A stretch of 47,755 nt of DNA from a virus, in IMG/VR virus record IMGVR_UViG_3300035701_000058, positions 1-47,755 of that record. The stretch is one strand, 5' to 3'. A program made the translations under genes and the position numbers. Of this stretch, positions 1-47,755 are shown piece by piece. Numbering within the stretch: the first letter of the stretch is position 1; every line of letters starts with the position of its first letter. The notes beneath the pieces were generated by a model. The model was not told where the DNA came from. It worked only from the letters and a program-made list of their open reading frames with translations, and searched no databases.

Positions 1-2081
1 TGCTGTGAATCCAGCCGTAGTCCAGTTCTCAGGAGCTAACGAAGTATGGTCGCACTCCAAAAGCCCGCCAACGGCAGAAAAAGCATAGTAAACACCATTG
101 TATGGCACTACGTAATGGCTAAAAGTATTGTGGTCTAGCAGAAATGGACTATATGGGTTTCTGGTGTATGTTTCAAAATCATCTGTGTATAGCAAGTCCA
201 TGCCGTAGTTAGCCTGTGTACCTCCAGGGGTACTCACGCCATTTATATAAACCCTTGTTCCCTCTTTCCATATCTGGTCTACCCAGTCACCTGGGAATAG
301 ATGCTCCCTATTTCCGATAGTGTAGGCTAATTCGCTAGGTTGAAACTCCTCAATTAACGATGTTCCGAAACTCTTGAATGCACGATATGGATTCGGCCAA
401 CTCGCTGCGACAGCTTCCCAAAGTGGTTGGGTGAACAGCATCATATAGCCATCTTCCCACGGCACGATGCTGTTCTGCCTTGCCCACAATCCTGCTCTAT
501 ATGACCCTGTATTGCCAACAGTACCAGCTTTAAGTAGCGGGTCGCCTACCTCATCTTGCACCCATGAACCTGTCACTGAAGTCCAATTACTTACAGAAGA
601 ATAATCATCAAAAGAGTTACTGCTATCTTGGAACACTTCACTCCCAGATTGATATTCCGTGATAGTATCGAGTTCAAAATTACCGTAAAAGACTTGTATG
701 TACCTATTGTAGTTAAGGTTCTCGGTTGTCCTTACTACTACCTGCAGGGAGTATCCTGGCTGTTTTGTCAACTGAGTCAATGGGTCAGGCCACCAGTAGA
801 GAGGTGCGCCTTCGTTGTCCGCAAAGATTATATCGTAGTACGTGTTATTGCCAGCATCTATATCTCCCCAATGAAAACAGCGGTCATTCAGAAACATCGT
901 TCCAAGTTTGGGATATGTTATATCAGGGAATACTACATAAGGAGGGGATTCAATCTCGGTAGCTACAGCAATCCAGTCTATAGAAATAAGACCATAATCA
1001 GTTGTCGCTGTTCCCACAAATATCTTATGTGGTTCATCTTGAGTGGGAACATTCGCTGGGGCCCAAAGAGTTTCAAATAAATCATCACAACTCCCCCGTC
1101 TGCAATATACATCTGGCTCCCACCAATAATCTCTTGATACCGCATATCTGTACATCGTATCGAACTTATTTATCTCAATTACAAAAGGCGTTGCACCAAA
1201 TGCAGAGATTTTGACAGTTTTCCCCACATCATTATTATTAAATGCCCACTGATAAGTTGGGCAAAGGGAATCATCTATATCTATTCCAGAAGACATTAAG
1301 GCATAGGTCTTACTTCCTGCGGAAAAATTATTGTTATCAGTCATTCCTGCGGAACTGCCTATGAATGAATAACCTGTAATCATGGCAAGAAAACGAAAAT
1401 CGGTTATCGTGAAATCAGTGGTAGTGGCTATGCCTTCAGTACCCGTTATATCAGAATCTACAGTAAGAATTGACGAGGCTACAGAAACAGCAGGAGTTGT
1501 ACCAATAGGGTCAGCCGACCAATCCGTATAGTTACCTAAGAACTGGGTCAGATTAGACACAGAGGTAGTGAATGGTTCAAAGTAAGCAAATACATTATCT
1601 GGTGAGAAATTAGAAGATTGCGTATTCCAATCTGGGTCAAAGAAATAAGAGAAGGTATAGTCTGTATCGGCGCTCAGACCTGCTGGCAGCAGAAGCCAGT
1701 ATTTACTTATTCCTGAAGGAAATCCAGGGCTATCGGTATAGGTTTGCAGCCAATAATACATAGAGTTATTACCGTTCGTTTCGGCAAACTCTACTGTAGA
1801 ACCATTACCAGCACCAGAGCCAGCGAAGTAACCACCATTACATAAACTCGATGTATCTATTTTGATTGGCAGAGCATAGGCAGCAGCTAAAGCCTCGTGA
1901 GTATGTATCACGAAGTCAACTTTGGCATTCGCCGTCTTTCCGTTTACAGACCATGTTCCTTCCTGAACAGTCGGCTCACCCCTGAACAGATTTACATAGA
2001 CCTTGAAATCGTCTGGAGTTCCTGCGCTTCCAGTGATAGGTAGTCCCTTGCCGTATTTGTATCCCGCTGGCCACCCTGTAA
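1..2081. repeat. Terminal redundancy, left copy (circular overlap)
   Basis: Bases 1-2081 match 45675-47755 base for base by eye, apart from one site (A at 71, G at 45745). The repeat lies wholly inside one long open reading frame and cuts it at both ends. That fits an assembly of a circular or circularly permuted genome better than a functional direct terminal repeat. The unit genome is therefore 45,674 bp. Confidence 0.95.
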
Positions 2082-4539
2082 CTACGTAATCTACCGAGAA
2101 CTCCACCCAATCTCCATAGTACGTGTTCGCAGCATCAGATATATACGTCCTATAGAGATACGTAGTATTATATTCCAAGCCACTTATTGGGAGGCTGTAA
2201 TTTCCGAGAGTCCAGTTGCCATGTTCATGCGTATCCCAAGTATCCGTTTCTGTCAATCCATATTTGAATCCCCTAGTTGTTAAATCACCGCACACTATCG
2301 AGGTTATATTCCCCTGCAAAGTCGCAGAGGTTTGACCTATATCCGAGACTGAAAACGTGTCCACGGTAGAAGCTAACACTACGAAACTGCCTACTGTGCT
2401 CCACCCCCAACCTCCAGTGCTATTACCACCAAAGGCGAAATAGTATGTAGCACCATAGGTTAGATTGCCTGTCGGAATATTATAAGAGTAGTCACCTACA
2501 ACGTAATTCCCAGAAGCAGATAAATTACCATTTGCCCACGAGCCATACGTTCCATCGGTAGGTAGAGTATGACTCGTGGTGTCCCAAAGCCACATAAGAT
2601 TAGTAACACCACCCTCGAATCCCAAGTCATCTATACTCCCATTCAGCGTAGCCGAATTGCATGTGATGTTTGTCGTAGAGTCTGCGCTGACTACAGGAGC
2701 ACTTACCAGTGTAAGTGCGATAAAGGGAGGAATAGAGCCTGTGCGAGAATAATAGTATCTGGGGAAATACCCACCACACGTACCGCTAACGTCTTTCAAT
2801 AAAACATCTATTGTTGTACTATTGCCATAAGCGCTCTTCGCTATCCACGTAATGTCCCAAGTCTGCCAGCCATAACCGCCACAAACAAAATCAACATATT
2901 GAGAGGCATCGTAGTCTCCACCAAGGGCTGTCCACGCATTCGTTCCATCATAGGTATTCCACGTTGAACCTGTCTCTGTCCAGTTACCTCTGGTCATCCT
3001 GTAAGCCCTCGTTGTTTTACCAGAGGGGTTCTGACCCAAATAATAAGTGTAATAATATGCGCACAGGGTGGCACTTGATATTTGTGATACGTCTGTTATG
3101 CTAATTCCTGAAAGGTCAAACTCTAAGATTGGGCGCATCCAAGCGCCACAGTCAACAACAAAATTAACATCCGTTCCGTAGTTCGTAGTCTTCGCATCAT
3201 TATTTGTGTAATTGTCCTTAATCGGAACGAAATAAGAGGATGTGAAATTGCCCTCAGTGCTCCATGACCAGCCACAGTCACCGAGCGCTCCTACCCTGAA
3301 ATAATACAATGTGCTAGGCTTCAATTTGGTAATTAGGTGATTATAAGAGCCAACACCGTAGCTTCCTAAGTCGCTGGTATAACTATGGGCGTATAATCCT
3401 GGTGGAGCACCTGTAGGTATTGCGTGAGAGGAAGTGTCCCATGTCCACGCTACATAAGTCGCATTACCGCCCACTACCGCAGATATGCTACCGTTGAGAG
3501 TCGCATTACCGATATTTACGCTCGTAGCAGCAGAAGTAGCAACATAGACTCCTCCATCTTGAAATGAACTAACCGAACTCCAGCCCCACCCACTGACATT
3601 GTAAGCCCCCACAGCAAAATAATACGTCATATTTGAGGTAAGATTGCCTGAAGGAATAACGTAGCTGTAATTCCCCACACCATAAGAGCCTGACGTCCAA
3701 TTACCGTTTGGCCATACCCCATAAGTCCCATCCGTGGGTAGGGCATGAGAGGAAGTGTCCCACACCCACATAATCTTAGAAGGCGTACTCGAACCGATAT
3801 CAGTGACATTTCCGTTCAGCATAGCTGAACTACAGGTTAGGCTCGTAGCTGTAGTAGTAGCCAAGGTTGCTACGTCTGTGTAGGTCACAGACAATTTAGG
3901 ACGTTTCGCCGTGTCTGTAGTGTATTCGCTAGAATGGAAGTTGGGAACGCTGCTACTATCACTCTCGGTAGTAAAACTCAACCTGACACTAAGTATGTCA
4001 CCTTGATTTGCTATCGCATCCTGCACTAAGGCTGTAACAGTAAAACTTACCCACCCTATGTAAGCATGGGTGTAACTTGTAGTAGCTTGGTCTGTATCCG
4101 TGACGGTAGGCTGAGTATTCCACGTGACCGTAGATTCTGACCAATCGGAGGTTGTCCGTTTGCATTTAATTTCCTTTGCAGCGTCTATTGACAGATAATA
4201 GGTATTCAAGTAAACGCTTAAAGTAGCAGAGGTTACCACCGCTCCATCTGGGATTGATGAGGTAGAGAACCTTTGTAAATGACGGTAGATATTAGAAGTA
4301 GCAGCGTAGTCCGTAAGGGCAACATAGACATTTGAACCATAATTAGTAGTGGGATTTGCTTGACTTACATCGGCATCCTCTGTGCTAGGCTGGATAGTTA
4401 CCGTAGTAGAAGCACTAGCTACCCCTGCCCCAAACTGCTTATCTCCTATCTGCCATGAGTAGGGCAGCACAGAGGCTAGGATGGCTAAGACCATGCAGAG
4501 AGTAAATAATGCGTACCAGTTTTGCTTTAATTTATTCAT
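1..4539 (-). CDS. Giant secreted modular adhesin, N-terminal 1513 codons (continues across the circular seam)
   Basis: I read this frame without a stop from the ATG at 4539 to base 1. Across the seam it continues at 45674 and ends at 43926, giving 2095 residues. Residues 1-8 are basic and 9-27 hydrophobic, with a possible cleavage after Ala-Ser-Ala near 44, so it looks like a Sec signal peptide. Residues about 47-220 and 434-613 look like DNRLRE (CBM96-type) domains, with the D..NYG..., sATLSVY and sTWNT signatures. Three FN3-like modules follow the pattern WDTSSHxLPT...YYFAxG...GWGWS, near 224-331, 332-434 and 614-723; a diverged fourth lies near 723-820. The start overlaps the stop of the upstream secreted gene (TAATG). 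The role is inferred as surface or carbohydrate binding; no enzymatic residues were identified. Confidence 0.9.
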   Translation of the reverse strand, partial: MNKLKQNWYALFTLCMVLAILASVLPYSWQIGDKQFGAGVASASTTVTIQPSTEDADVSQANPTTNYGSNVYVALTDYAATSNIYRHLQRFSTSSIPDGAVVTSATLSVYLNTYYLSIDAAKEIKCKRTTSDWSESTVTWNTQPTVTDTDQATTSYTHAYIGWVSFTVTALVQDAIANQGDILSVRLSFTTESDSSSVPNFHSSEYTTDTAKRPKLSVTYTDVATLATTTATSLTCSSAMLNGNVTDIGSSTPSKIMWVWDTSSHALPTDGTYGVWPNGNWTSGSYGVGNYSYVIPSGNLTSNMTYYFAVGAYNVSGWGWSSVSSFQDGGVYVATSAATSVNIGNATLNGSISAVVGGNATYVAWTWDTSSHAIPTGAPPGLYAHSYTSDLGSYGVGSYNHLITKLKPSTLYYFRVGALGDCGWSWSTEGNFTSSYFVPIKDNYTNNDAKTTNYGTDVNFVVDCGAWMRPILEFDLSGISITDVSQISSATLCAYYYTYYLGQNPSGKTTRAYRMTRGNWTETGSTWNTYDGTNAWTALGGDYDASQYVDFVCGGYGWQTWDITWIAKSAYGNSTTIDVLLKDVSGTCGGYFPRYYYSRTGSIPPFIALTLVSAPVVSADSTTNITCNSATLNGSIDDLGFEGGVTNLMWLWDTTSHTLPTDGTYGSWANGNLSASGNYVVGDYSYNIPTGNLTYGATYYFAFGGNSTGGWGWSTVGSFVVLASTVDTFSVSDIGQTSATLQGNITSIVCGDLTTRGFKYGLTETDTWDTHEHGNWTLGNYSLPISGLEYNTTYLYRTYISDAANTYYGDWVEFSVDYVVTGWPAGYKYGKGLPITGSAGTPDDFKVYVNLFRGEPTVQEGTWSVNGKTANAKVDFVIHTHEALAAAYALPIKIDTSSLCNGGYFAGSGAGNGSTVEFAETNGNNSMYYWLQTYTDSPGFPSGISKYWLLLPAGLSADTDYTFSYFFDPDWNTQSSNFSPDNVFAYFEPFTTSVSNLTQFLGNYTDWSADPIGTTPAVSVASSILTVDSDITGTEGIATTTDFTITDFRFLAMITGYSFIGSSAGMTDNNNFSAGSKTYALMSSGIDIDDSLCPTYQWAFNNNDVGKTVKISAFGATPFVIEINKFDTMYRYAVSRDYWWEPDVYCRRGSCDDLFETLWAPANVPTQDEPHKIFVGTATTDYGLISIDWIAVATEIESPPYVVFPDITYPKLGTMFLNDRCFHWGDIDAGNNTYYDIIFADNEGAPLYWWPDPLTQLTKQPGYSLQVVVRTTENLNYNRYIQVFYGNFELDTITEYQSGSEVFQDSSNSFDDYSSVSNWTSVTGSWVQDEVGDPLLKAGTVGNTGSYRAGLWARQNSIVPWEDGYMMLFTQPLWEAVAASWPNPYRAFKSFGTSLIEEFQPSELAYTIGNREHLFPGDWVDQIWKEGTRVYINGVSTPGGTQANYGMDLLYTDDFETYTRNPYSPFLLDHNTFSHYVVPYNGVYYAFSAVGGLLECDHTSLAPENWTTAGFTA

Positions 4540-5144
4540 TATCCTGCCCTCGGATATCTAAATTGAAGTAAGTTAAAATACACCGTTGTATTGATTGTGC
4601 TATCAGACTCGTCAATCAGGAATCTCAGCACCAGCGCATCGCCCCTTTGTGGTGAGTTAGCTGGAACAAGAGAGTTGGCGAACGTAACTATATTCATCTT
4701 GTTTGCGCCATTGGAAGTATCTGCCTGAACTACTGCGGAGCTATAGGCGACACTCACTAAATCACCGTCTCCTACCGCTTTAGCCTGTACCTCAATCTCG
4801 ATAGTACCCAAATCGGCATCATTCGTTATCCAGCAGAATCTAAGGTCACTGAGAGCACCGCCATTAGCATAGTCGGCTGGTAGCCATGCACTCCACTCGA
4901 AGGATTCGTCTACATCATCAGACAAATCAAACGAACCCATCCACAGCGTAGTAGCTGCCGTTCCTGTGAACTCCACAGCAGCACCGTCCGTACCACCTAT
5001 GGTCTCGGAAGGTGCTATGCCACCGCCAGATACCCCGAAGTAGCCCCACTGTGCAGCTTGAGGTGGAGGCTGGTTGACAATAGCCTGCGCCTGACTGCCA
5101 AGCACAAGTATTAGCAACAAAATGGCTATTAGAACTTTAATCAT
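4539..5144 (-). CDS. Secreted beta-rich protein of unknown function
   Basis: This 201-residue protein begins with a clear Sec signal peptide: MIKVLIAILLLILVLGSQAQA, with probable cleavage after AQA near residue 21. The mature part is rich in Ser, Thr, Gly and acidic residues and reads as alternating strands; it has no Cys apart from one in the middle. A strong site (GGAGGCTAAACC) precedes the ATG. Its TAA overlaps the ATG of the giant adhesin, so the two are probably translated together and exported as partners. I recognise no family. A signal peptide is unusual for a virion protein, so a host-surface or periplasmic role is as likely as a structural one. Confidence 0.85.
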   Translation of the reverse strand: MIKVLIAILLLILVLGSQAQAIVNQPPPQAAQWGYFGVSGGGIAPSETIGGTDGAAVEFTGTAATTLWMGSFDLSDDVDESFEWSAWLPADYANGGALSDLRFCWITNDADLGTIEIEVQAKAVGDGDLVSVAYSSAVVQADTSNGANKMNIVTFANSLVPANSPQRGDALVLRFLIDESDSTINTTVYFNLLQFRYPRAG

Positions 5145-5147
5145 GGT

Positions 5148-5390
5148 TTAGCCTCCGTTCTTCTTCTGCTGGCTTCTCTCGCCGAACCAGAACGCTACGA
5201 GGGTGTTACCGATAGCAATACCTGCAATCGCAGCTTCATCGTCGTGCATCCAGAGAGCGCCATAGAGGATGATGGTGAACATTACGCCTCCGCCTACCAC
5301 CGTCAGTAATACCCTGACTGCACTCTTGGTTCGGATTAACTCCTCTTTCATATGATGTTCCAAGCCATCGCCACCGTTCGGTGTAGTCAT
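5148..5390 (-). CDS. Small two-helix membrane protein, holin-like
   Basis: This 80-residue protein has two hydrophobic stretches, near residues 24-45 and 53-69. It ends in FWFGERSQQKKN, which resembles the charged tail of a large group of phage holin-like proteins (FWFGSS..GS.KK). The ATG follows TAGGAGGTCAAA, which overlaps the stop of the preceding gene. It sits just before two exported proteins. It could be a holin or a membrane helper for that cassette. The resemblance is by eye only, and a second two-helix protein near 28.6 kb competes for the holin role. Confidence 0.75.
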   Translation of the reverse strand: MTTPNGGDGLEHHMKEELIRTKSAVRVLLTVVGGGVMFTIILYGALWMHDDEAAIAGIAIGNTLVAFWFGERSQQKKNGG

Positions 5391-5399
5391 TTTGACCTC

Positions 5400-5729
5400 C
5401 TACGCTTCTTTGGTTATAATGCCATCCCAAAAGCCATATCCTGTACTACCGCTTACATTCTTGACTTTCAGATAGTCGTTATAGGTAACATGAAACACGA
5501 CGGATAGCATGCCATTGGATAAACCGAGTGCAGCCATAGTATTGTAATCTGCAATCAGCATATCACTCGTTCCGTCGCATCGATAAATTTCAACTTTGGT
5601 CGGGTCTGTGCCGGGGAATGCCCAGCCGATATTATGGACTGAGGCTTCTTGCCCACTCGTTGGTCTTATTGTCATAACCGCATCGTCGGCTACGGACGCC
5701 TTGTCTGTGAAAACATCCCCTCTTGCCAT
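5400..5729 (-). CDS. Putative phage structural protein
   Basis: This 109-residue protein has a strong site (AGGAGGCTCTT) before its ATG. It contains MTIRPTSGQEASVHNIGW near residues 19-36 and a C-terminal FHVTYNDYLKVKN...FWDGIITKEA. I associate this pattern with small uncharacterised virion proteins of tailed phages (MTIRPxxGxEAxIHN...DGVxTK). There is no signal peptide or membrane segment. It lies between the HNH gene and the membrane/secreted cassette at the end of the head genes. A capsid or head-fibre component is a reasonable guess, but nothing in the sequence proves it. Confidence 0.8.
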   Translation of the reverse strand: MARGDVFTDKASVADDAVMTIRPTSGQEASVHNIGWAFPGTDPTKVEIYRCDGTSDMLIADYNTMAALGLSNGMLSVVFHVTYNDYLKVKNVSGSTGYGFWDGIITKEA

Positions 5730-5747
5730 AAGAGCCTCCTGTTAGAG

Positions 5748-5777
5748 AGAGGGGGCAAGCATGAGCCCGCCCCCTCT
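5748..5777 (-). terminator. GC-rich hairpin between HNH gene and next structural gene
   Basis: A perfect 9-bp stem, AGAGGGGGC paired with GCCCCCTCT, encloses a 12-base loop. It lies just downstream of the HNH stop codon at 5790. The following bases on the minus strand (TCTCTAAC) are only weakly U-rich. It may be a weak terminator, an mRNA 3'-end stabiliser or the border of the mobile HNH insertion. Confidence 0.5.
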
Positions 5778-5789
5778 TCTCGTTGACTT

Positions 5790-6329
5790 TCAAGACCTAG
5801 AGTTACTTGTTATCTGGACACCGAGTAACTCCACTTCAGCTTCTAGCTGTGTTACACGCAAGGAAAGGTTTTTGTTCTCATATTCAAGACACTTAAGTTC
5901 CTCGCGCATTTTCTGGAGCTGTAGATTCTCATGGTGCGTTACGAGATCAAGATTTTCAATTCGGTTGTCATCCCTAATCCCATTTCGATGGTCAACTAAT
6001 TCCCATCGCTGTAAAGGTCTTCCGAGATGTTGGGCCATGACATAACGGTGTTCCTGTAATTCGCCATCATTAGCCATGCAATAATATGGGTTGTCAGGTT
6101 GAATCCTAACGAACACATAGCCAAGCTCAATGTGGCGACCGCCTTTCCAGTTAGTGTTTTTGTCCCCTCGTGGTCTAGCACAACGAAGGCAATGCTGATA
6201 TACAGGTTTCCCCGCAATCAGCGCTACCCATCTTTCCCTGCCACAAGTTTTACAGGCACACCACATCCGTTTCTGTTCGCCAACCAAATTGAGATCACAA
6301 GGTCTGCGTATTTCGCCTAGTTCTGGCAT
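5790..6329 (-). CDS. HNH homing-type endonuclease with C-terminal coiled coil
   Basis: This 179-residue protein carries an HNH core: EHRYVM at 93-98, then VDHRNG at 112-117 and DDNRIENL at about 120-127. Two Cys clusters (24/26/29 and 47/50) precede the core and probably bind zinc. Residues about 133-172 form a charged, leucine-rich coiled coil, probably for DNA binding or dimerisation. It starts MPELGEIRR, almost like the second HNH gene at 38564-39154 (MPEIGEVRR), so the two are paralogues. Such free-standing HNH genes cut DNA at intergenic sites and spread themselves. It sits between two structural genes and is followed by a strong hairpin, as expected for an insertion. Confidence 0.9.
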   Translation of the reverse strand: MPELGEIRRPCDLNLVGEQKRMWCACKTCGRERWVALIAGKPVYQHCLRCARPRGDKNTNWKGGRHIELGYVFVRIQPDNPYYCMANDGELQEHRYVMAQHLGRPLQRWELVDHRNGIRDDNRIENLDLVTHHENLQLQKMREELKCLEYENKNLSLRVTQLEAEVELLGVQITSNSRS

Positions 6330-6356
6330 AAGAACCTCATTTGATGCTCGTATATG

Positions 6357-6959
6357 TCACTCACTTAAACCTATATACATCGAGGCTTGCAATTTATCAC
6401 CAGTTAGCAAAGTTCTGCTCGCGCTTAGAGCCTTTGTGCAAATCAGGTGGTCGTCGTCACCGTCTGCCACAGCGGTAGCATCTGTCACGAGGTTCAGGTT
6501 GAGAACTGCCGTGAAGTTCTCACCTGCTGTCCATTCCACCGTCTTTGAATCAGCTCTGTAGTACGCGGCTGGCTGGTTAATGTAGAAGTCCTGACCGCTA
6601 AGGCCAGTACCAGCCGATGACAGAGCGATACGAGCGCCGCCTGACAAGGCTTTGACTTCGCCTGACAGTGTGGCCAGAGTATCGGCCTCTGCCGGAACAG
6701 CTCGCGCATCGAGTGCAAGGTAAAAGTTTGCTGGAGGCGAGCCATAGTTGCTCATGCCAGTCGCGAAGAAGCTAGACAGCATGGCAATTTCTCCAGTGTC
6801 CACGAGGATATTGCCCCCACGATTGGGCTCTTCCCAAATCTCGTCATAACCCCCAACAGAGCAAAGTCCCTCACCGTCTAGGCGGCACATGGGCCGCAGA
6901 TGCGAGACTTTATATTGGGGATTCCATTTCAAGAGCGTCATGAGTTTTTCTTCCATCTT
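6357..6959 (-). CDS. Putative virion protein
   Basis: This 200-residue protein has its start set at the ATG at 6959, because GGAGGACAAG lies five bases before it; the ATG at 6971 has no such site. It contains NYGSPPANFYLALDARAVPAEADTLATLSGE-like text near the centre. I have seen this style in small structural proteins of tailed phages, which describe a dose of Thr/Ala-rich strands. It is not a recognised enzyme and has no membrane segment. It follows the major capsid gene by one small gene, so a head or head-tail role is likely. The assignment rests mainly on position. Confidence 0.75.
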   Translation of the reverse strand, partial: KMEEKLMTLLKWNPQYKVSHLRPMCRLDGEGLCSVGGYDEIWEEPNRGGNILVDTGEIAMLSSFFATGMSNYGSPPANFYLALDARAVPAEADTLATLSGEVKALSGGARIALSSAGTGLSGQDFYINQPAAYYRADSKTVEWTAGENFTAVLNLNLVTDATAVADGDDDHLICTKALSASRTLLTGDKLQASMYIGLSE

Positions 6960-6992
6960 GTCCTCCGTCATAATTTAGAGTCGCTGGGCATC

Positions 6993-7223
6993 TTAAAGAT
7001 TTTCGATGTAGACTTTGCTGGGGCCGAGCGCCTTCTGAAGTGCCGCCTTCTGATCCTCGGATAAGGTGGCTACCAGCGACTCTGCTCCCGCGTCTGCCGA
7101 CTTTTTGGAACGTTCCGCCTGAATTTGACGCTGTTTGAGTTTGAGTTGATGCTGGCCTTCCATCACGAGAGCGAGTTCTGCATCGAGCTCAACCAGGGTC
7201 ATCGCTTCGAAACTCTTGGGCAT
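6993..7223 (-). CDS. Small helical protein downstream of the capsid gene
   Basis: This 76-residue protein has AAAGGAGGTTAAAACA before its ATG. Residues about 8-45 are a charged amphipathic helix rich in Leu, Gln, Lys and Glu, and residues 50-66 look helical too. I do not recognise the family. It lies between the major capsid gene and another putative virion gene, so it may be a capsid-associated or assembly protein. There are no cysteines and no membrane segment. Confidence 0.75.
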   Translation of the reverse strand: MPKSFEAMTLVELDAELALVMEGQHQLKLKQRQIQAERSKKSADAGAESLVATLSEDQKAALQKALGPSKVYIENL

Positions 7224-7256
7224 TGTTTTAACCTCCTTTATTTTTTATAGGTGTGA

Positions 7257-7307
7257 GTCGGGGGAGGTTGAGAGGAAGGAGTTAGGTCTCAGTTTCTCTC
7301 CCCCGAC
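7257..7307 (-). terminator. Perfect 10-bp hairpin downstream of the major capsid gene
   Basis: GTCGGGGGAG (7257-7266) pairs fully with CTCCCCCGAC (7298-7307) across a 31-base loop. It stands 20 bases after the capsid stop. On the minus strand the bases that follow (TCACACCTATAAAAAA) are not U-rich. It is therefore more likely an mRNA stabiliser or a partial terminator that sets the ratio of capsid to later genes. Confidence 0.5.
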
Positions 7308-7327
7308 CTGGAAACTTTATATTCCGC

Positions 7328-8473
7328 TTAGACGTGCCCGCCCATATAGCAAGCCCTCCAATCGAGCTTGCAGGCACCGGCTACGATCCGAACTCGATAG
7401 AACACATTATCGGTTGCGAAGTCACCAGAGAAGGGACTCAGTGCGCCACCGCCCACAGTCACCTTATCTGAGTTCTTCATGCAGATTTCGGGATTCTCAT
7501 GTCCTGCCAGGTGCGCGAACTCCATCGCTGCTATATCGCCGGGGTCAGAAAACAGATACCAGCCTCGCTGTCCATTAGTCGCGTCAAAGATGGGTAGGTA
7601 GGGGTCAACAATGAGTTGCAGCCCATATTGTGCTATGACGTTATTAGTCGGATAGGGCACAGAGCCAATAGTTCCGTCTACGTCGATACTTTCTGCCAGC
7701 CACATCTTGTTAGCAGAGGTTAGAATCTGTCTTGCCGTGAACTCTAGTCCCGGGGGTACGACAAGGAACTTTGGCCGATTGTAAATCGGCTCACCGCCTA
7801 CATCGGTCAAGGCCTGCATGAATTGAACGCCTGCTTCGAGTGATACGATGCTCAGAGCAGTTACCACGCAGTTCAGTTGCCCCGCCGTAGTGTGGTCGAA
7901 CAGATTAGCGGCCGCATGAGTCCCGACATCGTTACAGTACAAACCTGTTATGATTCGGTGCTCGGTTCTTGCAGCAGCCTTGGCAAACCTCTCAGGCGTG
8001 TCCTTCAAGGCGTTCAGATCGTCATTGATAAGGGATTCCCAGCTAATGTCGAACTGGCGCCCATATTTGTAGACCTGAAGGTTGTATCGTGCTTCATCCC
8101 GGTCAGAAGCAGGATACTCGCCTTTCTCTGGTACTCGTGCAAGGTTCTGGTCGCCTCCACTTATGGCAAACCTGCGGTTTACTCTGAAGTCCCTCACAGT
8201 GGACATCTTCGTAAAGGCTTTCCACACAGGTTCAGTGGCCTTATATGAGGCGAGAAGTTGTCTGTCCAGCACGTCGCCGAACAGATAGGGGAAGTCTGAG
8301 GTTGTCAGCGCCTCGCGCACAAGGAACTCGTGCTTGTGGCTGGGCAGTCCCTGCTTATTCGATAGCAGGTTTATAGTCTCGACAAGCCTCTTTTCCCAAT
8401 CCTCAGGTCTTTTGGTTTCGTGGAGCGACTGATACCCGGACCAATCCTCCATAATCTTCATCAATTCTGGCAT
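7328..8473 (-). CDS. Major capsid protein (HK97 fold, protease-type family)
   Basis: This 381-residue protein has the length and text of HK97-fold capsid proteins. The segment RYNLQVYKYGRQFDISWESLINDDLNAL, near residues 128-155, is the typical strand-plus-helix of families processed by a prohead protease. It follows the decoration and protease/scaffold genes in the order used by many siphoviruses. About 415 copies would form a T=7 shell. The leader TTAAAAACTAGGAGGAAA before the ATG is nearly identical to that of the decoration gene upstream, which suggests matched high expression. No other gene in the window is a better candidate. Confidence 0.9.
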   Translation of the reverse strand: MPELMKIMEDWSGYQSLHETKRPEDWEKRLVETINLLSNKQGLPSHKHEFLVREALTTSDFPYLFGDVLDRQLLASYKATEPVWKAFTKMSTVRDFRVNRRFAISGGDQNLARVPEKGEYPASDRDEARYNLQVYKYGRQFDISWESLINDDLNALKDTPERFAKAAARTEHRIITGLYCNDVGTHAAANLFDHTTAGQLNCVVTALSIVSLEAGVQFMQALTDVGGEPIYNRPKFLVVPPGLEFTARQILTSANKMWLAESIDVDGTIGSVPYPTNNVIAQYGLQLIVDPYLPIFDATNGQRGWYLFSDPGDIAAMEFAHLAGHENPEICMKNSDKVTVGGGALSPFSGDFATDNVFYRVRIVAGACKLDWRACYMGGHV

Positions 8474-8510
8474 CTAATTTCCTCCTAGTTTTTAATAACT
8501 TGGTTTCGGG

Positions 8511-9323
8511 TTAGGCAAGCGGTATGTAATAGATGGACACGAAGCACTTGCCTGCCGTTACGTTTGCCCAAGCGGCAGTACCAGTTACCGTAACCCGGAC
8601 GGTTTGAGCTGCGGAGAATCCGTCCATCGCATCTGTGGCAGCGTTCATAGCCACACGAACTATGGCATATACGGACTGGTCAGTAGGCAGAGAGAATCTA
8701 TCGAGGTCGCCATTTATACCAACCTGTATGATGCCTGTCGTGTCACCAGCGAAGGCTTCTGTCACATTGACAGAAGTACCAAGAACCAGAGCCCTTGCAG
8801 GCAGTTGCCCGGAGGTGAAGTCAATAGTACCTACTGCTCCAGCCCCGGTGAACGCTGCATGGTCTAGTTCCTGAGAGGTCAGGACAGCAATCTGCCCTAG
8901 CCCATCGGGGTCCTGATGTACCTTCACGGCTACGATACCAGTGGTCCCGCCAGTCAGGGTCGACAACGCGATACCGAAGGGTATGTTGGTCGCGGGGGTT
9001 GCAATCTTGCTCAGCACAGCAGTTGTGATGTTGATGTAGATACGGTCTCCTCTTGCTACTGCTGAGTCACCGGCTGCATCTGAACCCACAACAGACAAAG
9101 CCCAGATTCCCTCGGTGTCGATAGCAATTATGTCTGTCGCTGCGATGGCACTGGTGAAGGCAACCCCAACGAGTTTACCCATCACAATCGGGTCGCCGTG
9201 ATCTACAAAGCCGTCACCATGAACAGGGTGAACCATCGTAGATTCAAGCACTTCAACGTGCCTGCCCTCATAGGTGCTGGAAATCTCATCTCCAGCAGAA
9301 TAGCCAGTCATGTCATAAGGCAT
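8511..9323 (-). CDS. Capsid decoration protein with DUF2190-like N-terminal half
   Basis: This is a 270-residue protein. Residues about 35-130 carry the DUF2190 pattern: GDPIVMGKLVGVAF, then DIIAIDTEGIWAL, GDRIYIN and IPFGIALS. In this family the protein binds the outside of HK97-type shells or forms head fibres. The family is normally near 110-130 residues; here a second beta-rich domain of about 130 residues is added (strands such as TVRVTVTGTAAWANV). It sits directly between the protease/scaffold gene and the capsid gene, as usual. The leader is shared with the capsid gene. Confidence 0.85.
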   Translation of the reverse strand: MPYDMTGYSAGDEISSTYEGRHVEVLESTMVHPVHGDGFVDHGDPIVMGKLVGVAFTSAIAATDIIAIDTEGIWALSVVGSDAAGDSAVARGDRIYINITTAVLSKIATPATNIPFGIALSTLTGGTTGIVAVKVHQDPDGLGQIAVLTSQELDHAAFTGAGAVGTIDFTSGQLPARALVLGTSVNVTEAFAGDTTGIIQVGINGDLDRFSLPTDQSVYAIVRVAMNAATDAMDGFSAAQTVRVTVTGTAAWANVTAGKCFVSIYYIPLA

Positions 9324-9352
9324 TCTTGTTTCCTCCTAGTTTTTTAATGGGA

Positions 9353-11023
9353 TTACCGCCCCTTGGCGGCTATCTCGGCTTGTTCCTTGCTCAATCCCAA
9401 AGCTATGAAGCTCTCTATTAAAGCCTCATGTGCTTTCTTGGGGTCTGCAACCGTATCGCCAAATCCCTTGACCTTACCGCTCTCCCGGATGGCAGCGATG
9501 TAGTCGACCTCAGCCTTTATAGCCTCGGCTAGACCCTCATCGCTTGCAGCATTAGCGAACCTCTGGGCGATCCGTGTCTTGGCAGCGTCAGGCAGCTCTG
9601 CCTTGCCCAGAGCCTCAGTGACTTTGGCTTGGGTTGCAGCTACGAGCTTATCCTTTTCCGCCTGTTCCACTTTGCCCTTCAGTACGTCTCTCTCTGCAGT
9701 CAGGGTTTCGATGGTCGCGTTGGACTCTTTCAACTTCTCTTCAACTTCCAACTTGGTTTTTACCTCCTTAGTAATTTCCGCCCTGATACCAGTTTCTACA
9801 GCCTTAACCAGGTCAGGGCGCCTTTCTCTCAGGGTTTCCAGAGTTACTATGTCAACGTCCAGGGTTGCATCGCTGTTAGCCTCGTACAGTTCGACTTGGC
9901 CTCCAGCACCTGCCTCTGTCACAAAGTCCACCGACCGGGCCCTCACAAGGCGCTCAATCAGGTTAGTCTTGACTCCCTCGACCTCAGCTTTCGAGGCGGT
10001 GCCCACTGCATTGATAGAGACCCCTATGTCTTTCAACAGTCCCTTGTCTCGCAGCGTGGCTAGCCTCTCTTTCAGCCAGGGTTCGAGTATGTCAGCCTCT
10101 CCCATGATTACGCCCTGCGCATTCGGGTGAACATTATGGAGCGTGGCAACCCAGTCCTTTATCGACCTCTCGGGTCGTGTCTTGTCCTCTTCTGAAGTGG
10201 GGTGGTCCGCGTACATCTTCACGCCTTCAAAAATCTTGCAGTCCCGCGCCAGCACCTCGAGGGGATAATATCGCTCTTTCGTAGCGTTGAATCCAGGTTT
10301 AATGACAACCAGTTGGGCTTTCCCGCCGCCGTCAACTTTAGCTTCCACAAGCGGGATGAACTCAGATATCAGTTGCCGGGACTCGATCTCTTTCACCCAT
10401 CTCGGCACATCCTCATCAGGCACATCGAGTTTGGCGTATTCGGCTCTAATCCTGCGCTTGACAGACGGGAGGGCTTCTTTGACAATCTCTACCCTCTGCC
10501 CTCTGAGTCCGCCCGGGGATAGCGCGGCTGCCGCGCGCCCTAGTTGTACTTTGGTGACTTTCTGCTGCGCCGACTCCCAGAGGCGCAACTTCCAGGTCGA
10601 GGCGTTATCAGGGTCGGGCGTGTGGGCGTAGGCGGACGCGGGATAGACTTCACCGTCTTCCTGCTTGATTAGAGCCTGTTCTTTCAGCCAGAGAAGAACA
10701 GAGTCGGCTTCCACAAGGTCGGCCTCAGTTGGCTCAGTAAGCAAGGCTAGTTTCTGCACTTTAGGGTCAGTAATCTTACCTCTCCTGCCAGCTTCCTGTA
10801 TAATTTCTGCAATTACATTCATGTCTTTCGACTCCTTTGCGACCCACTCGCCCTTTTCGTTCTGCTTGTATTTGCTTTTGACAGCCGTGTAAGCCACTGC
10901 GCTCGCTTTTCCTTCGTCCTTGTACTGTTCAAGGGCTGAATTATAAGCTGCTATCCAGATTTCCTGGCAGTGCGCGGGCATATCCTTAATGCGCTCCGGG
11001 GGATTATCTTTTGTATATGGCAT
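9353..11023 (-). CDS. Prohead protease/scaffold with N-terminal ChaB-like domain
   Basis: This is a 556-residue protein. Residues 2-62 match the ChaB pattern: PYTKDNPP, MPAHCQEIWIAAYNSAL, AVAYTAVKSKY. A second region near residues 230-390 contains VKMYADHPTSEEDKTRPERSIKDWV and GVSINAVG, which I associate with phage capsid maturation proteases. Residues about 415-480 form a Lys/Glu-rich coiled coil, as in scaffolding domains. The tail is helical. The gene lies between MuF and the decoration and capsid genes. The catalytic residues could not be assigned by eye. A ChaB domain fused to a head protease is found in some phages, but its role there is unclear. Confidence 0.8.
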   Translation of the reverse strand: MPYTKDNPPERIKDMPAHCQEIWIAAYNSALEQYKDEGKASAVAYTAVKSKYKQNEKGEWVAKESKDMNVIAEIIQEAGRRGKITDPKVQKLALLTEPTEADLVEADSVLLWLKEQALIKQEDGEVYPASAYAHTPDPDNASTWKLRLWESAQQKVTKVQLGRAAAALSPGGLRGQRVEIVKEALPSVKRRIRAEYAKLDVPDEDVPRWVKEIESRQLISEFIPLVEAKVDGGGKAQLVVIKPGFNATKERYYPLEVLARDCKIFEGVKMYADHPTSEEDKTRPERSIKDWVATLHNVHPNAQGVIMGEADILEPWLKERLATLRDKGLLKDIGVSINAVGTASKAEVEGVKTNLIERLVRARSVDFVTEAGAGGQVELYEANSDATLDVDIVTLETLRERRPDLVKAVETGIRAEITKEVKTKLEVEEKLKESNATIETLTAERDVLKGKVEQAEKDKLVAATQAKVTEALGKAELPDAAKTRIAQRFANAASDEGLAEAIKAEVDYIAAIRESGKVKGFGDTVADPKKAHEALIESFIALGLSKEQAEIAAKGR

Positions 11024-11035
11024 GGTTTAACCCTC

Positions 11036-11281
11036 CTATGTGTGCCGTCCGTTCAATCTCTCAACGAGTGTAATTAACTGCGAGAGTGCTTTTGTGTTCT
11101 CCTCACGGGTCTCGCTATCACGTTCCAGTAAAGTTGCTAACCGCTTCTCCATGCTTTCACATAAGTCAGCAAATCGTTGCGTAGACTCTCTGCGGTCTAT
11201 CCGGTAGATTGTAAAAACAATGAGGCCAAAGACGGCACCTATCCCCATGCTGGCTATCGCTGATATGAAGTCTGTGTCCAT
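11036..11281 (-). CDS. Single-span membrane protein with coiled-coil tail
   Basis: This 81-residue protein starts MDTDFISAIASMGIGAVF. An upstream in-frame ATG at 11344 would place the first codons inside a strong terminator hairpin, so the start at 11281 is preferred. One membrane helix lies at about 6-26. After it comes YRIDRRESTQ and a charged coiled coil from about 38 to 78. The layout resembles BhlA/UviB-type holin-like proteins. It sits between the MuF and protease genes, just behind a terminator. The function is unknown; holin-like is a guess. Confidence 0.75.
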   Translation of the reverse strand: MDTDFISAIASMGIGAVFGLIVFTIYRIDRRESTQRFADLCESMEKRLATLLERDSETREENTKALSQLITLVERLNGRHT

Positions 11282-11311
11282 CTCGCATCTATTCCCTTTC
11301 TGCCTGAAAAT

Positions 11312-11358
11312 AAAAAAAGAACCGCAAACTCTGAATTTCTTCAAAGCCTGCGGTTCTT
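11312..11358 (-). terminator. Rho-independent terminator inside the head operon
   Basis: AAGAACCGCA pairs fully with TGCGGTTCTT (11317-11326 and 11349-11358), and on the minus strand a run of seven T follows. This is a textbook terminator in the sense of the operon. It stands between the DUF2292-like gene and the coiled-coil membrane gene. Readthrough or antitermination must occur for the protease and capsid genes to be made, unless another promoter lies downstream. Confidence 0.8.
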
Positions 11359-11382
11359 CCTGCTCGGCTAATATTTAATTGG

Positions 11383-11535
11383 CTATTTCGTGTCCAGCGT
11401 TACTGTTTCCTCTACCTTCACCATCGTTGCCTTGCCCTCACGCACCTGGACGGTTACCGTGCCCCATCGGAGATGCTCTGCCCAGTTGACCTTCCTCACT
11501 GTGTCTTTCAGGGCTTGCTCTTGGGTAGGTGTCAT
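11383..11535 (-). CDS. DUF2292/YezD-like small protein
   Basis: This 50-residue protein starts at the ATG at 11535, which overlaps the MuF stop as ATGA; a longer in-frame start at 11571 would lie inside the MuF gene. The text LRWGTVTVQVREGKATMVKVEETV fits the DUF2292 pattern (fGsvtv.vqdGkvvqie..ek), a short beta-strand protein seen in clostridia and sulfate reducers. Its function is unknown. The location, coupled to a head gene, is unusual for this family. It ends just before a terminator. Confidence 0.7.
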   Translation of the reverse strand: MTPTQEQALKDTVRKVNWAEHLRWGTVTVQVREGKATMVKVEETVTLDTK

Positions 11536-12107
11536 TTCCCTAACCTCGCGGGAGCTAAGGCGCATCGGCAATTCGGGTGAGCCGGTGGTCTTTCATCGCC
11601 GCTTGAAAATACATGGTCTAGCGGTACGATGCCCTCTGCTCCGTTCCCCTCGCAGATAGGGCAGGGGTCGAATGTCATCCACTCCTTGCCTGTTATGCCC
11701 ATTTCCTCAGCCCTATCCATGAAACTCTGTTCGAGCGCATCCGCAGTTTCTGTACGTGAGATAACCTGAGCTCGGGTCCTGCTCATGCCTTGGAACTGCG
11801 CTCTCAAATCCCTGGCTATCCCGTCCACCCCTCTTTTATTTTCAATGCCCTCGCTGATAATCTTGGCTAACTGCTTCTTGGTCTCTTCGTCTATTTGAGT
11901 GACAAGTGCGGCGCCGTGCTTCGAGGCGTAGTCAATCGCAGCCTGCATTGGAGGGCCCTCGTAGGGCAAGCCAGCCCATTTCGTCATCTGCGCTGAGCCT
12001 TCGATATAGACTATCGCTATATGTCCATTCAGCCGAGCCAGCAAGTTGCCCTGGAATATTCTCAACAGTGGGTCTAACAGACCGTCTATGGCGTCAGGAA
12101 GTGGCAT
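11532..12107 (-). CDS. MuF-like minor head protein (SPP1 gp7 family)
   Basis: This is a 191-residue protein. The C-terminal half contains RTRAQVISRTETADALEQSF near residue 110, then KEWMTFDPCPICEGNGAEG and HPNCRCAL, all typical of the MuF C-terminal domain. The family is delivered in or on the head and helps connect portal and capsid. The usual length is 250-400 residues, so this one is short at the N-terminus. Its ATG overlaps the stop of the gene upstream (TAATG), and its own stop overlaps the next start (ATGA). Confidence 0.88.
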   Translation of the reverse strand: MPLPDAIDGLLDPLLRIFQGNLLARLNGHIAIVYIEGSAQMTKWAGLPYEGPPMQAAIDYASKHGAALVTQIDEETKKQLAKIISEGIENKRGVDGIARDLRAQFQGMSRTRAQVISRTETADALEQSFMDRAEEMGITGKEWMTFDPCPICEGNGAEGIVPLDHVFSSGDERPPAHPNCRCALAPARLGK

Positions 12108-12307
12108 TACTCCACCTTTACAAACTTATAATATATTTCATCCAACATGTGGAATGGGAACGCCTTCTCAAGCCCCGAGAAGTACTCAGCTAATCCCTTT
12201 TCGAATTCCTTTGCGAGTTTTTCGTTTCTTACGCTTTTTGGGTTTGCTGGAAGTTGAGACTGTGCTACCTCCAGGAGTTTGTCCAGCTCCTTTAGAATTG
12301 CTTCCAT
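12107..12307 (-). CDS. Small helical protein coupled to MuF
   Basis: This 66-residue protein (MEAILKELDKLLEVAQ...) has AGGATAACACCT before the ATG and ends in a TAATG overlap with the MuF start. It is Glu/Lys/Leu-rich and predicted fully helical. Its first 122 bases are shared, in another frame, with the zinc-motif gene at 12186-12449. I do not recognise the family. The coupling suggests a small head-assembly partner. Confidence 0.7.
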   Translation of the reverse strand: MEAILKELDKLLEVAQSQLPANPKSVRNEKLAKEFEKGLAEYFSGLEKAFPFHMLDEIYYKFVKVE

Positions 12308-12449
12308 AGGTGTTATCCTTCTCGTCTGGAATTTGGCAGCCGCATCGAAGCCGTATCAGCCCTGCCTCTCTCTCGACATAGCCCTTGCCGCCGCAGTTGG
12401 CGCATACCTCATCCCCGAGATGCACTGAGTTTGTGTCCGTTCCCCCCAT
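12186..12449 (-). CDS. Small zinc-motif protein with basic tail
   Basis: This 87-residue protein begins MGGTDTNSVHLGDEVCANCGG and has four Cys in CANCGGKGYV...LRCGC, near 16-38, like one half of a DnaJ-type zinc finger. The last 20 residues are Lys/Arg-rich (KPKKRKKRKTRK). The upstream site AGGAAGGAG is excellent. The basic tail is encoded by bases that also encode the start of the 66-residue gene in another frame, so composition there is constrained. It might bind nucleic acid; this is an inference. Confidence 0.65.
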   Translation of the reverse strand: MGGTDTNSVHLGDEVCANCGGKGYVEREAGLIRLRCGCQIPDEKDNTYGSNSKGAGQTPGGSTVSTSSKPKKRKKRKTRKGIRKGIS

Positions 12450-12484
12450 GCTCTAACTCCTTCCTGTTAATGCAATTTAATAAA

Positions 12485-12531
12485 AATAGGTATTTCTACC
12501 TATTGACTTACCTATATAGTTATGATAATAT
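12485..12531 (+). promoter_or_regulatory. Promoter and palindromic operator of the plus-strand gene
   Basis: A perfect inverted repeat, AATAGGTA-TTTC-TACCTATT, spans 12485-12504. A third half-site, TACCTATA, lies at 12509-12516. TTGACT (12503-12508) fits a -35 box, and TAATAT (12526-12531, spacer 17) or GATAAT (12524-12529, spacer 15) fits a -10. The palindrome overlaps the -35 box, so a repressor bound there would shut the promoter. The ATG of the gene is at 12560. Confidence 0.65.
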
Positions 12532-12559
12532 AACCACAGATAGCAAAAAGGAGAAGAGG

Positions 12560-12871
12560 ATGAGTGCAAATACCGATTTCACCCCCGAGGAAATGACTGA
12601 ATGGGCAATCAATCTAAAATCCCACGATGATGCAGGTCTAAAGTGGGATAATCCCAGCGATCTATTCAAATTTATCGTCCGCAACTGGGATTTCCCTGGC
12701 AGTTATGATGATGCCATCAGGGTTTACAATATAATGTACCCAATGCCAACCCAATTATTCTGCCTCCGTTGCAATCATCGTTGGTATTCCCGCAATCCTA
12801 CCAATAACCCCAAATTCTGCCCCTCTTGCAATTCACCATATTGGAATAAACCTAGAAAGATTAAAATTTAA
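12560..12871 (+). CDS. Plus-strand zinc-ribbon protein (moron)
   Basis: This is the only convincing gene on the plus strand. The ATG at 12560 follows AAAAAGGAGAAGAGG, and the protein has 103 residues. The C-terminal third has FCLRCNHRW...FCPSC near residues 71-93, a one-finger zinc ribbon, and a basic end (NKPRKIKI). The first 65 residues are acidic and aromatic-rich with no recognised family. It lies head-on to the portal gene, with its own promoter and operator, and is richer in A and T than its neighbours. These are marks of a moron. A prophage-stage or early role is possible. Confidence 0.8.
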   Translation: MSANTDFTPEEMTEWAINLKSHDDAGLKWDNPSDLFKFIVRNWDFPGSYDDAIRVYNIMYPMPTQLFCLRCNHRWYSRNPTNNPKFCPSCNSPYWNKPRKIKI

Positions 12872-12884
12872 AATTTAACAGAAC

Positions 12885-14267
12885 TCATAGTTTTATATTC
12901 TGTCTGATCTCTTTTAATGCCTTGATAGCCCTGACCTCGGCACTTTCCTCTGTTTCCTGCTGCCCCTTCGCCAAGTTCTTGATAACCTCAGCCGTGTCGT
13001 TTATTCCCAGGCTCATCAAGGCTTGCTGCTGTACGTCAGGGGAGCCAGCGAACTGCGGGAAAGCCTGAACTATGGTGAGTAGGGCCTGAGCTGCTGCCAG
13101 CACATCTTCCGGAGCGATAGGCGGGAAGTCCAGGTCGACATACCACTTGTCAGGGTCAACACTAGCATTCTCAAGGACTATCTCATTTATGCTTTTGTAT
13201 GTGTCTGCCCAAACCTGCTGATAAGAGGTGAACATCTTCATCATGGGCAGTTCTACCGTCTTGGCAGTAGCCAGATTGCCTATTGAGATATCCCCGAAAT
13301 ATTGCTCCGGTATCCCTACTGCTGAGGCTACCTGTAACTTGAGCATCCGTCCGTCATCGTAGGCATTGCGGGCGTTGCTATCAGTGCGGATGGGCTGAGT
13401 GTCGACTGCCGCGTTCTCTACTATCACCGAGCCAGCCGGAACCTGCTTGCCCTCGAAATTGGTTTGCATTGAAGATACTGCTGCTGCGTTCCCTGTCAAC
13501 TTCGCTTTCCAGGCGAACTTAGCCAGCGCCAGCATGATTGCCACACGGCTCGCCAGGAAGCGCCGGTATTGTTTAATCCAGTCGAGGGCAGGAACTAGAA
13601 GAGGAACACCGCGCTGTCCGAGGGTGTTATATGCCAGGTGGTAGACTATGGGGCTGGCAGGTTCGGCTTCATGTTTTGTGCCCATCGCGTCAGGGCACTC
13701 TTCGTTTTCGATATTCAGGTGGCTCCGGTAGTATGCGGTTTGTGGCGAGCCCTGCGGGGTAGACCATGCCCTCTTGTAGAACTTCACATCGTCTTTATCT
13801 TCAGGATTGGCTATGATTTCAGCGATTTCCAGCGGGTCTATCAGGCGTATCGTAGCGCCCTGCTCTTGAGCGCCCAGGAAGAGGGCAAAGAACACCTCAC
13901 CATCCACAAGCAGCTTATTCGAGGAGCGCCGCTGCCCTTCGGCTGACAGTATCTTGCTGTTCTGTTTGGCATTCCAGAACTTATCAATGATTTCCTGCGT
14001 GCTGTCTTCATCTGCCTGGCAGGTCAACCCGGAACCGAAGGTGTAGTCTGTCCATAATCTAACGGCCTGCTTCGCCAGTGGATCCTTGTAAAAATAAATC
14101 CTTGACCGCTTGAGCATGGATATCCGTTCTGACTCCGTGAGGACTTCGCCGGACGTGGCGCTGAGATTTATGTACCCAGAATCTTCAACGCGCAGTTCGT
14201 CTTCAACTGTCTGTGTCGCTTCTTTTAACAGGACATCAAACTCGAAGTTACGTTCAAAATCGGTCAT
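12885..14267 (-). CDS. Portal protein
   Basis: This 460-residue protein starts after GAGGAGCCAGAG. The sequence has the portal layout: an N-terminal LKRSRIYFYKDPLAKQAVRLWTDYTFGSG, a central region with RLIDPLEIAEI, and a helical stem with AVGIPEQYFGDISIGNLATAKTVELPMMKMF near residues 310-340, typical of SPP1/HK97-like portals. The C-terminus is Gln/Glu-rich. It follows the terminase and precedes MuF, as in most head operons. The portal forms the dodecameric ring through which DNA enters and leaves. Confidence 0.92.
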   Translation of the reverse strand: MTDFERNFEFDVLLKEATQTVEDELRVEDSGYINLSATSGEVLTESERISMLKRSRIYFYKDPLAKQAVRLWTDYTFGSGLTCQADEDSTQEIIDKFWNAKQNSKILSAEGQRRSSNKLLVDGEVFFALFLGAQEQGATIRLIDPLEIAEIIANPEDKDDVKFYKRAWSTPQGSPQTAYYRSHLNIENEECPDAMGTKHEAEPASPIVYHLAYNTLGQRGVPLLVPALDWIKQYRRFLASRVAIMLALAKFAWKAKLTGNAAAVSSMQTNFEGKQVPAGSVIVENAAVDTQPIRTDSNARNAYDDGRMLKLQVASAVGIPEQYFGDISIGNLATAKTVELPMMKMFTSYQQVWADTYKSINEIVLENASVDPDKWYVDLDFPPIAPEDVLAAAQALLTIVQAFPQFAGSPDVQQQALMSLGINDTAEVIKNLAKGQQETEESAEVRAIKALKEIRQNIKL

Positions 14268-14277
14268 CTCTGGCTCC

Positions 14278-14472
14278 TCATGCTGGTGCTACCTGCAGCC
14301 TTTGCCTCTGCGCTTCTTGCTTCTCTACAGTTTCCTGCCTCACCTTCGCTGCCTTGCACATCAAGGGGTCTTTATGCTGGTATATCCCCTTCTCGACCTT
14401 AATCAGCGTGCCACCCCCGCACAGACAGACACGGCAGTGAATCGGCTTGGCTCTCCACCATTCTGAACTCAT
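14278..14472 (-). CDS. Small zinc-motif protein between terminase and portal
   Basis: This 64-residue protein has its start set at the ATG at 14472; a longer frame to 14619 would overlap the terminase and is not needed. It contains IHCRVCLCGGGTL and a later Cys (C39), with an HKDPLM stretch, which suggests a small zinc knuckle. A Gln/Arg-rich helix ends it. It fills the gap between the large terminase and portal genes. I do not recognise the family. Confidence 0.65.
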   Translation of the reverse strand: MSSEWWRAKPIHCRVCLCGGGTLIKVEKGIYQHKDPLMCKAAKVRQETVEKQEAQRQRLQVAPA

Positions 14473-14513
14473 ATAGGTGCTACCCCTAAATCTTTTTGTG
14501 TTCCCTGTCTTCT

Positions 14514-15761
14514 TCAAAGGTCCATCCCTCTGACTAATTGCATGGAGTCGTAAAACACAACTCTCTCTTGCTCTATAGCTACGGGGCGCGTCCCGTGTAC
14601 TGCCAGAGCCAGGGCGCACACACAGTCATCGTGCATCCCTTCCATCGCGGAATAACGAACCCCAGTTCTGGAATAACTATATTCAAAAGACTCCAATTCA
14701 GTGACTATCACGCCGTCAGGGAACCTGATATACCCTTGCTGAATGGCTACCGCGAGTCCCTCCATCAGCTGCTGCTTGCTTGGGGCTGAGAAGTGATAGC
14801 CCTCGACAGCCAACCCCGAACGCTGTAGCTGCTCGGTGATTGGGTCTCCTACGCCGGTGCTGTCAACGATGGTACGAGCCTTGCCCACCATGCCCTTAAT
14901 CCGTTGCATTGTCTCTTGCCAGGGAAGTTGAAATCGCTCGAACCGGCACACCCTGCACATTCTGTCCAGCCCGATAATCACTGTGTAATCAACCGACTTA
15001 GCTAGGTCGATACCTATGACAACAGGCTCACCGTTGCTCAGTGGCGCTATGCAAGCCCGTATCGCCGTCAGCCCGAAGGGATTCCCCTCATCATCGCTTG
15101 GCTCGGCAAGATATAGTTCGCGGAACACCGACTCTGGCAGTTGGCGCCGGGCATCCTCTACTTCATCGGCTGTGATAATACCTGCCTGGACAGCATCATG
15201 CGCGGTGATGCGATGGTAAGACATGTCCTTTTCGCCGGACTCTGCGCGCCGCGCCATCTTATAAGCCCAGTTGCGCCGCCCCTTGACGTTGCCGATTATG
15301 CGAACGGGTCCGTTGGTTGCAGTGATGGTTGACCTTACCGCGTGCCAGGACTCCTCTTTAACGCGGCTCGCTTCGTCAATCACCGCTGCCCAGACATCTT
15401 CGCCGTAGAGCGAGTCAGGCTTCTCAGCTCCCTTAAACCATATCACCGCGCCGTTTACAAGCGTGATCGTCAACTCAGACTCGTTAGCAGCGTAGACTTC
15501 CTGGGGAAGTGCCCTCTTGAGCCGCCTGAAGGCGATTTTAGCCTGGGGATATATAGGTGCTATCCACCAATATGACCGCCCTGCCTTGCCAGCCATAGCC
15601 TGTTCAGTAAGCCATACAAGGGCGCCCAGCGTCTTCCCGGACTTGGTTGACGCTTCAATGGCACTATATCTCTCAGGGCAAAAAAGAGCCCCGAGCTGTT
15701 TTGGGTAGAGCCAGGGGCGCTGATAGGTTATCTGCTTAGGTTTACTCAGGGTTGCTTGCAT
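14514..15761 (-). CDS. terL: Terminase large subunit
   Basis: This 415-residue DNA-packaging motor starts at the ATG at 15761, seven bases after GAGG; the in-frame TTG at 15767 is less likely. Walker A is ASTKSGKT (37-44) and Walker B is WAAVIDE (124-130), with an IIGN coupling motif near 155-158. The nuclease domain shows GIDLAKS (D252), IVDSTGVGD (D300) and HDD (377-379) in the expected spacing. The start overlaps the end of the small subunit. The protein is slightly shorter than many homologues but has all key motifs. It cuts and translocates concatemeric DNA, in line with a circularly permuted genome. Confidence 0.95.
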   Translation of the reverse strand: MQATLSKPKQITYQRPWLYPKQLGALFCPERYSAIEASTKSGKTLGALVWLTEQAMAGKAGRSYWWIAPIYPQAKIAFRRLKRALPQEVYAANESELTITLVNGAVIWFKGAEKPDSLYGEDVWAAVIDEASRVKEESWHAVRSTITATNGPVRIIGNVKGRRNWAYKMARRAESGEKDMSYHRITAHDAVQAGIITADEVEDARRQLPESVFRELYLAEPSDDEGNPFGLTAIRACIAPLSNGEPVVIGIDLAKSVDYTVIIGLDRMCRVCRFERFQLPWQETMQRIKGMVGKARTIVDSTGVGDPITEQLQRSGLAVEGYHFSAPSKQQLMEGLAVAIQQGYIRFPDGVIVTELESFEYSYSRTGVRYSAMEGMHDDCVCALALAVHGTRPVAIEQERVVFYDSMQLVRGMDL

Positions 15762-16113
15762 TATCAAACCTCAGGGTGAAGGTTAAGGGGTTGCCGTTCT
15801 CGCCTCCCAAGTTCATCGGTTGAACTACTTTGCCTTCTATCCGGTCAAGTCCCTCTTTGATAGCGGTCAGGTCACCCTTGCTCATCTTAGAGAATAGGGC
15901 TTTGGCTATTACCATCGCGCCAGTAGGATAGCAGGGCATTTTCTGCCACTTCTTCAGCACCTTCTCGGGATTGCCCTCTATAAGTTCACGAAGTAGCATA
16001 GAAACGCTTTGGGGCTTCCTAGGGCTGCCATTGGGGTTTCCGCTCTGCCCAGGCACAAATCTCCCCTTTGAGTCTCTAGTTTCCTGTTGTGCAGGTTTCC
16101 CGTTAGTTACCAT
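15742..16113 (-). CDS. Terminase small-subunit-like protein (DUF5681 type)
   Basis: This is a 123-residue protein. The N-terminus carries KGRFVPGQSGNPNGSPRKP, a hallmark of DUF5681 proteins found next to large terminases. A helical core follows (LLRELIEGN...AMVIAKALFSKM). It starts inside the end of the methyltransferase gene and its end overlaps terL. Such proteins recognise the packaging site and stimulate TerL. The position is what makes the assignment likely. Confidence 0.8.
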   Translation of the reverse strand: MVTNGKPAQQETRDSKGRFVPGQSGNPNGSPRKPQSVSMLLRELIEGNPEKVLKKWQKMPCYPTGAMVIAKALFSKMSKGDLTAIKEGLDRIEGKVVQPMNLGGENGNPLTFTLRFDNASNPE

Positions 16114-17395
16114 GTTTTACCAACTCGGCTTTCCTGCCTGTGAATTTCTCCCAGCGGGTTATAACCACATCGCAGTATCTAGCCTCTATCTCCAAACCAT
16201 AGCACCTGCGCCCTAGCTTTTCGCAGGCAATAAGGGTAGAGCCTGAGCCGAGGAAGGGTTCCCATACAAGAGCATTAACGGCTGAGTGGGCTTTTAGTGC
16301 CCTTTCCGGTAGGCATACCGGAAAGGCGGCTACGTGACGAGTCAATGGCTTGTCATCTGTGCCCTCATTTCGTGTGTCCCAAACGGCACGAACACTTATA
16401 TCCCAATCAAATACTTGGTCGCCGTCACCTAGGGGTAATCGCCATGTCCAAAGCCACTCCCACTCTTGATGGTGGGGGATGCTTGTATGATAAGTCCAGA
16501 AAGGCTGTTGTAATCTGTTGAATGGTTTATACCAAACCCGCATTGCGTATAAGTCGCATTTCAAATCATCATGGAATATCCGCCAGTAATCCTTTGAAAT
16601 AGGGTAAAGACATTGGCGTTTGCTTCCAGTAAGTTTGCCAGCGTGAGATTGCGGCGCAATCTCACCAAAGTTTATAAAAAGAAATCCACCTGGTTTAATC
16701 GTCAAAATAGCACTTGCGGCAAATCCCTTAAGCAGTTCAATATGCTGAGTAAATGATACATCAGCCTCATACTCTTTCCCTACTGCATAAGGCGGCGAAG
16801 TCAACCCCATGTCAGCCTTCTCTCCCGCCATGAGCCTTTTTACATCTTCGGGCTTCGTAGAATCCCCGCATAAGAGCCTGTGCTTCCCGAGTTGCCACAA
16901 ATCCCCTCGTTTGCATATCGGTTCAGGGGCTTCGGGTATCTCATCATCGGGGATTAAGCCCTCTTGGGGCTCATGGAACTGAGTCATCAAGTCCTCAATC
17001 TCAGGCAAATCGAACCCCGTGATGGTTATGTCGAGTTCCCCAATATCAAGTTCTTGCAAGAGGTCTTTTAACATGGGCAAGTCCCAGTCTGTCTCCTGTT
17101 GGATGCGGTTATCCGCTATCATGTAGGCTTCGGCCTTAGCGCCTTTTAACGGAAGCCGTATGATCGGGACTTCTTTTAACCCTGCTTTCTGTGCTGCCTT
17201 GAGCCGCGCATGACCCGCGAGAATTAAGCCATCCTCCGATACCAGGATAGGGTTTGTCCAGCCAAACTCTTTTATAGACCGCACGAGTTTGTCGAGTGAG
17301 GAATCGGGATGGATGCGAGGATTCTTAGGATGAGGCTTGAGGGATTTAATGGCTACCTGCTCAATCTGCATGGGCGACTTTACGGCTTTACCCAT
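16103..17395 (-). CDS. ParB-like nuclease domain fused to N6/N4 DNA methyltransferase
   Basis: This is a 430-residue protein. Residues about 10-100 are ParB/Srx-like: LKPHPKNPRIHP, then GLILAGHARLKAA (GHAR at 61-64). A methyltransferase domain follows, with catalytic TSPPY at 199-203 and AdoMet-binding FLGSGST near residue 385. The order of motifs (IV before I) is the beta class. ParB-methyltransferase fusions are common near phage terminases and are thought to modify phage DNA or mark packaging sites. The ATG at 17395 follows CAAGGTGGCTGA. It heads the late block. Confidence 0.92.
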   Translation of the reverse strand: MGKAVKSPMQIEQVAIKSLKPHPKNPRIHPDSSLDKLVRSIKEFGWTNPILVSEDGLILAGHARLKAAQKAGLKEVPIIRLPLKGAKAEAYMIADNRIQQETDWDLPMLKDLLQELDIGELDITITGFDLPEIEDLMTQFHEPQEGLIPDDEIPEAPEPICKRGDLWQLGKHRLLCGDSTKPEDVKRLMAGEKADMGLTSPPYAVGKEYEADVSFTQHIELLKGFAASAILTIKPGGFLFINFGEIAPQSHAGKLTGSKRQCLYPISKDYWRIFHDDLKCDLYAMRVWYKPFNRLQQPFWTYHTSIPHHQEWEWLWTWRLPLGDGDQVFDWDISVRAVWDTRNEGTDDKPLTRHVAAFPVCLPERALKAHSAVNALVWEPFLGSGSTLIACEKLGRRCYGLEIEARYCDVVITRWEKFTGRKAELVKHGN

Positions 17396-17615
17396 TCAGC
17401 CACCTTGCTCTAGTTTTTGCGTGATTATGGGCGCGCACCGTAAACCCGCAGTCTAGGAAGGCTTCTATCATTTCAGCGATGGATAGGTGCTTGCGCTTTG
17501 GCTTGCCCTCTCCGACCGACACCGGATTACCGGCTTTCATGTCTAGCCGGATAACCAGACTCTCTTCGGCTTGCCTTGCCCTCTCAACAACTGCGCCCGC
17601 TCTGTTGTTTGACAT
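17388..17615 (-). CDS. Small basic protein at the head of the late block
   Basis: This 75-residue protein (MSNNRAGAVVERARQ...) ends in CGFTVRAHNHAKTRARWLNG. A central LSIAEMIEAFLDCGF looks helical. The start has only a weak site (GAAAGCAAG). It is the first gene after the terminator at 17633-17667 and overlaps the ParB-methyltransferase start by eight bases. I do not recognise it. Charge and size would suit a small DNA-binding protein. Confidence 0.6.
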   Translation of the reverse strand: MSNNRAGAVVERARQAEESLVIRLDMKAGNPVSVGEGKPKRKHLSIAEMIEAFLDCGFTVRAHNHAKTRARWLNG

Positions 17616-17632
17616 CTTGCTTTCTGAAATAC

Positions 17633-17667
17633 AAAAGAGGCAACCCGACCAGCGAGCCGCCTCTTTT
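17633..17667. terminator. Bidirectional terminator at the early/late boundary
   Basis: AAAAGAGGC (17633-17641) pairs fully with GCCTCTTTT (17659-17667) over a 17-base loop. Read on the minus strand the stem ends in TTTTGTATTT. It closes the early block and stands only about 20 bases before the first late gene. Confidence 0.75.
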
Positions 17668-17684
17668 ACGTATATTTGTTACCA

Positions 17685-17709
17685 AGTATATTATACTTTA
17701 CCCTGTCAA
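17685..17709 (-). promoter_or_regulatory. Palindrome with consensus -10 box upstream of the late block
   Basis: AGTATA-T-TATACT (17685-17697) is a perfect palindrome. On the minus strand it contains TATAAT (17695-17690). TTGACA is present at 17709-17704, but only eight bases away, too close to act as its -35 box. A -35-like box at normal spacing is lacking. This would fit an activator-dependent late promoter or an operator. AGTATA also recurs at the early promoter (28466 and 28478). Confidence 0.5.
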
Positions 17710-17727
17710 GTCGGAAGAGTCGAGTTT

Positions 17728-17907
17728 TTAGCTTTGGGTATCCTTATGCGAGTTATTGCCTGTCCTCCTCCGCCGGCTCGTCCTCAACTGGTTCCTCCTG
17801 GCTGCAGCCGCTTTGATAGCGAGCTCTCTGGGGTTTTTGAGGCTCTCTATATAGTCCAGGCAGAGTTGTCTTACCCTTTCCCACGAGCAGTTATCAAATT
17901 GTTGCAT
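17728..17907 (-). CDS. Small basic protein
   Basis: A 59-residue frame starts at the ATG at 17907, four to five bases after GGGAGGGTAG. It begins MQQFDNCSWERVRQLCLDYI, has an Ala-rich helix and ends in an Arg-rich stretch (RTSRRRRTGNNS). It starts three bases after the stop of the preceding gene. No family is recognised. The good ribosome binding site and tight packing support a real gene. It is the last gene before the early terminator. Confidence 0.6.
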   Translation of the reverse strand: MQQFDNCSWERVRQLCLDYIESLKNPRELAIKAAAARRNQLRTSRRRRTGNNSHKDTQS

Positions 17908-17910
17908 CCA

Positions 17911-18516
17911 CTACCCTCCCTTCTCCTCTATCACTCTCTTCCCTCCGCAGGTGGGGCAAGGCTCGTAGGCAATAATGTCTTTAATGGCCTTGAGGCAAGA
18001 TGGGGTCGAGCAATCCCTGAAATAATACACCTTCCTCTGCCCCCAGGTGCAGTCAGGGCATGGATGGAGGAGCTTGGGGTTGCAGATAGGGCAATCTGAA
18101 GCCCACCCTTCATGCCGATTCCCTTTCCCTTGTTCGCCATAATGATAAACAAGGGCTATCTTTACTTGCTCCTGCTTCTGGGAGTCGAGATAGAGATAGA
18201 TGTTGCCCAATGATTCCATCGCTGTAATTTCTTGCCCGACCCTAGACCATTCTGTGCCCCGATCCCTTATGGCAGGCTCGCATATCTTATCTAGCCAAAA
18301 TTGAAGCCCACATTGTTCATTAAGAAGTTTGGTTGTGGATTCGTTTTCGTCCTTGAGGCATTTTCTGAGGTATGCGAGTGTTATCTTTTGAGCCTCATTC
18401 TCTGCCTGTAGCCTGTCGAACTCGGAGAGAATCTTTTGTCGCGCATCCATGACAGCATTTGTTAGGTGCTCTGTCGCAATAGTGTAAATCAGCCCTTTCA
18501 GTTCCTCTCTATCCAT
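17911..18516 (-). CDS. Coiled-coil protein with C-terminal zinc fingers
   Basis: This 201-residue protein starts after AAGGAGAAGGAG. Residues 1-80 form a long charged helix or coiled coil. The last 65 residues hold DCPICNP, HPCPDCTWGQ, STPSCLKA and EPCPTCGGK, that is four CxxC-like pairs, as in DnaJ-type or multi-knuckle zinc domains. It is probably nucleic-acid binding. I do not know the family. It lies at the end of the early block. Confidence 0.8.
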   Translation of the reverse strand: MDREELKGLIYTIATEHLTNAVMDARQKILSEFDRLQAENEAQKITLAYLRKCLKDENESTTKLLNEQCGLQFWLDKICEPAIRDRGTEWSRVGQEITAMESLGNIYLYLDSQKQEQVKIALVYHYGEQGKGNRHEGWASDCPICNPKLLHPCPDCTWGQRKVYYFRDCSTPSCLKAIKDIIAYEPCPTCGGKRVIEEKGG

Positions 18517-18528
18517 CTCCTTCTCCTT

Positions 18529-18873
18529 TCACCTTATTAGTTTGACTTCGATTGCATGCTTTTCTTTCAACCACGCTAGCTTCGTGCGGAAGTCCCTTGT
18601 GAGTACGCCTTTAACATCTTCGTACGTCCAGTAGTGCAGTAAATTGTCGTTTTGCTCAACATAGCGAAAATCAATCGTTATTGTAATTCGTGGCTTCGAA
18701 CTCAACACGAGTTTATGTTGATATTGAAGATGCCGTATCTCGCCCGCCTTCTCTAGCAGGCAAAGTTCCTCACCGCGAATCGCCTCTGCCTTGCTGTGGA
18801 ACGTGCGCCCACAAAGTTGGGAATAAGTGCACTTTGCGTTGTACTTCTGCCTTCTCCCGTCAAGCCGTGTCAT
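18529..18873 (-). CDS. DUF1064-family protein (nuclease-like fold)
   Basis: This 114-residue protein starts after AGGAGGTAGAGA. The pattern RTFHSKAEAIRGEELCLLEKAGEIRHLQYQHKLVL, then TIDFRYVEQ...WTYEDVKGVLTRDFRTKLAWLK matches DUF1064 (FdSklEArry..L.ll...GeI..le.Qp....DF.Y......vveDvKG). Conserved E, D and D-x-K residues fit a PD-(D/E)XK-like site; here D and EDVKG are present. Family members are annotated as phage endonuclease-like. It probably acts in recombination or junction processing. Confidence 0.85.
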   Translation of the reverse strand: MTRLDGRRQKYNAKCTYSQLCGRTFHSKAEAIRGEELCLLEKAGEIRHLQYQHKLVLSSKPRITITIDFRYVEQNDNLLHYWTYEDVKGVLTRDFRTKLAWLKEKHAIEVKLIR

Positions 18874-18876
18874 TCT

Positions 18877-18984
18877 CTACCTCCTTTGTAGGCTTGCCAG
18901 CCGAGGACTCGGCACTTGGGATAGCGGCTCTGTCTTTCGACTAGCTGGCGTCCACTGTGTCAGTCCGATATGTGAGGGACTCAT
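18877..18984 (-). CDS. Possible 35-residue peptide
   Basis: A short frame starts at the ATG at 18984, coupled by ATGA to the stop of the upstream gene. It ends inside the ribosome binding site of the DUF1064 gene. The peptide (MSPSHIGLTQWTPASRK...) has no recognisable feature. Only the coupling and the lack of any other content in the 107-base gap support it. Confidence 0.3.
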   Translation of the reverse strand: MSPSHIGLTQWTPASRKTEPLSQVPSPRLASLQRR

Positions 18985-19361
18985 AACTCACCCATCCTCG
19001 GCAGCCCTATTCTCCTATCCATGCCTAAATTACCCAGATAACTTTCTGCCTCGCCCTTATTTTTGAAATGTGGACTATCTTCAACCGCTTGATAACCCAA
19101 CCATGCTTTATCTCGGTTGTCAAAATATGCGATTACCCAATATCTCCTATTTCGGCTTCTGTGATTCTTAACAGCGTTTTCATAAGTGCCGACTCTTCCA
19201 ACGCCCATTACTGAAAGCCTATTAGCAACACCACGAATATCAGAGAATCTGTGTTTATGATTACCTAAATGACCAAAACAATATGCCTCCCCACAGACAG
19301 GGCATTGCCCTGTCATTCCTTCAACTGGACAACCTAGCTGCTCACACATTTTACAAGCCAT
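18981..19361 (-). CDS. Protein with N-terminal zinc-binding domain
   Basis: This 126-residue protein starts after GGAGGAGAGA. It begins MACKMCEQLGCPVEGM and continues with QCPVCGEAYCFGHLGNHKHRF: Cys 3, 6, 11, 20, 23 and 28 with His 31, 35 and 37 make one or two zinc sites similar to AN1 or B-box fingers. A second domain (RRYWVIAYFDNRDKAWLGYQAVE) looks beta-rich. Its C-terminus is followed by an ATGA-coupled short frame. I do not recognise the family. Confidence 0.75.
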   Translation of the reverse strand: MACKMCEQLGCPVEGMTGQCPVCGEAYCFGHLGNHKHRFSDIRGVANRLSVMGVGRVGTYENAVKNHRSRNRRYWVIAYFDNRDKAWLGYQAVEDSPHFKNKGEAESYLGNLGMDRRIGLPRMGEL

Positions 19362-19774
19362 TCTCTCCTCCTATCCATGCCTCGAAAGATTGCCAACGCT
19401 GAAGGGAATGGTGCTGTATTTTTTGAACCGCCAAACTTTAACCGTCCCTTCAGAAATCGAATCTCGCTCGCTTTCATAACGTAATCATGCCACCATTTTG
19501 TATCTGTTCTCGAAGGAATGAGGCACACTACAGTCTTGCCTTGTGTGCTTTCTTTCAGAGCTTTTTCTAGCCATAAACATATCTTCCGTCCATAAGGCGG
19601 GTTGCAATAGGTTGAAGTCCCCCAATCACGATCAAGCCCTCCATTCCCATATAAGGGGCAGGGATCATCATTAAACTGGAACTCACTATCAAGAGAATCA
19701 TACAATTCCTTTGGTGTTGCCCAATGAATAGATTCAGAACTGAATAAGCCTTTGGTCATCTTCATATCATCCAT
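19334..19774 (-). CDS. dam: Phage Dam (DNA N6-adenine methyltransferase)
   Basis: This 146-residue protein matches the phage Dam family (about 150-180 residues). It has HWATPKELYDSLDSEFQFNDDPCPL at the start, the catalytic CNPPYG near 58-63, and FLKGRLKFGG with a proline-bearing NTAPFPSALAIF near 102-128. All main motifs are present. It adds a methyl group to adenine, probably at a short site, and may protect phage DNA from restriction. The start overlaps the upstream HNH gene by eight bases. It is one of three methyltransferase genes in the phage. Confidence 0.92.
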   Translation of the reverse strand: MDDMKMTKGLFSSESIHWATPKELYDSLDSEFQFNDDPCPLYGNGGLDRDWGTSTYCNPPYGRKICLWLEKALKESTQGKTVVCLIPSRTDTKWWHDYVMKASEIRFLKGRLKFGGSKNTAPFPSALAIFRGMDRRREWLVKCVSS

Positions 19775-20012
19775 GCCTCGCTCTATGGCAATCCTCGCAA
19801 ATCTTTTCTAGGTGATAAGGGTCGTTCGGGTCTGCACTCCACACCTTCGTACTTCCTCCGAGTCCGATATTGGGCACATGATGTATCTCTCCCCCTGTCC
19901 CAGTCCATGCCCCGCACTTGTAGCAGAAGGGTCTCCATCTCACTTCCTCCATAGCCCCAGGTGCTTCGTTGCAATTCCTCTTTGTGTGTCTCTTAATCAG
20001 GCTTCTTTTCAC
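19767..20012 (-). CDS. Small HNH-type endonuclease-like protein
   Basis: This 81-residue protein begins at a GTG after GAGGCGCATAA. It has CYKCG near 30-34, an EIHHV stretch and ICEDCHRARHG at the C-terminus. This is a compact HNH layout with two CxxC pairs holding zinc and a His-His pair in the catalytic strand. It belongs with the short HNH proteins of phage early regions. Target and role are unknown. Confidence 0.75.
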   Translation of the reverse strand: MKRSLIKRHTKRNCNEAPGAMEEVRWRPFCYKCGAWTGTGGEIHHVPNIGLGGSTKVWSADPNDPYHLEKICEDCHRARHG

Positions 20013-20028
20013 TTATGCGCCTCATAAC

Positions 20029-20247
20029 CTATACGGGCTTGAATTTCCAGATTTGCAATATCTCTACTTCTTCACATTCAGACCTAAAGGGACGCATGGT
20101 AAAATCCCACCCTTGCTCTTTGGCAGTTTCGTCAAGGTATTTAGCCTTTCGGGGATTAGGGCTAAGTTGATGTACTCCCATCGCACACTGGACAGAGACA
20201 TAACAATCCTCGCCTTCTTCAAGTTCATATCCATCTGCTGTTTGCAT
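20029..20247 (-). CDS. Small acidic protein of unknown function
   Basis: This is a 72-residue protein. The ATG at 20247 lies six bases after GGAGGG and is preferred to the one at 20250. The N-terminus is acidic (YELEEGEDCYV), and the end, EEVEILQIWKFKPV, looks like a strand. No family is recognised. It sits between the HNH gene and the PAPS-reductase-like gene in the early block. Confidence 0.65.
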   Translation of the reverse strand: MQTADGYELEEGEDCYVSVQCAMGVHQLSPNPRKAKYLDETAKEQGWDFTMRPFRSECEEVEILQIWKFKPV

Positions 20248-20306
20248 CATACCCTCCTCCTGTGCGCTTCATAGGCTCAACACGGACTGGCTCATACGCT
20301 TGGCTG

Positions 20307-21080
20307 CTAATTGTCGAACATAATACATTGAGCATCGCTTATCTTCGGTTCGCCTTTTCTGGATATCCACCATTGCCACATTTCCTCGGCACTATTCCAG
20401 CGTTTTACTACTCCCTCTGTTCCCTTATCGAAATAGCGTTCACAAGCCCGCCTCCAAGCCTCCGCTAGTTTGGGGAATCTGATAAGTTCAAACTGGGTTT
20501 GTTTTGCTGTCGTCATAGGGCAGAGCACACAACCTAGCCGCTTGAATCCCTCATTGTAAAGTGAGCAATAGGGAATGTTCTCACGGTGAATAAACTCCCA
20601 TACTTCTTTGGTTGTCCAATCTATAATCGGGTGAAGAAAACTCTTTGTTCCATCTGTGCGGCAGACTTCAAACATCCTTCGCATCTTACGCCTGGGGCTT
20701 TCTGCCCATCTGATACCAGTTACAACTATCCGGCCTGTTCCGTGTTTCTCCTTAATTAACTCACAACACCAACGAGATTGCCTGCGTGGCATACCGTGTA
20801 TTAAAATTCCTTTCCAGATGCTCATTTCAGGTCTATCTATGATTGTGTCAGGGTGATATTCCCTACCAAACCGTACTAACTCAGGCGGGTCTATTCCCCC
20901 TTGCGAGTAATGAGCGTCATGTTTAACGGCTGCCATATCTAAGAGCCTGCCGGTAGCACAGCTATCCTTGCCATAACTATCAGCGAAGTAATATCCTTCA
21001 GGTGATTCAAACTCTTGAAGGCGCATAATAGCAACCTCTACTTTATTCTTGCCTTCAAAGTTGAGTTGGTCTAAACCCAT
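20307..21080 (-). CDS. PAPS-reductase family ATP-pyrophosphatase
   Basis: This is a 257-residue protein. The PP-loop is SYGKDS at 35-40. WCCELIK and GCVLCP supply three to four Cys typical of iron-sulfur members such as DndC-like proteins. PHPIIDWTTKEVWEFI resembles the conserved PL.dWt..DVW.yi motif. The start follows GAGAGGATGAAGCC. Many phages carry this family, and proposed roles include DNA modification or sulfur handling. No dnd partners are visible, so phosphorothioation is only one possibility. Confidence 0.9.
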   Translation of the reverse strand: MGLDQLNFEGKNKVEVAIMRLQEFESPEGYYFADSYGKDSCATGRLLDMAAVKHDAHYSQGGIDPPELVRFGREYHPDTIIDRPEMSIWKGILIHGMPRRQSRWCCELIKEKHGTGRIVVTGIRWAESPRRKMRRMFEVCRTDGTKSFLHPIIDWTTKEVWEFIHRENIPYCSLYNEGFKRLGCVLCPMTTAKQTQFELIRFPKLAEAWRRACERYFDKGTEGVVKRWNSAEEMWQWWISRKGEPKISDAQCIMFDN

Positions 21081-21084
21081 GGCT

Positions 21085-21693
21085 TCATCCTCTCGCTCCT
21101 GTTAAGGGCTTGAACCTCAAAGGCCACACCCAAGGATTGCTAGCCCAACTGTAGCCTCGCTTGGCGTTGAGGGTGTCCCAAAGAGTGCGAAATCTGTATC
21201 CCGCTGTAACAGGGGCGGCTTGTGATAACCCCTCCGCTATCGCCTCTGCCTCTGTGATGCTCTGTACCCTCTCTGGGATAGGGTCGGCTATGAGGGGCAG
21301 GAAGTAGCGGCTGAATCGAAGAGGCAGAAAGATTGAGGGTCGTACTTTCCCCGTAGTAAGTGCTATTATCGGGTCTGGGCTAGCAAGGTACTCAATTATT
21401 GCGCAATAGGGGATTTCTCTTGATGGTGTATTGTCAAAAATCTTCTCTGTTTTCCAAGTTTCTTTTATCCTGAGCATGTCGCCCTTGCCTCCATAGGGGC
21501 ACTTGAGGCGCCAAAAAGAACCATCATCACGTTCAAATATATACAGGTTCTCATCAGCCCATTTTTTAATAAACTTCCACTTCTCGGGCTCCTTGTTTAT
21601 CTCCTCCAGCCCTCTTGTGCGCCTCGTGACTGTCTTGCCACGCTGTAGGGCTTGAACCATCGGTGTACTGAATAGAATGCCTGTCTGTTTCAT
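21085..21693 (-). CDS. ASCH/PUA-like phage protein
   Basis: This 202-residue protein starts at the ATG at 21693, after GCAAGGAGGGAG; the GTG at 21702 is too near the site. The N-terminus, ILFSTPMVQALQRGKTVTRRTRG, and the later W.W..RF pattern are typical of a phage family related to ASCH domains. LRIKETW and PLRFSRYFLPLIADPIPERVQSITEAEAIAEG are also characteristic. ASCH domains are thought to bind RNA. The gene lies next to the PAPS-reductase-like gene. Confidence 0.82.
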   Translation of the reverse strand: MKQTGILFSTPMVQALQRGKTVTRRTRGLEEINKEPEKWKFIKKWADENLYIFERDDGSFWRLKCPYGGKGDMLRIKETWKTEKIFDNTPSREIPYCAIIEYLASPDPIIALTTGKVRPSIFLPLRFSRYFLPLIADPIPERVQSITEAEAIAEGLSQAAPVTAGYRFRTLWDTLNAKRGYSWASNPWVWPLRFKPLTGARG

Positions 21694-21721
21694 TTCGGCC
21701 ACTCCCTCCTTGCTGGCAGTT

Positions 21722-22240
21722 TCATCCTCTGCCTACCAGAACTCCCTTTGCCCATGCTGGCTCTATCCCGGGCTGCCACTCACTCAGGTATTCTGGCTCC
21801 ACTCTCCAACATGGACCCTTACTCAACCGAGTCCACTTGCCGTAGATTCTTATGTCCCGTCCGGCGATGTCACCGAAGAGGCTGAACTTGGGGATGGACC
21901 CGTAGACCAGGATATAGCGAGCCTTTTCATTTGGCTCTGCTTGTGGCACCAGCAGATCGCCACCTTCCGGACGGTGATTCCGCTTGACTTCTATCTCGAC
22001 ACCCCTCCACATGAGGTCATACTTCTTCAACTTGCCCCTGGTCGGTGAGAGGTCAGGGAACACGTTGAGGTATTTTGCGACTGCCATCTCTGCGCCCATT
22101 GCCTCTATGTTCATCTCGTCATCATCCTGCTCATCATCGCGGCGCGCGTTTACCTTTGTCGCCAGGGAATATTCATTCCGCAGTTTCCCTATGAGTTGGG
22201 CAACCTGTATCTCACCGCTGGATAGGAATAGGTGAATCAA
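21722..22240 (-). CDS. Putative PD-(D/E)XK nuclease-like protein
   Basis: This 172-residue protein starts at a TTG after AGGAGTTATGT, overlapping the end of the methyltransferase. GAEMAVAKYLNV near 49-60 is followed by KKYDLMWRGVEIEVKRNHRPEGGDLLV, which gives D...EVK as in PD-(D/E)XK nucleases. IAGRDIRIYG ends the strand set. This layout is common in small phage nuclease-like proteins. The fold is inferred from the spacing of E, D and EVK only. Confidence 0.65.
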   Translation of the reverse strand: MIHLFLSSGEIQVAQLIGKLRNEYSLATKVNARRDDEQDDDEMNIEAMGAEMAVAKYLNVFPDLSPTRGKLKKYDLMWRGVEIEVKRNHRPEGGDLLVPQAEPNEKARYILVYGSIPKFSLFGDIAGRDIRIYGKWTRLSKGPCWRVEPEYLSEWQPGIEPAWAKGVLVGRG

Positions 22241-23565
22241 ACATAACTCCTGAACACAAGTACATCCTCAGTATTTAAAACGGGCGCATCAGGGTACTTC
22301 TGTTGGTAGATAGTGCGCCAGAATGACTGTGAGGTGAGTTTGCGATAGTGCCTCTCTTGGAACTCAAATCCTGCTTGCTCGCAAATCTTAATCGTATCTT
22401 CGTCAAGCCTCACTATCTGCTTATTGCGGATAAAGTTCTTAGTTACCAGTATCATCAACCCTTGGGGCTTAAGGATGCGATAGCAGGCTTGATAGACTTC
22501 CATCATGGCGGATAGGTAGGTTTGCCCTTTGAAGTTGCCGATATTGGCTAACGAGCTCGCAGGATAAGTTTGATGTACTTGACTATGAGGCGGGGCAATC
22601 TTTCTGCCATCTCCCCACTTGGTTTGGTCTATTGAATGTTTGCGGTCTTCAGGCTCGCTCAGAGTTGCCTCATACGGCGGACTCGTAATCACACAATCGG
22701 CATAAGGGCCAGTCTGCCCTAACTTTTTATCCCTGCCCGGGATCCCGCCTTTTGTGTGACGGCTAGTCCCTTCTAGTGCACCTTCGTAAGGTGGTGAAGT
22801 TATCACAGCGTCTATTGAGCCGTAGGGGAGTTGACTAATCTGGCCTTCGGATCCGCCTGCGTTATCCGGCATATAGGAGCGTTTGCCCACGAGGTCTGTA
22901 GGACTATGCTTCGGGCCTTGATATCCCTTTTGTGCAATTCCCCCACCACTTTGAGCCTCAGCATACGGCGGGCTAGACACAATCACATCTGCTAGGTTGC
23001 CATAAGGAAGATTCCCAATATTGCCAGGATGTTCAGGCAAACCACTCGCTTTCATTTCCTCATAGCGTTGACGTGCTTCTGGGGTGTAATTATGAATTCT
23101 AGGATTAAGTTTTGCTCTCTCGGCCATAGTCTCATAAGCCTTTTGTGAGTCGTTCCATTTGTGAGGTGCCGCAGAGCCTTCCGTATCGTGGTAAGGCGGG
23201 GAACTTATAATCGTATCCGCTAACACCGAATCGAGTTGTCTCGCATCCGCCTGAGATATCTTGCACTGTCCCATCGAATACCCCATCTCAGCGCCGAATG
23301 TCTGAACCTTTGCCCAGTTCTCTTGCTGCATCTTCACAAACTTGGCTTCAAGTTCGTTGAGTATAACGTTCCTGCCAAGCCTACAGGCCAGCATGGTTGT
23401 GCCAGAGCCAGCCATCGGGTCAAGGATTACCTCGCCCTCTTTGGTGAAGTTCTCCACTATCCACATCAAAAGTGAATAGTGCATCTTCGCAGGATGAGCA
23501 AAGTGGGTTCCTGTAAATAGTAGTTTGCGTTGCTTCGTATCGCTGTTAAAAGTTATCTCGCTCAC
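22237..23565 (-). CDS. DNA methyltransferase with four SPPY motifs
   Basis: This 442-residue protein starts at the GTG at 23565, coupled (GTGA) to the upstream stop; a longer frame runs on through the neighbouring gene. AdoMet motif I is DPMAGSGTT (49-57). Four catalytic-type motifs follow, each after an A/I-D-x-(I/V)-(I/V) strand: SPPY at 122-125, 198-201, 257-260 and 295-298. A normal beta/gamma enzyme has one. The C-terminus, ILKPQGLMILVTKNFIRN, is the usual final strand region. It is likely an N4-cytosine or N6-adenine enzyme. Which of the four motifs is catalytic is unclear. Confidence 0.85.
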   Translation of the reverse strand: MSEITFNSDTKQRKLLFTGTHFAHPAKMHYSLLMWIVENFTKEGEVILDPMAGSGTTMLACRLGRNVILNELEAKFVKMQQENWAKVQTFGAEMGYSMGQCKISQADARQLDSVLADTIISSPPYHDTEGSAAPHKWNDSQKAYETMAERAKLNPRIHNYTPEARQRYEEMKASGLPEHPGNIGNLPYGNLADVIVSSPPYAEAQSGGGIAQKGYQGPKHSPTDLVGKRSYMPDNAGGSEGQISQLPYGSIDAVITSPPYEGALEGTSRHTKGGIPGRDKKLGQTGPYADCVITSPPYEATLSEPEDRKHSIDQTKWGDGRKIAPPHSQVHQTYPASSLANIGNFKGQTYLSAMMEVYQACYRILKPQGLMILVTKNFIRNKQIVRLDEDTIKICEQAGFEFQERHYRKLTSQSFWRTIYQQKYPDAPVLNTEDVLVFRSYV

Positions 23566-24029
23566 TTCCCATCCCTCTTCGCCTGTTCCTCGGCATCCCG
23601 CCTCACCTTCTCGACCATCCTGATTAGCGCCTTGTTGACGTATGCCGAAGCTGTCTCTGGATGACAGCGCAACCTTTTGCCTATCTCGATATAGGTGTAA
23701 CCCTCTTTTATCTTCATCCTGCAAGCCTCAGCCTGCGCCCACGGAAGGTCAAGTGCGATATCTATGGCAACCCTCAGCGCCTCCATCATGCTCACAAACA
23801 CCGGGTCCCTATCCGAGAACTTGAAAGTGGTATATTCGTGCCGCTCCGGTTTCTCGCCTTTCTTGCGCGGTGGTACAGGTTCTGATGCCCTGAGCCTCCG
23901 GTATGCCGCGGTGAGGATGTTGGATTCCCCCTCGTTCCCCATCCTGAGGTAGTCAATGAAGTCAGCCTTGATCTGCGCGTTGCTGCGAGTTCTCAGGTAT
24001 TCCAGGCTGCTTATTTCGAGTATCGGCAA
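23562..24029 (-). CDS. Helix-turn-helix regulator, ArpU/RinA-like
   Basis: This 155-residue protein starts at a TTG. The C-terminal part contains EGYTYIEIGKRLRCHPETASAYVNKALIRMVEKV, a sigma region 4-like helix-turn-helix, as in phage ArpU/RinA late regulators. The length is also typical. The gene is coupled to the methyltransferase downstream. It is a good candidate for the protein that turns on the late block at about 17.7 kb, but that is inference. Confidence 0.7.
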   Translation of the reverse strand: MPILEISSLEYLRTRSNAQIKADFIDYLRMGNEGESNILTAAYRRLRASEPVPPRKKGEKPERHEYTTFKFSDRDPVFVSMMEALRVAIDIALDLPWAQAEACRMKIKEGYTYIEIGKRLRCHPETASAYVNKALIRMVEKVRRDAEEQAKRDGK

Positions 24030-24045
24030 CTCAAGATCCTCTGCT

Positions 24046-24240
24046 TTATTTGTACGAATTCGCCTCGTTGATTGCGAGCCTGTACTCTGCGCTCTGCTGG
24101 GTTTCCGCGAATGCCACGATGCGCCAGCGGAGCCAGATTGAGTATGGCTGGAATTGCCTGCTAGTTACTTCTATGCCCCTGAATTCGTTGCCCTCCAGGA
24201 AGACGCGGGACGCTGTTGCTGTGATTAGTTGGTTTCTCAT
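24046..24240 (-). CDS. Small protein coupled to the replication gene
   Basis: This 64-residue protein starts by ATGA overlap with the DnaD-like gene, behind GGAGGTGAAGCC. The text (VFLEGNEFRGIEVTSRQFQPY, then WLRWRIVAFAETQQ) looks beta-alpha and basic. No family is recognised. Its position suggests a replication or recombination accessory role. Confidence 0.6.
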   Translation of the reverse strand: MRNQLITATASRVFLEGNEFRGIEVTSRQFQPYSIWLRWRIVAFAETQQSAEYRLAINEANSYK

Positions 24241-25049
24241 GGCTTCACCTCCTTCTTTAAAAGGTGTCCGTAACGGCGAGCAAATTCATTAGGGTCTTCT
24301 GTTGGGTCTCCCTTTGGCTTGTCAACCTTGCGCCCCTCGCTTGCCCATCGATCTAGTATCGTCCTGACATACTTCCAGCATGGTCTATCTACATTCGCTT
24401 CGGACATAGTGATAAAAGCGTCCTGTACCCAATCAAGGGGGTAAGCGTTAGTCGCAAGTCTTAACTCAGACACAAGAATTGATGGAACCGTTCCGAGATA
24501 TTTTTCGTAGACAGCAAAAAAGGCTTTTTCTTTTTCAGAAAGAGGGGCAGCAGGTGGTGGTACTTCCTCCTTACACCTTACCCCTTCACCTTCTCCGTTA
24601 GGAATTACACCTTTAACCTTAACCTTAACCTTCTGCGGCGAAATGGCGTCAGGATTCCCGCAACTTTCCGTCTCTTTGCCGAGTTTTTGCGGGAGCAAAT
24701 CACTACTTTTAGGTTCGGGAATCCCATCAAGCCCTTCTCTGTCCTTGCGTAGTCCTGGCTGGTTTCTTTCAAACTTTGGATAGCAGATGAAGGATTTTGA
24801 GCCGACTGAATAAAAAAACACCAAAGTTTTTTGCTCAGCCCTTAACAGCGCAGCCCTGATTTTTGACGGAGTGACTGATTTTTTTAGGGGGAAAACCAGC
24901 GACTTGATGACCTTTTCGTCGCCGTGAAAACACCCATTTTTATTAAGGAAAGAGATGATCCATGTAAAGATTAGCGCCTCCGAATCGCTGAGGCTATTGA
25001 CTTCCTGGTCTATGCTAATCGTCTTATTCAGCATCCGTCCTCGTGCCAT
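24237..25049 (-). CDS. Replication initiation protein with DnaD-like domain
   Basis: This 270-residue protein starts after GGAGGGTAGAC. Residues about 5-95 look like a winged-helix region: SLSDSEALIFTWIISFLNKNGCFHGDEKVIKSLV. A linker rich in Lys, Gly and Pro follows. Residues about 178-245 carry YEKYLGTVPSILVSELRLATNAYPLDWVQDAF and WKYVRTILDRWASEG, the DnaB_2/DnaD pattern (Yi..IL..W...G). The phage replication module is otherwise minimal, so the host helicase and polymerase are probably recruited here. The winged-helix part would bind the origin, which was not found. Confidence 0.85.
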   Translation of the reverse strand: MARGRMLNKTISIDQEVNSLSDSEALIFTWIISFLNKNGCFHGDEKVIKSLVFPLKKSVTPSKIRAALLRAEQKTLVFFYSVGSKSFICYPKFERNQPGLRKDREGLDGIPEPKSSDLLPQKLGKETESCGNPDAISPQKVKVKVKGVIPNGEGEGVRCKEEVPPPAAPLSEKEKAFFAVYEKYLGTVPSILVSELRLATNAYPLDWVQDAFITMSEANVDRPCWKYVRTILDRWASEGRKVDKPKGDPTEDPNEFARRYGHLLKKEVKP

Positions 25050-25051
25050 GT

Positions 25052-25423
25052 CTACCCTCCGTCCTCATTTCCTTCACCTTGGCCTGATGGTTTATGAAAG
25101 AGTTGCCTGAAGCCCTCATCATAGTAAGGGTCGTTGTATTCCTCGGAACCTATAATTCGCATCGTCTCCTCACACTTATCTGGATGGTCAAACATATATT
25201 TGGGGAGGTCAGGAGACCACCTACTATTAGAATCATCATAGACTTCACTTAGACAAGAACAATATATCTTCGTCGCATTGCGTAGGGCCTCGTGTAAATC
25301 CTCCATCGGGTTATATATGTCGGAAGGCATATCTGTTTGTATCTCTCGGATATGTGCGCGCAGATAACATAATCTTTTGATTATTAATCCACTCTTTTCG
25401 CGCAACCACGTGTCCTGGGGCAT
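25052..25423 (-). CDS. Acidic helical protein of unknown function
   Basis: This is a 123-residue protein. The N-terminal half is helical (LIIKRLCYLRAHIREIQTDM); the second half is rich in Asp, Glu, Tyr and Pro. It ends two bases before the start of the replication gene. There is no recognised family, membrane segment or signal. GGGAG precedes the ATG closely. Confidence 0.7.
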   Translation of the reverse strand: MPQDTWLREKSGLIIKRLCYLRAHIREIQTDMPSDIYNPMEDLHEALRNATKIYCSCLSEVYDDSNSRWSPDLPKYMFDHPDKCEETMRIIGSEEYNDPYYDEGFRQLFHKPSGQGEGNEDGG

Positions 25424-25427
25424 CTCC

Positions 25428-25550
25428 CTACCCTCTCTTCCTCGCCTCTATCAGTTCCCTCGCAAATGGGAACTCATCGCCTACCGGTAAGCCTGCCAGG
25501 TAGCAGCCTTTCCACTCTTCCCAGAGGTGCTCAAGTTGTGTTTTCGTCAT
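25428..25550 (-). CDS. Small 40-residue protein
   Basis: A frame starts at the ATG at 25550 and runs MTKTQLEHLWEEWKGCYLAG...FARELIEARKRG. Its composition is that of a folded helical peptide, with Trp, Leu and charged residues. The stop overlaps the ribosome binding site of the next gene. The upstream site is weak (GGAAACTACT). No family is recognised. Confidence 0.5.
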   Translation of the reverse strand: MTKTQLEHLWEEWKGCYLAGLPVGDEFPFARELIEARKRG

Positions 25551-25606
25551 AGTAGTTTCCGTCAACTTCCGTTAAGATTAGTTAGGTTCAACTTGCCTTA
25601 AAGAGA

Positions 25607-25631
25607 GGGGCAGTTTAACCTCCTCTGCCCC
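25607..25631 (-). terminator. Hairpin in the 121-base gap after the zinc-ribbon gene
   Basis: GGGGCAG (25607-25613) pairs with CTGCCCC (25625-25631) over an 11-base loop. On the minus strand it is followed by TCTCTTTAA, a weak U tract. It lies in the gap 25551-25671 that otherwise holds no gene. It may be a partial terminator or a processing hairpin. Confidence 0.4.
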
Positions 25632-25671
25632 CGCTTCCCAGGATACCCCCGTCTTGCCCCTCTCGATAAGA

Positions 25672-26214
25672 CTAAACTTGTGCCGGCTCCGGCTCCTTGT
25701 CTGACTCTGTGCCTTCTGGCGACTCCAATAAGCGCGCTGCCTCGGCTTGGTCCTGCCCGTTGTCTCCGGGCGCGCCTTCCGCAGCTTGCTCGGTCTGCTG
25801 TGGCGCGTCGACCATCTCTAGCTGGGTGGCCTCTGCCGTGAGGGTAAGGGCCCAACTCCGAGCCGTCTTTTCCATGTTTTCGAGTGCGCTGGCCATGGCA
25901 TCGTCGACCTCTACATTGATTGCCAGGGAGACTTTCGTGGCGCGAGTGGCTACCACATACTCGCGCGCTGTCCGAATCTTCCTGATAGAATTGATAGTCA
26001 ACGTCTGTCTTTGCAGAATGGGAATCTCCTCTTTGGCGGGAGTTACCACGTCGACCTTCTCGACTCGGCTCCATATTGGCTCAACGGTCGAGTCTTTGAC
26101 CTCGACGCAGAGATGCTCGAAGCCCTTCTCCCCGTTCCTCCAGCGCTTTGACCGTTCCTCGATGCGCGAAGTGGTCTCTCCACAGACTAAGCACTTGTAC
26201 TGTTTACGTCTCAT
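25672..26214 (-). CDS. Early protein with N-terminal zinc-ribbon remnant
   Basis: This 180-residue protein starts by ATGA overlap behind GGAGGTGAACAGAAGCC. The first residues, RRKQYKCLVCGETTSR, hold one CxxC pair, and HLCVEVKDS later supplies a third Cys. The centre is beta-alpha; the last 50 residues are Gln/Glu/Ala-rich and probably disordered. No family is recognised. It follows the gp3-like and 64-residue genes in the early block. Confidence 0.7.
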   Translation of the reverse strand: MRRKQYKCLVCGETTSRIEERSKRWRNGEKGFEHLCVEVKDSTVEPIWSRVEKVDVVTPAKEEIPILQRQTLTINSIRKIRTAREYVVATRATKVSLAINVEVDDAMASALENMEKTARSWALTLTAEATQLEMVDAPQQTEQAAEGAPGDNGQDQAEAARLLESPEGTESDKEPEPAQV

Positions 26215-26405
26215 GGCTTCTGTTCACCTCCTTCCTCGCGAAGTTCTATTTCTCCTGCCGGGTCGTGCAATATTTCTGGTTTGATCGCCTCCTTCCTAGT
26301 GTGCTTATCGCATAGCTTCCTTCCTCGAGTTGTCACCCGGTTGCACTGCAGCACCACCGGGCCCAGCCTGGCTCGCTCGTGCTGGCATCTGCGCGTATAG
26401 TTCAC
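26211..26405 (-). CDS. Small Cys/His-containing basic protein
   Basis: This 64-residue protein starts at a GTG behind AAAGGGGGTGAGCCA. The order RRCQHER, LQCNRVTTRGRKLCDKH contains three Cys and two or three His, which suggests one zinc site. The end is acidic. The next gene begins by ATGA overlap. The family is unknown, but the layout (C-H...C...C..H) recalls small phage zinc proteins. Confidence 0.65.
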   Translation of the reverse strand: MNYTRRCQHERARLGPVVLQCNRVTTRGRKLCDKHTRKEAIKPEILHDPAGEIELREEGGEQKP

Positions 26406-26420
26406 TGGCTCACCCCCTTT

Positions 26421-27569
26421 CTACTCTTGGAATAAAGGCTCTGCCTCTTGCTTCGTTTTCCCCTTACCCGCCTGAGACTCCAGCATCGCCTTAGCATGCA
26501 GCTTGTCTATCTCGGCTGGAGTGCACTTTTCCATCCCTGTGAACCCTGACACTTCTGACTGTGCCCATGTCTCTACTGCTGAACGGTTGGCTTTCAGGCC
26601 GAGGTTATACAGGTGCCCCCAGATCTGTGCCTTCTTTTGCCCTGTGGTTAGTTTCTGGGGGCTTGCAGAATCTGGGCTGGGCGAAGACATACCCCGTGGC
26701 TTGTTTGTGCTGACTGGCGACGGCGTGGGTTCTTCTGCTTTTTGAGCCTGGGGAGAGCCGTTTGATTTCGGCTGTTGCGCGGCGCCATTCGTCTTTGCCT
26801 GTTGCGCTTTCGGTTCCTGGTTCTCAGGGATTATCAGTTCAGGTATTTCGTCATCCGGCACTGGCATCTCGGCGCCGTCCTCAAGCCCCTCTGGTAGTAG
26901 TCCCGCTATCCCATCCCGAGATGCTCGTGCCATCTGCAGCATCGTGTTCCTAGTTCGTAAATTGAGAACGTAGACAGTCTTCTTCTTGCCCTCGGGCGTC
27001 TTGACTTCCTGCGGCTCTACGGTGAGCAAGAGTGGTATCATAGAGATGCGCCCATAGGTTCTCTTCACAAGCTCTGCCGTGCTATTGATATTGATAATGC
27101 TGTTGACTGATCCAGAATCAAGTTGCCACACCCCCAGGCCTGGGACCTCAGGGAGTACGAATTGGAGGCACATAATCTCTTTGCACTTCACCCTGTAATC
27201 AGAGCATTCCTTGCCTCTGCAGGCTATCTCTTTCATCACCACGTCTTTCGATTCCCTGTCTACGAGCTCGCCTGTCTCTGAGTTCACCATGCGGATCGCC
27301 GTCTCCCCATCACCTTTGCAGATAAGCCCTCGTGTCTTGGAGTAGCATCGGTAATACTGAGAGCACCACTTCTCCTCATCTTCTACAGGGATGAGGATTC
27401 GTAGTTCCTTTGGCTTCTCGCCGAAGACCGCCTGTACCTCCGGCGGAGATACAAAATAATCCACAGCTTTGGGGTACTCCACCCCTTTGTCATTCTTGAC
27501 TTTCACGCCTAGGTGTATCTTGCCCAGACGCGGAAGCCTCCTGTTTTCAGATAGTCCTTTTATTGGCAT
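26421..27569 (-). CDS. PhiC31 gp3-like protein (recombination directionality factor family)
   Basis: This 382-residue protein starts at the ATG at 27569, behind AAGGAAGGAGAGGGAAT. The text MPIKGLSENRRLPRLGKIHLG, then YPKAVDYFV, CKGDGETAIR, Cys pairs in CRGKECSDYRVKCKEIMCL, QLDSGSVNSIININS and GRISMIPLLL matches the gp3-like family as I remember it. In phiC31 this protein controls integrase direction; many homologues sit in early regions without an integrase. After residue 255 a Pro/Gln/Ser-rich linker leads to a helical C-terminal domain. No integrase is visible here, so a different DNA-binding or annealing role is likely. Confidence 0.7.
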   Translation of the reverse strand: MPIKGLSENRRLPRLGKIHLGVKVKNDKGVEYPKAVDYFVSPPEVQAVFGEKPKELRILIPVEDEEKWCSQYYRCYSKTRGLICKGDGETAIRMVNSETGELVDRESKDVVMKEIACRGKECSDYRVKCKEIMCLQFVLPEVPGLGVWQLDSGSVNSIININSTAELVKRTYGRISMIPLLLTVEPQEVKTPEGKKKTVYVLNLRTRNTMLQMARASRDGIAGLLPEGLEDGAEMPVPDDEIPELIIPENQEPKAQQAKTNGAAQQPKSNGSPQAQKAEEPTPSPVSTNKPRGMSSPSPDSASPQKLTTGQKKAQIWGHLYNLGLKANRSAVETWAQSEVSGFTGMEKCTPAEIDKLHAKAMLESQAGKGKTKQEAEPLFQE

Positions 27570-27727
27570 ATTCCCTCTCCTTCCTTTGGTTCTACCGGTT
27601 CCCAGTCTTGCATGAAAGGCTTGTCCTCTTGGCATTGCGGGAGTTCTTTGTTTGCGTGGTTAATTGCCTCCCAAGCGTCCATAGTATTGAATCCGCATTT
27701 ACAAATTACTGGCATGGGTAACTGCAT
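27560..27727 (-). CDS. Small 55-residue Cys-containing protein
   Basis: A frame starts at the ATG at 27727, in a TAATG overlap with the upstream stop. It runs MQLPMPVICKCGFNTMDAWEAINHANK..., with CKC, a later Cys-x19-Cys-like spacing and His. It looks like a small zinc knuckle, with CxC at 9/11, H25 and C32. It ends just inside the start of the gp3-like gene. The coupling and composition support a real gene. Confidence 0.6.
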   Translation of the reverse strand: MQLPMPVICKCGFNTMDAWEAINHANKELPQCQEDKPFMQDWEPVEPKEGEGICQ

Positions 27728-27924
27728 TACTCTCCTTTTGCTGGCATTGTGCCGTATTGAAGATTCAGTCTCGCGTTCAAGTCAACGAGGTCATTCCAAA
27801 CCTGTTCCTTGTCCTTCCCCCTTATTTTTAGGGTCCAGCCAAAATTACCTTTCTGGTAACGGGTAATCTCTACGCTGTAGGGGTCTAACTCGATGGGCGC
27901 CTGGATTACCTGCTCTGTTGTCAT
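27727..27924 (-). CDS. Small protein of unknown function
   Basis: This 65-residue protein starts at the ATG at 27924, behind AGGAAGGAGAGAGTA. The longer frame to 27954 would begin inside the upstream gene. It contains ELDPYSVEITRYQKGNFGWTLKIRG, three predicted strands, then a helix (KEQVWNDLVDLNARL). No family is recognised. Confidence 0.65.
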   Translation of the reverse strand: MTTEQVIQAPIELDPYSVEITRYQKGNFGWTLKIRGKDKEQVWNDLVDLNARLNLQYGTMPAKGE

Positions 27925-27937
27925 TACTCTCTCCTTC

Positions 27938-28105
27938 CTACTGGTATCTCTCATCCACCAGAGAGCCAGCGTTTAGCTCGTTCTTCCATTCAATCGCCTC
28001 AGCAAGCCAGTCCTCGACCGGGATGTCCCTGCGAGTTGCTACCTCCTCGGCTCGCTGAAAAGCTGCCTGCAACCTGTCTGATTTCACCGCTACGAGTTCT
28101 ACCAT
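27938..28105 (-). CDS. Small helical protein
   Basis: A 55-residue frame starts at the ATG at 28105, close behind AAGGGGGCTTAG. The protein is MVELVAVKSDRLQAAFQRAEEV..., highly helical, with IPVEDWLAEAIEWKNEL near 28-44. The stop lies just ahead of the next ribosome binding site. The family is unknown. Confidence 0.6.
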   Translation of the reverse strand: MVELVAVKSDRLQAAFQRAEEVATRRDIPVEDWLAEAIEWKNELNAGSLVDERYQ

Positions 28106-28121
28106 CTAAGCCCCCTTCCTT

Positions 28122-28250
28122 TCACGGCGCCGGTATGCTTAACGCCTCACCCAACACTTCGAAGATGTCCGCCTGACAAAGCCCATAGATAACCGCTCCG
28201 CAGAATATGAAGAGTGCTAGCAGGATTAACGAAGCCTTAAAGCGCGTCAT
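28122..28250 (-). CDS. Small single-span membrane peptide
   Basis: A 42-residue frame starts at the ATG at 28250, behind GAGAAGGCGAAGAAAC. It reads MTRFKASLILLALFIFCGAVIYG, a basic start and one membrane helix, then an acidic C-terminus. It directly follows the regulator gene. Small early membrane peptides of this sort often act on the host or exclude other phages, but no function can be read here. Confidence 0.55.
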   Translation of the reverse strand: MTRFKASLILLALFIFCGAVIYGLCQADIFEVLGEALSIPAP

Positions 28251-28267
28251 GTTTCTTCGCCTTCTCT

Positions 28268-28459
28268 TTAGCTGGATGCCTTAGACTTGTGCTTACGAGC
28301 AAGCCTTTCCAGATTGCGTAGCGCGAGCTTGGAAGGTTTAGAGTCGCTAGACTCCCATCGCGCTACTGTGCTCCATGAGACGCCAATCTTCTCCGATAGT
28401 TCTTGCTGGGTAAGCCCTAATTGATTTCTTAACGCCTTTATATTTAGTGTGTTATTCAT
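28268..28459 (-). CDS. XRE-family (Cro/CI-type) regulator
   Basis: This is a 63-residue protein. The core ALRNQLGLTQQELSEKIGVSWSTVARWES, residues 9-37, is a clear HTH_3 motif. The start is the ATG at 28459; a longer frame crosses the promoter and is not expected. That ATG falls about seven bases after the -10 box, so the message is probably leaderless. With 63 residues it is a bare DNA-binding domain like Cro. It is the first gene of the early block and probably regulates its own promoter. Confidence 0.88.
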   Translation of the reverse strand: MNNTLNIKALRNQLGLTQQELSEKIGVSWSTVARWESSDSKPSKLALRNLERLARKHKSKASS

Positions 28460-28465
28460 GCCGAG

Positions 28466-28510
28466 AGTATACCATATAGTATAGTGTTTGTCAAGGGGTA
28501 AAAAGGGGTA
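28466..28510 (-). promoter_or_regulatory. Strong early promoter with operator-like repeats
   Basis: On the minus strand TTGACA (28494-28489), a 17-base spacer and TATACT (28471-28466) form a near-consensus sigma-70 promoter. The predicted start is at or next to the A of the regulator's ATG. TATAC-CATATA-GTATA (28468-28483) spans the spacer and -10 box. Two AAGGGGTA repeats (28493-28500, 28503-28510) abut the -35 box, ten bases apart. Both are likely regulator sites. Confidence 0.8.
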
Positions 28511-28524
28511 TTTCAGGATTGGAT

Positions 28525-28575
28525 AAAAAAGGAGGGCGGTCAACTTAGAGTATAACACCCCAAATCAACCGCCCT
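28525..28575 (-). terminator. Terminator closing the late block
   Basis: AGGGCGGT (28533-28540) pairs fully with ACCGCCCT (28568-28575). On the minus strand two C and six T follow (28530-28525). It sits 16 bases after the last late gene and just upstream of the early promoter, so it insulates the two blocks. Confidence 0.85.
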
Positions 28576-28590
28576 TTCGTTGCCAGGAGC

Positions 28591-28878
28591 CTATTTCTTG
28601 ATAAATGTTCTCACAATCAAGTCTCTTCCGAACCGCTCAAATCCCAGTATTAGGATAACAGCCACGAGTACAACCTCGGCTATTAGAATTCCCAGGTTCT
28701 CTTCGTAGATATACACTCGCTCAAATACCCAGATTAAAATAAGGTTTACCAGCACGATGATAGCTAAGGCTATAGCGCAACAGCCGAAGATGATTTCCTT
28801 GAGCTTTTCAAATAGACTGGGTTCTACGTGTTGCTCTGTCACTAACTGCACCTCTTCGATGTCTCCGGGATAATCCAT
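28591..28878 (-). CDS. Two-helix membrane protein, holin candidate
   Basis: This is a 95-residue protein. Hydrophobic helices lie at about 28-52 and 61-80, with an acidic N-terminus and a basic end (RDLIVRTFIKK). It overlaps the end of the phosphoesterase gene by 37 bases. It is the last gene of the late block, a usual place for lysis genes, and lies near the cysteine-peptidase-like gene. Size and topology fit a class II holin. The alternative holin is the gene at 5148-5390. Confidence 0.6.
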   Translation of the reverse strand: MDYPGDIEEVQLVTEQHVEPSLFEKLKEIIFGCCAIALAIIVLVNLILIWVFERVYIYEENLGILIAEVVLVAVILILGFERFGRDLIVRTFIKK

Positions 28879-29591
28879 GATAATTTAGGCTCACCGTTCT
28901 TAATCTCGATATAACTTCCATCTTTCAGGTCACCACCGTCTACAACGTGCCCATGCCCCGTAGCCGACAGAATCAATCTGGGAGTATGGGTGTGACCAAT
29001 GCAGAAGTTCAGCTTACTCTTCTCAGCCTCTTTCAGCGCGTTCCCCCAGACTATGCCCACGAGGTCCGTGTAGCCTTCACTCTCTGTACCGGAAGGCGGC
29101 GGGTTATGCGGAGTACCAGGTCGCTTCCAGCCGCGCCATTCGCAGAACTTTAACCAGGCTCGCGGGCAGACGCGAAGAGCCACTGCAGCCAGCCAGAGAT
29201 AGATAGGACGGAACCAGCTCCAGTCAATAGCCAGCCGATCCCCGTGCTCAAAATGCCAGTTGCCTATGTCGCAGGAGTTGACAATTTTAACATTAGGTAC
29301 ATCACCGAGCACTTGGCGCACCATGTAGTCAGGGTCATGGTTGCCGCAGACGTAAATGAAGGGGTAGCCATCCAGCACCCTCTTCAGGTCGCGCACAGTC
29401 TCGCTGCCCTTGTACTTCTTCACGCCGTAGATAACCAAATCGAGCAGGTCGCCGTTGCCTATCAGGATAGCCCCTTGACGCTGTCCCATACGGATGAACC
29501 TTACCACGCCCTGCCCCAAGCCATAGGGGTTCTGGTGCCAGTCTGAGGAGTCGAGTATCAGTCGGGTGTCTTTTAGTCTAAAGGGCTTCAT
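28842..29591 (-). CDS. Calcineurin-like metallophosphoesterase
   Basis: This 249-residue protein has the family's metal motifs in order: SDWH (16-19), GNGDLLD (45-51), GNHD (83-86), a central EHGD (115-118) and GHTH (199-202). Only the first Asp-x-His is preceded by Ser rather than the common Gly or Ser variations, which is allowed. It hydrolyses phosphomonoesters or diesters with two metal ions. The substrate is unknown; UDP-diacylglucosamine hydrolase-like or 5'-nucleotide roles are possible. It stands between the cysteine-peptidase-like and two-helix membrane genes. Confidence 0.9.
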   Translation of the reverse strand: MKPFRLKDTRLILDSSDWHQNPYGLGQGVVRFIRMGQRQGAILIGNGDLLDLVIYGVKKYKGSETVRDLKRVLDGYPFIYVCGNHDPDYMVRQVLGDVPNVKIVNSCDIGNWHFEHGDRLAIDWSWFRPIYLWLAAVALRVCPRAWLKFCEWRGWKRPGTPHNPPPSGTESEGYTDLVGIVWGNALKEAEKSKLNFCIGHTHTPRLILSATGHGHVVDGGDLKDGSYIEIKNGEPKLSWIIPETSKRCS

Positions 29592-29599
29592 AGTTCACC

Positions 29600-30337
29600 T
29601 TATGGCAGCAGGATTAAGCAAGCCTCGCGCCCCTGGTATGCAGCATCCACTATCGAGGCGGACTGAGGCTCGATTAGATACATGGCCAGTGTGCGATTTG
29701 CGTTACTCGGATAGGCGAAGGCGATATTGAGCCTATGCCAGCCAGCGTCAGACATGATAGTTACCACGCCCAGAGCGGTTCCCCACCATTCGGGAGTGTT
29801 GCAGAACTGCCCCAGCAGAGCGTAAGCGTAATCGACACAATCGTGAAACGTAGGTATATACTGGAGTTTGTTTACTCCGGTGAACCTCACGAACTCCATT
29901 AAGGAGTCAATCGTGGTTGCCTTATATTGTCCACTAGAGGCGATAACCTTCCCCTGGCTAAATAAGTCAGCACCCCAGCGTGGTAATATGAGATTGTATA
30001 TCGGGTTTGGGTCTATGATGCCGCAGTCTATCCGAGGGGGCACGGGAACCGCAGGTTGCCCCTGTGAGGCTATACAATTAGCAAGGGAGGCCTTGCACGC
30101 TTCGAGGTTAGTAGTTAGTGTGTTAATCTGGGTTGTCTTCAACGCTGACTGAGTTTGCAGGGCTTGAATCTCTGCCTGCAACTGAGCAATCATGGTGACA
30201 TCGCCAGCGTGTGAACTGAGACACGCGTACAGTTGCTCCTGAATGTATGTCTTTTCGGTTCGGCACTGATTCAACTGCGCCGTGAGGTTATCAATCTGTA
30301 GTTTAAGCCCTGCGTCCTGTCCGCCCATACTGCCCAT
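29600..30337 (-). CDS. Coiled-coil protein with papain-like (agglutinin C-terminal-type) domain
   Basis: This 245-residue protein starts after TTAGGAGGTTCATC. Residues about 8-90 are a Gln/Leu coiled coil. The C-terminal domain has FHDCVDYAYALLGQF (C167), then W184-185, GWHRLNIAF (H201, N204) and LIEPQS (E223). This order of C, H, N and EPQ recalls a papain-fold domain described in fungal agglutinin C-termini and found in phage proteins. It may be an endolysin-like or tail-tip peptidase. It could also be non-catalytic. There is no signal peptide. Confidence 0.6.
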   Translation of the reverse strand: MGSMGGQDAGLKLQIDNLTAQLNQCRTEKTYIQEQLYACLSSHAGDVTMIAQLQAEIQALQTQSALKTTQINTLTTNLEACKASLANCIASQGQPAVPVPPRIDCGIIDPNPIYNLILPRWGADLFSQGKVIASSGQYKATTIDSLMEFVRFTGVNKLQYIPTFHDCVDYAYALLGQFCNTPEWWGTALGVVTIMSDAGWHRLNIAFAYPSNANRTLAMYLIEPQSASIVDAAYQGREACLILLP

Positions 30338-30347
30338 GATGAACCTC

Positions 30348-30737
30348 CTAAGTCCAGCTCTTGAATACTTTGTCCGTAACTATGGCGAGTTCTATTTCCG
30401 TAGTGTCGGGTATCTCATCAATGAAGCTGACAATTACGAAGTCATTGACTGCGAGTTTACCTGCTTGATAGATCGTAACCACGTTCTGGGATACGAGGCA
30501 GTCCACGTTATAGGTTACACCTAGCCATTTCCGAGCCACTTTTATCGGTTTAGCCTTCGTCACATCAATCGAGATAACCTTGCCGATATGTTGGGAATGT
30601 GGGGGCTGAAGAGGTTCATCAAAAATAAGATATTGCCCGTCGAAATGTTTAGCATCCTCAACTAAAGTATATCCCGTAGCAATCATATCCTGAATGATTT
30701 GGTCTCGATTGTCAGGAGTATAGTCTTTCCTTATCAT
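30348..30737 (-). CDS. Putative tail-region protein of unknown function
   Basis: This 129-residue protein starts after AAAGGAGAGGATT. The sequence is mixed alpha-beta: a helical N-terminal RDQIIQDMIATGYTLVED, then a series of strands such as VISIDVTKAKPIKVARKWLGVTY. It ends in SWT. No family is recognised. It lies between a tail-fibre-like gene and the peptidase-like gene. A tail accessory or lysis role is possible. Confidence 0.65.
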   Translation of the reverse strand: MIRKDYTPDNRDQIIQDMIATGYTLVEDAKHFDGQYLIFDEPLQPPHSQHIGKVISIDVTKAKPIKVARKWLGVTYNVDCLVSQNVVTIYQAGKLAVNDFVIVSFIDEIPDTTEIELAIVTDKVFKSWT

Positions 30738-30749
30738 AATCCTCTCCTT

Positions 30750-31397
30750 TTATGGGTCTTGATTCGTTGGTGCTGTTAAGACTGTGGTCGTGAGAAGTGG
30801 CGTTGAAAGCGTATTCCCAAAAAGTGAAGTTAGATTTATATCATAATACAATTTCATCAATTGAACATATGTGGAACCTGAACCAGAAGTGCGCTTGGCG
30901 TAAATCTGAATTAAATCGCCAGCTACCCAGCCAGAAAAGTCCTCGCTAAAAGTAGTTTCAGTACCATTCACACTTCGTTCAGTGCCAATAGCCACACCAT
31001 TTTTATAGATTTGCCCATACGCGATGTTGCCTGCCCCTGCACCTAAATTGAATTTCAAACGCATAGGCGACATATTAACGTTTAGGAGTATTTCTTTCAC
31101 CTTGATATAGGTAGCAGATGTGAAAATTCTTAAAGTATCGTTGCTATGCTTTAGAGTATCAGATACTATTGCGCCTCGAACTCCTAGGCTATCCGCATAG
31201 GCTTTTCTTACTGCCTGATTATCAGTTGTGGGATTGGAAGCAGGCAATACGGGGATAGTCGTAAATGTCTTTAATGCCGCAAAGGTTAGGGCCGAAGCCA
31301 ATACCTCGTCATACTGCGTTTCCAGATTATTTAATCTTGCCGCGCTCATCCCTGGCGCTGCCGCCTCAACCCATGTACTGTTTTTCACATAAGCCAT
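30750..31397 (-). CDS. Tail fibre-like protein
   Basis: This 215-residue protein starts after GGAGGCTTAAT. The N-terminus MAYVKNSTWVEAAAPGMSAARLNNLETQYDE is a common opening of phage tail-tip and fibre proteins. Residues 60-80 resemble a trimeric stalk repeat (NPTTDNQAVRKAYADSLG). The rest is beta-rich with typical surface loops and ends in Thr/Leu-rich repeats. It could be a receptor-binding accessory. It is far smaller than the secreted adhesin. Confidence 0.75.
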   Translation of the reverse strand: MAYVKNSTWVEAAAPGMSAARLNNLETQYDEVLASALTFAALKTFTTIPVLPASNPTTDNQAVRKAYADSLGVRGAIVSDTLKHSNDTLRIFTSATYIKVKEILLNVNMSPMRLKFNLGAGAGNIAYGQIYKNGVAIGTERSVNGTETTFSEDFSGWVAGDLIQIYAKRTSGSGSTYVQLMKLYYDINLTSLFGNTLSTPLLTTTVLTAPTNQDP

Positions 31398-31398
31398 A

Positions 31399-31863
31399 TT
31401 AAGCCTCCGTTATCGTGTCTGTTCGCTCGACGGTGATGCTCTCCAAGTTGGTCTTGTTCCGCGTATAGAGGATTCGGGCGACCATGATTCCAGTGTTAGC
31501 CGAAGCAGTAGCCGCAGCTCCAGCAAACCAGCCCATCTCTCTGATGTTGATAAGCGCATCATCAGGCGACAAATAATGAATCGTCTTGACAACCCCTGTG
31601 CTCGGGTAACTGCGCGAGGTCGTTATCTTGCGAAATCCTTCGGCAACGAGAGTAGTTTGTCCTATGGCTGGAGCTGTCGCATCGGTTCCTACTGCAAGAT
31701 ATTTAATTTGGCCATCTGTTACCACACCACCCAAGACATCGCGCATCATATTCTTGCCGACGGTCATAAGCAGGTTCTTGAACTCGGCAACGTGAATGAT
31801 TCTACCGTTCAAATCGAAGGTAGTTATCTTGACGTTGGTTGCCCAATGATAATTACTATTCAT
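31399..31863 (-). CDS. Tail-tip structural protein
   Basis: This 154-residue protein has its start set at the ATG at 31863, behind AATGAGGTAAAC, ten bases after the upstream stop; the longer frame to 31932 overlaps that gene. YLAVGTDATAPAIGQTTLVAEGFRK and IREMGWFAGAAATASANTGIMVAR are typical of tail proteins like those of many siphoviruses (LAiGtg..p...dt.L.~E). The protein is probably part of the baseplate or distal tail. Confidence 0.8.
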   Translation of the reverse strand: MNSNYHWATNVKITTFDLNGRIIHVAEFKNLLMTVGKNMMRDVLGGVVTDGQIKYLAVGTDATAPAIGQTTLVAEGFRKITTSRSYPSTGVVKTIHYLSPDDALINIREMGWFAGAAATASANTGIMVARILYTRNKTNLESITVERTDTITEA

Positions 31864-31873
31864 GTTTACCTCA

Positions 31874-33292
31874 TTAGCAAGGATATTTCGATGCGCTCGG
31901 GTAATTTGTGGTCGAAGGAATCTGGCAAGCAAAGGGAGCCTGGGTTATCGTCTCTGCCCACTTCCAGTTGTCCGACTGTGTTTTTGAAATCACGAGGACT
32001 TGCTGCTTGCCTACCATGATTTGATTAACTAAATCTTCTTTCGCGTCGAGCCATGCGCTGAAGAAGGCCGTCCAGTCCTGCTGCGCTGCTCCTTCAATCG
32101 CGTTCACGGTATAGATACACTGGTTCCGAGCGAAGAGGGTTATATCCATGGACTCGATGAGCAGTGGTGTAGCATTAAGTCCATAAGCGGGGTAGGTCAC
32201 ATATACGACTTGCCCTGGAGCCAGCCCATACTTCCAGACTGCAAACGTGAACTGTCTGCCCATCACGGCGAATTTCGTGAGCTTAGAGTTAGCCGCTGCC
32301 CATGCCCCATCTCTCGTGTTAAGATTAGGCTCATCATCTACCCATTCAACGATTCCTGTGCCGCCCTCTATGGCGAGCTGCGCTGTCTGCGCTACTACGT
32401 CCTCAGATAGAGCCAGAATGTCGTACTCTCCGAAGTATGTGAACTCCAGCGCGGCTCCGACTGAAGGGGCTACTGCAGCCGATATAACCGCATCACCTTT
32501 GTTCCAGTAGAAATCTTTGCCTGTATCTATACCCTTAATTCCTACCGTCTTGACCACAGTATTTATTTTGCAGGTCGGGACTTGGTTGAGGGGGAAGCTC
32601 ATCGGCCACGCTTTGATTATGCCATCGCCTGTTCGAGTTTCTACCTGCGAAGATGTAGTATCGCGGCCTGCGCGGATATATTGCCTGTTTCGATATTGCG
32701 GATTCTTCTTGCTCAAATGGCAACTGCCTTTGATAATATCGAGTGCGGAAACGGCAAAAGGGGCTGAGGTCGTGGTGGGGGGAATAAACCAGAGCGCCTT
32801 GTTCCTGTCGATGTACCAGATATAACCAGACTTCTCGGCCAGAGCATCGAACGCCTTGCTGACCTGCGCATAGTTTATCACCGTCTCCAGAATAGTTGAA
32901 CCTGCCTGAATAGAGCCCACAGTGATACCTTCGTCCGTCAGGTACTTCGTCACGAGGTCTTGGACTATGTAGCCTGCGGTTTGGCTCAGGTAAGATTCTG
33001 CAGCTAATCTTTTGTCGGCAAGATAATGCCAGTCCACACATTTAAGGGTGTGCAAAAGAACGGTCGAATGAGGGATTCGGGTAATCGGGTCTGGGGTATC
33101 AACAAAGCCTCCAAAGACCAGATTGGTATTATCGTAAACCGTGACCTTCTGGCCTTTGACATAGTTGGCCGTCCCAGGCGCATCATACACCACGAACTCA
33201 GCCGTGCTTCTCATGCCTATAGCATCATGCAGCTTCAGGCTTCGCTTCTGCATGATGATAGGGACATCGGTAACTTTTGAGATTATGGTCAT
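31874..33292 (-). CDS. Tail protein (distal tail/baseplate hub type)
   Basis: This 472-residue protein is coupled by ATGA to the tape measure. The N-terminus is beta-rich with a domain (VTVYDNTNLVFGGFVDTPDPI, residues 50-70) like the first domain of gp27-type hubs. The centre holds AGYIVQDLVTKYLTDEGITVGSI and FDALAEKSGYIWYIDRNKALWFIPP, which are also hub signatures. It probably links the tube to the tip. No protease or lysozyme domain was identified. Confidence 0.8.
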   Translation of the reverse strand: MTIISKVTDVPIIMQKRSLKLHDAIGMRSTAEFVVYDAPGTANYVKGQKVTVYDNTNLVFGGFVDTPDPITRIPHSTVLLHTLKCVDWHYLADKRLAAESYLSQTAGYIVQDLVTKYLTDEGITVGSIQAGSTILETVINYAQVSKAFDALAEKSGYIWYIDRNKALWFIPPTTTSAPFAVSALDIIKGSCHLSKKNPQYRNRQYIRAGRDTTSSQVETRTGDGIIKAWPMSFPLNQVPTCKINTVVKTVGIKGIDTGKDFYWNKGDAVISAAVAPSVGAALEFTYFGEYDILALSEDVVAQTAQLAIEGGTGIVEWVDDEPNLNTRDGAWAAANSKLTKFAVMGRQFTFAVWKYGLAPGQVVYVTYPAYGLNATPLLIESMDITLFARNQCIYTVNAIEGAAQQDWTAFFSAWLDAKEDLVNQIMVGKQQVLVISKTQSDNWKWAETITQAPFACQIPSTTNYPSASKYPC

Positions 33293-36200
33293 GTTCTTAT
33301 GCCCTGGCGCAAATAGATCGTGTCAACGATTGCTTGGCCGACCTTGTGAATGTCGGCTTCTTCTCTGACCACCAACTCGGCGACATTGACGTTAATCGAA
33401 ATAGCTTGCGCTGGAGCCGTCTGGTTCATTGGCACGAGCAGAGCAGCCAGTTTGTCAAAAGGAAATACGACTTCGGGGATAATTGGAGTCTGCCGTTCTT
33501 TGAACAAGGAGGCCAACGTATCGAAAGCCTGACGGACCTCGCGGACTATCGGCGCTTGCCCTTGACCGAGCAATCCTGCCAATTCCGTAAGAGGGAATGG
33601 GGATTGGGGAACAATTGGCGGCTTTTCTGCTATCAGGTTAGCCAGTTTATCGAGAGCAAAACGAAGTTCTCCGACTATTGGAGTCTGGGTATCGCTTAAA
33701 ATGGTTGCCAGTTTGTCCAGAGGAAACTCCACCGGCGGAGCTTCAGGAACTTTCTGATTCGTTATCAGAGCCGCCAGCTCGTCAACAGGAAAGACGGGAG
33801 CAGGGATTACAGGCGGTTCCTGCGACCTCAGGAGACCAGCCACGCCGTCAAGGGCTTCCTTGACCTCGGCTATAATAGGAGTCTGCTGGTCTTTTAATAA
33901 TGCAGAGAGTTCATCCAGCGGAAAAGGCTCTGGTACTTTGGGTTCCTGCTGCCCACTCAATATACCAGCGAGTTTATCGAGCGCAAGTCGGACTTCCTGA
34001 ATAAAAGGAGCTTGTGCATCACTCAGCCGGGCTGCCATATCAGCCAGAGGGAACACGATGTCAGGTAATTTAGTTGAACGTTCATCCCTCAACAGAGCTG
34101 CCAGTTTCTCGAATGGGAATAATACCTCGACAACCTTACTGGCAGCGGCGCCCTTAAGCAGACTTGCCAGTTTATCAAGGGGCAAGACGGCTTCGGGAGC
34201 TTTCTCCCCCACAAGTAGGACGGTGGGCTTCATGGCAATAGCGCCGTGCTGGGCAGGGGTAACATATGCCCCATAACCTGGAACCTCAGTAGGAGAAGTT
34301 GGAGGTGGTACGTTGGGAGTATTCGCTATCGCCCTTGCTGCTTCTTCCGCTGCGGTTTTTACCCGACCCAACGCAGTTTCAAGGTCATTGGCTGTAGTCT
34401 TTGCAACGAACAGGCTGTTCTCCAGAACCAGGATTCCGTCACTCTGAGTTTCGAGAACATCGGCGACCTTATCGTTTATAATATCGAGTTGGCCTTGCAC
34501 AAGCCCGATTGCAGTAGCATAATTATTGACCACTACTTTCTGAGCATCGAGGTTAGTTGTGGCCGTAGCGAGTTCAGTATTGGCCGTTTTCAAGCCTTCA
34601 AACAAAACCCCACCCGGCGCAAGGCTTATCCCTATTGTCTGTATCTCATCCCATGCGGGACCGAACATCGTTTCTACATTGAGTCCCTGAACTGTCTCGA
34701 CGCCTTCCTTTAGCTTGTATAGCTGGGGAGCAAACTCAATATCTCGCGTGAGCTCTAATTCACGGCGTAGCTTTTCGAGGCGGTCTATCTCGTCTTGGCC
34801 AGTAAAGTAAAGCTCGCCAACCTTAGACTTCTCCAGCTCCAATTTCATAAGCTGCTGGTCAATGTCGAATATCTGGTCCTCGTATGCCTGCATCCCTTCG
34901 AGCCGAGGACTGGATAACTCACTCAGCCTGCGATTAGCCGAATCAATGGCCTTCTCGCAATCGCTGACTTTCTTCTCGGCGTCACTATAGGCCTTCTCCA
35001 ATCTTTTTAATTCAGTCTCGGCATCTTTCGAGGCTTTATTCAAACCCTTCAAGACACCGTTGAGATTGGCAATCTCCTCTTTGTAACCCGCAGCGTTCTT
35101 CTGTGTATTAGAGTATAGGTCTTGCGCGTCCGCAATTTGCTTATTCAAGGCTTCCTGCTGGTCTGCATTGGCTGAGATGTCTTTGCCTAATGTCTCTTGC
35201 TGCAGAGCATTAAGAGCCTGCGCTTCCGCGAGAGCCTTGGTCTGGTCTGCTAGTGCCTTAGTCGCTGCTGCCGCTTCTTTCTCGGCATCAGTTAATTCCT
35301 TCACAGGTGCGCTGGCTCCAGTGAGAATCCGCATGAGCCAACTCACGCCATCGCCAATAATCTTGAATGACTTTACGAAGAAGCTGGTTATCTTATCCCA
35401 ATGTCTCCAGAGTACAAGTCCGACAGTGATAAGCAATCCAATCGCCGTGATTATCAGACCGATGGGGTTAGCGTTCATCGCTACATTCAAAAGCCATTGA
35501 GCTGCGGTAAGAACTGTTAGGACTCCACGCAAGGCCGTACCAGCAATCGTAAGGGCTACGAGAGCGACTTTATGCAGGATAAGCTGGACTGTGGAACTCA
35601 TCACGATAGCCTTAAACCCTGTCCATAATTGGATGAGCTTTGGCCACTGGCCAATCATCACGAGAGATGTGCCAATTACCAAAGCTAAAGCTCCAGCCAG
35701 AACAGCCAGTACAACGCCCATCGTCTTGACTGGACTCGGGATTTTATTGAACCAAGAGATGAGCGTACTCAAAGCATCGGCGAGAGTTTTTACTATCGGC
35801 AGAAGCACAGAGCCGATAGATTCCATAACCGTATCTATTGAGTTCTTGATCTGAGCCATCGCCCCGGCTGTACTCTTGCCGTACTTTTCGGCGGTCCCCC
35901 CGACCCTTGCCTGTATTGCAGCGAGGGCTTCGCTCGCGCTGGCTCCTTCTTTAAGGATGATGCCATAGCGAGCCAGCATCGTAGTATTGCCCTGCGCCAC
36001 CTTTCCTACCAGCATGGAGGCCGTTGCAAGGTCGATTCCCTTTGCAGCAGCCAGGTCAAGCGCAAGAGGGAGGAGCTTCAGGGACTTTTCATAGTCTCCG
36101 GTGATGTTGACAAGTTGAATCAGGGCTTCGTAGAGCTTATCATGGCTGACTGAACTTGCCTTCTCTGTCGCCATCATAAAGTCGTCAAGCGGCTTTTTTA

Positions 36201-36489
36201 CCTGCTCGAAGCTCACCCCGACATTACTCAGAATTGAGGATAGGCGAATGAGCATGGCTTCTTCATCGGCTGCACCCTTAACGGCTAACCCCAAGAACGC
36301 AGTTATGCCAGCGCCGATTCCAGTTATAGCAACGCCCACTTTGGTCATTTCGGCTGCTGCCAGTGCAGTACTTTTTGATTGCTCTTGCAGCCTTTTCAGG
36401 TCGGCATTGAGTTTCTGCATACCGCTGTCAAAATCTGATAAATCTATGCCCACGCGGAGCATCGCGTCGCCAATATTTATTCCAGCCAT
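33289..36489 (-). CDS. Tape measure protein with expanded C-terminal repeats
   Basis: This is a 1066-residue protein. Residues about 1-240 are helical; hydrophobic segments lie near 46-70, 250-280 and 297-360. A coiled coil runs from about 385 to 560. Near 745 it has QHGAIAMKPTVLLVGEKAPEAVLPLDKL, the common tape-measure motif GE.gPEavlPL. From there to about 1020 it contains about twelve 21-23-residue repeats (P-x-V-F-P-L-D-K-L-A-x-L-L). At about 0.15 nm per residue the tail would be near 160 nm. It starts by TAATG overlap with the chaperone T frame. Confidence 0.92.
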   Translation of the reverse strand: MAGINIGDAMLRVGIDLSDFDSGMQKLNADLKRLQEQSKSTALAAAEMTKVGVAITGIGAGITAFLGLAVKGAADEEAMLIRLSSILSNVGVSFEQVKKPLDDFMMATEKASSVSHDKLYEALIQLVNITGDYEKSLKLLPLALDLAAAKGIDLATASMLVGKVAQGNTTMLARYGIILKEGASASEALAAIQARVGGTAEKYGKSTAGAMAQIKNSIDTVMESIGSVLLPIVKTLADALSTLISWFNKIPSPVKTMGVVLAVLAGALALVIGTSLVMIGQWPKLIQLWTGFKAIVMSSTVQLILHKVALVALTIAGTALRGVLTVLTAAQWLLNVAMNANPIGLIITAIGLLITVGLVLWRHWDKITSFFVKSFKIIGDGVSWLMRILTGASAPVKELTDAEKEAAAATKALADQTKALAEAQALNALQQETLGKDISANADQQEALNKQIADAQDLYSNTQKNAAGYKEEIANLNGVLKGLNKASKDAETELKRLEKAYSDAEKKVSDCEKAIDSANRRLSELSSPRLEGMQAYEDQIFDIDQQLMKLELEKSKVGELYFTGQDEIDRLEKLRRELELTRDIEFAPQLYKLKEGVETVQGLNVETMFGPAWDEIQTIGISLAPGGVLFEGLKTANTELATATTNLDAQKVVVNNYATAIGLVQGQLDIINDKVADVLETQSDGILVLENSLFVAKTTANDLETALGRVKTAAEEAARAIANTPNVPPPTSPTEVPGYGAYVTPAQHGAIAMKPTVLLVGEKAPEAVLPLDKLASLLKGAAASKVVEVLFPFEKLAALLRDERSTKLPDIVFPLADMAARLSDAQAPFIQEVRLALDKLAGILSGQQEPKVPEPFPLDELSALLKDQQTPIIAEVKEALDGVAGLLRSQEPPVIPAPVFPVDELAALITNQKVPEAPPVEFPLDKLATILSDTQTPIVGELRFALDKLANLIAEKPPIVPQSPFPLTELAGLLGQGQAPIVREVRQAFDTLASLFKERQTPIIPEVVFPFDKLAALLVPMNQTAPAQAISINVNVAELVVREEADIHKVGQAIVDTIYLRQGIRT

Positions 36490-37108
36490 TATTTATGCTC
36501 CCACTTCACGTTATCGCCCATCTGTCTGAATAGTTCTATGTCGGAGACAGCTTGGTTCGGATTGCCGCCTTTGACCGCTTCTACGAGTTTGTTTTTGCGG
36601 ACAACGAGCTTCGCGATCATCAAGTCAAGCAACTCATCAGTCCAGTTAGAAGCTATATAGTCCGGCGCTAATCCCCATTCAGCCAACAGGAATTCAAAGG
36701 CTTCTCCTATTGTGAGAGTTTCGACAGGCTCGCGGTCAGGCTTTTTGCGAAAGGGCTTATGGCAAAAGTCACTACCTCCCCGAAGGCTTTGCCCAACTCC
36801 GCATCAGTCGCGATGGCCTCAATATGCTCGCGGTCTAGCTTCATAGCATAGCCGAAGAATAGGTCGGCTACATCGTCCGCCATAACCACGAGCATATTGT
36901 TAATGGCCTTTGCAAATTCATCGGGTGAATCGGTATTGACCTTTGACTGCTGGGCATATTCCGGCAACTTCGACAGAACTTTGACCAGCTTAGTTCGCCA
37001 CTTCCTCGATTCCCCTATGGGAAGGGGGTCTATATCGTATTCCTCGCCGCCGAGAACCACCTTGATTGGTGCTCTGAGAAGTTTATCTTCTTCACTTCTC
37101 TCTACCAT
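36489..37108 (-). CDS. Tail assembly chaperone G-T fusion (-1 frameshift product)
   Basis: The first 122 codons are those of the 133-residue G frame. A -1 shift at GCAAAAAGC (36748-36740) enters an open frame that gives KKPDREPVETLTIGEAFEFL and then LAEWGLAPDYIASNWTDELLDLMI. It ends at 36489 in a TAATG overlap with the tape measure. The fusion would be 206 residues. Position before the tape measure, size and overlap are exactly those of lambda G/GT-type pairs. Only the slip site itself is inferred. Confidence 0.75.
36707..37108 (-). CDS. Tail assembly chaperone G
   Basis: This 133-residue protein starts after GGGGGACGT. It begins MVERSEEDKLLRAPIKVVLGG and carries the tape-measure chaperone text (GEEYDIDPLPIGESRKWRTKLVKVL). 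It lies between the tail tube and the tape measure. It coats the tape measure during tail assembly and leaves when the tube polymerises. Its final 12 codons overlap the extension frame. Confidence 0.82.
   Translation of the reverse strand: MVERSEEDKLLRAPIKVVLGGEEYDIDPLPIGESRKWRTKLVKVLSKLPEYAQQSKVNTDSPDEFAKAINNMLVVMADDVADLFFGYAMKLDREHIEAIATDAELGKAFGEVVTFAISPFAKSLTASLSKLSQ
36740..36749 (-). other. -1 frameshift slip site
   Basis: On the minus strand the bases are CGCAAAAAGC. Frame 0 reads GCA AAA AGC; frame -1 reads CGC AAA AAG. A lysyl-tRNA on AAA can move back one base and still pair fully with AAA. No downstream stem-loop was worked out by eye. Confidence 0.6.
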
Positions 37109-37118
37109 ACGTCCCCCT

Positions 37119-37607
37119 TTACGAAGTGGAATCTGTCAGGGTCATTACGTTCTGGCCTGTCTCTTTTAGCGCGGTGAATGTTACTGGAACGACCGTCTTT
37201 TCGTCGCGCTTGTAGGACATGCCTACTCGGCCAGAGGCGATGCACTTGTAGAACTCTATCGTCCTGTTGAACCCTGCGGGGTTCTTGCCCACAACGCGGA
37301 TACTCATTTCTTTGAGTACCCCGGCACCGACACTCACAACCGAGCCAGCCAATACCGAGCCAGCCATCGCCTTGTCCATGTTGAACAGGGTAGACTCCGC
37401 AAGGTTGGCCGTGATTTCGATAGTCTCTTTGGTTATCATGGCCTTCAGCGGATTGACTTCTTCCTCTACCTCGATGAAGGCAAAGGACGGCTCATAGCTT
37501 ATTTGAACCCCGTCTTCTGTGTAGCCCACATTGACGTAACTTCCGCCGATAGGATAGCGGATTTCGAGTGTGGCCACTCCCACTAATACGTTTGCAACTG
37601 TGCCCAT
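37119..37607 (-). CDS. Major tail tube protein
   Basis: This 162-residue protein starts after GGAGGCGTAAAA. The text MGTVANVLVGVATLEIRYPIGGSYVNVGYTEDGVQISYE is a strand-rich start typical of tail tube subunits, followed by FAFIEVEEEVNPLKAMITKETIEITANLAES. The C-terminus has ASGRVGMSYKRDEKTVVPVTFTAL, again typical. It lies just ahead of the chaperone genes. Hundreds of copies form the tube. The strong ribosome binding site agrees with high expression. Confidence 0.88.
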   Translation of the reverse strand: MGTVANVLVGVATLEIRYPIGGSYVNVGYTEDGVQISYEPSFAFIEVEEEVNPLKAMITKETIEITANLAESTLFNMDKAMAGSVLAGSVVSVGAGVLKEMSIRVVGKNPAGFNRTIEFYKCIASGRVGMSYKRDEKTVVPVTFTALKETGQNVMTLTDSTS

Positions 37608-37636
37608 TTTTACGCCTCCATTACAGTTTTATTTTT

Positions 37637-37990
37637 CTAGCCCACTCGAACAGCCAGCAATTTGTCGCCAGCATTGCCTACTGTAGGATCGAGGGCTACC
37701 TGTCCGCTTGCATTGTTGAACATTTCAGGATTCCAGGGACCGAGCATTGCTTGCTTCCCTGCCGCTACTACGTTTGTAAGGGTCTCTGTGCGCCCATGAG
37801 AGCAAGCTACGGCGGTAACTGTCCAGGTGTCACCTGTTACTGCCTGAATGAAAAGCACCGTCTTGCCATCGTTGGGAACTAGGAATTTGTCAGTCCCTGC
37901 CGCGTTACCGGCTAAAGCACTGGCATGAGCCGCCATATCCAGTAGTCCGGCCTTGCTTGCGACCACCACTGTCATTGTCTGGTCTGCCAT
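37637..37990 (-). CDS. Small structural protein upstream of the tail tube
   Basis: This 117-residue protein has its start set at the ATG at 37990, behind AGGAGGAAACAGAT. The longer frame to 38020 runs into a terminator. It is Ala/Val/Thr-rich with strands such as TVLFIQAVTGDTWTVTAV and ends in GNAGDKLLAVRVG. It reads like a beta-sandwich decoration or minor tail protein. Its leader of about 150 bases is the most complex in the late block. No family is recognised. Confidence 0.75.
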   Translation of the reverse strand: MADQTMTVVVASKAGLLDMAAHASALAGNAAGTDKFLVPNDGKTVLFIQAVTGDTWTVTAVACSHGRTETLTNVVAAGKQAMLGPWNPEMFNNASGQVALDPTVGNAGDKLLAVRVG

Positions 37991-38024
37991 ATCTGTTTCC
38001 TCCTTTATGTTTTTTGCCAATTAA

Positions 38025-38048
38025 AAAGCCGCCCTTTCGAGCAGCTTT
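38025..38048 (-). terminator. Terminator-like hairpin in the leader of the small structural gene
   Basis: AAAGCCGC (38025-38032) pairs with GCAGCTTT (38041-38048) with one G-U pair and an eight-base loop. On the minus strand TTAATT follows. It lies between the three-codon minigene and the next gene's ribosome binding site. It may be an attenuator. Confidence 0.5.
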
Positions 38049-38078
38049 CGCCTGGGTTATTTAATTGTCTATTTTAAG

Positions 38079-38100
38079 TTATCTCATACTCTCCCCTCCT
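38079..38100 (-). other. Three-codon minigene with perfect ribosome binding site
   Basis: AGGAGG (38100-38095) is followed after seven bases by ATG AGA TAA (38087-38079). The spacing is ideal and the frame stops after one arginine codon. It looks like a lambda bar-type minigene or a leader that sets ribosome occupancy next to the hairpin at 38025-38048. Confidence 0.45.
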
Positions 38101-38106
38101 ATTCGG

Positions 38107-38146
38107 TATATTACTATTAATAATATATTACTGATATATTACTATT
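38107..38146. repeat. AT-rich repeats of TATATTACT
   Basis: TATATTACT occurs at 38107-38115, 38124-38132 and 38135-38143. The first and third extend to TATATTACTATT. This block of about 40 bases is much richer in A and T than its surroundings and overlaps the end of the upstream tail gene. It may be a protein-binding array or a leader element. Confidence 0.5.
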
Positions 38147-38564
38147 CGGCTCGTATCATCACCGAAAAAAATGTCAGGCACCTGTAATAATTCGGGATCT
38201 CGGCGTCCTGCAGGTCCATGCCCTGAACCTCTTCGCTTGCTCCAAGGATGTAATACGTATTGCCGCCTACTACTACCGCCGTCCGTTCAAGCCCCTGCAA
38301 ATTATCGTAGAGGGCACGATATACTTGGCGAGCTACAAGAGGCGTAATCGCCCATGAATCTATTTGGAAGCTGGGCGATATTATTCCAGCAATGTAGGAA
38401 CTAGACCTACCCCCTCGCACAAAAAAACCGACAGCAGGAAGCAAGCAACCCTCTGGCAATCTTGGGCAATATATCCTTGGCGTAGCACCGCCTATTAGGC
38501 TAGTCAATGCCCCACAAGTCACCAAATAAGCACGAAGAATGCTATTCACATCTGCGATTGCCAT
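38142..38564 (-). CDS. Tail completion/terminator protein (DUF3168-like)
   Basis: This 140-residue protein reads LRAYLVTCGALTSLIGGATPRIYCPRLPEGCLLPAVGFFVRGG at the start, then SFQIDSWAITPLVARQVYRALYDNLQG and a C-terminal YYRCLTFFSVMIR. This is the DUF3168 layout (l...l..l.g..griy...ap.g..lP.i.y...), known for tail completion proteins. The start overlaps the HNH stop (TAATG). It comes before the tail tube, as usual. Confidence 0.85.
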   Translation of the reverse strand: MAIADVNSILRAYLVTCGALTSLIGGATPRIYCPRLPEGCLLPAVGFFVRGGRSSSYIAGIISPSFQIDSWAITPLVARQVYRALYDNLQGLERTAVVVGGNTYYILGASEEVQGMDLQDAEIPNYYRCLTFFSVMIRAE

Positions 38565-39154
38565 TATTTTATCCCTATCGAGATTTCTGCCATTTCAGTA
38601 ATTTCAGATTTATTGGCAAATTGATCCATCGCATCCTTGTAACCCTTCTCATAACCATCCGCAAGTCCCTTTTGGTAGCCACTGATAAATCCCTCAATGT
38701 GTTCCGACATGTGCTTACTGCGAGAACTAATCAATTCCAGATTTTCTATACGATTGTCTGTTTTGTCTCCATTCCTGTGATGGACAAGTTCTGTAGATTC
38801 AAGGCATCTACCCAAGAATTTCGCCATTATGAGCCGATGTCCATACACATAATGGTCTCTTTTGTGGGTCATTGCATAATAGGGATCATCAGGAGTAAGG
38901 CTTATTGATATATATCCATCTCCCCTATGTCTGATACCACCTCGCCATTGAGGATTGTTTTCACGCCTACTCTTTAATCCTCGATCTTTGTCAGCGCAAA
39001 GTTTACATCGTTGACTTATTGACTCCCCCATCCTTGCCCCAATCCATCCTTCCTTGCCACAATCTAAGCAGGCGTGCCATATAAAAGCCTCATTTCGCTG
39101 ACTTATACTCTTTCCGATTTCCCTACCTCGTCTTACCTCGCCAATCTCAGGCAC
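38564..39154 (-). CDS. HNH homing-type endonuclease, second copy
   Basis: This 196-residue protein starts at a GTG (MPEIGEVRRGREIG). It has zinc Cys at 29/32 and 50/53, then YGHRLIM near 104-110, VHHRNGD at 124-130 and DNRIENLEL at 133-141. The end differs from its paralogue at 5790-6329: instead of a coiled coil it carries FISGYQKGLADGYEKGYKDAM, with three GY-K repeats. It splits the neck genes, between the HK97 gp10-like gene with its small neighbour and the tail completion gene. It is probably a mobile element. Confidence 0.9.
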   Translation of the reverse strand: MPEIGEVRRGREIGKSISQRNEAFIWHACLDCGKEGWIGARMGESISQRCKLCADKDRGLKSRRENNPQWRGGIRHRGDGYISISLTPDDPYYAMTHKRDHYVYGHRLIMAKFLGRCLESTELVHHRNGDKTDNRIENLELISSRSKHMSEHIEGFISGYQKGLADGYEKGYKDAMDQFANKSEITEMAEISIGIK

Positions 39155-39317
39155 TTTTGCGCCCCCTTTCTCGATAACCTTTAGCAGGGTCGCCTCGCTG
39201 CCTGTTCTTCCAGTAGCCCAATGAAGACAATTCCTTTTTGAGCACCTTGAAAAGTTCCTGATGGCGCTCTAACTGGCTTATCTCCTTCGCCAACTGTTCT
39301 AAGTCTACCCTGCTCAT
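39147..39317 (-). CDS. Small helical protein
   Basis: A frame from the ATG at 39317 gives 56 residues: MSRVDLEQLAKEISQLERHQELFKVLKKEL, a clear amphipathic helix, then a basic end with GYRERGRKSA. Its stop overlaps the HNH start by eight bases. There is only a weak ribosome binding site, but the codons are protein-like throughout. No family is recognised. Confidence 0.5.
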   Translation of the reverse strand: MSRVDLEQLAKEISQLERHQELFKVLKKELSSLGYWKNRQRGDPAKGYRERGRKSA

Positions 39318-39349
39318 GTCTATATTTTACCATTAAGCAGAGGTTAACG

Positions 39350-39700
39350 TCAAGCCCCCAGATACTTTTTAATGAGCTCACTTACTTTCTCAGGAGTAAA
39401 ATTCAAATCCAGGGCTGGCTTAAAATATGGTCTTGCCGCGACAAAACTCCCCGACTTGGTGAAATGACCAGTTTCCAGGAAGCCGCCGTACCCTGATGTA
39501 GAGAATACCTGTCCTTGCAAACCCTGTACCTCAGATGCTATAGACCTCGCATTATTGCCAGTCAGCCAGGGTGAACCCGATATGGTGTCGTGGTGTATAT
39601 CTACGATGACATCTACCATCGTCGCCTCTGCCGCTGCTTTGACCGCTTTATCAACAGCGTCAATCCTTATGTTGGTTGCGAAATCGAATCTAATCTTCAC
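39350..39700 (-). CDS. HK97 gp10-like head-tail protein
   Basis: This 116-residue protein has its start set at the GTG at 39700, overlapping the upstream stop as TAGTG. VKIRFDFATNIRIDAVDKAVKAAAEATMVDVIVDIHHDT... then SPWLTGNNARSIAS, GGFLETGHFTKSGSFVAARPYFKPAL match HK97 gp10-type connector/minor tail proteins. It typically joins the head completion proteins to the tail. Its order in the cluster is as expected. Confidence 0.82.
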   Translation of the reverse strand: MKIRFDFATNIRIDAVDKAVKAAAEATMVDVIVDIHHDTISGSPWLTGNNARSIASEVQGLQGQVFSTSGYGGFLETGHFTKSGSFVAARPYFKPALDLNFTPEKVSELIKKYLGA

Positions 39701-40029
39701 TATCTCACAATCCTCAGATAACATTCCTTATGGTGGTTCTCGATGGTCCCAGCCTTAATGGGAATAACCGCCAGCACTTCATAGGTTGCGCCGTCAACTA
39801 TTACCTGGTCACGTTCCGATATGTCCACATCACCGATGAACAGTTTGGCGTCAGCAATTACCACTTCGGCGCCTACCTTAAACTCTCGTGCCTGCGCCCC
39901 TGAGAGCCTGCAGAGTTGCCCTATCAGGTGGTCGTGGTATGTCTTTACTGGCTGGCCGTAGGCATCGGCAGAAATCGAACTATATTGCCTTACAGTGCAG
40001 GTTGATACCAGTAAGTCATTGAATCCCAT
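39700..40029 (-). CDS. Head-closure (stopper) protein
   Basis: This 109-residue protein starts after GAGGTAAGAG. The text FNDLLVSTCTVRQYSSISADAYGQPVKTY, then LIGQLCRLSG...KLFIGDVDISERDQVIVDGATYEVLAVIPI is typical of the stopper family (strand-rich, with ...v..d..iv.g..YeV...). It seals the portal after packaging and docks the tail. The gene order adaptor-stopper-gp10 supports the call. Confidence 0.8.
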   Translation of the reverse strand: MGFNDLLVSTCTVRQYSSISADAYGQPVKTYHDHLIGQLCRLSGAQAREFKVGAEVVIADAKLFIGDVDISERDQVIVDGATYEVLAVIPIKAGTIENHHKECYLRIVR

Positions 40030-40044
40030 CTCTTACCTCACGCA

Positions 40045-40410
40045 TCACACAGCATATTGATTATCTGTATTATTTACCAAGTCCATAGTAGCCCAGCCCA
40101 GCGCCGGCGCGATGTTAGCCGCAGCCGCTGCATCCGCTAAACTCTGCCGGTAACTCTCTCGATACTGGGTCGCCAGGGTCAACTTGTTTGACGCCGCTTT
40201 CTTCGTAAAGCCGTAATCGCCTATCTTCTCTGATTCTATGCCCTCTGTCAGATTTGCTGCCCACGACTCCAGCGCTCGAGCTGCAGCCAGCAGAACAATG
40301 TCACCCTCCATGGTTAAGAATGCCTGTATCTGGCCATCGGAGAAGTGCCGGGTGCTCTCTGTGTTATCACTTATCAGAAGCCGTACCAAATCTGTATTAG
40401 ATGCTGTCAT
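40045..40410 (-). CDS. Head-tail connector (adaptor) protein
   Basis: This is a 121-residue helical protein. It begins LVRLLISDNTESTRHFSDGQIQAFLTMEG, then LLAAARALESWAAN and YGFTKKAASNKLTLATQYRESYRQ, which matches adaptor proteins of the HK97 gp6/SPP1 gp15 type. It starts by ATGA overlap with the gene upstream. It forms a ring under the portal. Confidence 0.82.
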   Translation of the reverse strand: MTASNTDLVRLLISDNTESTRHFSDGQIQAFLTMEGDIVLLAAARALESWAANLTEGIESEKIGDYGFTKKAASNKLTLATQYRESYRQSLADAAAAANIAPALGWATMDLVNNTDNQYAV

Positions 40411-40730
40411 GCGCTTTCCTCCACAACGACCTGTACCGTTTTCGAGCCTTCCTTACTAATTACGCCCTCATAGATTTTGACTTTGCCGATATAGGTCCCA
40501 GCCACATTGAAATCTCCGGCAACTATGTCAAGGTCGACTTCTCCTGCAATACCAGAGACAAGGTCGACCCCAACAGTCCAAAGGATTGTACCGGGAGCAT
40601 ATTCATCCCAAACCACGAAGTTGAAGGTTAATCCTACTGCAGAGAGGTCGATAACCACATCATCATCATTGGTCACAATCACCCTGCGCTTATATCCAAA
40701 GTCGCCTTTATTGAATCGTAGCTCCTGCAT
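40407..40730 (-). CDS. BppU-like N-terminal domain protein
   Basis: This 107-residue protein starts after GGAGGTTGT. The pattern LRFNKGDFGYKRRVIVTNDDDVVIDLS, then TLWTVGVDLVSG and VAGTYIGKVKIYEGVISKEGSKTVQVVVEE fits the BppU N-terminal (DUF2479-like) fold: Ig-like strands with a linker to longer fibres. It sits just after the 21-residue repeat protein and may anchor it to the virion. Confidence 0.75.
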   Translation of the reverse strand: MQELRFNKGDFGYKRRVIVTNDDDVVIDLSAVGLTFNFVVWDEYAPGTILWTVGVDLVSGIAGEVDLDIVAGDFNVAGTYIGKVKIYEGVISKEGSKTVQVVVEESA

Positions 40731-40738
40731 ACAACCTC

Positions 40739-43700
40739 CTAGATGCGATTAGCTCTCCGCACCTGAATCTCGTGTTCCTTCTTCCATGTCGCAATCGTAT
40801 GTTCTTTGAGCAGGGTTTCTATCGTCTTGCTCCACCACCGGACCGTCCTGCGGAGTTGCCCCAGTTCGCCTGTAATTCCTATTACGGCTTTTATTATCTG
40901 GAGCCTGCCGATGTCTGCCATCATGGTTTGATTGAAGGCGACCTGTCCGACCTGCACAAGTATTATCTGCCCCTTATACTCTCCAATTATGTACTCGAAC
41001 GCCATACCATTCTCAGCGAGTATGACCTGAATCAAGGGGTCTTGAATCTTAATGAGTGTACCATCGAGTGAGTGTAAACCGAATAGGATTTGGAGTTTCG
41101 CAAGGTCGTTCAATATCGCGGTATCGGTTATCCCCTGCGCCGCAAGGATAACCTGCTCCAGCATCTCGACCGGAGTGGCTGGGGTATAGACTATCGTGAT
41201 GGTTTGGTTGACTATGATTAAAACGAGCTGTCCTGTTTCGAGGAATGTGCCAAGGTCAGCATTCCCTTGAACCACAATGATAATCTGGCCATCAGCACCC
41301 AAGAAGGTTGCGGCATCTGACTCGCCCTGTACTGCTAAAATCGTCTGGAGCTTGCCTGTATCACTGAACACGGCATAGGGAGTCAGGATACCATTCTCGC
41401 CCAGCACTACCTGAAGATGTGGAGCTTCCAGCCAAGTCGCGTTATCTATCTCGGCATGGTCAACGACTATGGTTTGAAGTTTACCTAATTCTGCTGCAGT
41501 ATGCAGATCGGCCTCGGTTTGCGTAACTATCACTTCCTGAATCTTATCCAGTTCGTTAGCTGTAAGTGAACTCAAAACACCATTGGCGACGTTAATTATG
41601 ATAAGTGCTATCTCCTCGCCACCGGCCATAAAGACGTCAGCGACTAATTGTATAACATCAATGATTTGCAATCTCTCCGTATCGAGGAAGATTGCCAAAT
41701 CTGTAGTGCCGAGTGTGGCAAGGAGTGTGACTACTGCCCCAAGCTCTGCCAAGATACGATTCTCTGCCTCACCATCTACAGCCAGGATGATTTGCAGTAG
41801 GCCTGTCTCGATACGAGAAATATCAGCCGTTATGTCTTGCTCGGCAAGAATGACCTGTAATCGTTCCGTATCAAGCCAAATAGCATTGTCAACTTCCGCT
41901 TGAATAGTGAGGATTATTTCGAGCTTGCCCAACTCTACCATAGGTTGCAGGTCGGATTCTCCGTGAGCGACTAAGACCTCCTGAACCTTATCACGCTCAT
42001 TCGCCGTCTGCATATCTAGGGTTCCCTGCGATACAGTAATAACGATGAGCGCGACTTCTTCCCCGCCTGCCATGAGCAGATCGGAGGCTCCCTGTTCGAC
42101 CAGAACTATTTGCAGCTTCATGGTATCGAGGAATATCCCCACGCTCGATTGTTCGCTGACCACAACTATTGGTATCGCAGCCGTGGGCTCCAGATAAGTG
42201 ACTTGATATGCGATGTCGTTCAACGCAAGAATGACCTGCAGCAATTCGGTATCAATGCGGAGCATACCTGCCGCAATATCGTGAACCGTAACTATTGTAA
42301 TTGGCTTCTCGGTATCGAGGAAAGTCACAAGGTCGGAGTTTATCTGCAGGGCTCTTATCTCAACGACCTTGCCCAGCTCCGGCCAGACCGCGACCTGCGA
42401 GATTCCCTGAACGGCAAGGATTATTTCTAATTGGTCGAGTTCTTTTCGAGTTATGAGAGTAGTCAAACCCTGCTCGGCGACAATGATAATGTCCTTGCCA
42501 GAATCTACCATGTCCTGACGGTCGGCTTCGGTTTGTATCGCAAACAGGACTTGTAAAAGACCAGTCTCCATCTTGTAGGCTTCGTCGACTAAGAGCCCTT
42601 GCATAACAAGAACGGTCTGGAGCCGACCTGGATAATCTTGCAAGTCATAACTGTAGAGCTGGTCAATCATTATGGCTATATCGCTTGCGCCTGCGGTAGC
42701 CAGAATGACCTGCTCCTTGCCTGTTTCGTCGATGGCCGGGTACCAGATAATCCATGTGTCACTCTCACCTTGAACGGCGAGAATTACTTGAAGCGTTTCA
42801 AGACCCAAGAACGTCGCAAGGTCGACTTCCGCAACTTCAACTTTGATTACTTGTTCCGGAGTATCTACGCGAATGATAACCGTGGCGACCGCGTGTTCAG
42901 CCAAGAGAACTTGGAGTAATGCAAACTCCGTATATGCCTTGGTGTCTGCTTCACCGTCGACAACCAGAATCACAATCTCGTGTTCTGTCTCGTTGATAAG
43001 ATAGCCTGCTACTGGCATACCTTGTTCGACGATGATTGTTTCCTCTGCGGCCTCGACCATTATTAGCTGGTCATAGTTCCACTGGGCGCATCTAACTAAG
43101 ATAAGCTGCATTGTGGCGAGCATGATTTGATTATCAGTCTCACCATCTGCGGCCAGAATGACCTGCTCCTGTGCGTCAAGAGGCCAGAAGCGCCAAGCTA
43201 TCAGGTCGTGTTCAACAACGATAACCTGCGTGAGTCCTATCTCGTTAATCGCCGAGAGCTGGTCAGTCTTACCTTGGGCAGCGAGAATCACCTGGAGCTT
43301 TGCCGTATCAAGGAATATACATAGGTCTGACTCGGTTTGGTCGACCAGTAGAACCTGCAGCTTTGCGGTATCGAGAAATGTTAGTCCATCCAGAACTCCC
43401 TGAATCGAGAGTAGAATCTGCAGCTTTTGAGTTTCTGAGAAAACGAGCAGGTCGCTACGCTCTTGGTCAACGCGGATTGCGATCACCTTGCCAAGTTCGT
43501 TAATGGTTCGAAGTGTGGTAAGTCCTTGTTCGGCTAACACTATTTGGAGCTTGGCGAGGTCGGTAAAGCTACACAGGGCCATTATCCCCTGCGCTACTAC
43601 AACTTCTTGAACCTTCTCGGTATCAAGCCATGTTGCTTGGGTAGTGATTGCCTGCGCTACTAATATCGTTTGGGTCTTGGCGGTTTCGGCAACTATCCTC

Positions 43701-43924
43701 TGCTCCGCGATACCCTGTGCAGCTACCACTGTTTGAATCAAGCCAGTGTCCTTGAGGGTAGCTTGGTCGGCCACGCCATGCGCGGCAACGATAGTTACAG
43801 TTAAGCCTGTCTCATCATAGACTACATTTGGTACGGCATAACCGTTCTCGTTGAGATGGTCAATTACAGAAAAGCCAAACTCATCAAGAATAGTTATTAC
43901 AGCATATCCAAATTCGTCAATCAT
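40739..43924 (-). CDS. 1061-residue protein built of about 48 21-residue repeats
   Basis: The protein opens with three short DEFGYAV-type repeats and ends in a basic helical tail (WWSKTIETLLKEHT). Between them lies a tandem repeat of about 21 residues, D-T-x-K-L-Q-V-I-L-A-x-Q-G-x-x-D-x-x-x-F-L, with about 48 copies. Only occasional units are 20-25 long. The strand LQVILAVQG alternates with a TFLDT turn, suggesting a beta-solenoid or a stack of short strands. No signal peptide or membrane segment is seen. It starts two bases after the end of the giant adhesin. I know of no family with this repeat. A head- or tail-attached fibre is likely. Confidence 0.9.
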   Translation of the reverse strand: MIDEFGYAVITILDEFGFSVIDHLNENGYAVPNVVYDETGLTVTIVAAHGVADQATLKDTGLIQTVVAAQGIAEQRIVAETAKTQTILVAQAITTQATWLDTEKVQEVVVAQGIMALCSFTDLAKLQIVLAEQGLTTLRTINELGKVIAIRVDQERSDLLVFSETQKLQILLSIQGVLDGLTFLDTAKLQVLLVDQTESDLCIFLDTAKLQVILAAQGKTDQLSAINEIGLTQVIVVEHDLIAWRFWPLDAQEQVILAADGETDNQIMLATMQLILVRCAQWNYDQLIMVEAAEETIIVEQGMPVAGYLINETEHEIVILVVDGEADTKAYTEFALLQVLLAEHAVATVIIRVDTPEQVIKVEVAEVDLATFLGLETLQVILAVQGESDTWIIWYPAIDETGKEQVILATAGASDIAIMIDQLYSYDLQDYPGRLQTVLVMQGLLVDEAYKMETGLLQVLFAIQTEADRQDMVDSGKDIIIVAEQGLTTLITRKELDQLEIILAVQGISQVAVWPELGKVVEIRALQINSDLVTFLDTEKPITIVTVHDIAAGMLRIDTELLQVILALNDIAYQVTYLEPTAAIPIVVVSEQSSVGIFLDTMKLQIVLVEQGASDLLMAGGEEVALIVITVSQGTLDMQTANERDKVQEVLVAHGESDLQPMVELGKLEIILTIQAEVDNAIWLDTERLQVILAEQDITADISRIETGLLQIILAVDGEAENRILAELGAVVTLLATLGTTDLAIFLDTERLQIIDVIQLVADVFMAGGEEIALIIINVANGVLSSLTANELDKIQEVIVTQTEADLHTAAELGKLQTIVVDHAEIDNATWLEAPHLQVVLGENGILTPYAVFSDTGKLQTILAVQGESDAATFLGADGQIIIVVQGNADLGTFLETGQLVLIIVNQTITIVYTPATPVEMLEQVILAAQGITDTAILNDLAKLQILFGLHSLDGTLIKIQDPLIQVILAENGMAFEYIIGEYKGQIILVQVGQVAFNQTMMADIGRLQIIKAVIGITGELGQLRRTVRWWSKTIETLLKEHTIATWKKEHEIQVRRANRI

Positions 43925-43925
43925 T

Positions 43926-46900
43926 TTAATAAATCATTCCCCCGCCTGACGTAGACACATTGCGCCTGTGAACTCCCAGAACAGTGAACGTAATCGTTAC
44001 TTCTTCGTAACCGCCTACAGGGTCAGTTCCAAATACCATACTAGCAACATAGACCCCTGCGCTGAGTGAACTACCTATCTCTAATTTCGCTTCCCACAAT
44101 GTAGACTCATCATGTATGACCATTGTAACCCAATCCTGTGCTGTATTGCCTAGCACCAGTCCTTCATCATAATCATCACCCTCCTTGAACAAAGTCAGCC
44201 TCACTTCGTCTTTGGCTGGCGCAGTAGCAACGACATTGGCAGTTGCGCCGTTCACAAAATCCGTTACCATAACCGTAATAGCGTCCAGTGTAAATAAACT
44301 AAGATTAGTCGTATTCCCTAGACAGTCATCACCTTCCAATACCCACGGACTAGGTTCAGCACCTTTGCCCCAATATACAGTAGAGAACTCCACTATCCCC
44401 AAGACCCAAGACGAAGGTGTATTGGAGATATCAGGCAAATAGAAACTCAACTCCTCGCCATATACCCACTCGCCGTCTGAGGCGTTCCCAGAAGCTCTGA
44501 AATATATCAAACCACCAGCCACTAAGTCAGTAGCCACGTGGTCAAAGGTTTCATCCTTGACTAAATCCTCCTCATCACATAACCCATAGTAAGTGTAATC
44601 AGTCTCATTATAGGGTGTATTCTCTGGATTTGCGTAGCCCACGATATCCCAGACAAAAGCTACGTGCTTCGCTCCACTCGTACCTGTTGCCTGACCATTC
44701 AAAGTAGCGTTATGACTGAGTATGCTGGTGGCAGCTAGGGTAACTATGCTAAAACTGTATTCGGCTTCGGTAGCTTCTCCTACTACTGGCTCAACAGTCA
44801 GCCATTCTCTGACCCTCCAGTTATTGAAACAGCCATTGGAATCTTTTGTAGCCAACCCCGCCTTCCACGGTGAGGTGGTATAAGTTGCATCTGTGACATT
44901 AAATGCCAGTACCCAATTATCACCCCAGAGAGAATACCATACCTTGAAATTATTGCCATCGCATTGTACCCTCAGCCTAGCAGGAAATCCTATTTGAAGC
45001 TGTGGGGCAGGATAGTTAGGGATACTTACAGCCGTAGCCAAAGACGTTAGGCTTGAGCCAGTAAACTTAAATAACCTGCATTGAGGAGCACCCGAATTGT
45101 AGTACAAGTCTGCATAATATCCTGTATCTGCGGCTGAGGAGTACCTGAAGATTATGCCAGCATTCGAGTCTCCTGCGTCTGCCCCAGGAAACACTTCGGC
45201 AATTATCTCAGCGTTCGTAAAAGTCTTGTTATTCAGGTAACTCTTATAGAATCCTGCACTTGTGGTATTCTGCTTATATTTATTGTCAAGGTTCGCAGGT
45301 ATCCACGTTCCATCGAGTGTCGCCGATTTTAATGTAAGTATCCAGTCAGGAATCCATCGAGCAACAGGTGTCTGTGGTACATCTGTTATAGAGGTAGTAG
45401 CTACCGTCATATACCATCCTGTTTCAGCAGGATAAACTTCTGGAGTTCTCATCAACGCTGAACTAGCCCAAGGTGGCAAATCAGATAAGCTAACATTAAC
45501 AAGACTGCTCCAATGCCCCGCACCTGGGAATGCGTATAAGTCGCCATCCATCTTAGAGTATGATATCTGAAACAGAGGCCCTGAACCTACGCAAAACAGA
45601 TACCAATACTGAGAACCATCATATTCAATACGGAAGTCCTCGAAATAAGACCCGAAATTAGCTATAGTCGCATCTGCTGTGAATCCAGCCGTAGTCCAGT
45701 TCTCAGGAGCTAACGAAGTATGGTCGCACTCCAAAAGCCCGCCAGCGGCAGAAAAAGCATAGTAAACACCATTGTATGGCACTACGTAATGGCTAAAAGT
45801 ATTGTGGTCTAGCAGAAATGGACTATATGGGTTTCTGGTGTATGTTTCAAAATCATCTGTGTATAGCAAGTCCATGCCGTAGTTAGCCTGTGTACCTCCA
45901 GGGGTACTCACGCCATTTATATAAACCCTTGTTCCCTCTTTCCATATCTGGTCTACCCAGTCACCTGGGAATAGATGCTCCCTATTTCCGATAGTGTAGG
46001 CTAATTCGCTAGGTTGAAACTCCTCAATTAACGATGTTCCGAAACTCTTGAATGCACGATATGGATTCGGCCAACTCGCTGCGACAGCTTCCCAAAGTGG
46101 TTGGGTGAACAGCATCATATAGCCATCTTCCCACGGCACGATGCTGTTCTGCCTTGCCCACAATCCTGCTCTATATGACCCTGTATTGCCAACAGTACCA
46201 GCTTTAAGTAGCGGGTCGCCTACCTCATCTTGCACCCATGAACCTGTCACTGAAGTCCAATTACTTACAGAAGAATAATCATCAAAAGAGTTACTGCTAT
46301 CTTGGAACACTTCACTCCCAGATTGATATTCCGTGATAGTATCGAGTTCAAAATTACCGTAAAAGACTTGTATGTACCTATTGTAGTTAAGGTTCTCGGT
46401 TGTCCTTACTACTACCTGCAGGGAGTATCCTGGCTGTTTTGTCAACTGAGTCAATGGGTCAGGCCACCAGTAGAGAGGTGCGCCTTCGTTGTCCGCAAAG
46501 ATTATATCGTAGTACGTGTTATTGCCAGCATCTATATCTCCCCAATGAAAACAGCGGTCATTCAGAAACATCGTTCCAAGTTTGGGATATGTTATATCAG
46601 GGAATACTACATAAGGAGGGGATTCAATCTCGGTAGCTACAGCAATCCAGTCTATAGAAATAAGACCATAATCAGTTGTCGCTGTTCCCACAAATATCTT
46701 ATGTGGTTCATCTTGAGTGGGAACATTCGCTGGGGCCCAAAGAGTTTCAAATAAATCATCACAACTCCCCCGTCTGCAATATACATCTGGCTCCCACCAA
46801 TAATCTCTTGATACCGCATATCTGTACATCGTATCGAACTTATTTATCTCAATTACAAAAGGCGTTGCACCAAATGCAGAGATTTTGACAGTTTTCCCCA

Positions 46901-47755
46901 CATCATTATTATTAAATGCCCACTGATAAGTTGGGCAAAGGGAATCATCTATATCTATTCCAGAAGACATTAAGGCATAGGTCTTACTTCCTGCGGAAAA
47001 ATTATTGTTATCAGTCATTCCTGCGGAACTGCCTATGAATGAATAACCTGTAATCATGGCAAGAAAACGAAAATCGGTTATCGTGAAATCAGTGGTAGTG
47101 GCTATGCCTTCAGTACCCGTTATATCAGAATCTACAGTAAGAATTGACGAGGCTACAGAAACAGCAGGAGTTGTACCAATAGGGTCAGCCGACCAATCCG
47201 TATAGTTACCTAAGAACTGGGTCAGATTAGACACAGAGGTAGTGAATGGTTCAAAGTAAGCAAATACATTATCTGGTGAGAAATTAGAAGATTGCGTATT
47301 CCAATCTGGGTCAAAGAAATAAGAGAAGGTATAGTCTGTATCGGCGCTCAGACCTGCTGGCAGCAGAAGCCAGTATTTACTTATTCCTGAAGGAAATCCA
47401 GGGCTATCGGTATAGGTTTGCAGCCAATAATACATAGAGTTATTACCGTTCGTTTCGGCAAACTCTACTGTAGAACCATTACCAGCACCAGAGCCAGCGA
47501 AGTAACCACCATTACATAAACTCGATGTATCTATTTTGATTGGCAGAGCATAGGCAGCAGCTAAAGCCTCGTGAGTATGTATCACGAAGTCAACTTTGGC
47601 ATTCGCCGTCTTTCCGTTTACAGACCATGTTCCTTCCTGAACAGTCGGCTCACCCCTGAACAGATTTACATAGACCTTGAAATCGTCTGGAGTTCCTGCG
47701 CTTCCAGTGATAGGTAGTCCCTTGCCGTATTTGTATCCCGCTGGCCACCCTGTAA
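43926..47755 (-). CDS. Giant secreted modular adhesin, C-terminal part (continues across the circular seam)
   Basis: This is the continuation of the gene that begins at 4539. The stop is at 43926; the frame is still open at the window edge. In the numbering of the full protein, a DUF2341-like segment lies near 1206-1287 (DIIFADNEGAPLYWW...IQVFYGN). A five-bladed-propeller-like region, resembling GH43-type proteins, follows near 1356-1646 (LLYTDDFETYTRNPYSPFLL, VPYNGVYYAF). A laminin/LamG-like jelly-roll lies near 1651-1811 (GIIFRYSSAADTGYYADLYY), and another FN3-like module near 1820-1926. Residue 1490 is Ala here and Val in the left copy. A start at the GTG at 47585 has no support. Confidence 0.9.
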   Translation of the reverse strand, partial: TGWPAGYKYGKGLPITGSAGTPDDFKVYVNLFRGEPTVQEGTWSVNGKTANAKVDFVIHTHEALAAAYALPIKIDTSSLCNGGYFAGSGAGNGSTVEFAETNGNNSMYYWLQTYTDSPGFPSGISKYWLLLPAGLSADTDYTFSYFFDPDWNTQSSNFSPDNVFAYFEPFTTSVSNLTQFLGNYTDWSADPIGTTPAVSVASSILTVDSDITGTEGIATTTDFTITDFRFLAMITGYSFIGSSAGMTDNNNFSAGSKTYALMSSGIDIDDSLCPTYQWAFNNNDVGKTVKISAFGATPFVIEINKFDTMYRYAVSRDYWWEPDVYCRRGSCDDLFETLWAPANVPTQDEPHKIFVGTATTDYGLISIDWIAVATEIESPPYVVFPDITYPKLGTMFLNDRCFHWGDIDAGNNTYYDIIFADNEGAPLYWWPDPLTQLTKQPGYSLQVVVRTTENLNYNRYIQVFYGNFELDTITEYQSGSEVFQDSSNSFDDYSSVSNWTSVTGSWVQDEVGDPLLKAGTVGNTGSYRAGLWARQNSIVPWEDGYMMLFTQPLWEAVAASWPNPYRAFKSFGTSLIEEFQPSELAYTIGNREHLFPGDWVDQIWKEGTRVYINGVSTPGGTQANYGMDLLYTDDFETYTRNPYSPFLLDHNTFSHYVVPYNGVYYAFSAAGGLLECDHTSLAPENWTTAGFTADATIANFGSYFEDFRIEYDGSQYWYLFCVGSGPLFQISYSKMDGDLYAFPGAGHWSSLVNVSLSDLPPWASSALMRTPEVYPAETGWYMTVATTSITDVPQTPVARWIPDWILTLKSATLDGTWIPANLDNKYKQNTTSAGFYKSYLNNKTFTNAEIIAEVFPGADAGDSNAGIIFRYSSAADTGYYADLYYNSGAPQCRLFKFTGSSLTSLATAVSIPNYPAPQLQIGFPARLRVQCDGNNFKVWYSLWGDNWVLAFNVTDATYTTSPWKAGLATKDSNGCFNNWRVREWLTVEPVVGEATEAEYSFSIVTLAATSILSHNATLNGQATGTSGAKHVAFVWDIVGYANPENTPYNETDYTYYGLCDEEDLVKDETFDHVATDLVAGGLIYFRASGNASDGEWVYGEELSFYLPDISNTPSSWVLGIVEFSTVYWGKGAEPSPWVLEGDDCLGNTTNLSLFTLDAITVMVTDFVNGATANVVATAPAKDEVRLTLFKEGDDYDEGLVLGNTAQDWVTMVIHDESTLWEAKLEIGSSLSAGVYVASMVFGTDPVGGYEEVTITFTVLGVHRRNVSTSGGGMIY
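45675..47755. repeat. Terminal redundancy, right copy (circular overlap)
   Basis: This is the second copy of bases 1-2081. The only difference found is G at 45745 where the left copy has A. It shows that the assembled sequence closes on itself. Confidence 0.95.

Follow-up and report, generated by a model that had tools for sequence, protein, structure and literature searches.

What structure is formed by a protein that consists almost wholly of short repeats and is encoded between a very large adhesin and the head-tail connector genes of a virus? The question is raised by a 1061-residue protein, here P0001, encoded in the window, by which we mean the whole stretch of DNA analysed (47,755 nucleotides, positions 1 to 47,755 of IMG/VR virus record IMGVR_UViG_3300035701_000058). 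A first-pass annotation of this DNA had proposed a virion fibre or a partner of the adhesin.

Gene order around the repeat protein

The features of the window that bear on this question are as follows.

1-2081 and 45675..47755, no strand: terminal direct repeat of 2081 bp, 1 mismatch between copies
1..4539, minus strand: adhesin gene, first part, with a signal-peptide-like N-terminus and CBM96 and disaggregatase-related domains
7328..8473, minus strand: major capsid protein, the marker for collecting relatives (Pfam Phage_capsid_4, 1.6e-46)
39350..39724, minus strand: tail completion/Neck1 protein (PHROG 5, 1.8e-8)
39700..40029, minus strand: head-tail adaptor/head-closure-like protein (PHROG 615, 1.3e-5)
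40045..40410, minus strand: head-tail adaptor, Ad1-like (PHROG 4931 head-tail adaptor, 9e-4; phrog_1732, 1e-9)
40407..40730, minus strand: 107-aa gene between repeat protein and adaptor, 90% identical in L002
40739..43924, minus strand: repeat protein P0001, proposed whisker stalk, 1061 aa, ATG at 43924, stop ending at 40739
40742..40858, minus strand: basic C-terminal tail, residues 1023-1061, proposed virion-proximal end (from charge and conservation against L002)
40859..43819, minus strand: array of 21-residue units, residues ~36-1022 (unit profile and de novo EM)
43820..43924, minus strand: N-terminal cap, residues 1-35, three ~12-residue D-E-F-G-[YF]-x-[VI]-like turns, read from sequence
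43926..45674, minus strand: adhesin gene, 3' part, stopping 1 nt before the repeat gene and continuous with 1..4539 across the ends

The direct overlap of the ends marks the record as a complete, closed genome (~45.7 kb), circular or terminally redundant. Two separate adhesin genes were considered and rejected, as the partial reading frames represent one gene split by this overlap; joined across the ends, it encodes 2095 aa with a single stop, at the end. Pfam matches in the adhesin are to CBM96 (4.9e-30) and Disaggr_repeat (5.3e-10). Its stop and the P0001 start are 1 nt apart, with equal spacing in the close relative L002, and the reported position of P0001 directly after the adhesin thus stands. 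A signal-peptide-like start is unusual for a virion part of a tailed virus; the adhesin and the gene preceding it (4539-5144, minus strand) both have signal-peptide- or TM-like starts amid virion genes.

The minus-strand order begins with a methylase, a terminase-like ATPase and a portal-like protein (read from sequence), continues with a ChaB-containing protein, a cement protein (Phage_cement_2) and the capsid protein (Pfam), and then with small genes, the adhesin, the repeat protein and the 107-aa gene, and ends with the adaptor, the adaptor/closure protein, Neck1, a tail protein and the tape measure (PHROGs). P0001 is thereby encoded within the head-tail connector region, two genes upstream of the adaptor. 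The gene on its adaptor side had been called BppU-like; the 107-aa gene is indeed there, but no family, BppU included, matches its product in Pfam, NCBIfam, PHROGs or PDB sequences. This bears on a tail or baseplate fibre in which the 107-aa protein would serve as a BppU-type adaptor, an idea suggested by the earlier fold-level impression of that protein. With no BppU match in those four libraries, and with the genes after the tape measure, the expected baseplate site, about 10 kb away, we regard such a fibre as very improbable.

Several other features of this genome were recorded. The tape-measure protein (33289-36489, minus strand; L002:17655-20855) carries ~10 diverged P-[LF]-[DE]-x-L-A-x-L-L copies at its end (residues ~750-1020), and its 1066 aa in both viruses are close to the 1061 and 1062 of the stalk protein. 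A 204-aa protein (6357-6971, minus strand) resembles Pfam Gp80 (podophage GP4 fibre I) weakly, below the cut-off at E 0.0037. HNH-endonuclease-like reading frames, read from sequence, occupy differing insertion sites among the structural genes (5790-6329 and 38564-39154, minus strand; L002:13855-14475). Capsid relatives are found on Dehalococcoidia and Euryarchaeota MAG contigs, and within the phage collection the best capsid match, at 40% identity, is to Blf4/L4768, a virus of the methanogen Methanoculleus.

The 21-residue array

Self-similarity of P0001, measured by autocorrelation, peaks at lags of 21, 42 and 63 residues, with a maximum 25 s.d. above 200 shuffles. A unit profile recognizes 42 units at a lenient cut and de novo EM recognizes 41; at 15 bits or more the profile finds 37, and none in 200 shuffles. 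Autocorrelation, unit profile and shuffle controls thus agree with the first-pass description of a 21-residue repeat protein of 1061 residues. Its estimate of about 48 copies over almost the whole protein was right as to the tandem array, but 48 comes from dividing the length by 21, and only 41-42 copies are recognizable. Nor is the period strict as had been claimed, since 25 of the 40 unit steps are exactly 21 residues and the remainder are 20, 22 or 42 (de novo EM). The unit consensus is [F/W]-[L]-[E/D]-[T/L]-[G/A]-K-L-Q-[I/V]-I-L-A-x-Q-G-[E/I]-[T/S]-D-x-x-[T/I]. Residues 1-35 and ~1023-1061 lie outside the repeat, and a second-order duplication involves a 148-residue block (residues 598-745 and 746-893). 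Half of all residues are A, I, L, M, F, V, W or Y. The protein is acidic overall, with a net charge of -102 over residues 1-1016 and +5 over the last 45, and has no signal peptide as read from sequence. TRF detected no DNA-level tandem repeat in the gene, which implies that the units are old.

The repeats matched no significant family in Pfam, PHROGs, NCBIfam or PDB sequences, and tblastn of 50,697 phage and 72,556 plasmid records gave no match. Scans with the full-length protein identified no relative in bacterial or archaeal genomes, phages or plasmids, and a single one, L002, in viral contigs. P0001 is a real, previously undescribed repeat family, and its description as unfamiliar has held in these sequence searches.

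An AlphaFold2 model of residues 99-246, built from an 11-row alignment, places two beta strands in each unit length of 21, following the period, at a low pLDDT of 51; the full-length model (pLDDT 39) is too poor for use. P0001 is thus predicted to be beta-rich. Disorder is rejected as far as prediction goes, and the repeat array may be a solenoid. A Foldseek search of the PDB with the segment model, a poor query at that pLDDT, returned no match at or below 0.001 and a match list that is noise.

YD/Rhs repeats have a unit of about 21 residues, and a YD/Rhs-like shell protein was considered on the basis of this equal unit length and a superficial likeness to the D-x-G-x-L / G / F pattern of the YD motif. 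Pfam searched to E<=10 and NCBIfam to E<=1 gave no RHS or YD match, P0001 has neither an Rhs core nor a toxin domain, and a head-stalk-connector architecture is seen elsewhere. The YD/Rhs reading is largely refuted, and we consider it scarcely credible.

The one close homologue, encoded at L002:10001-13189, is 65% identical to P0001 and 1062 aa long, while the capsid proteins of the two viruses are 94% identical; near-equal length despite this divergence indicates that repeat copy number is fixed. Identity is 38-53% over residues 1-450, 77-85% over residues 601-1050 and 85-92% toward the C-terminal end, reaching 92% at the very end, a polar divergence of the kind expected if the N-terminus faces outward and the C-terminus is anchored. 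The overall dN/dS of about 0.22 reflects purifying selection and supports P0001 as a translated gene. The L002 adhesin (L002:7006-9999) keeps CBM96 and then has a BNR_4 domain (5.5e-10) that was not matched in the first 1513 residues of the window adhesin, which suggests an exchange of the adhesin middle.

Heads, stalks and tails at the adaptor locus

Relatives were gathered by similarity of the tail tube (24 loci) and of the capsid protein (the best 80 of 151 relatives). The sequence family of the P0001 repeat occurs in four other virus groups, and its members, with significant similarity and a shared period, are in L002, L007, L009, L109 and L152, of which L007 contributes only a fragment (E about 1e-3). 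In L009, L109 and L152 a lectin-like N-terminal head and a homologous 21-residue array form one open reading frame (BLASTP against P0001: 2e-26, 1e-28 and 2e-19, respectively). This single-protein arrangement supports the suggestion that P0001 is a partner of the adhesin.

In these relatives the gene that immediately precedes the adaptor often follows a common plan of N-terminal lectin-like head, short-repeat array and short basic C-terminal tail. Among the loci listed, 16 of 33 distinct open reading frames of at least 200 aa in this position are strongly repetitive, compared with 9 of 299 elsewhere, most of these being tape-measure proteins (Fisher p 2e-12, a value that overstates independence as the loci are related). 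These loci have at least seven types of stalk unit: the 21-mer; 20-mers with TPxTLSLTITEYAP, TSTGLTISVTI and AETIGITDSLIRR; an 18-mer with ADSVAIADSISK; a 14-mer with IGDTxQxIWN; and a ~20-mer with TDGLKIGD, the last on a Dehalococcoidales MAG contig. The 18-mer and TSTGLTIS-type stalks may be related to each other. We also considered whether the 21-residue unit shares an ancestor with the 18- and 20-residue stalks; hhalign detected no such relationship, giving E 0.95-0.99 against the 18-mer and the TSTGLTIS 20-mer (C and D types).

Heads are shared across these types. L009 (21-mer) and L095 (18-mer) have a common head (55% identity over 448 aa), as do L045 (20-mer) and L059 (18-mer; 56% over 437), L109 and L051 (53% over 175), and L152 and L111 (34% over 363). 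These alignments indicate that heads are swapped between stalk types. A tail with the motif ISR-x-x-I-x-R-L-x-I-S-R-M-P-L-Y-R-W...RR is common to the 18-mer, TDGL-type and AETIG-type stalks and occurs weakly in others; that of the E-type protein of L021 matches the C/G-type tail profile (3e-11). The presence of one basic C-terminal tail in three stalk types points to the C-terminus as the anchor. The 21-mer proteins of L009, L109 and L152 have a different tail, H-x-LGK-xxx-Y-x-LGK, and that of P0001 and its L002 homologue is unlike both, P0001 lacking ISRL..SRMPLYRW (E 0.7 against the shared anchor-tail profile).

The anchor motif also occurs in stalkless reading frames of 56-74 aa just upstream of the adaptor (L087:10560-10727, L101:12735-12938 and L106:4247-4468), the match being significant only for the 56-aa L087 one; these are possibly a minimal form. 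The turns of the P0001 cap (43820-43924) resemble in pattern the K-E-D-G-x-x-L-L turns of this 56-aa protein, and the structural region of L087 also encodes a 914-aa collagen-like G-P-S-G-P repeat protein (L087:3135-5876).

The link to the neck is provided by podophages. In MW202473.1 (1e-10; 2e-15 in pairwise comparison of the heads) and MW202478.1 (2e-10), the protein annotated as 'tail tubular protein A' begins with a region that matches the L109 head. In both, the homologous head is followed by a stalk of 22-residue repeats (z 17.8 in MW202473.1; read from sequence in MW202478.1) and by a C-terminal neck connector domain that matches the solved connector 8ck1_E (1.6e-17 and 1.3e-15, respectively) and PHROG 394 (1.2e-35). 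Such a one-chain fusion covalently ties a head and short-repeat stalk to the neck ring, with the C-terminus inward. The podophage proteins differ from P0001 in that they are single fused chains, P0001 and its adhesin being the products of separate genes, and their stalk units are not recognizably homologous to the 21-residue unit. The chain from P0001 to the neck has two steps: the repeat shared with L109 (1e-28) and the homology of the L109 head to the podophage heads.

These fusions bear on two further explanations. A capsid (head) fibre or decoration would place stalk and adhesin on capsomers, as with phi29 gp8.5 and decorations of the Hoc type. The P0001 gene does lie between capsid and connector genes, and capsomer head fibres are well documented; gp8.5 is an accessory virion fibre of the head, to which P0001 is comparable as a proposed virion fibre, but it is a capsomer-bound trimer with a helical stem and an N-terminal base (PMC6542822). 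Since the proteins nearest to it in architecture have a head-tail connector, not a capsid or cement protein, as their fusion partner, and the P0001 gene is near the adaptor while a cement protein gene already precedes that of the capsid, we consider a capsid fibre unlikely. The neck is preferred over capsid or baseplate mainly because of the podophage connector fusions and the adjacency to the adaptor in siphovirus-like relatives. Alternatively, adhesin and P0001 could be displayed on the infected cell as a non-virion device for superinfection exclusion or host coating. The signal-peptide-like N-terminus of the adhesin and the hydrophobic start of the preceding gene would suit this role. P0001 and its fused relatives lack a signal peptide, the P0001 gene is inside a head-neck-tail operon and the podophage equivalent of head and stalk is fused to a connector, all of which make display on the cell decidedly unlikely.

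A proposed neck whisker

We conclude that P0001 probably serves an uncultured long-tailed virus as the stalk of a whisker (neck fibre) attached at the neck, bearing the CBM96 adhesin outward. The earlier fibre idea is largely upheld, and gene order and the podophage fusions favour a more specific form of it, a neck whisker; the attachment of P0001 itself to the neck is what we infer from these relatives. In the proposed whisker, acidic beta-rich units would stack into an elongated stalk of about 20-25 nm, if each unit contributes one 4.8-A rung. The conserved basic C-terminus would sit at the neck by the adaptor ring, directly or via the 107-aa protein, and the fast-evolving N-terminal half would point outward, carrying the 2095-aa CBM96/disaggregatase-type adhesin, which would be synthesized as its own chain by translational coupling. 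Such a whisker may bind host-surface polysaccharide reversibly before the tail tip engages, and host scanning has been proposed as a role for such modules (PMC8540738). Counting against a neck whisker are the absence from P0001 of both tail motifs of its relatives, the signal-peptide-like start of the adhesin, which the model leaves unexplained, the 107-aa gene between P0001 and the adaptor, the link to the sequence-unrelated podophage stalk by way of the L109 head, and the low confidence of the structural models (pLDDT 51 and 39).

To our knowledge, neck appendages are poorly understood, with few placed on a structure and their function mostly unknown. The Anabaena myophage A-1(L) has neck fibres of gp82-gp81-gp80 with a distal CBM protein (PMC10966104). 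Judged by architecture, the proposed whisker would resemble them as a long neck-attached fibre with a repetitive stalk and a distal carbohydrate-binding protein, made of several gene products; the A-1(L) stalk consists of many globular gp81 trimers with an N-terminal anchor (gp82N), whereas P0001 is one chain of 21-residue units that is apparently anchored C-terminally. The lactococcal neck passage structure, which forms whiskers with terminal knots (PMC4759559), is comparable by description as an optional, variable neck appendage with thin whiskers encoded among neck-tail genes, but its gene is upstream of the major tail protein gene, unlike the P0001 locus. Polysaccharide binding is the weakest step of the proposal, as the CBM of the A-1(L) neck fibre did not bind its own host (PMC10966104) and the function of the lactococcal whiskers is unknown (PMC4759559). 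On this reading, the 21-residue repeat is a new family in a novel form of a known kind of device, the neck fibre.

More tentatively, these loci may represent a widespread undescribed whisker system of uncultured tailed viruses, with a plan of adhesin head, short-repeat beta stalk and neck anchor. Unrelated repeats of 14-22 residues would replace its stalk wholesale, with independent retention or exchange of heads and anchors. The 21-residue unit would then represent a new beta-repeat fold, and the window would show the plan at its extreme, its adhesin having become a chain of its own. A single genomic position in a large group of uncultured viruses would then encode a modular whisker whose stalk is exchangeable for unrelated repeats, and such free exchange of stalk sequence suggests that what counts in a stalk is only its length, stiffness or charge. 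Pfam, PHROGs and NCBIfam all lack the 21-residue unit, and no protein of solved structure resembles it in sequence, so that its structure would be new information. The natural stalk variants, together with the podophage connector fusions, would provide direct material for establishing neck attachment and polarity.
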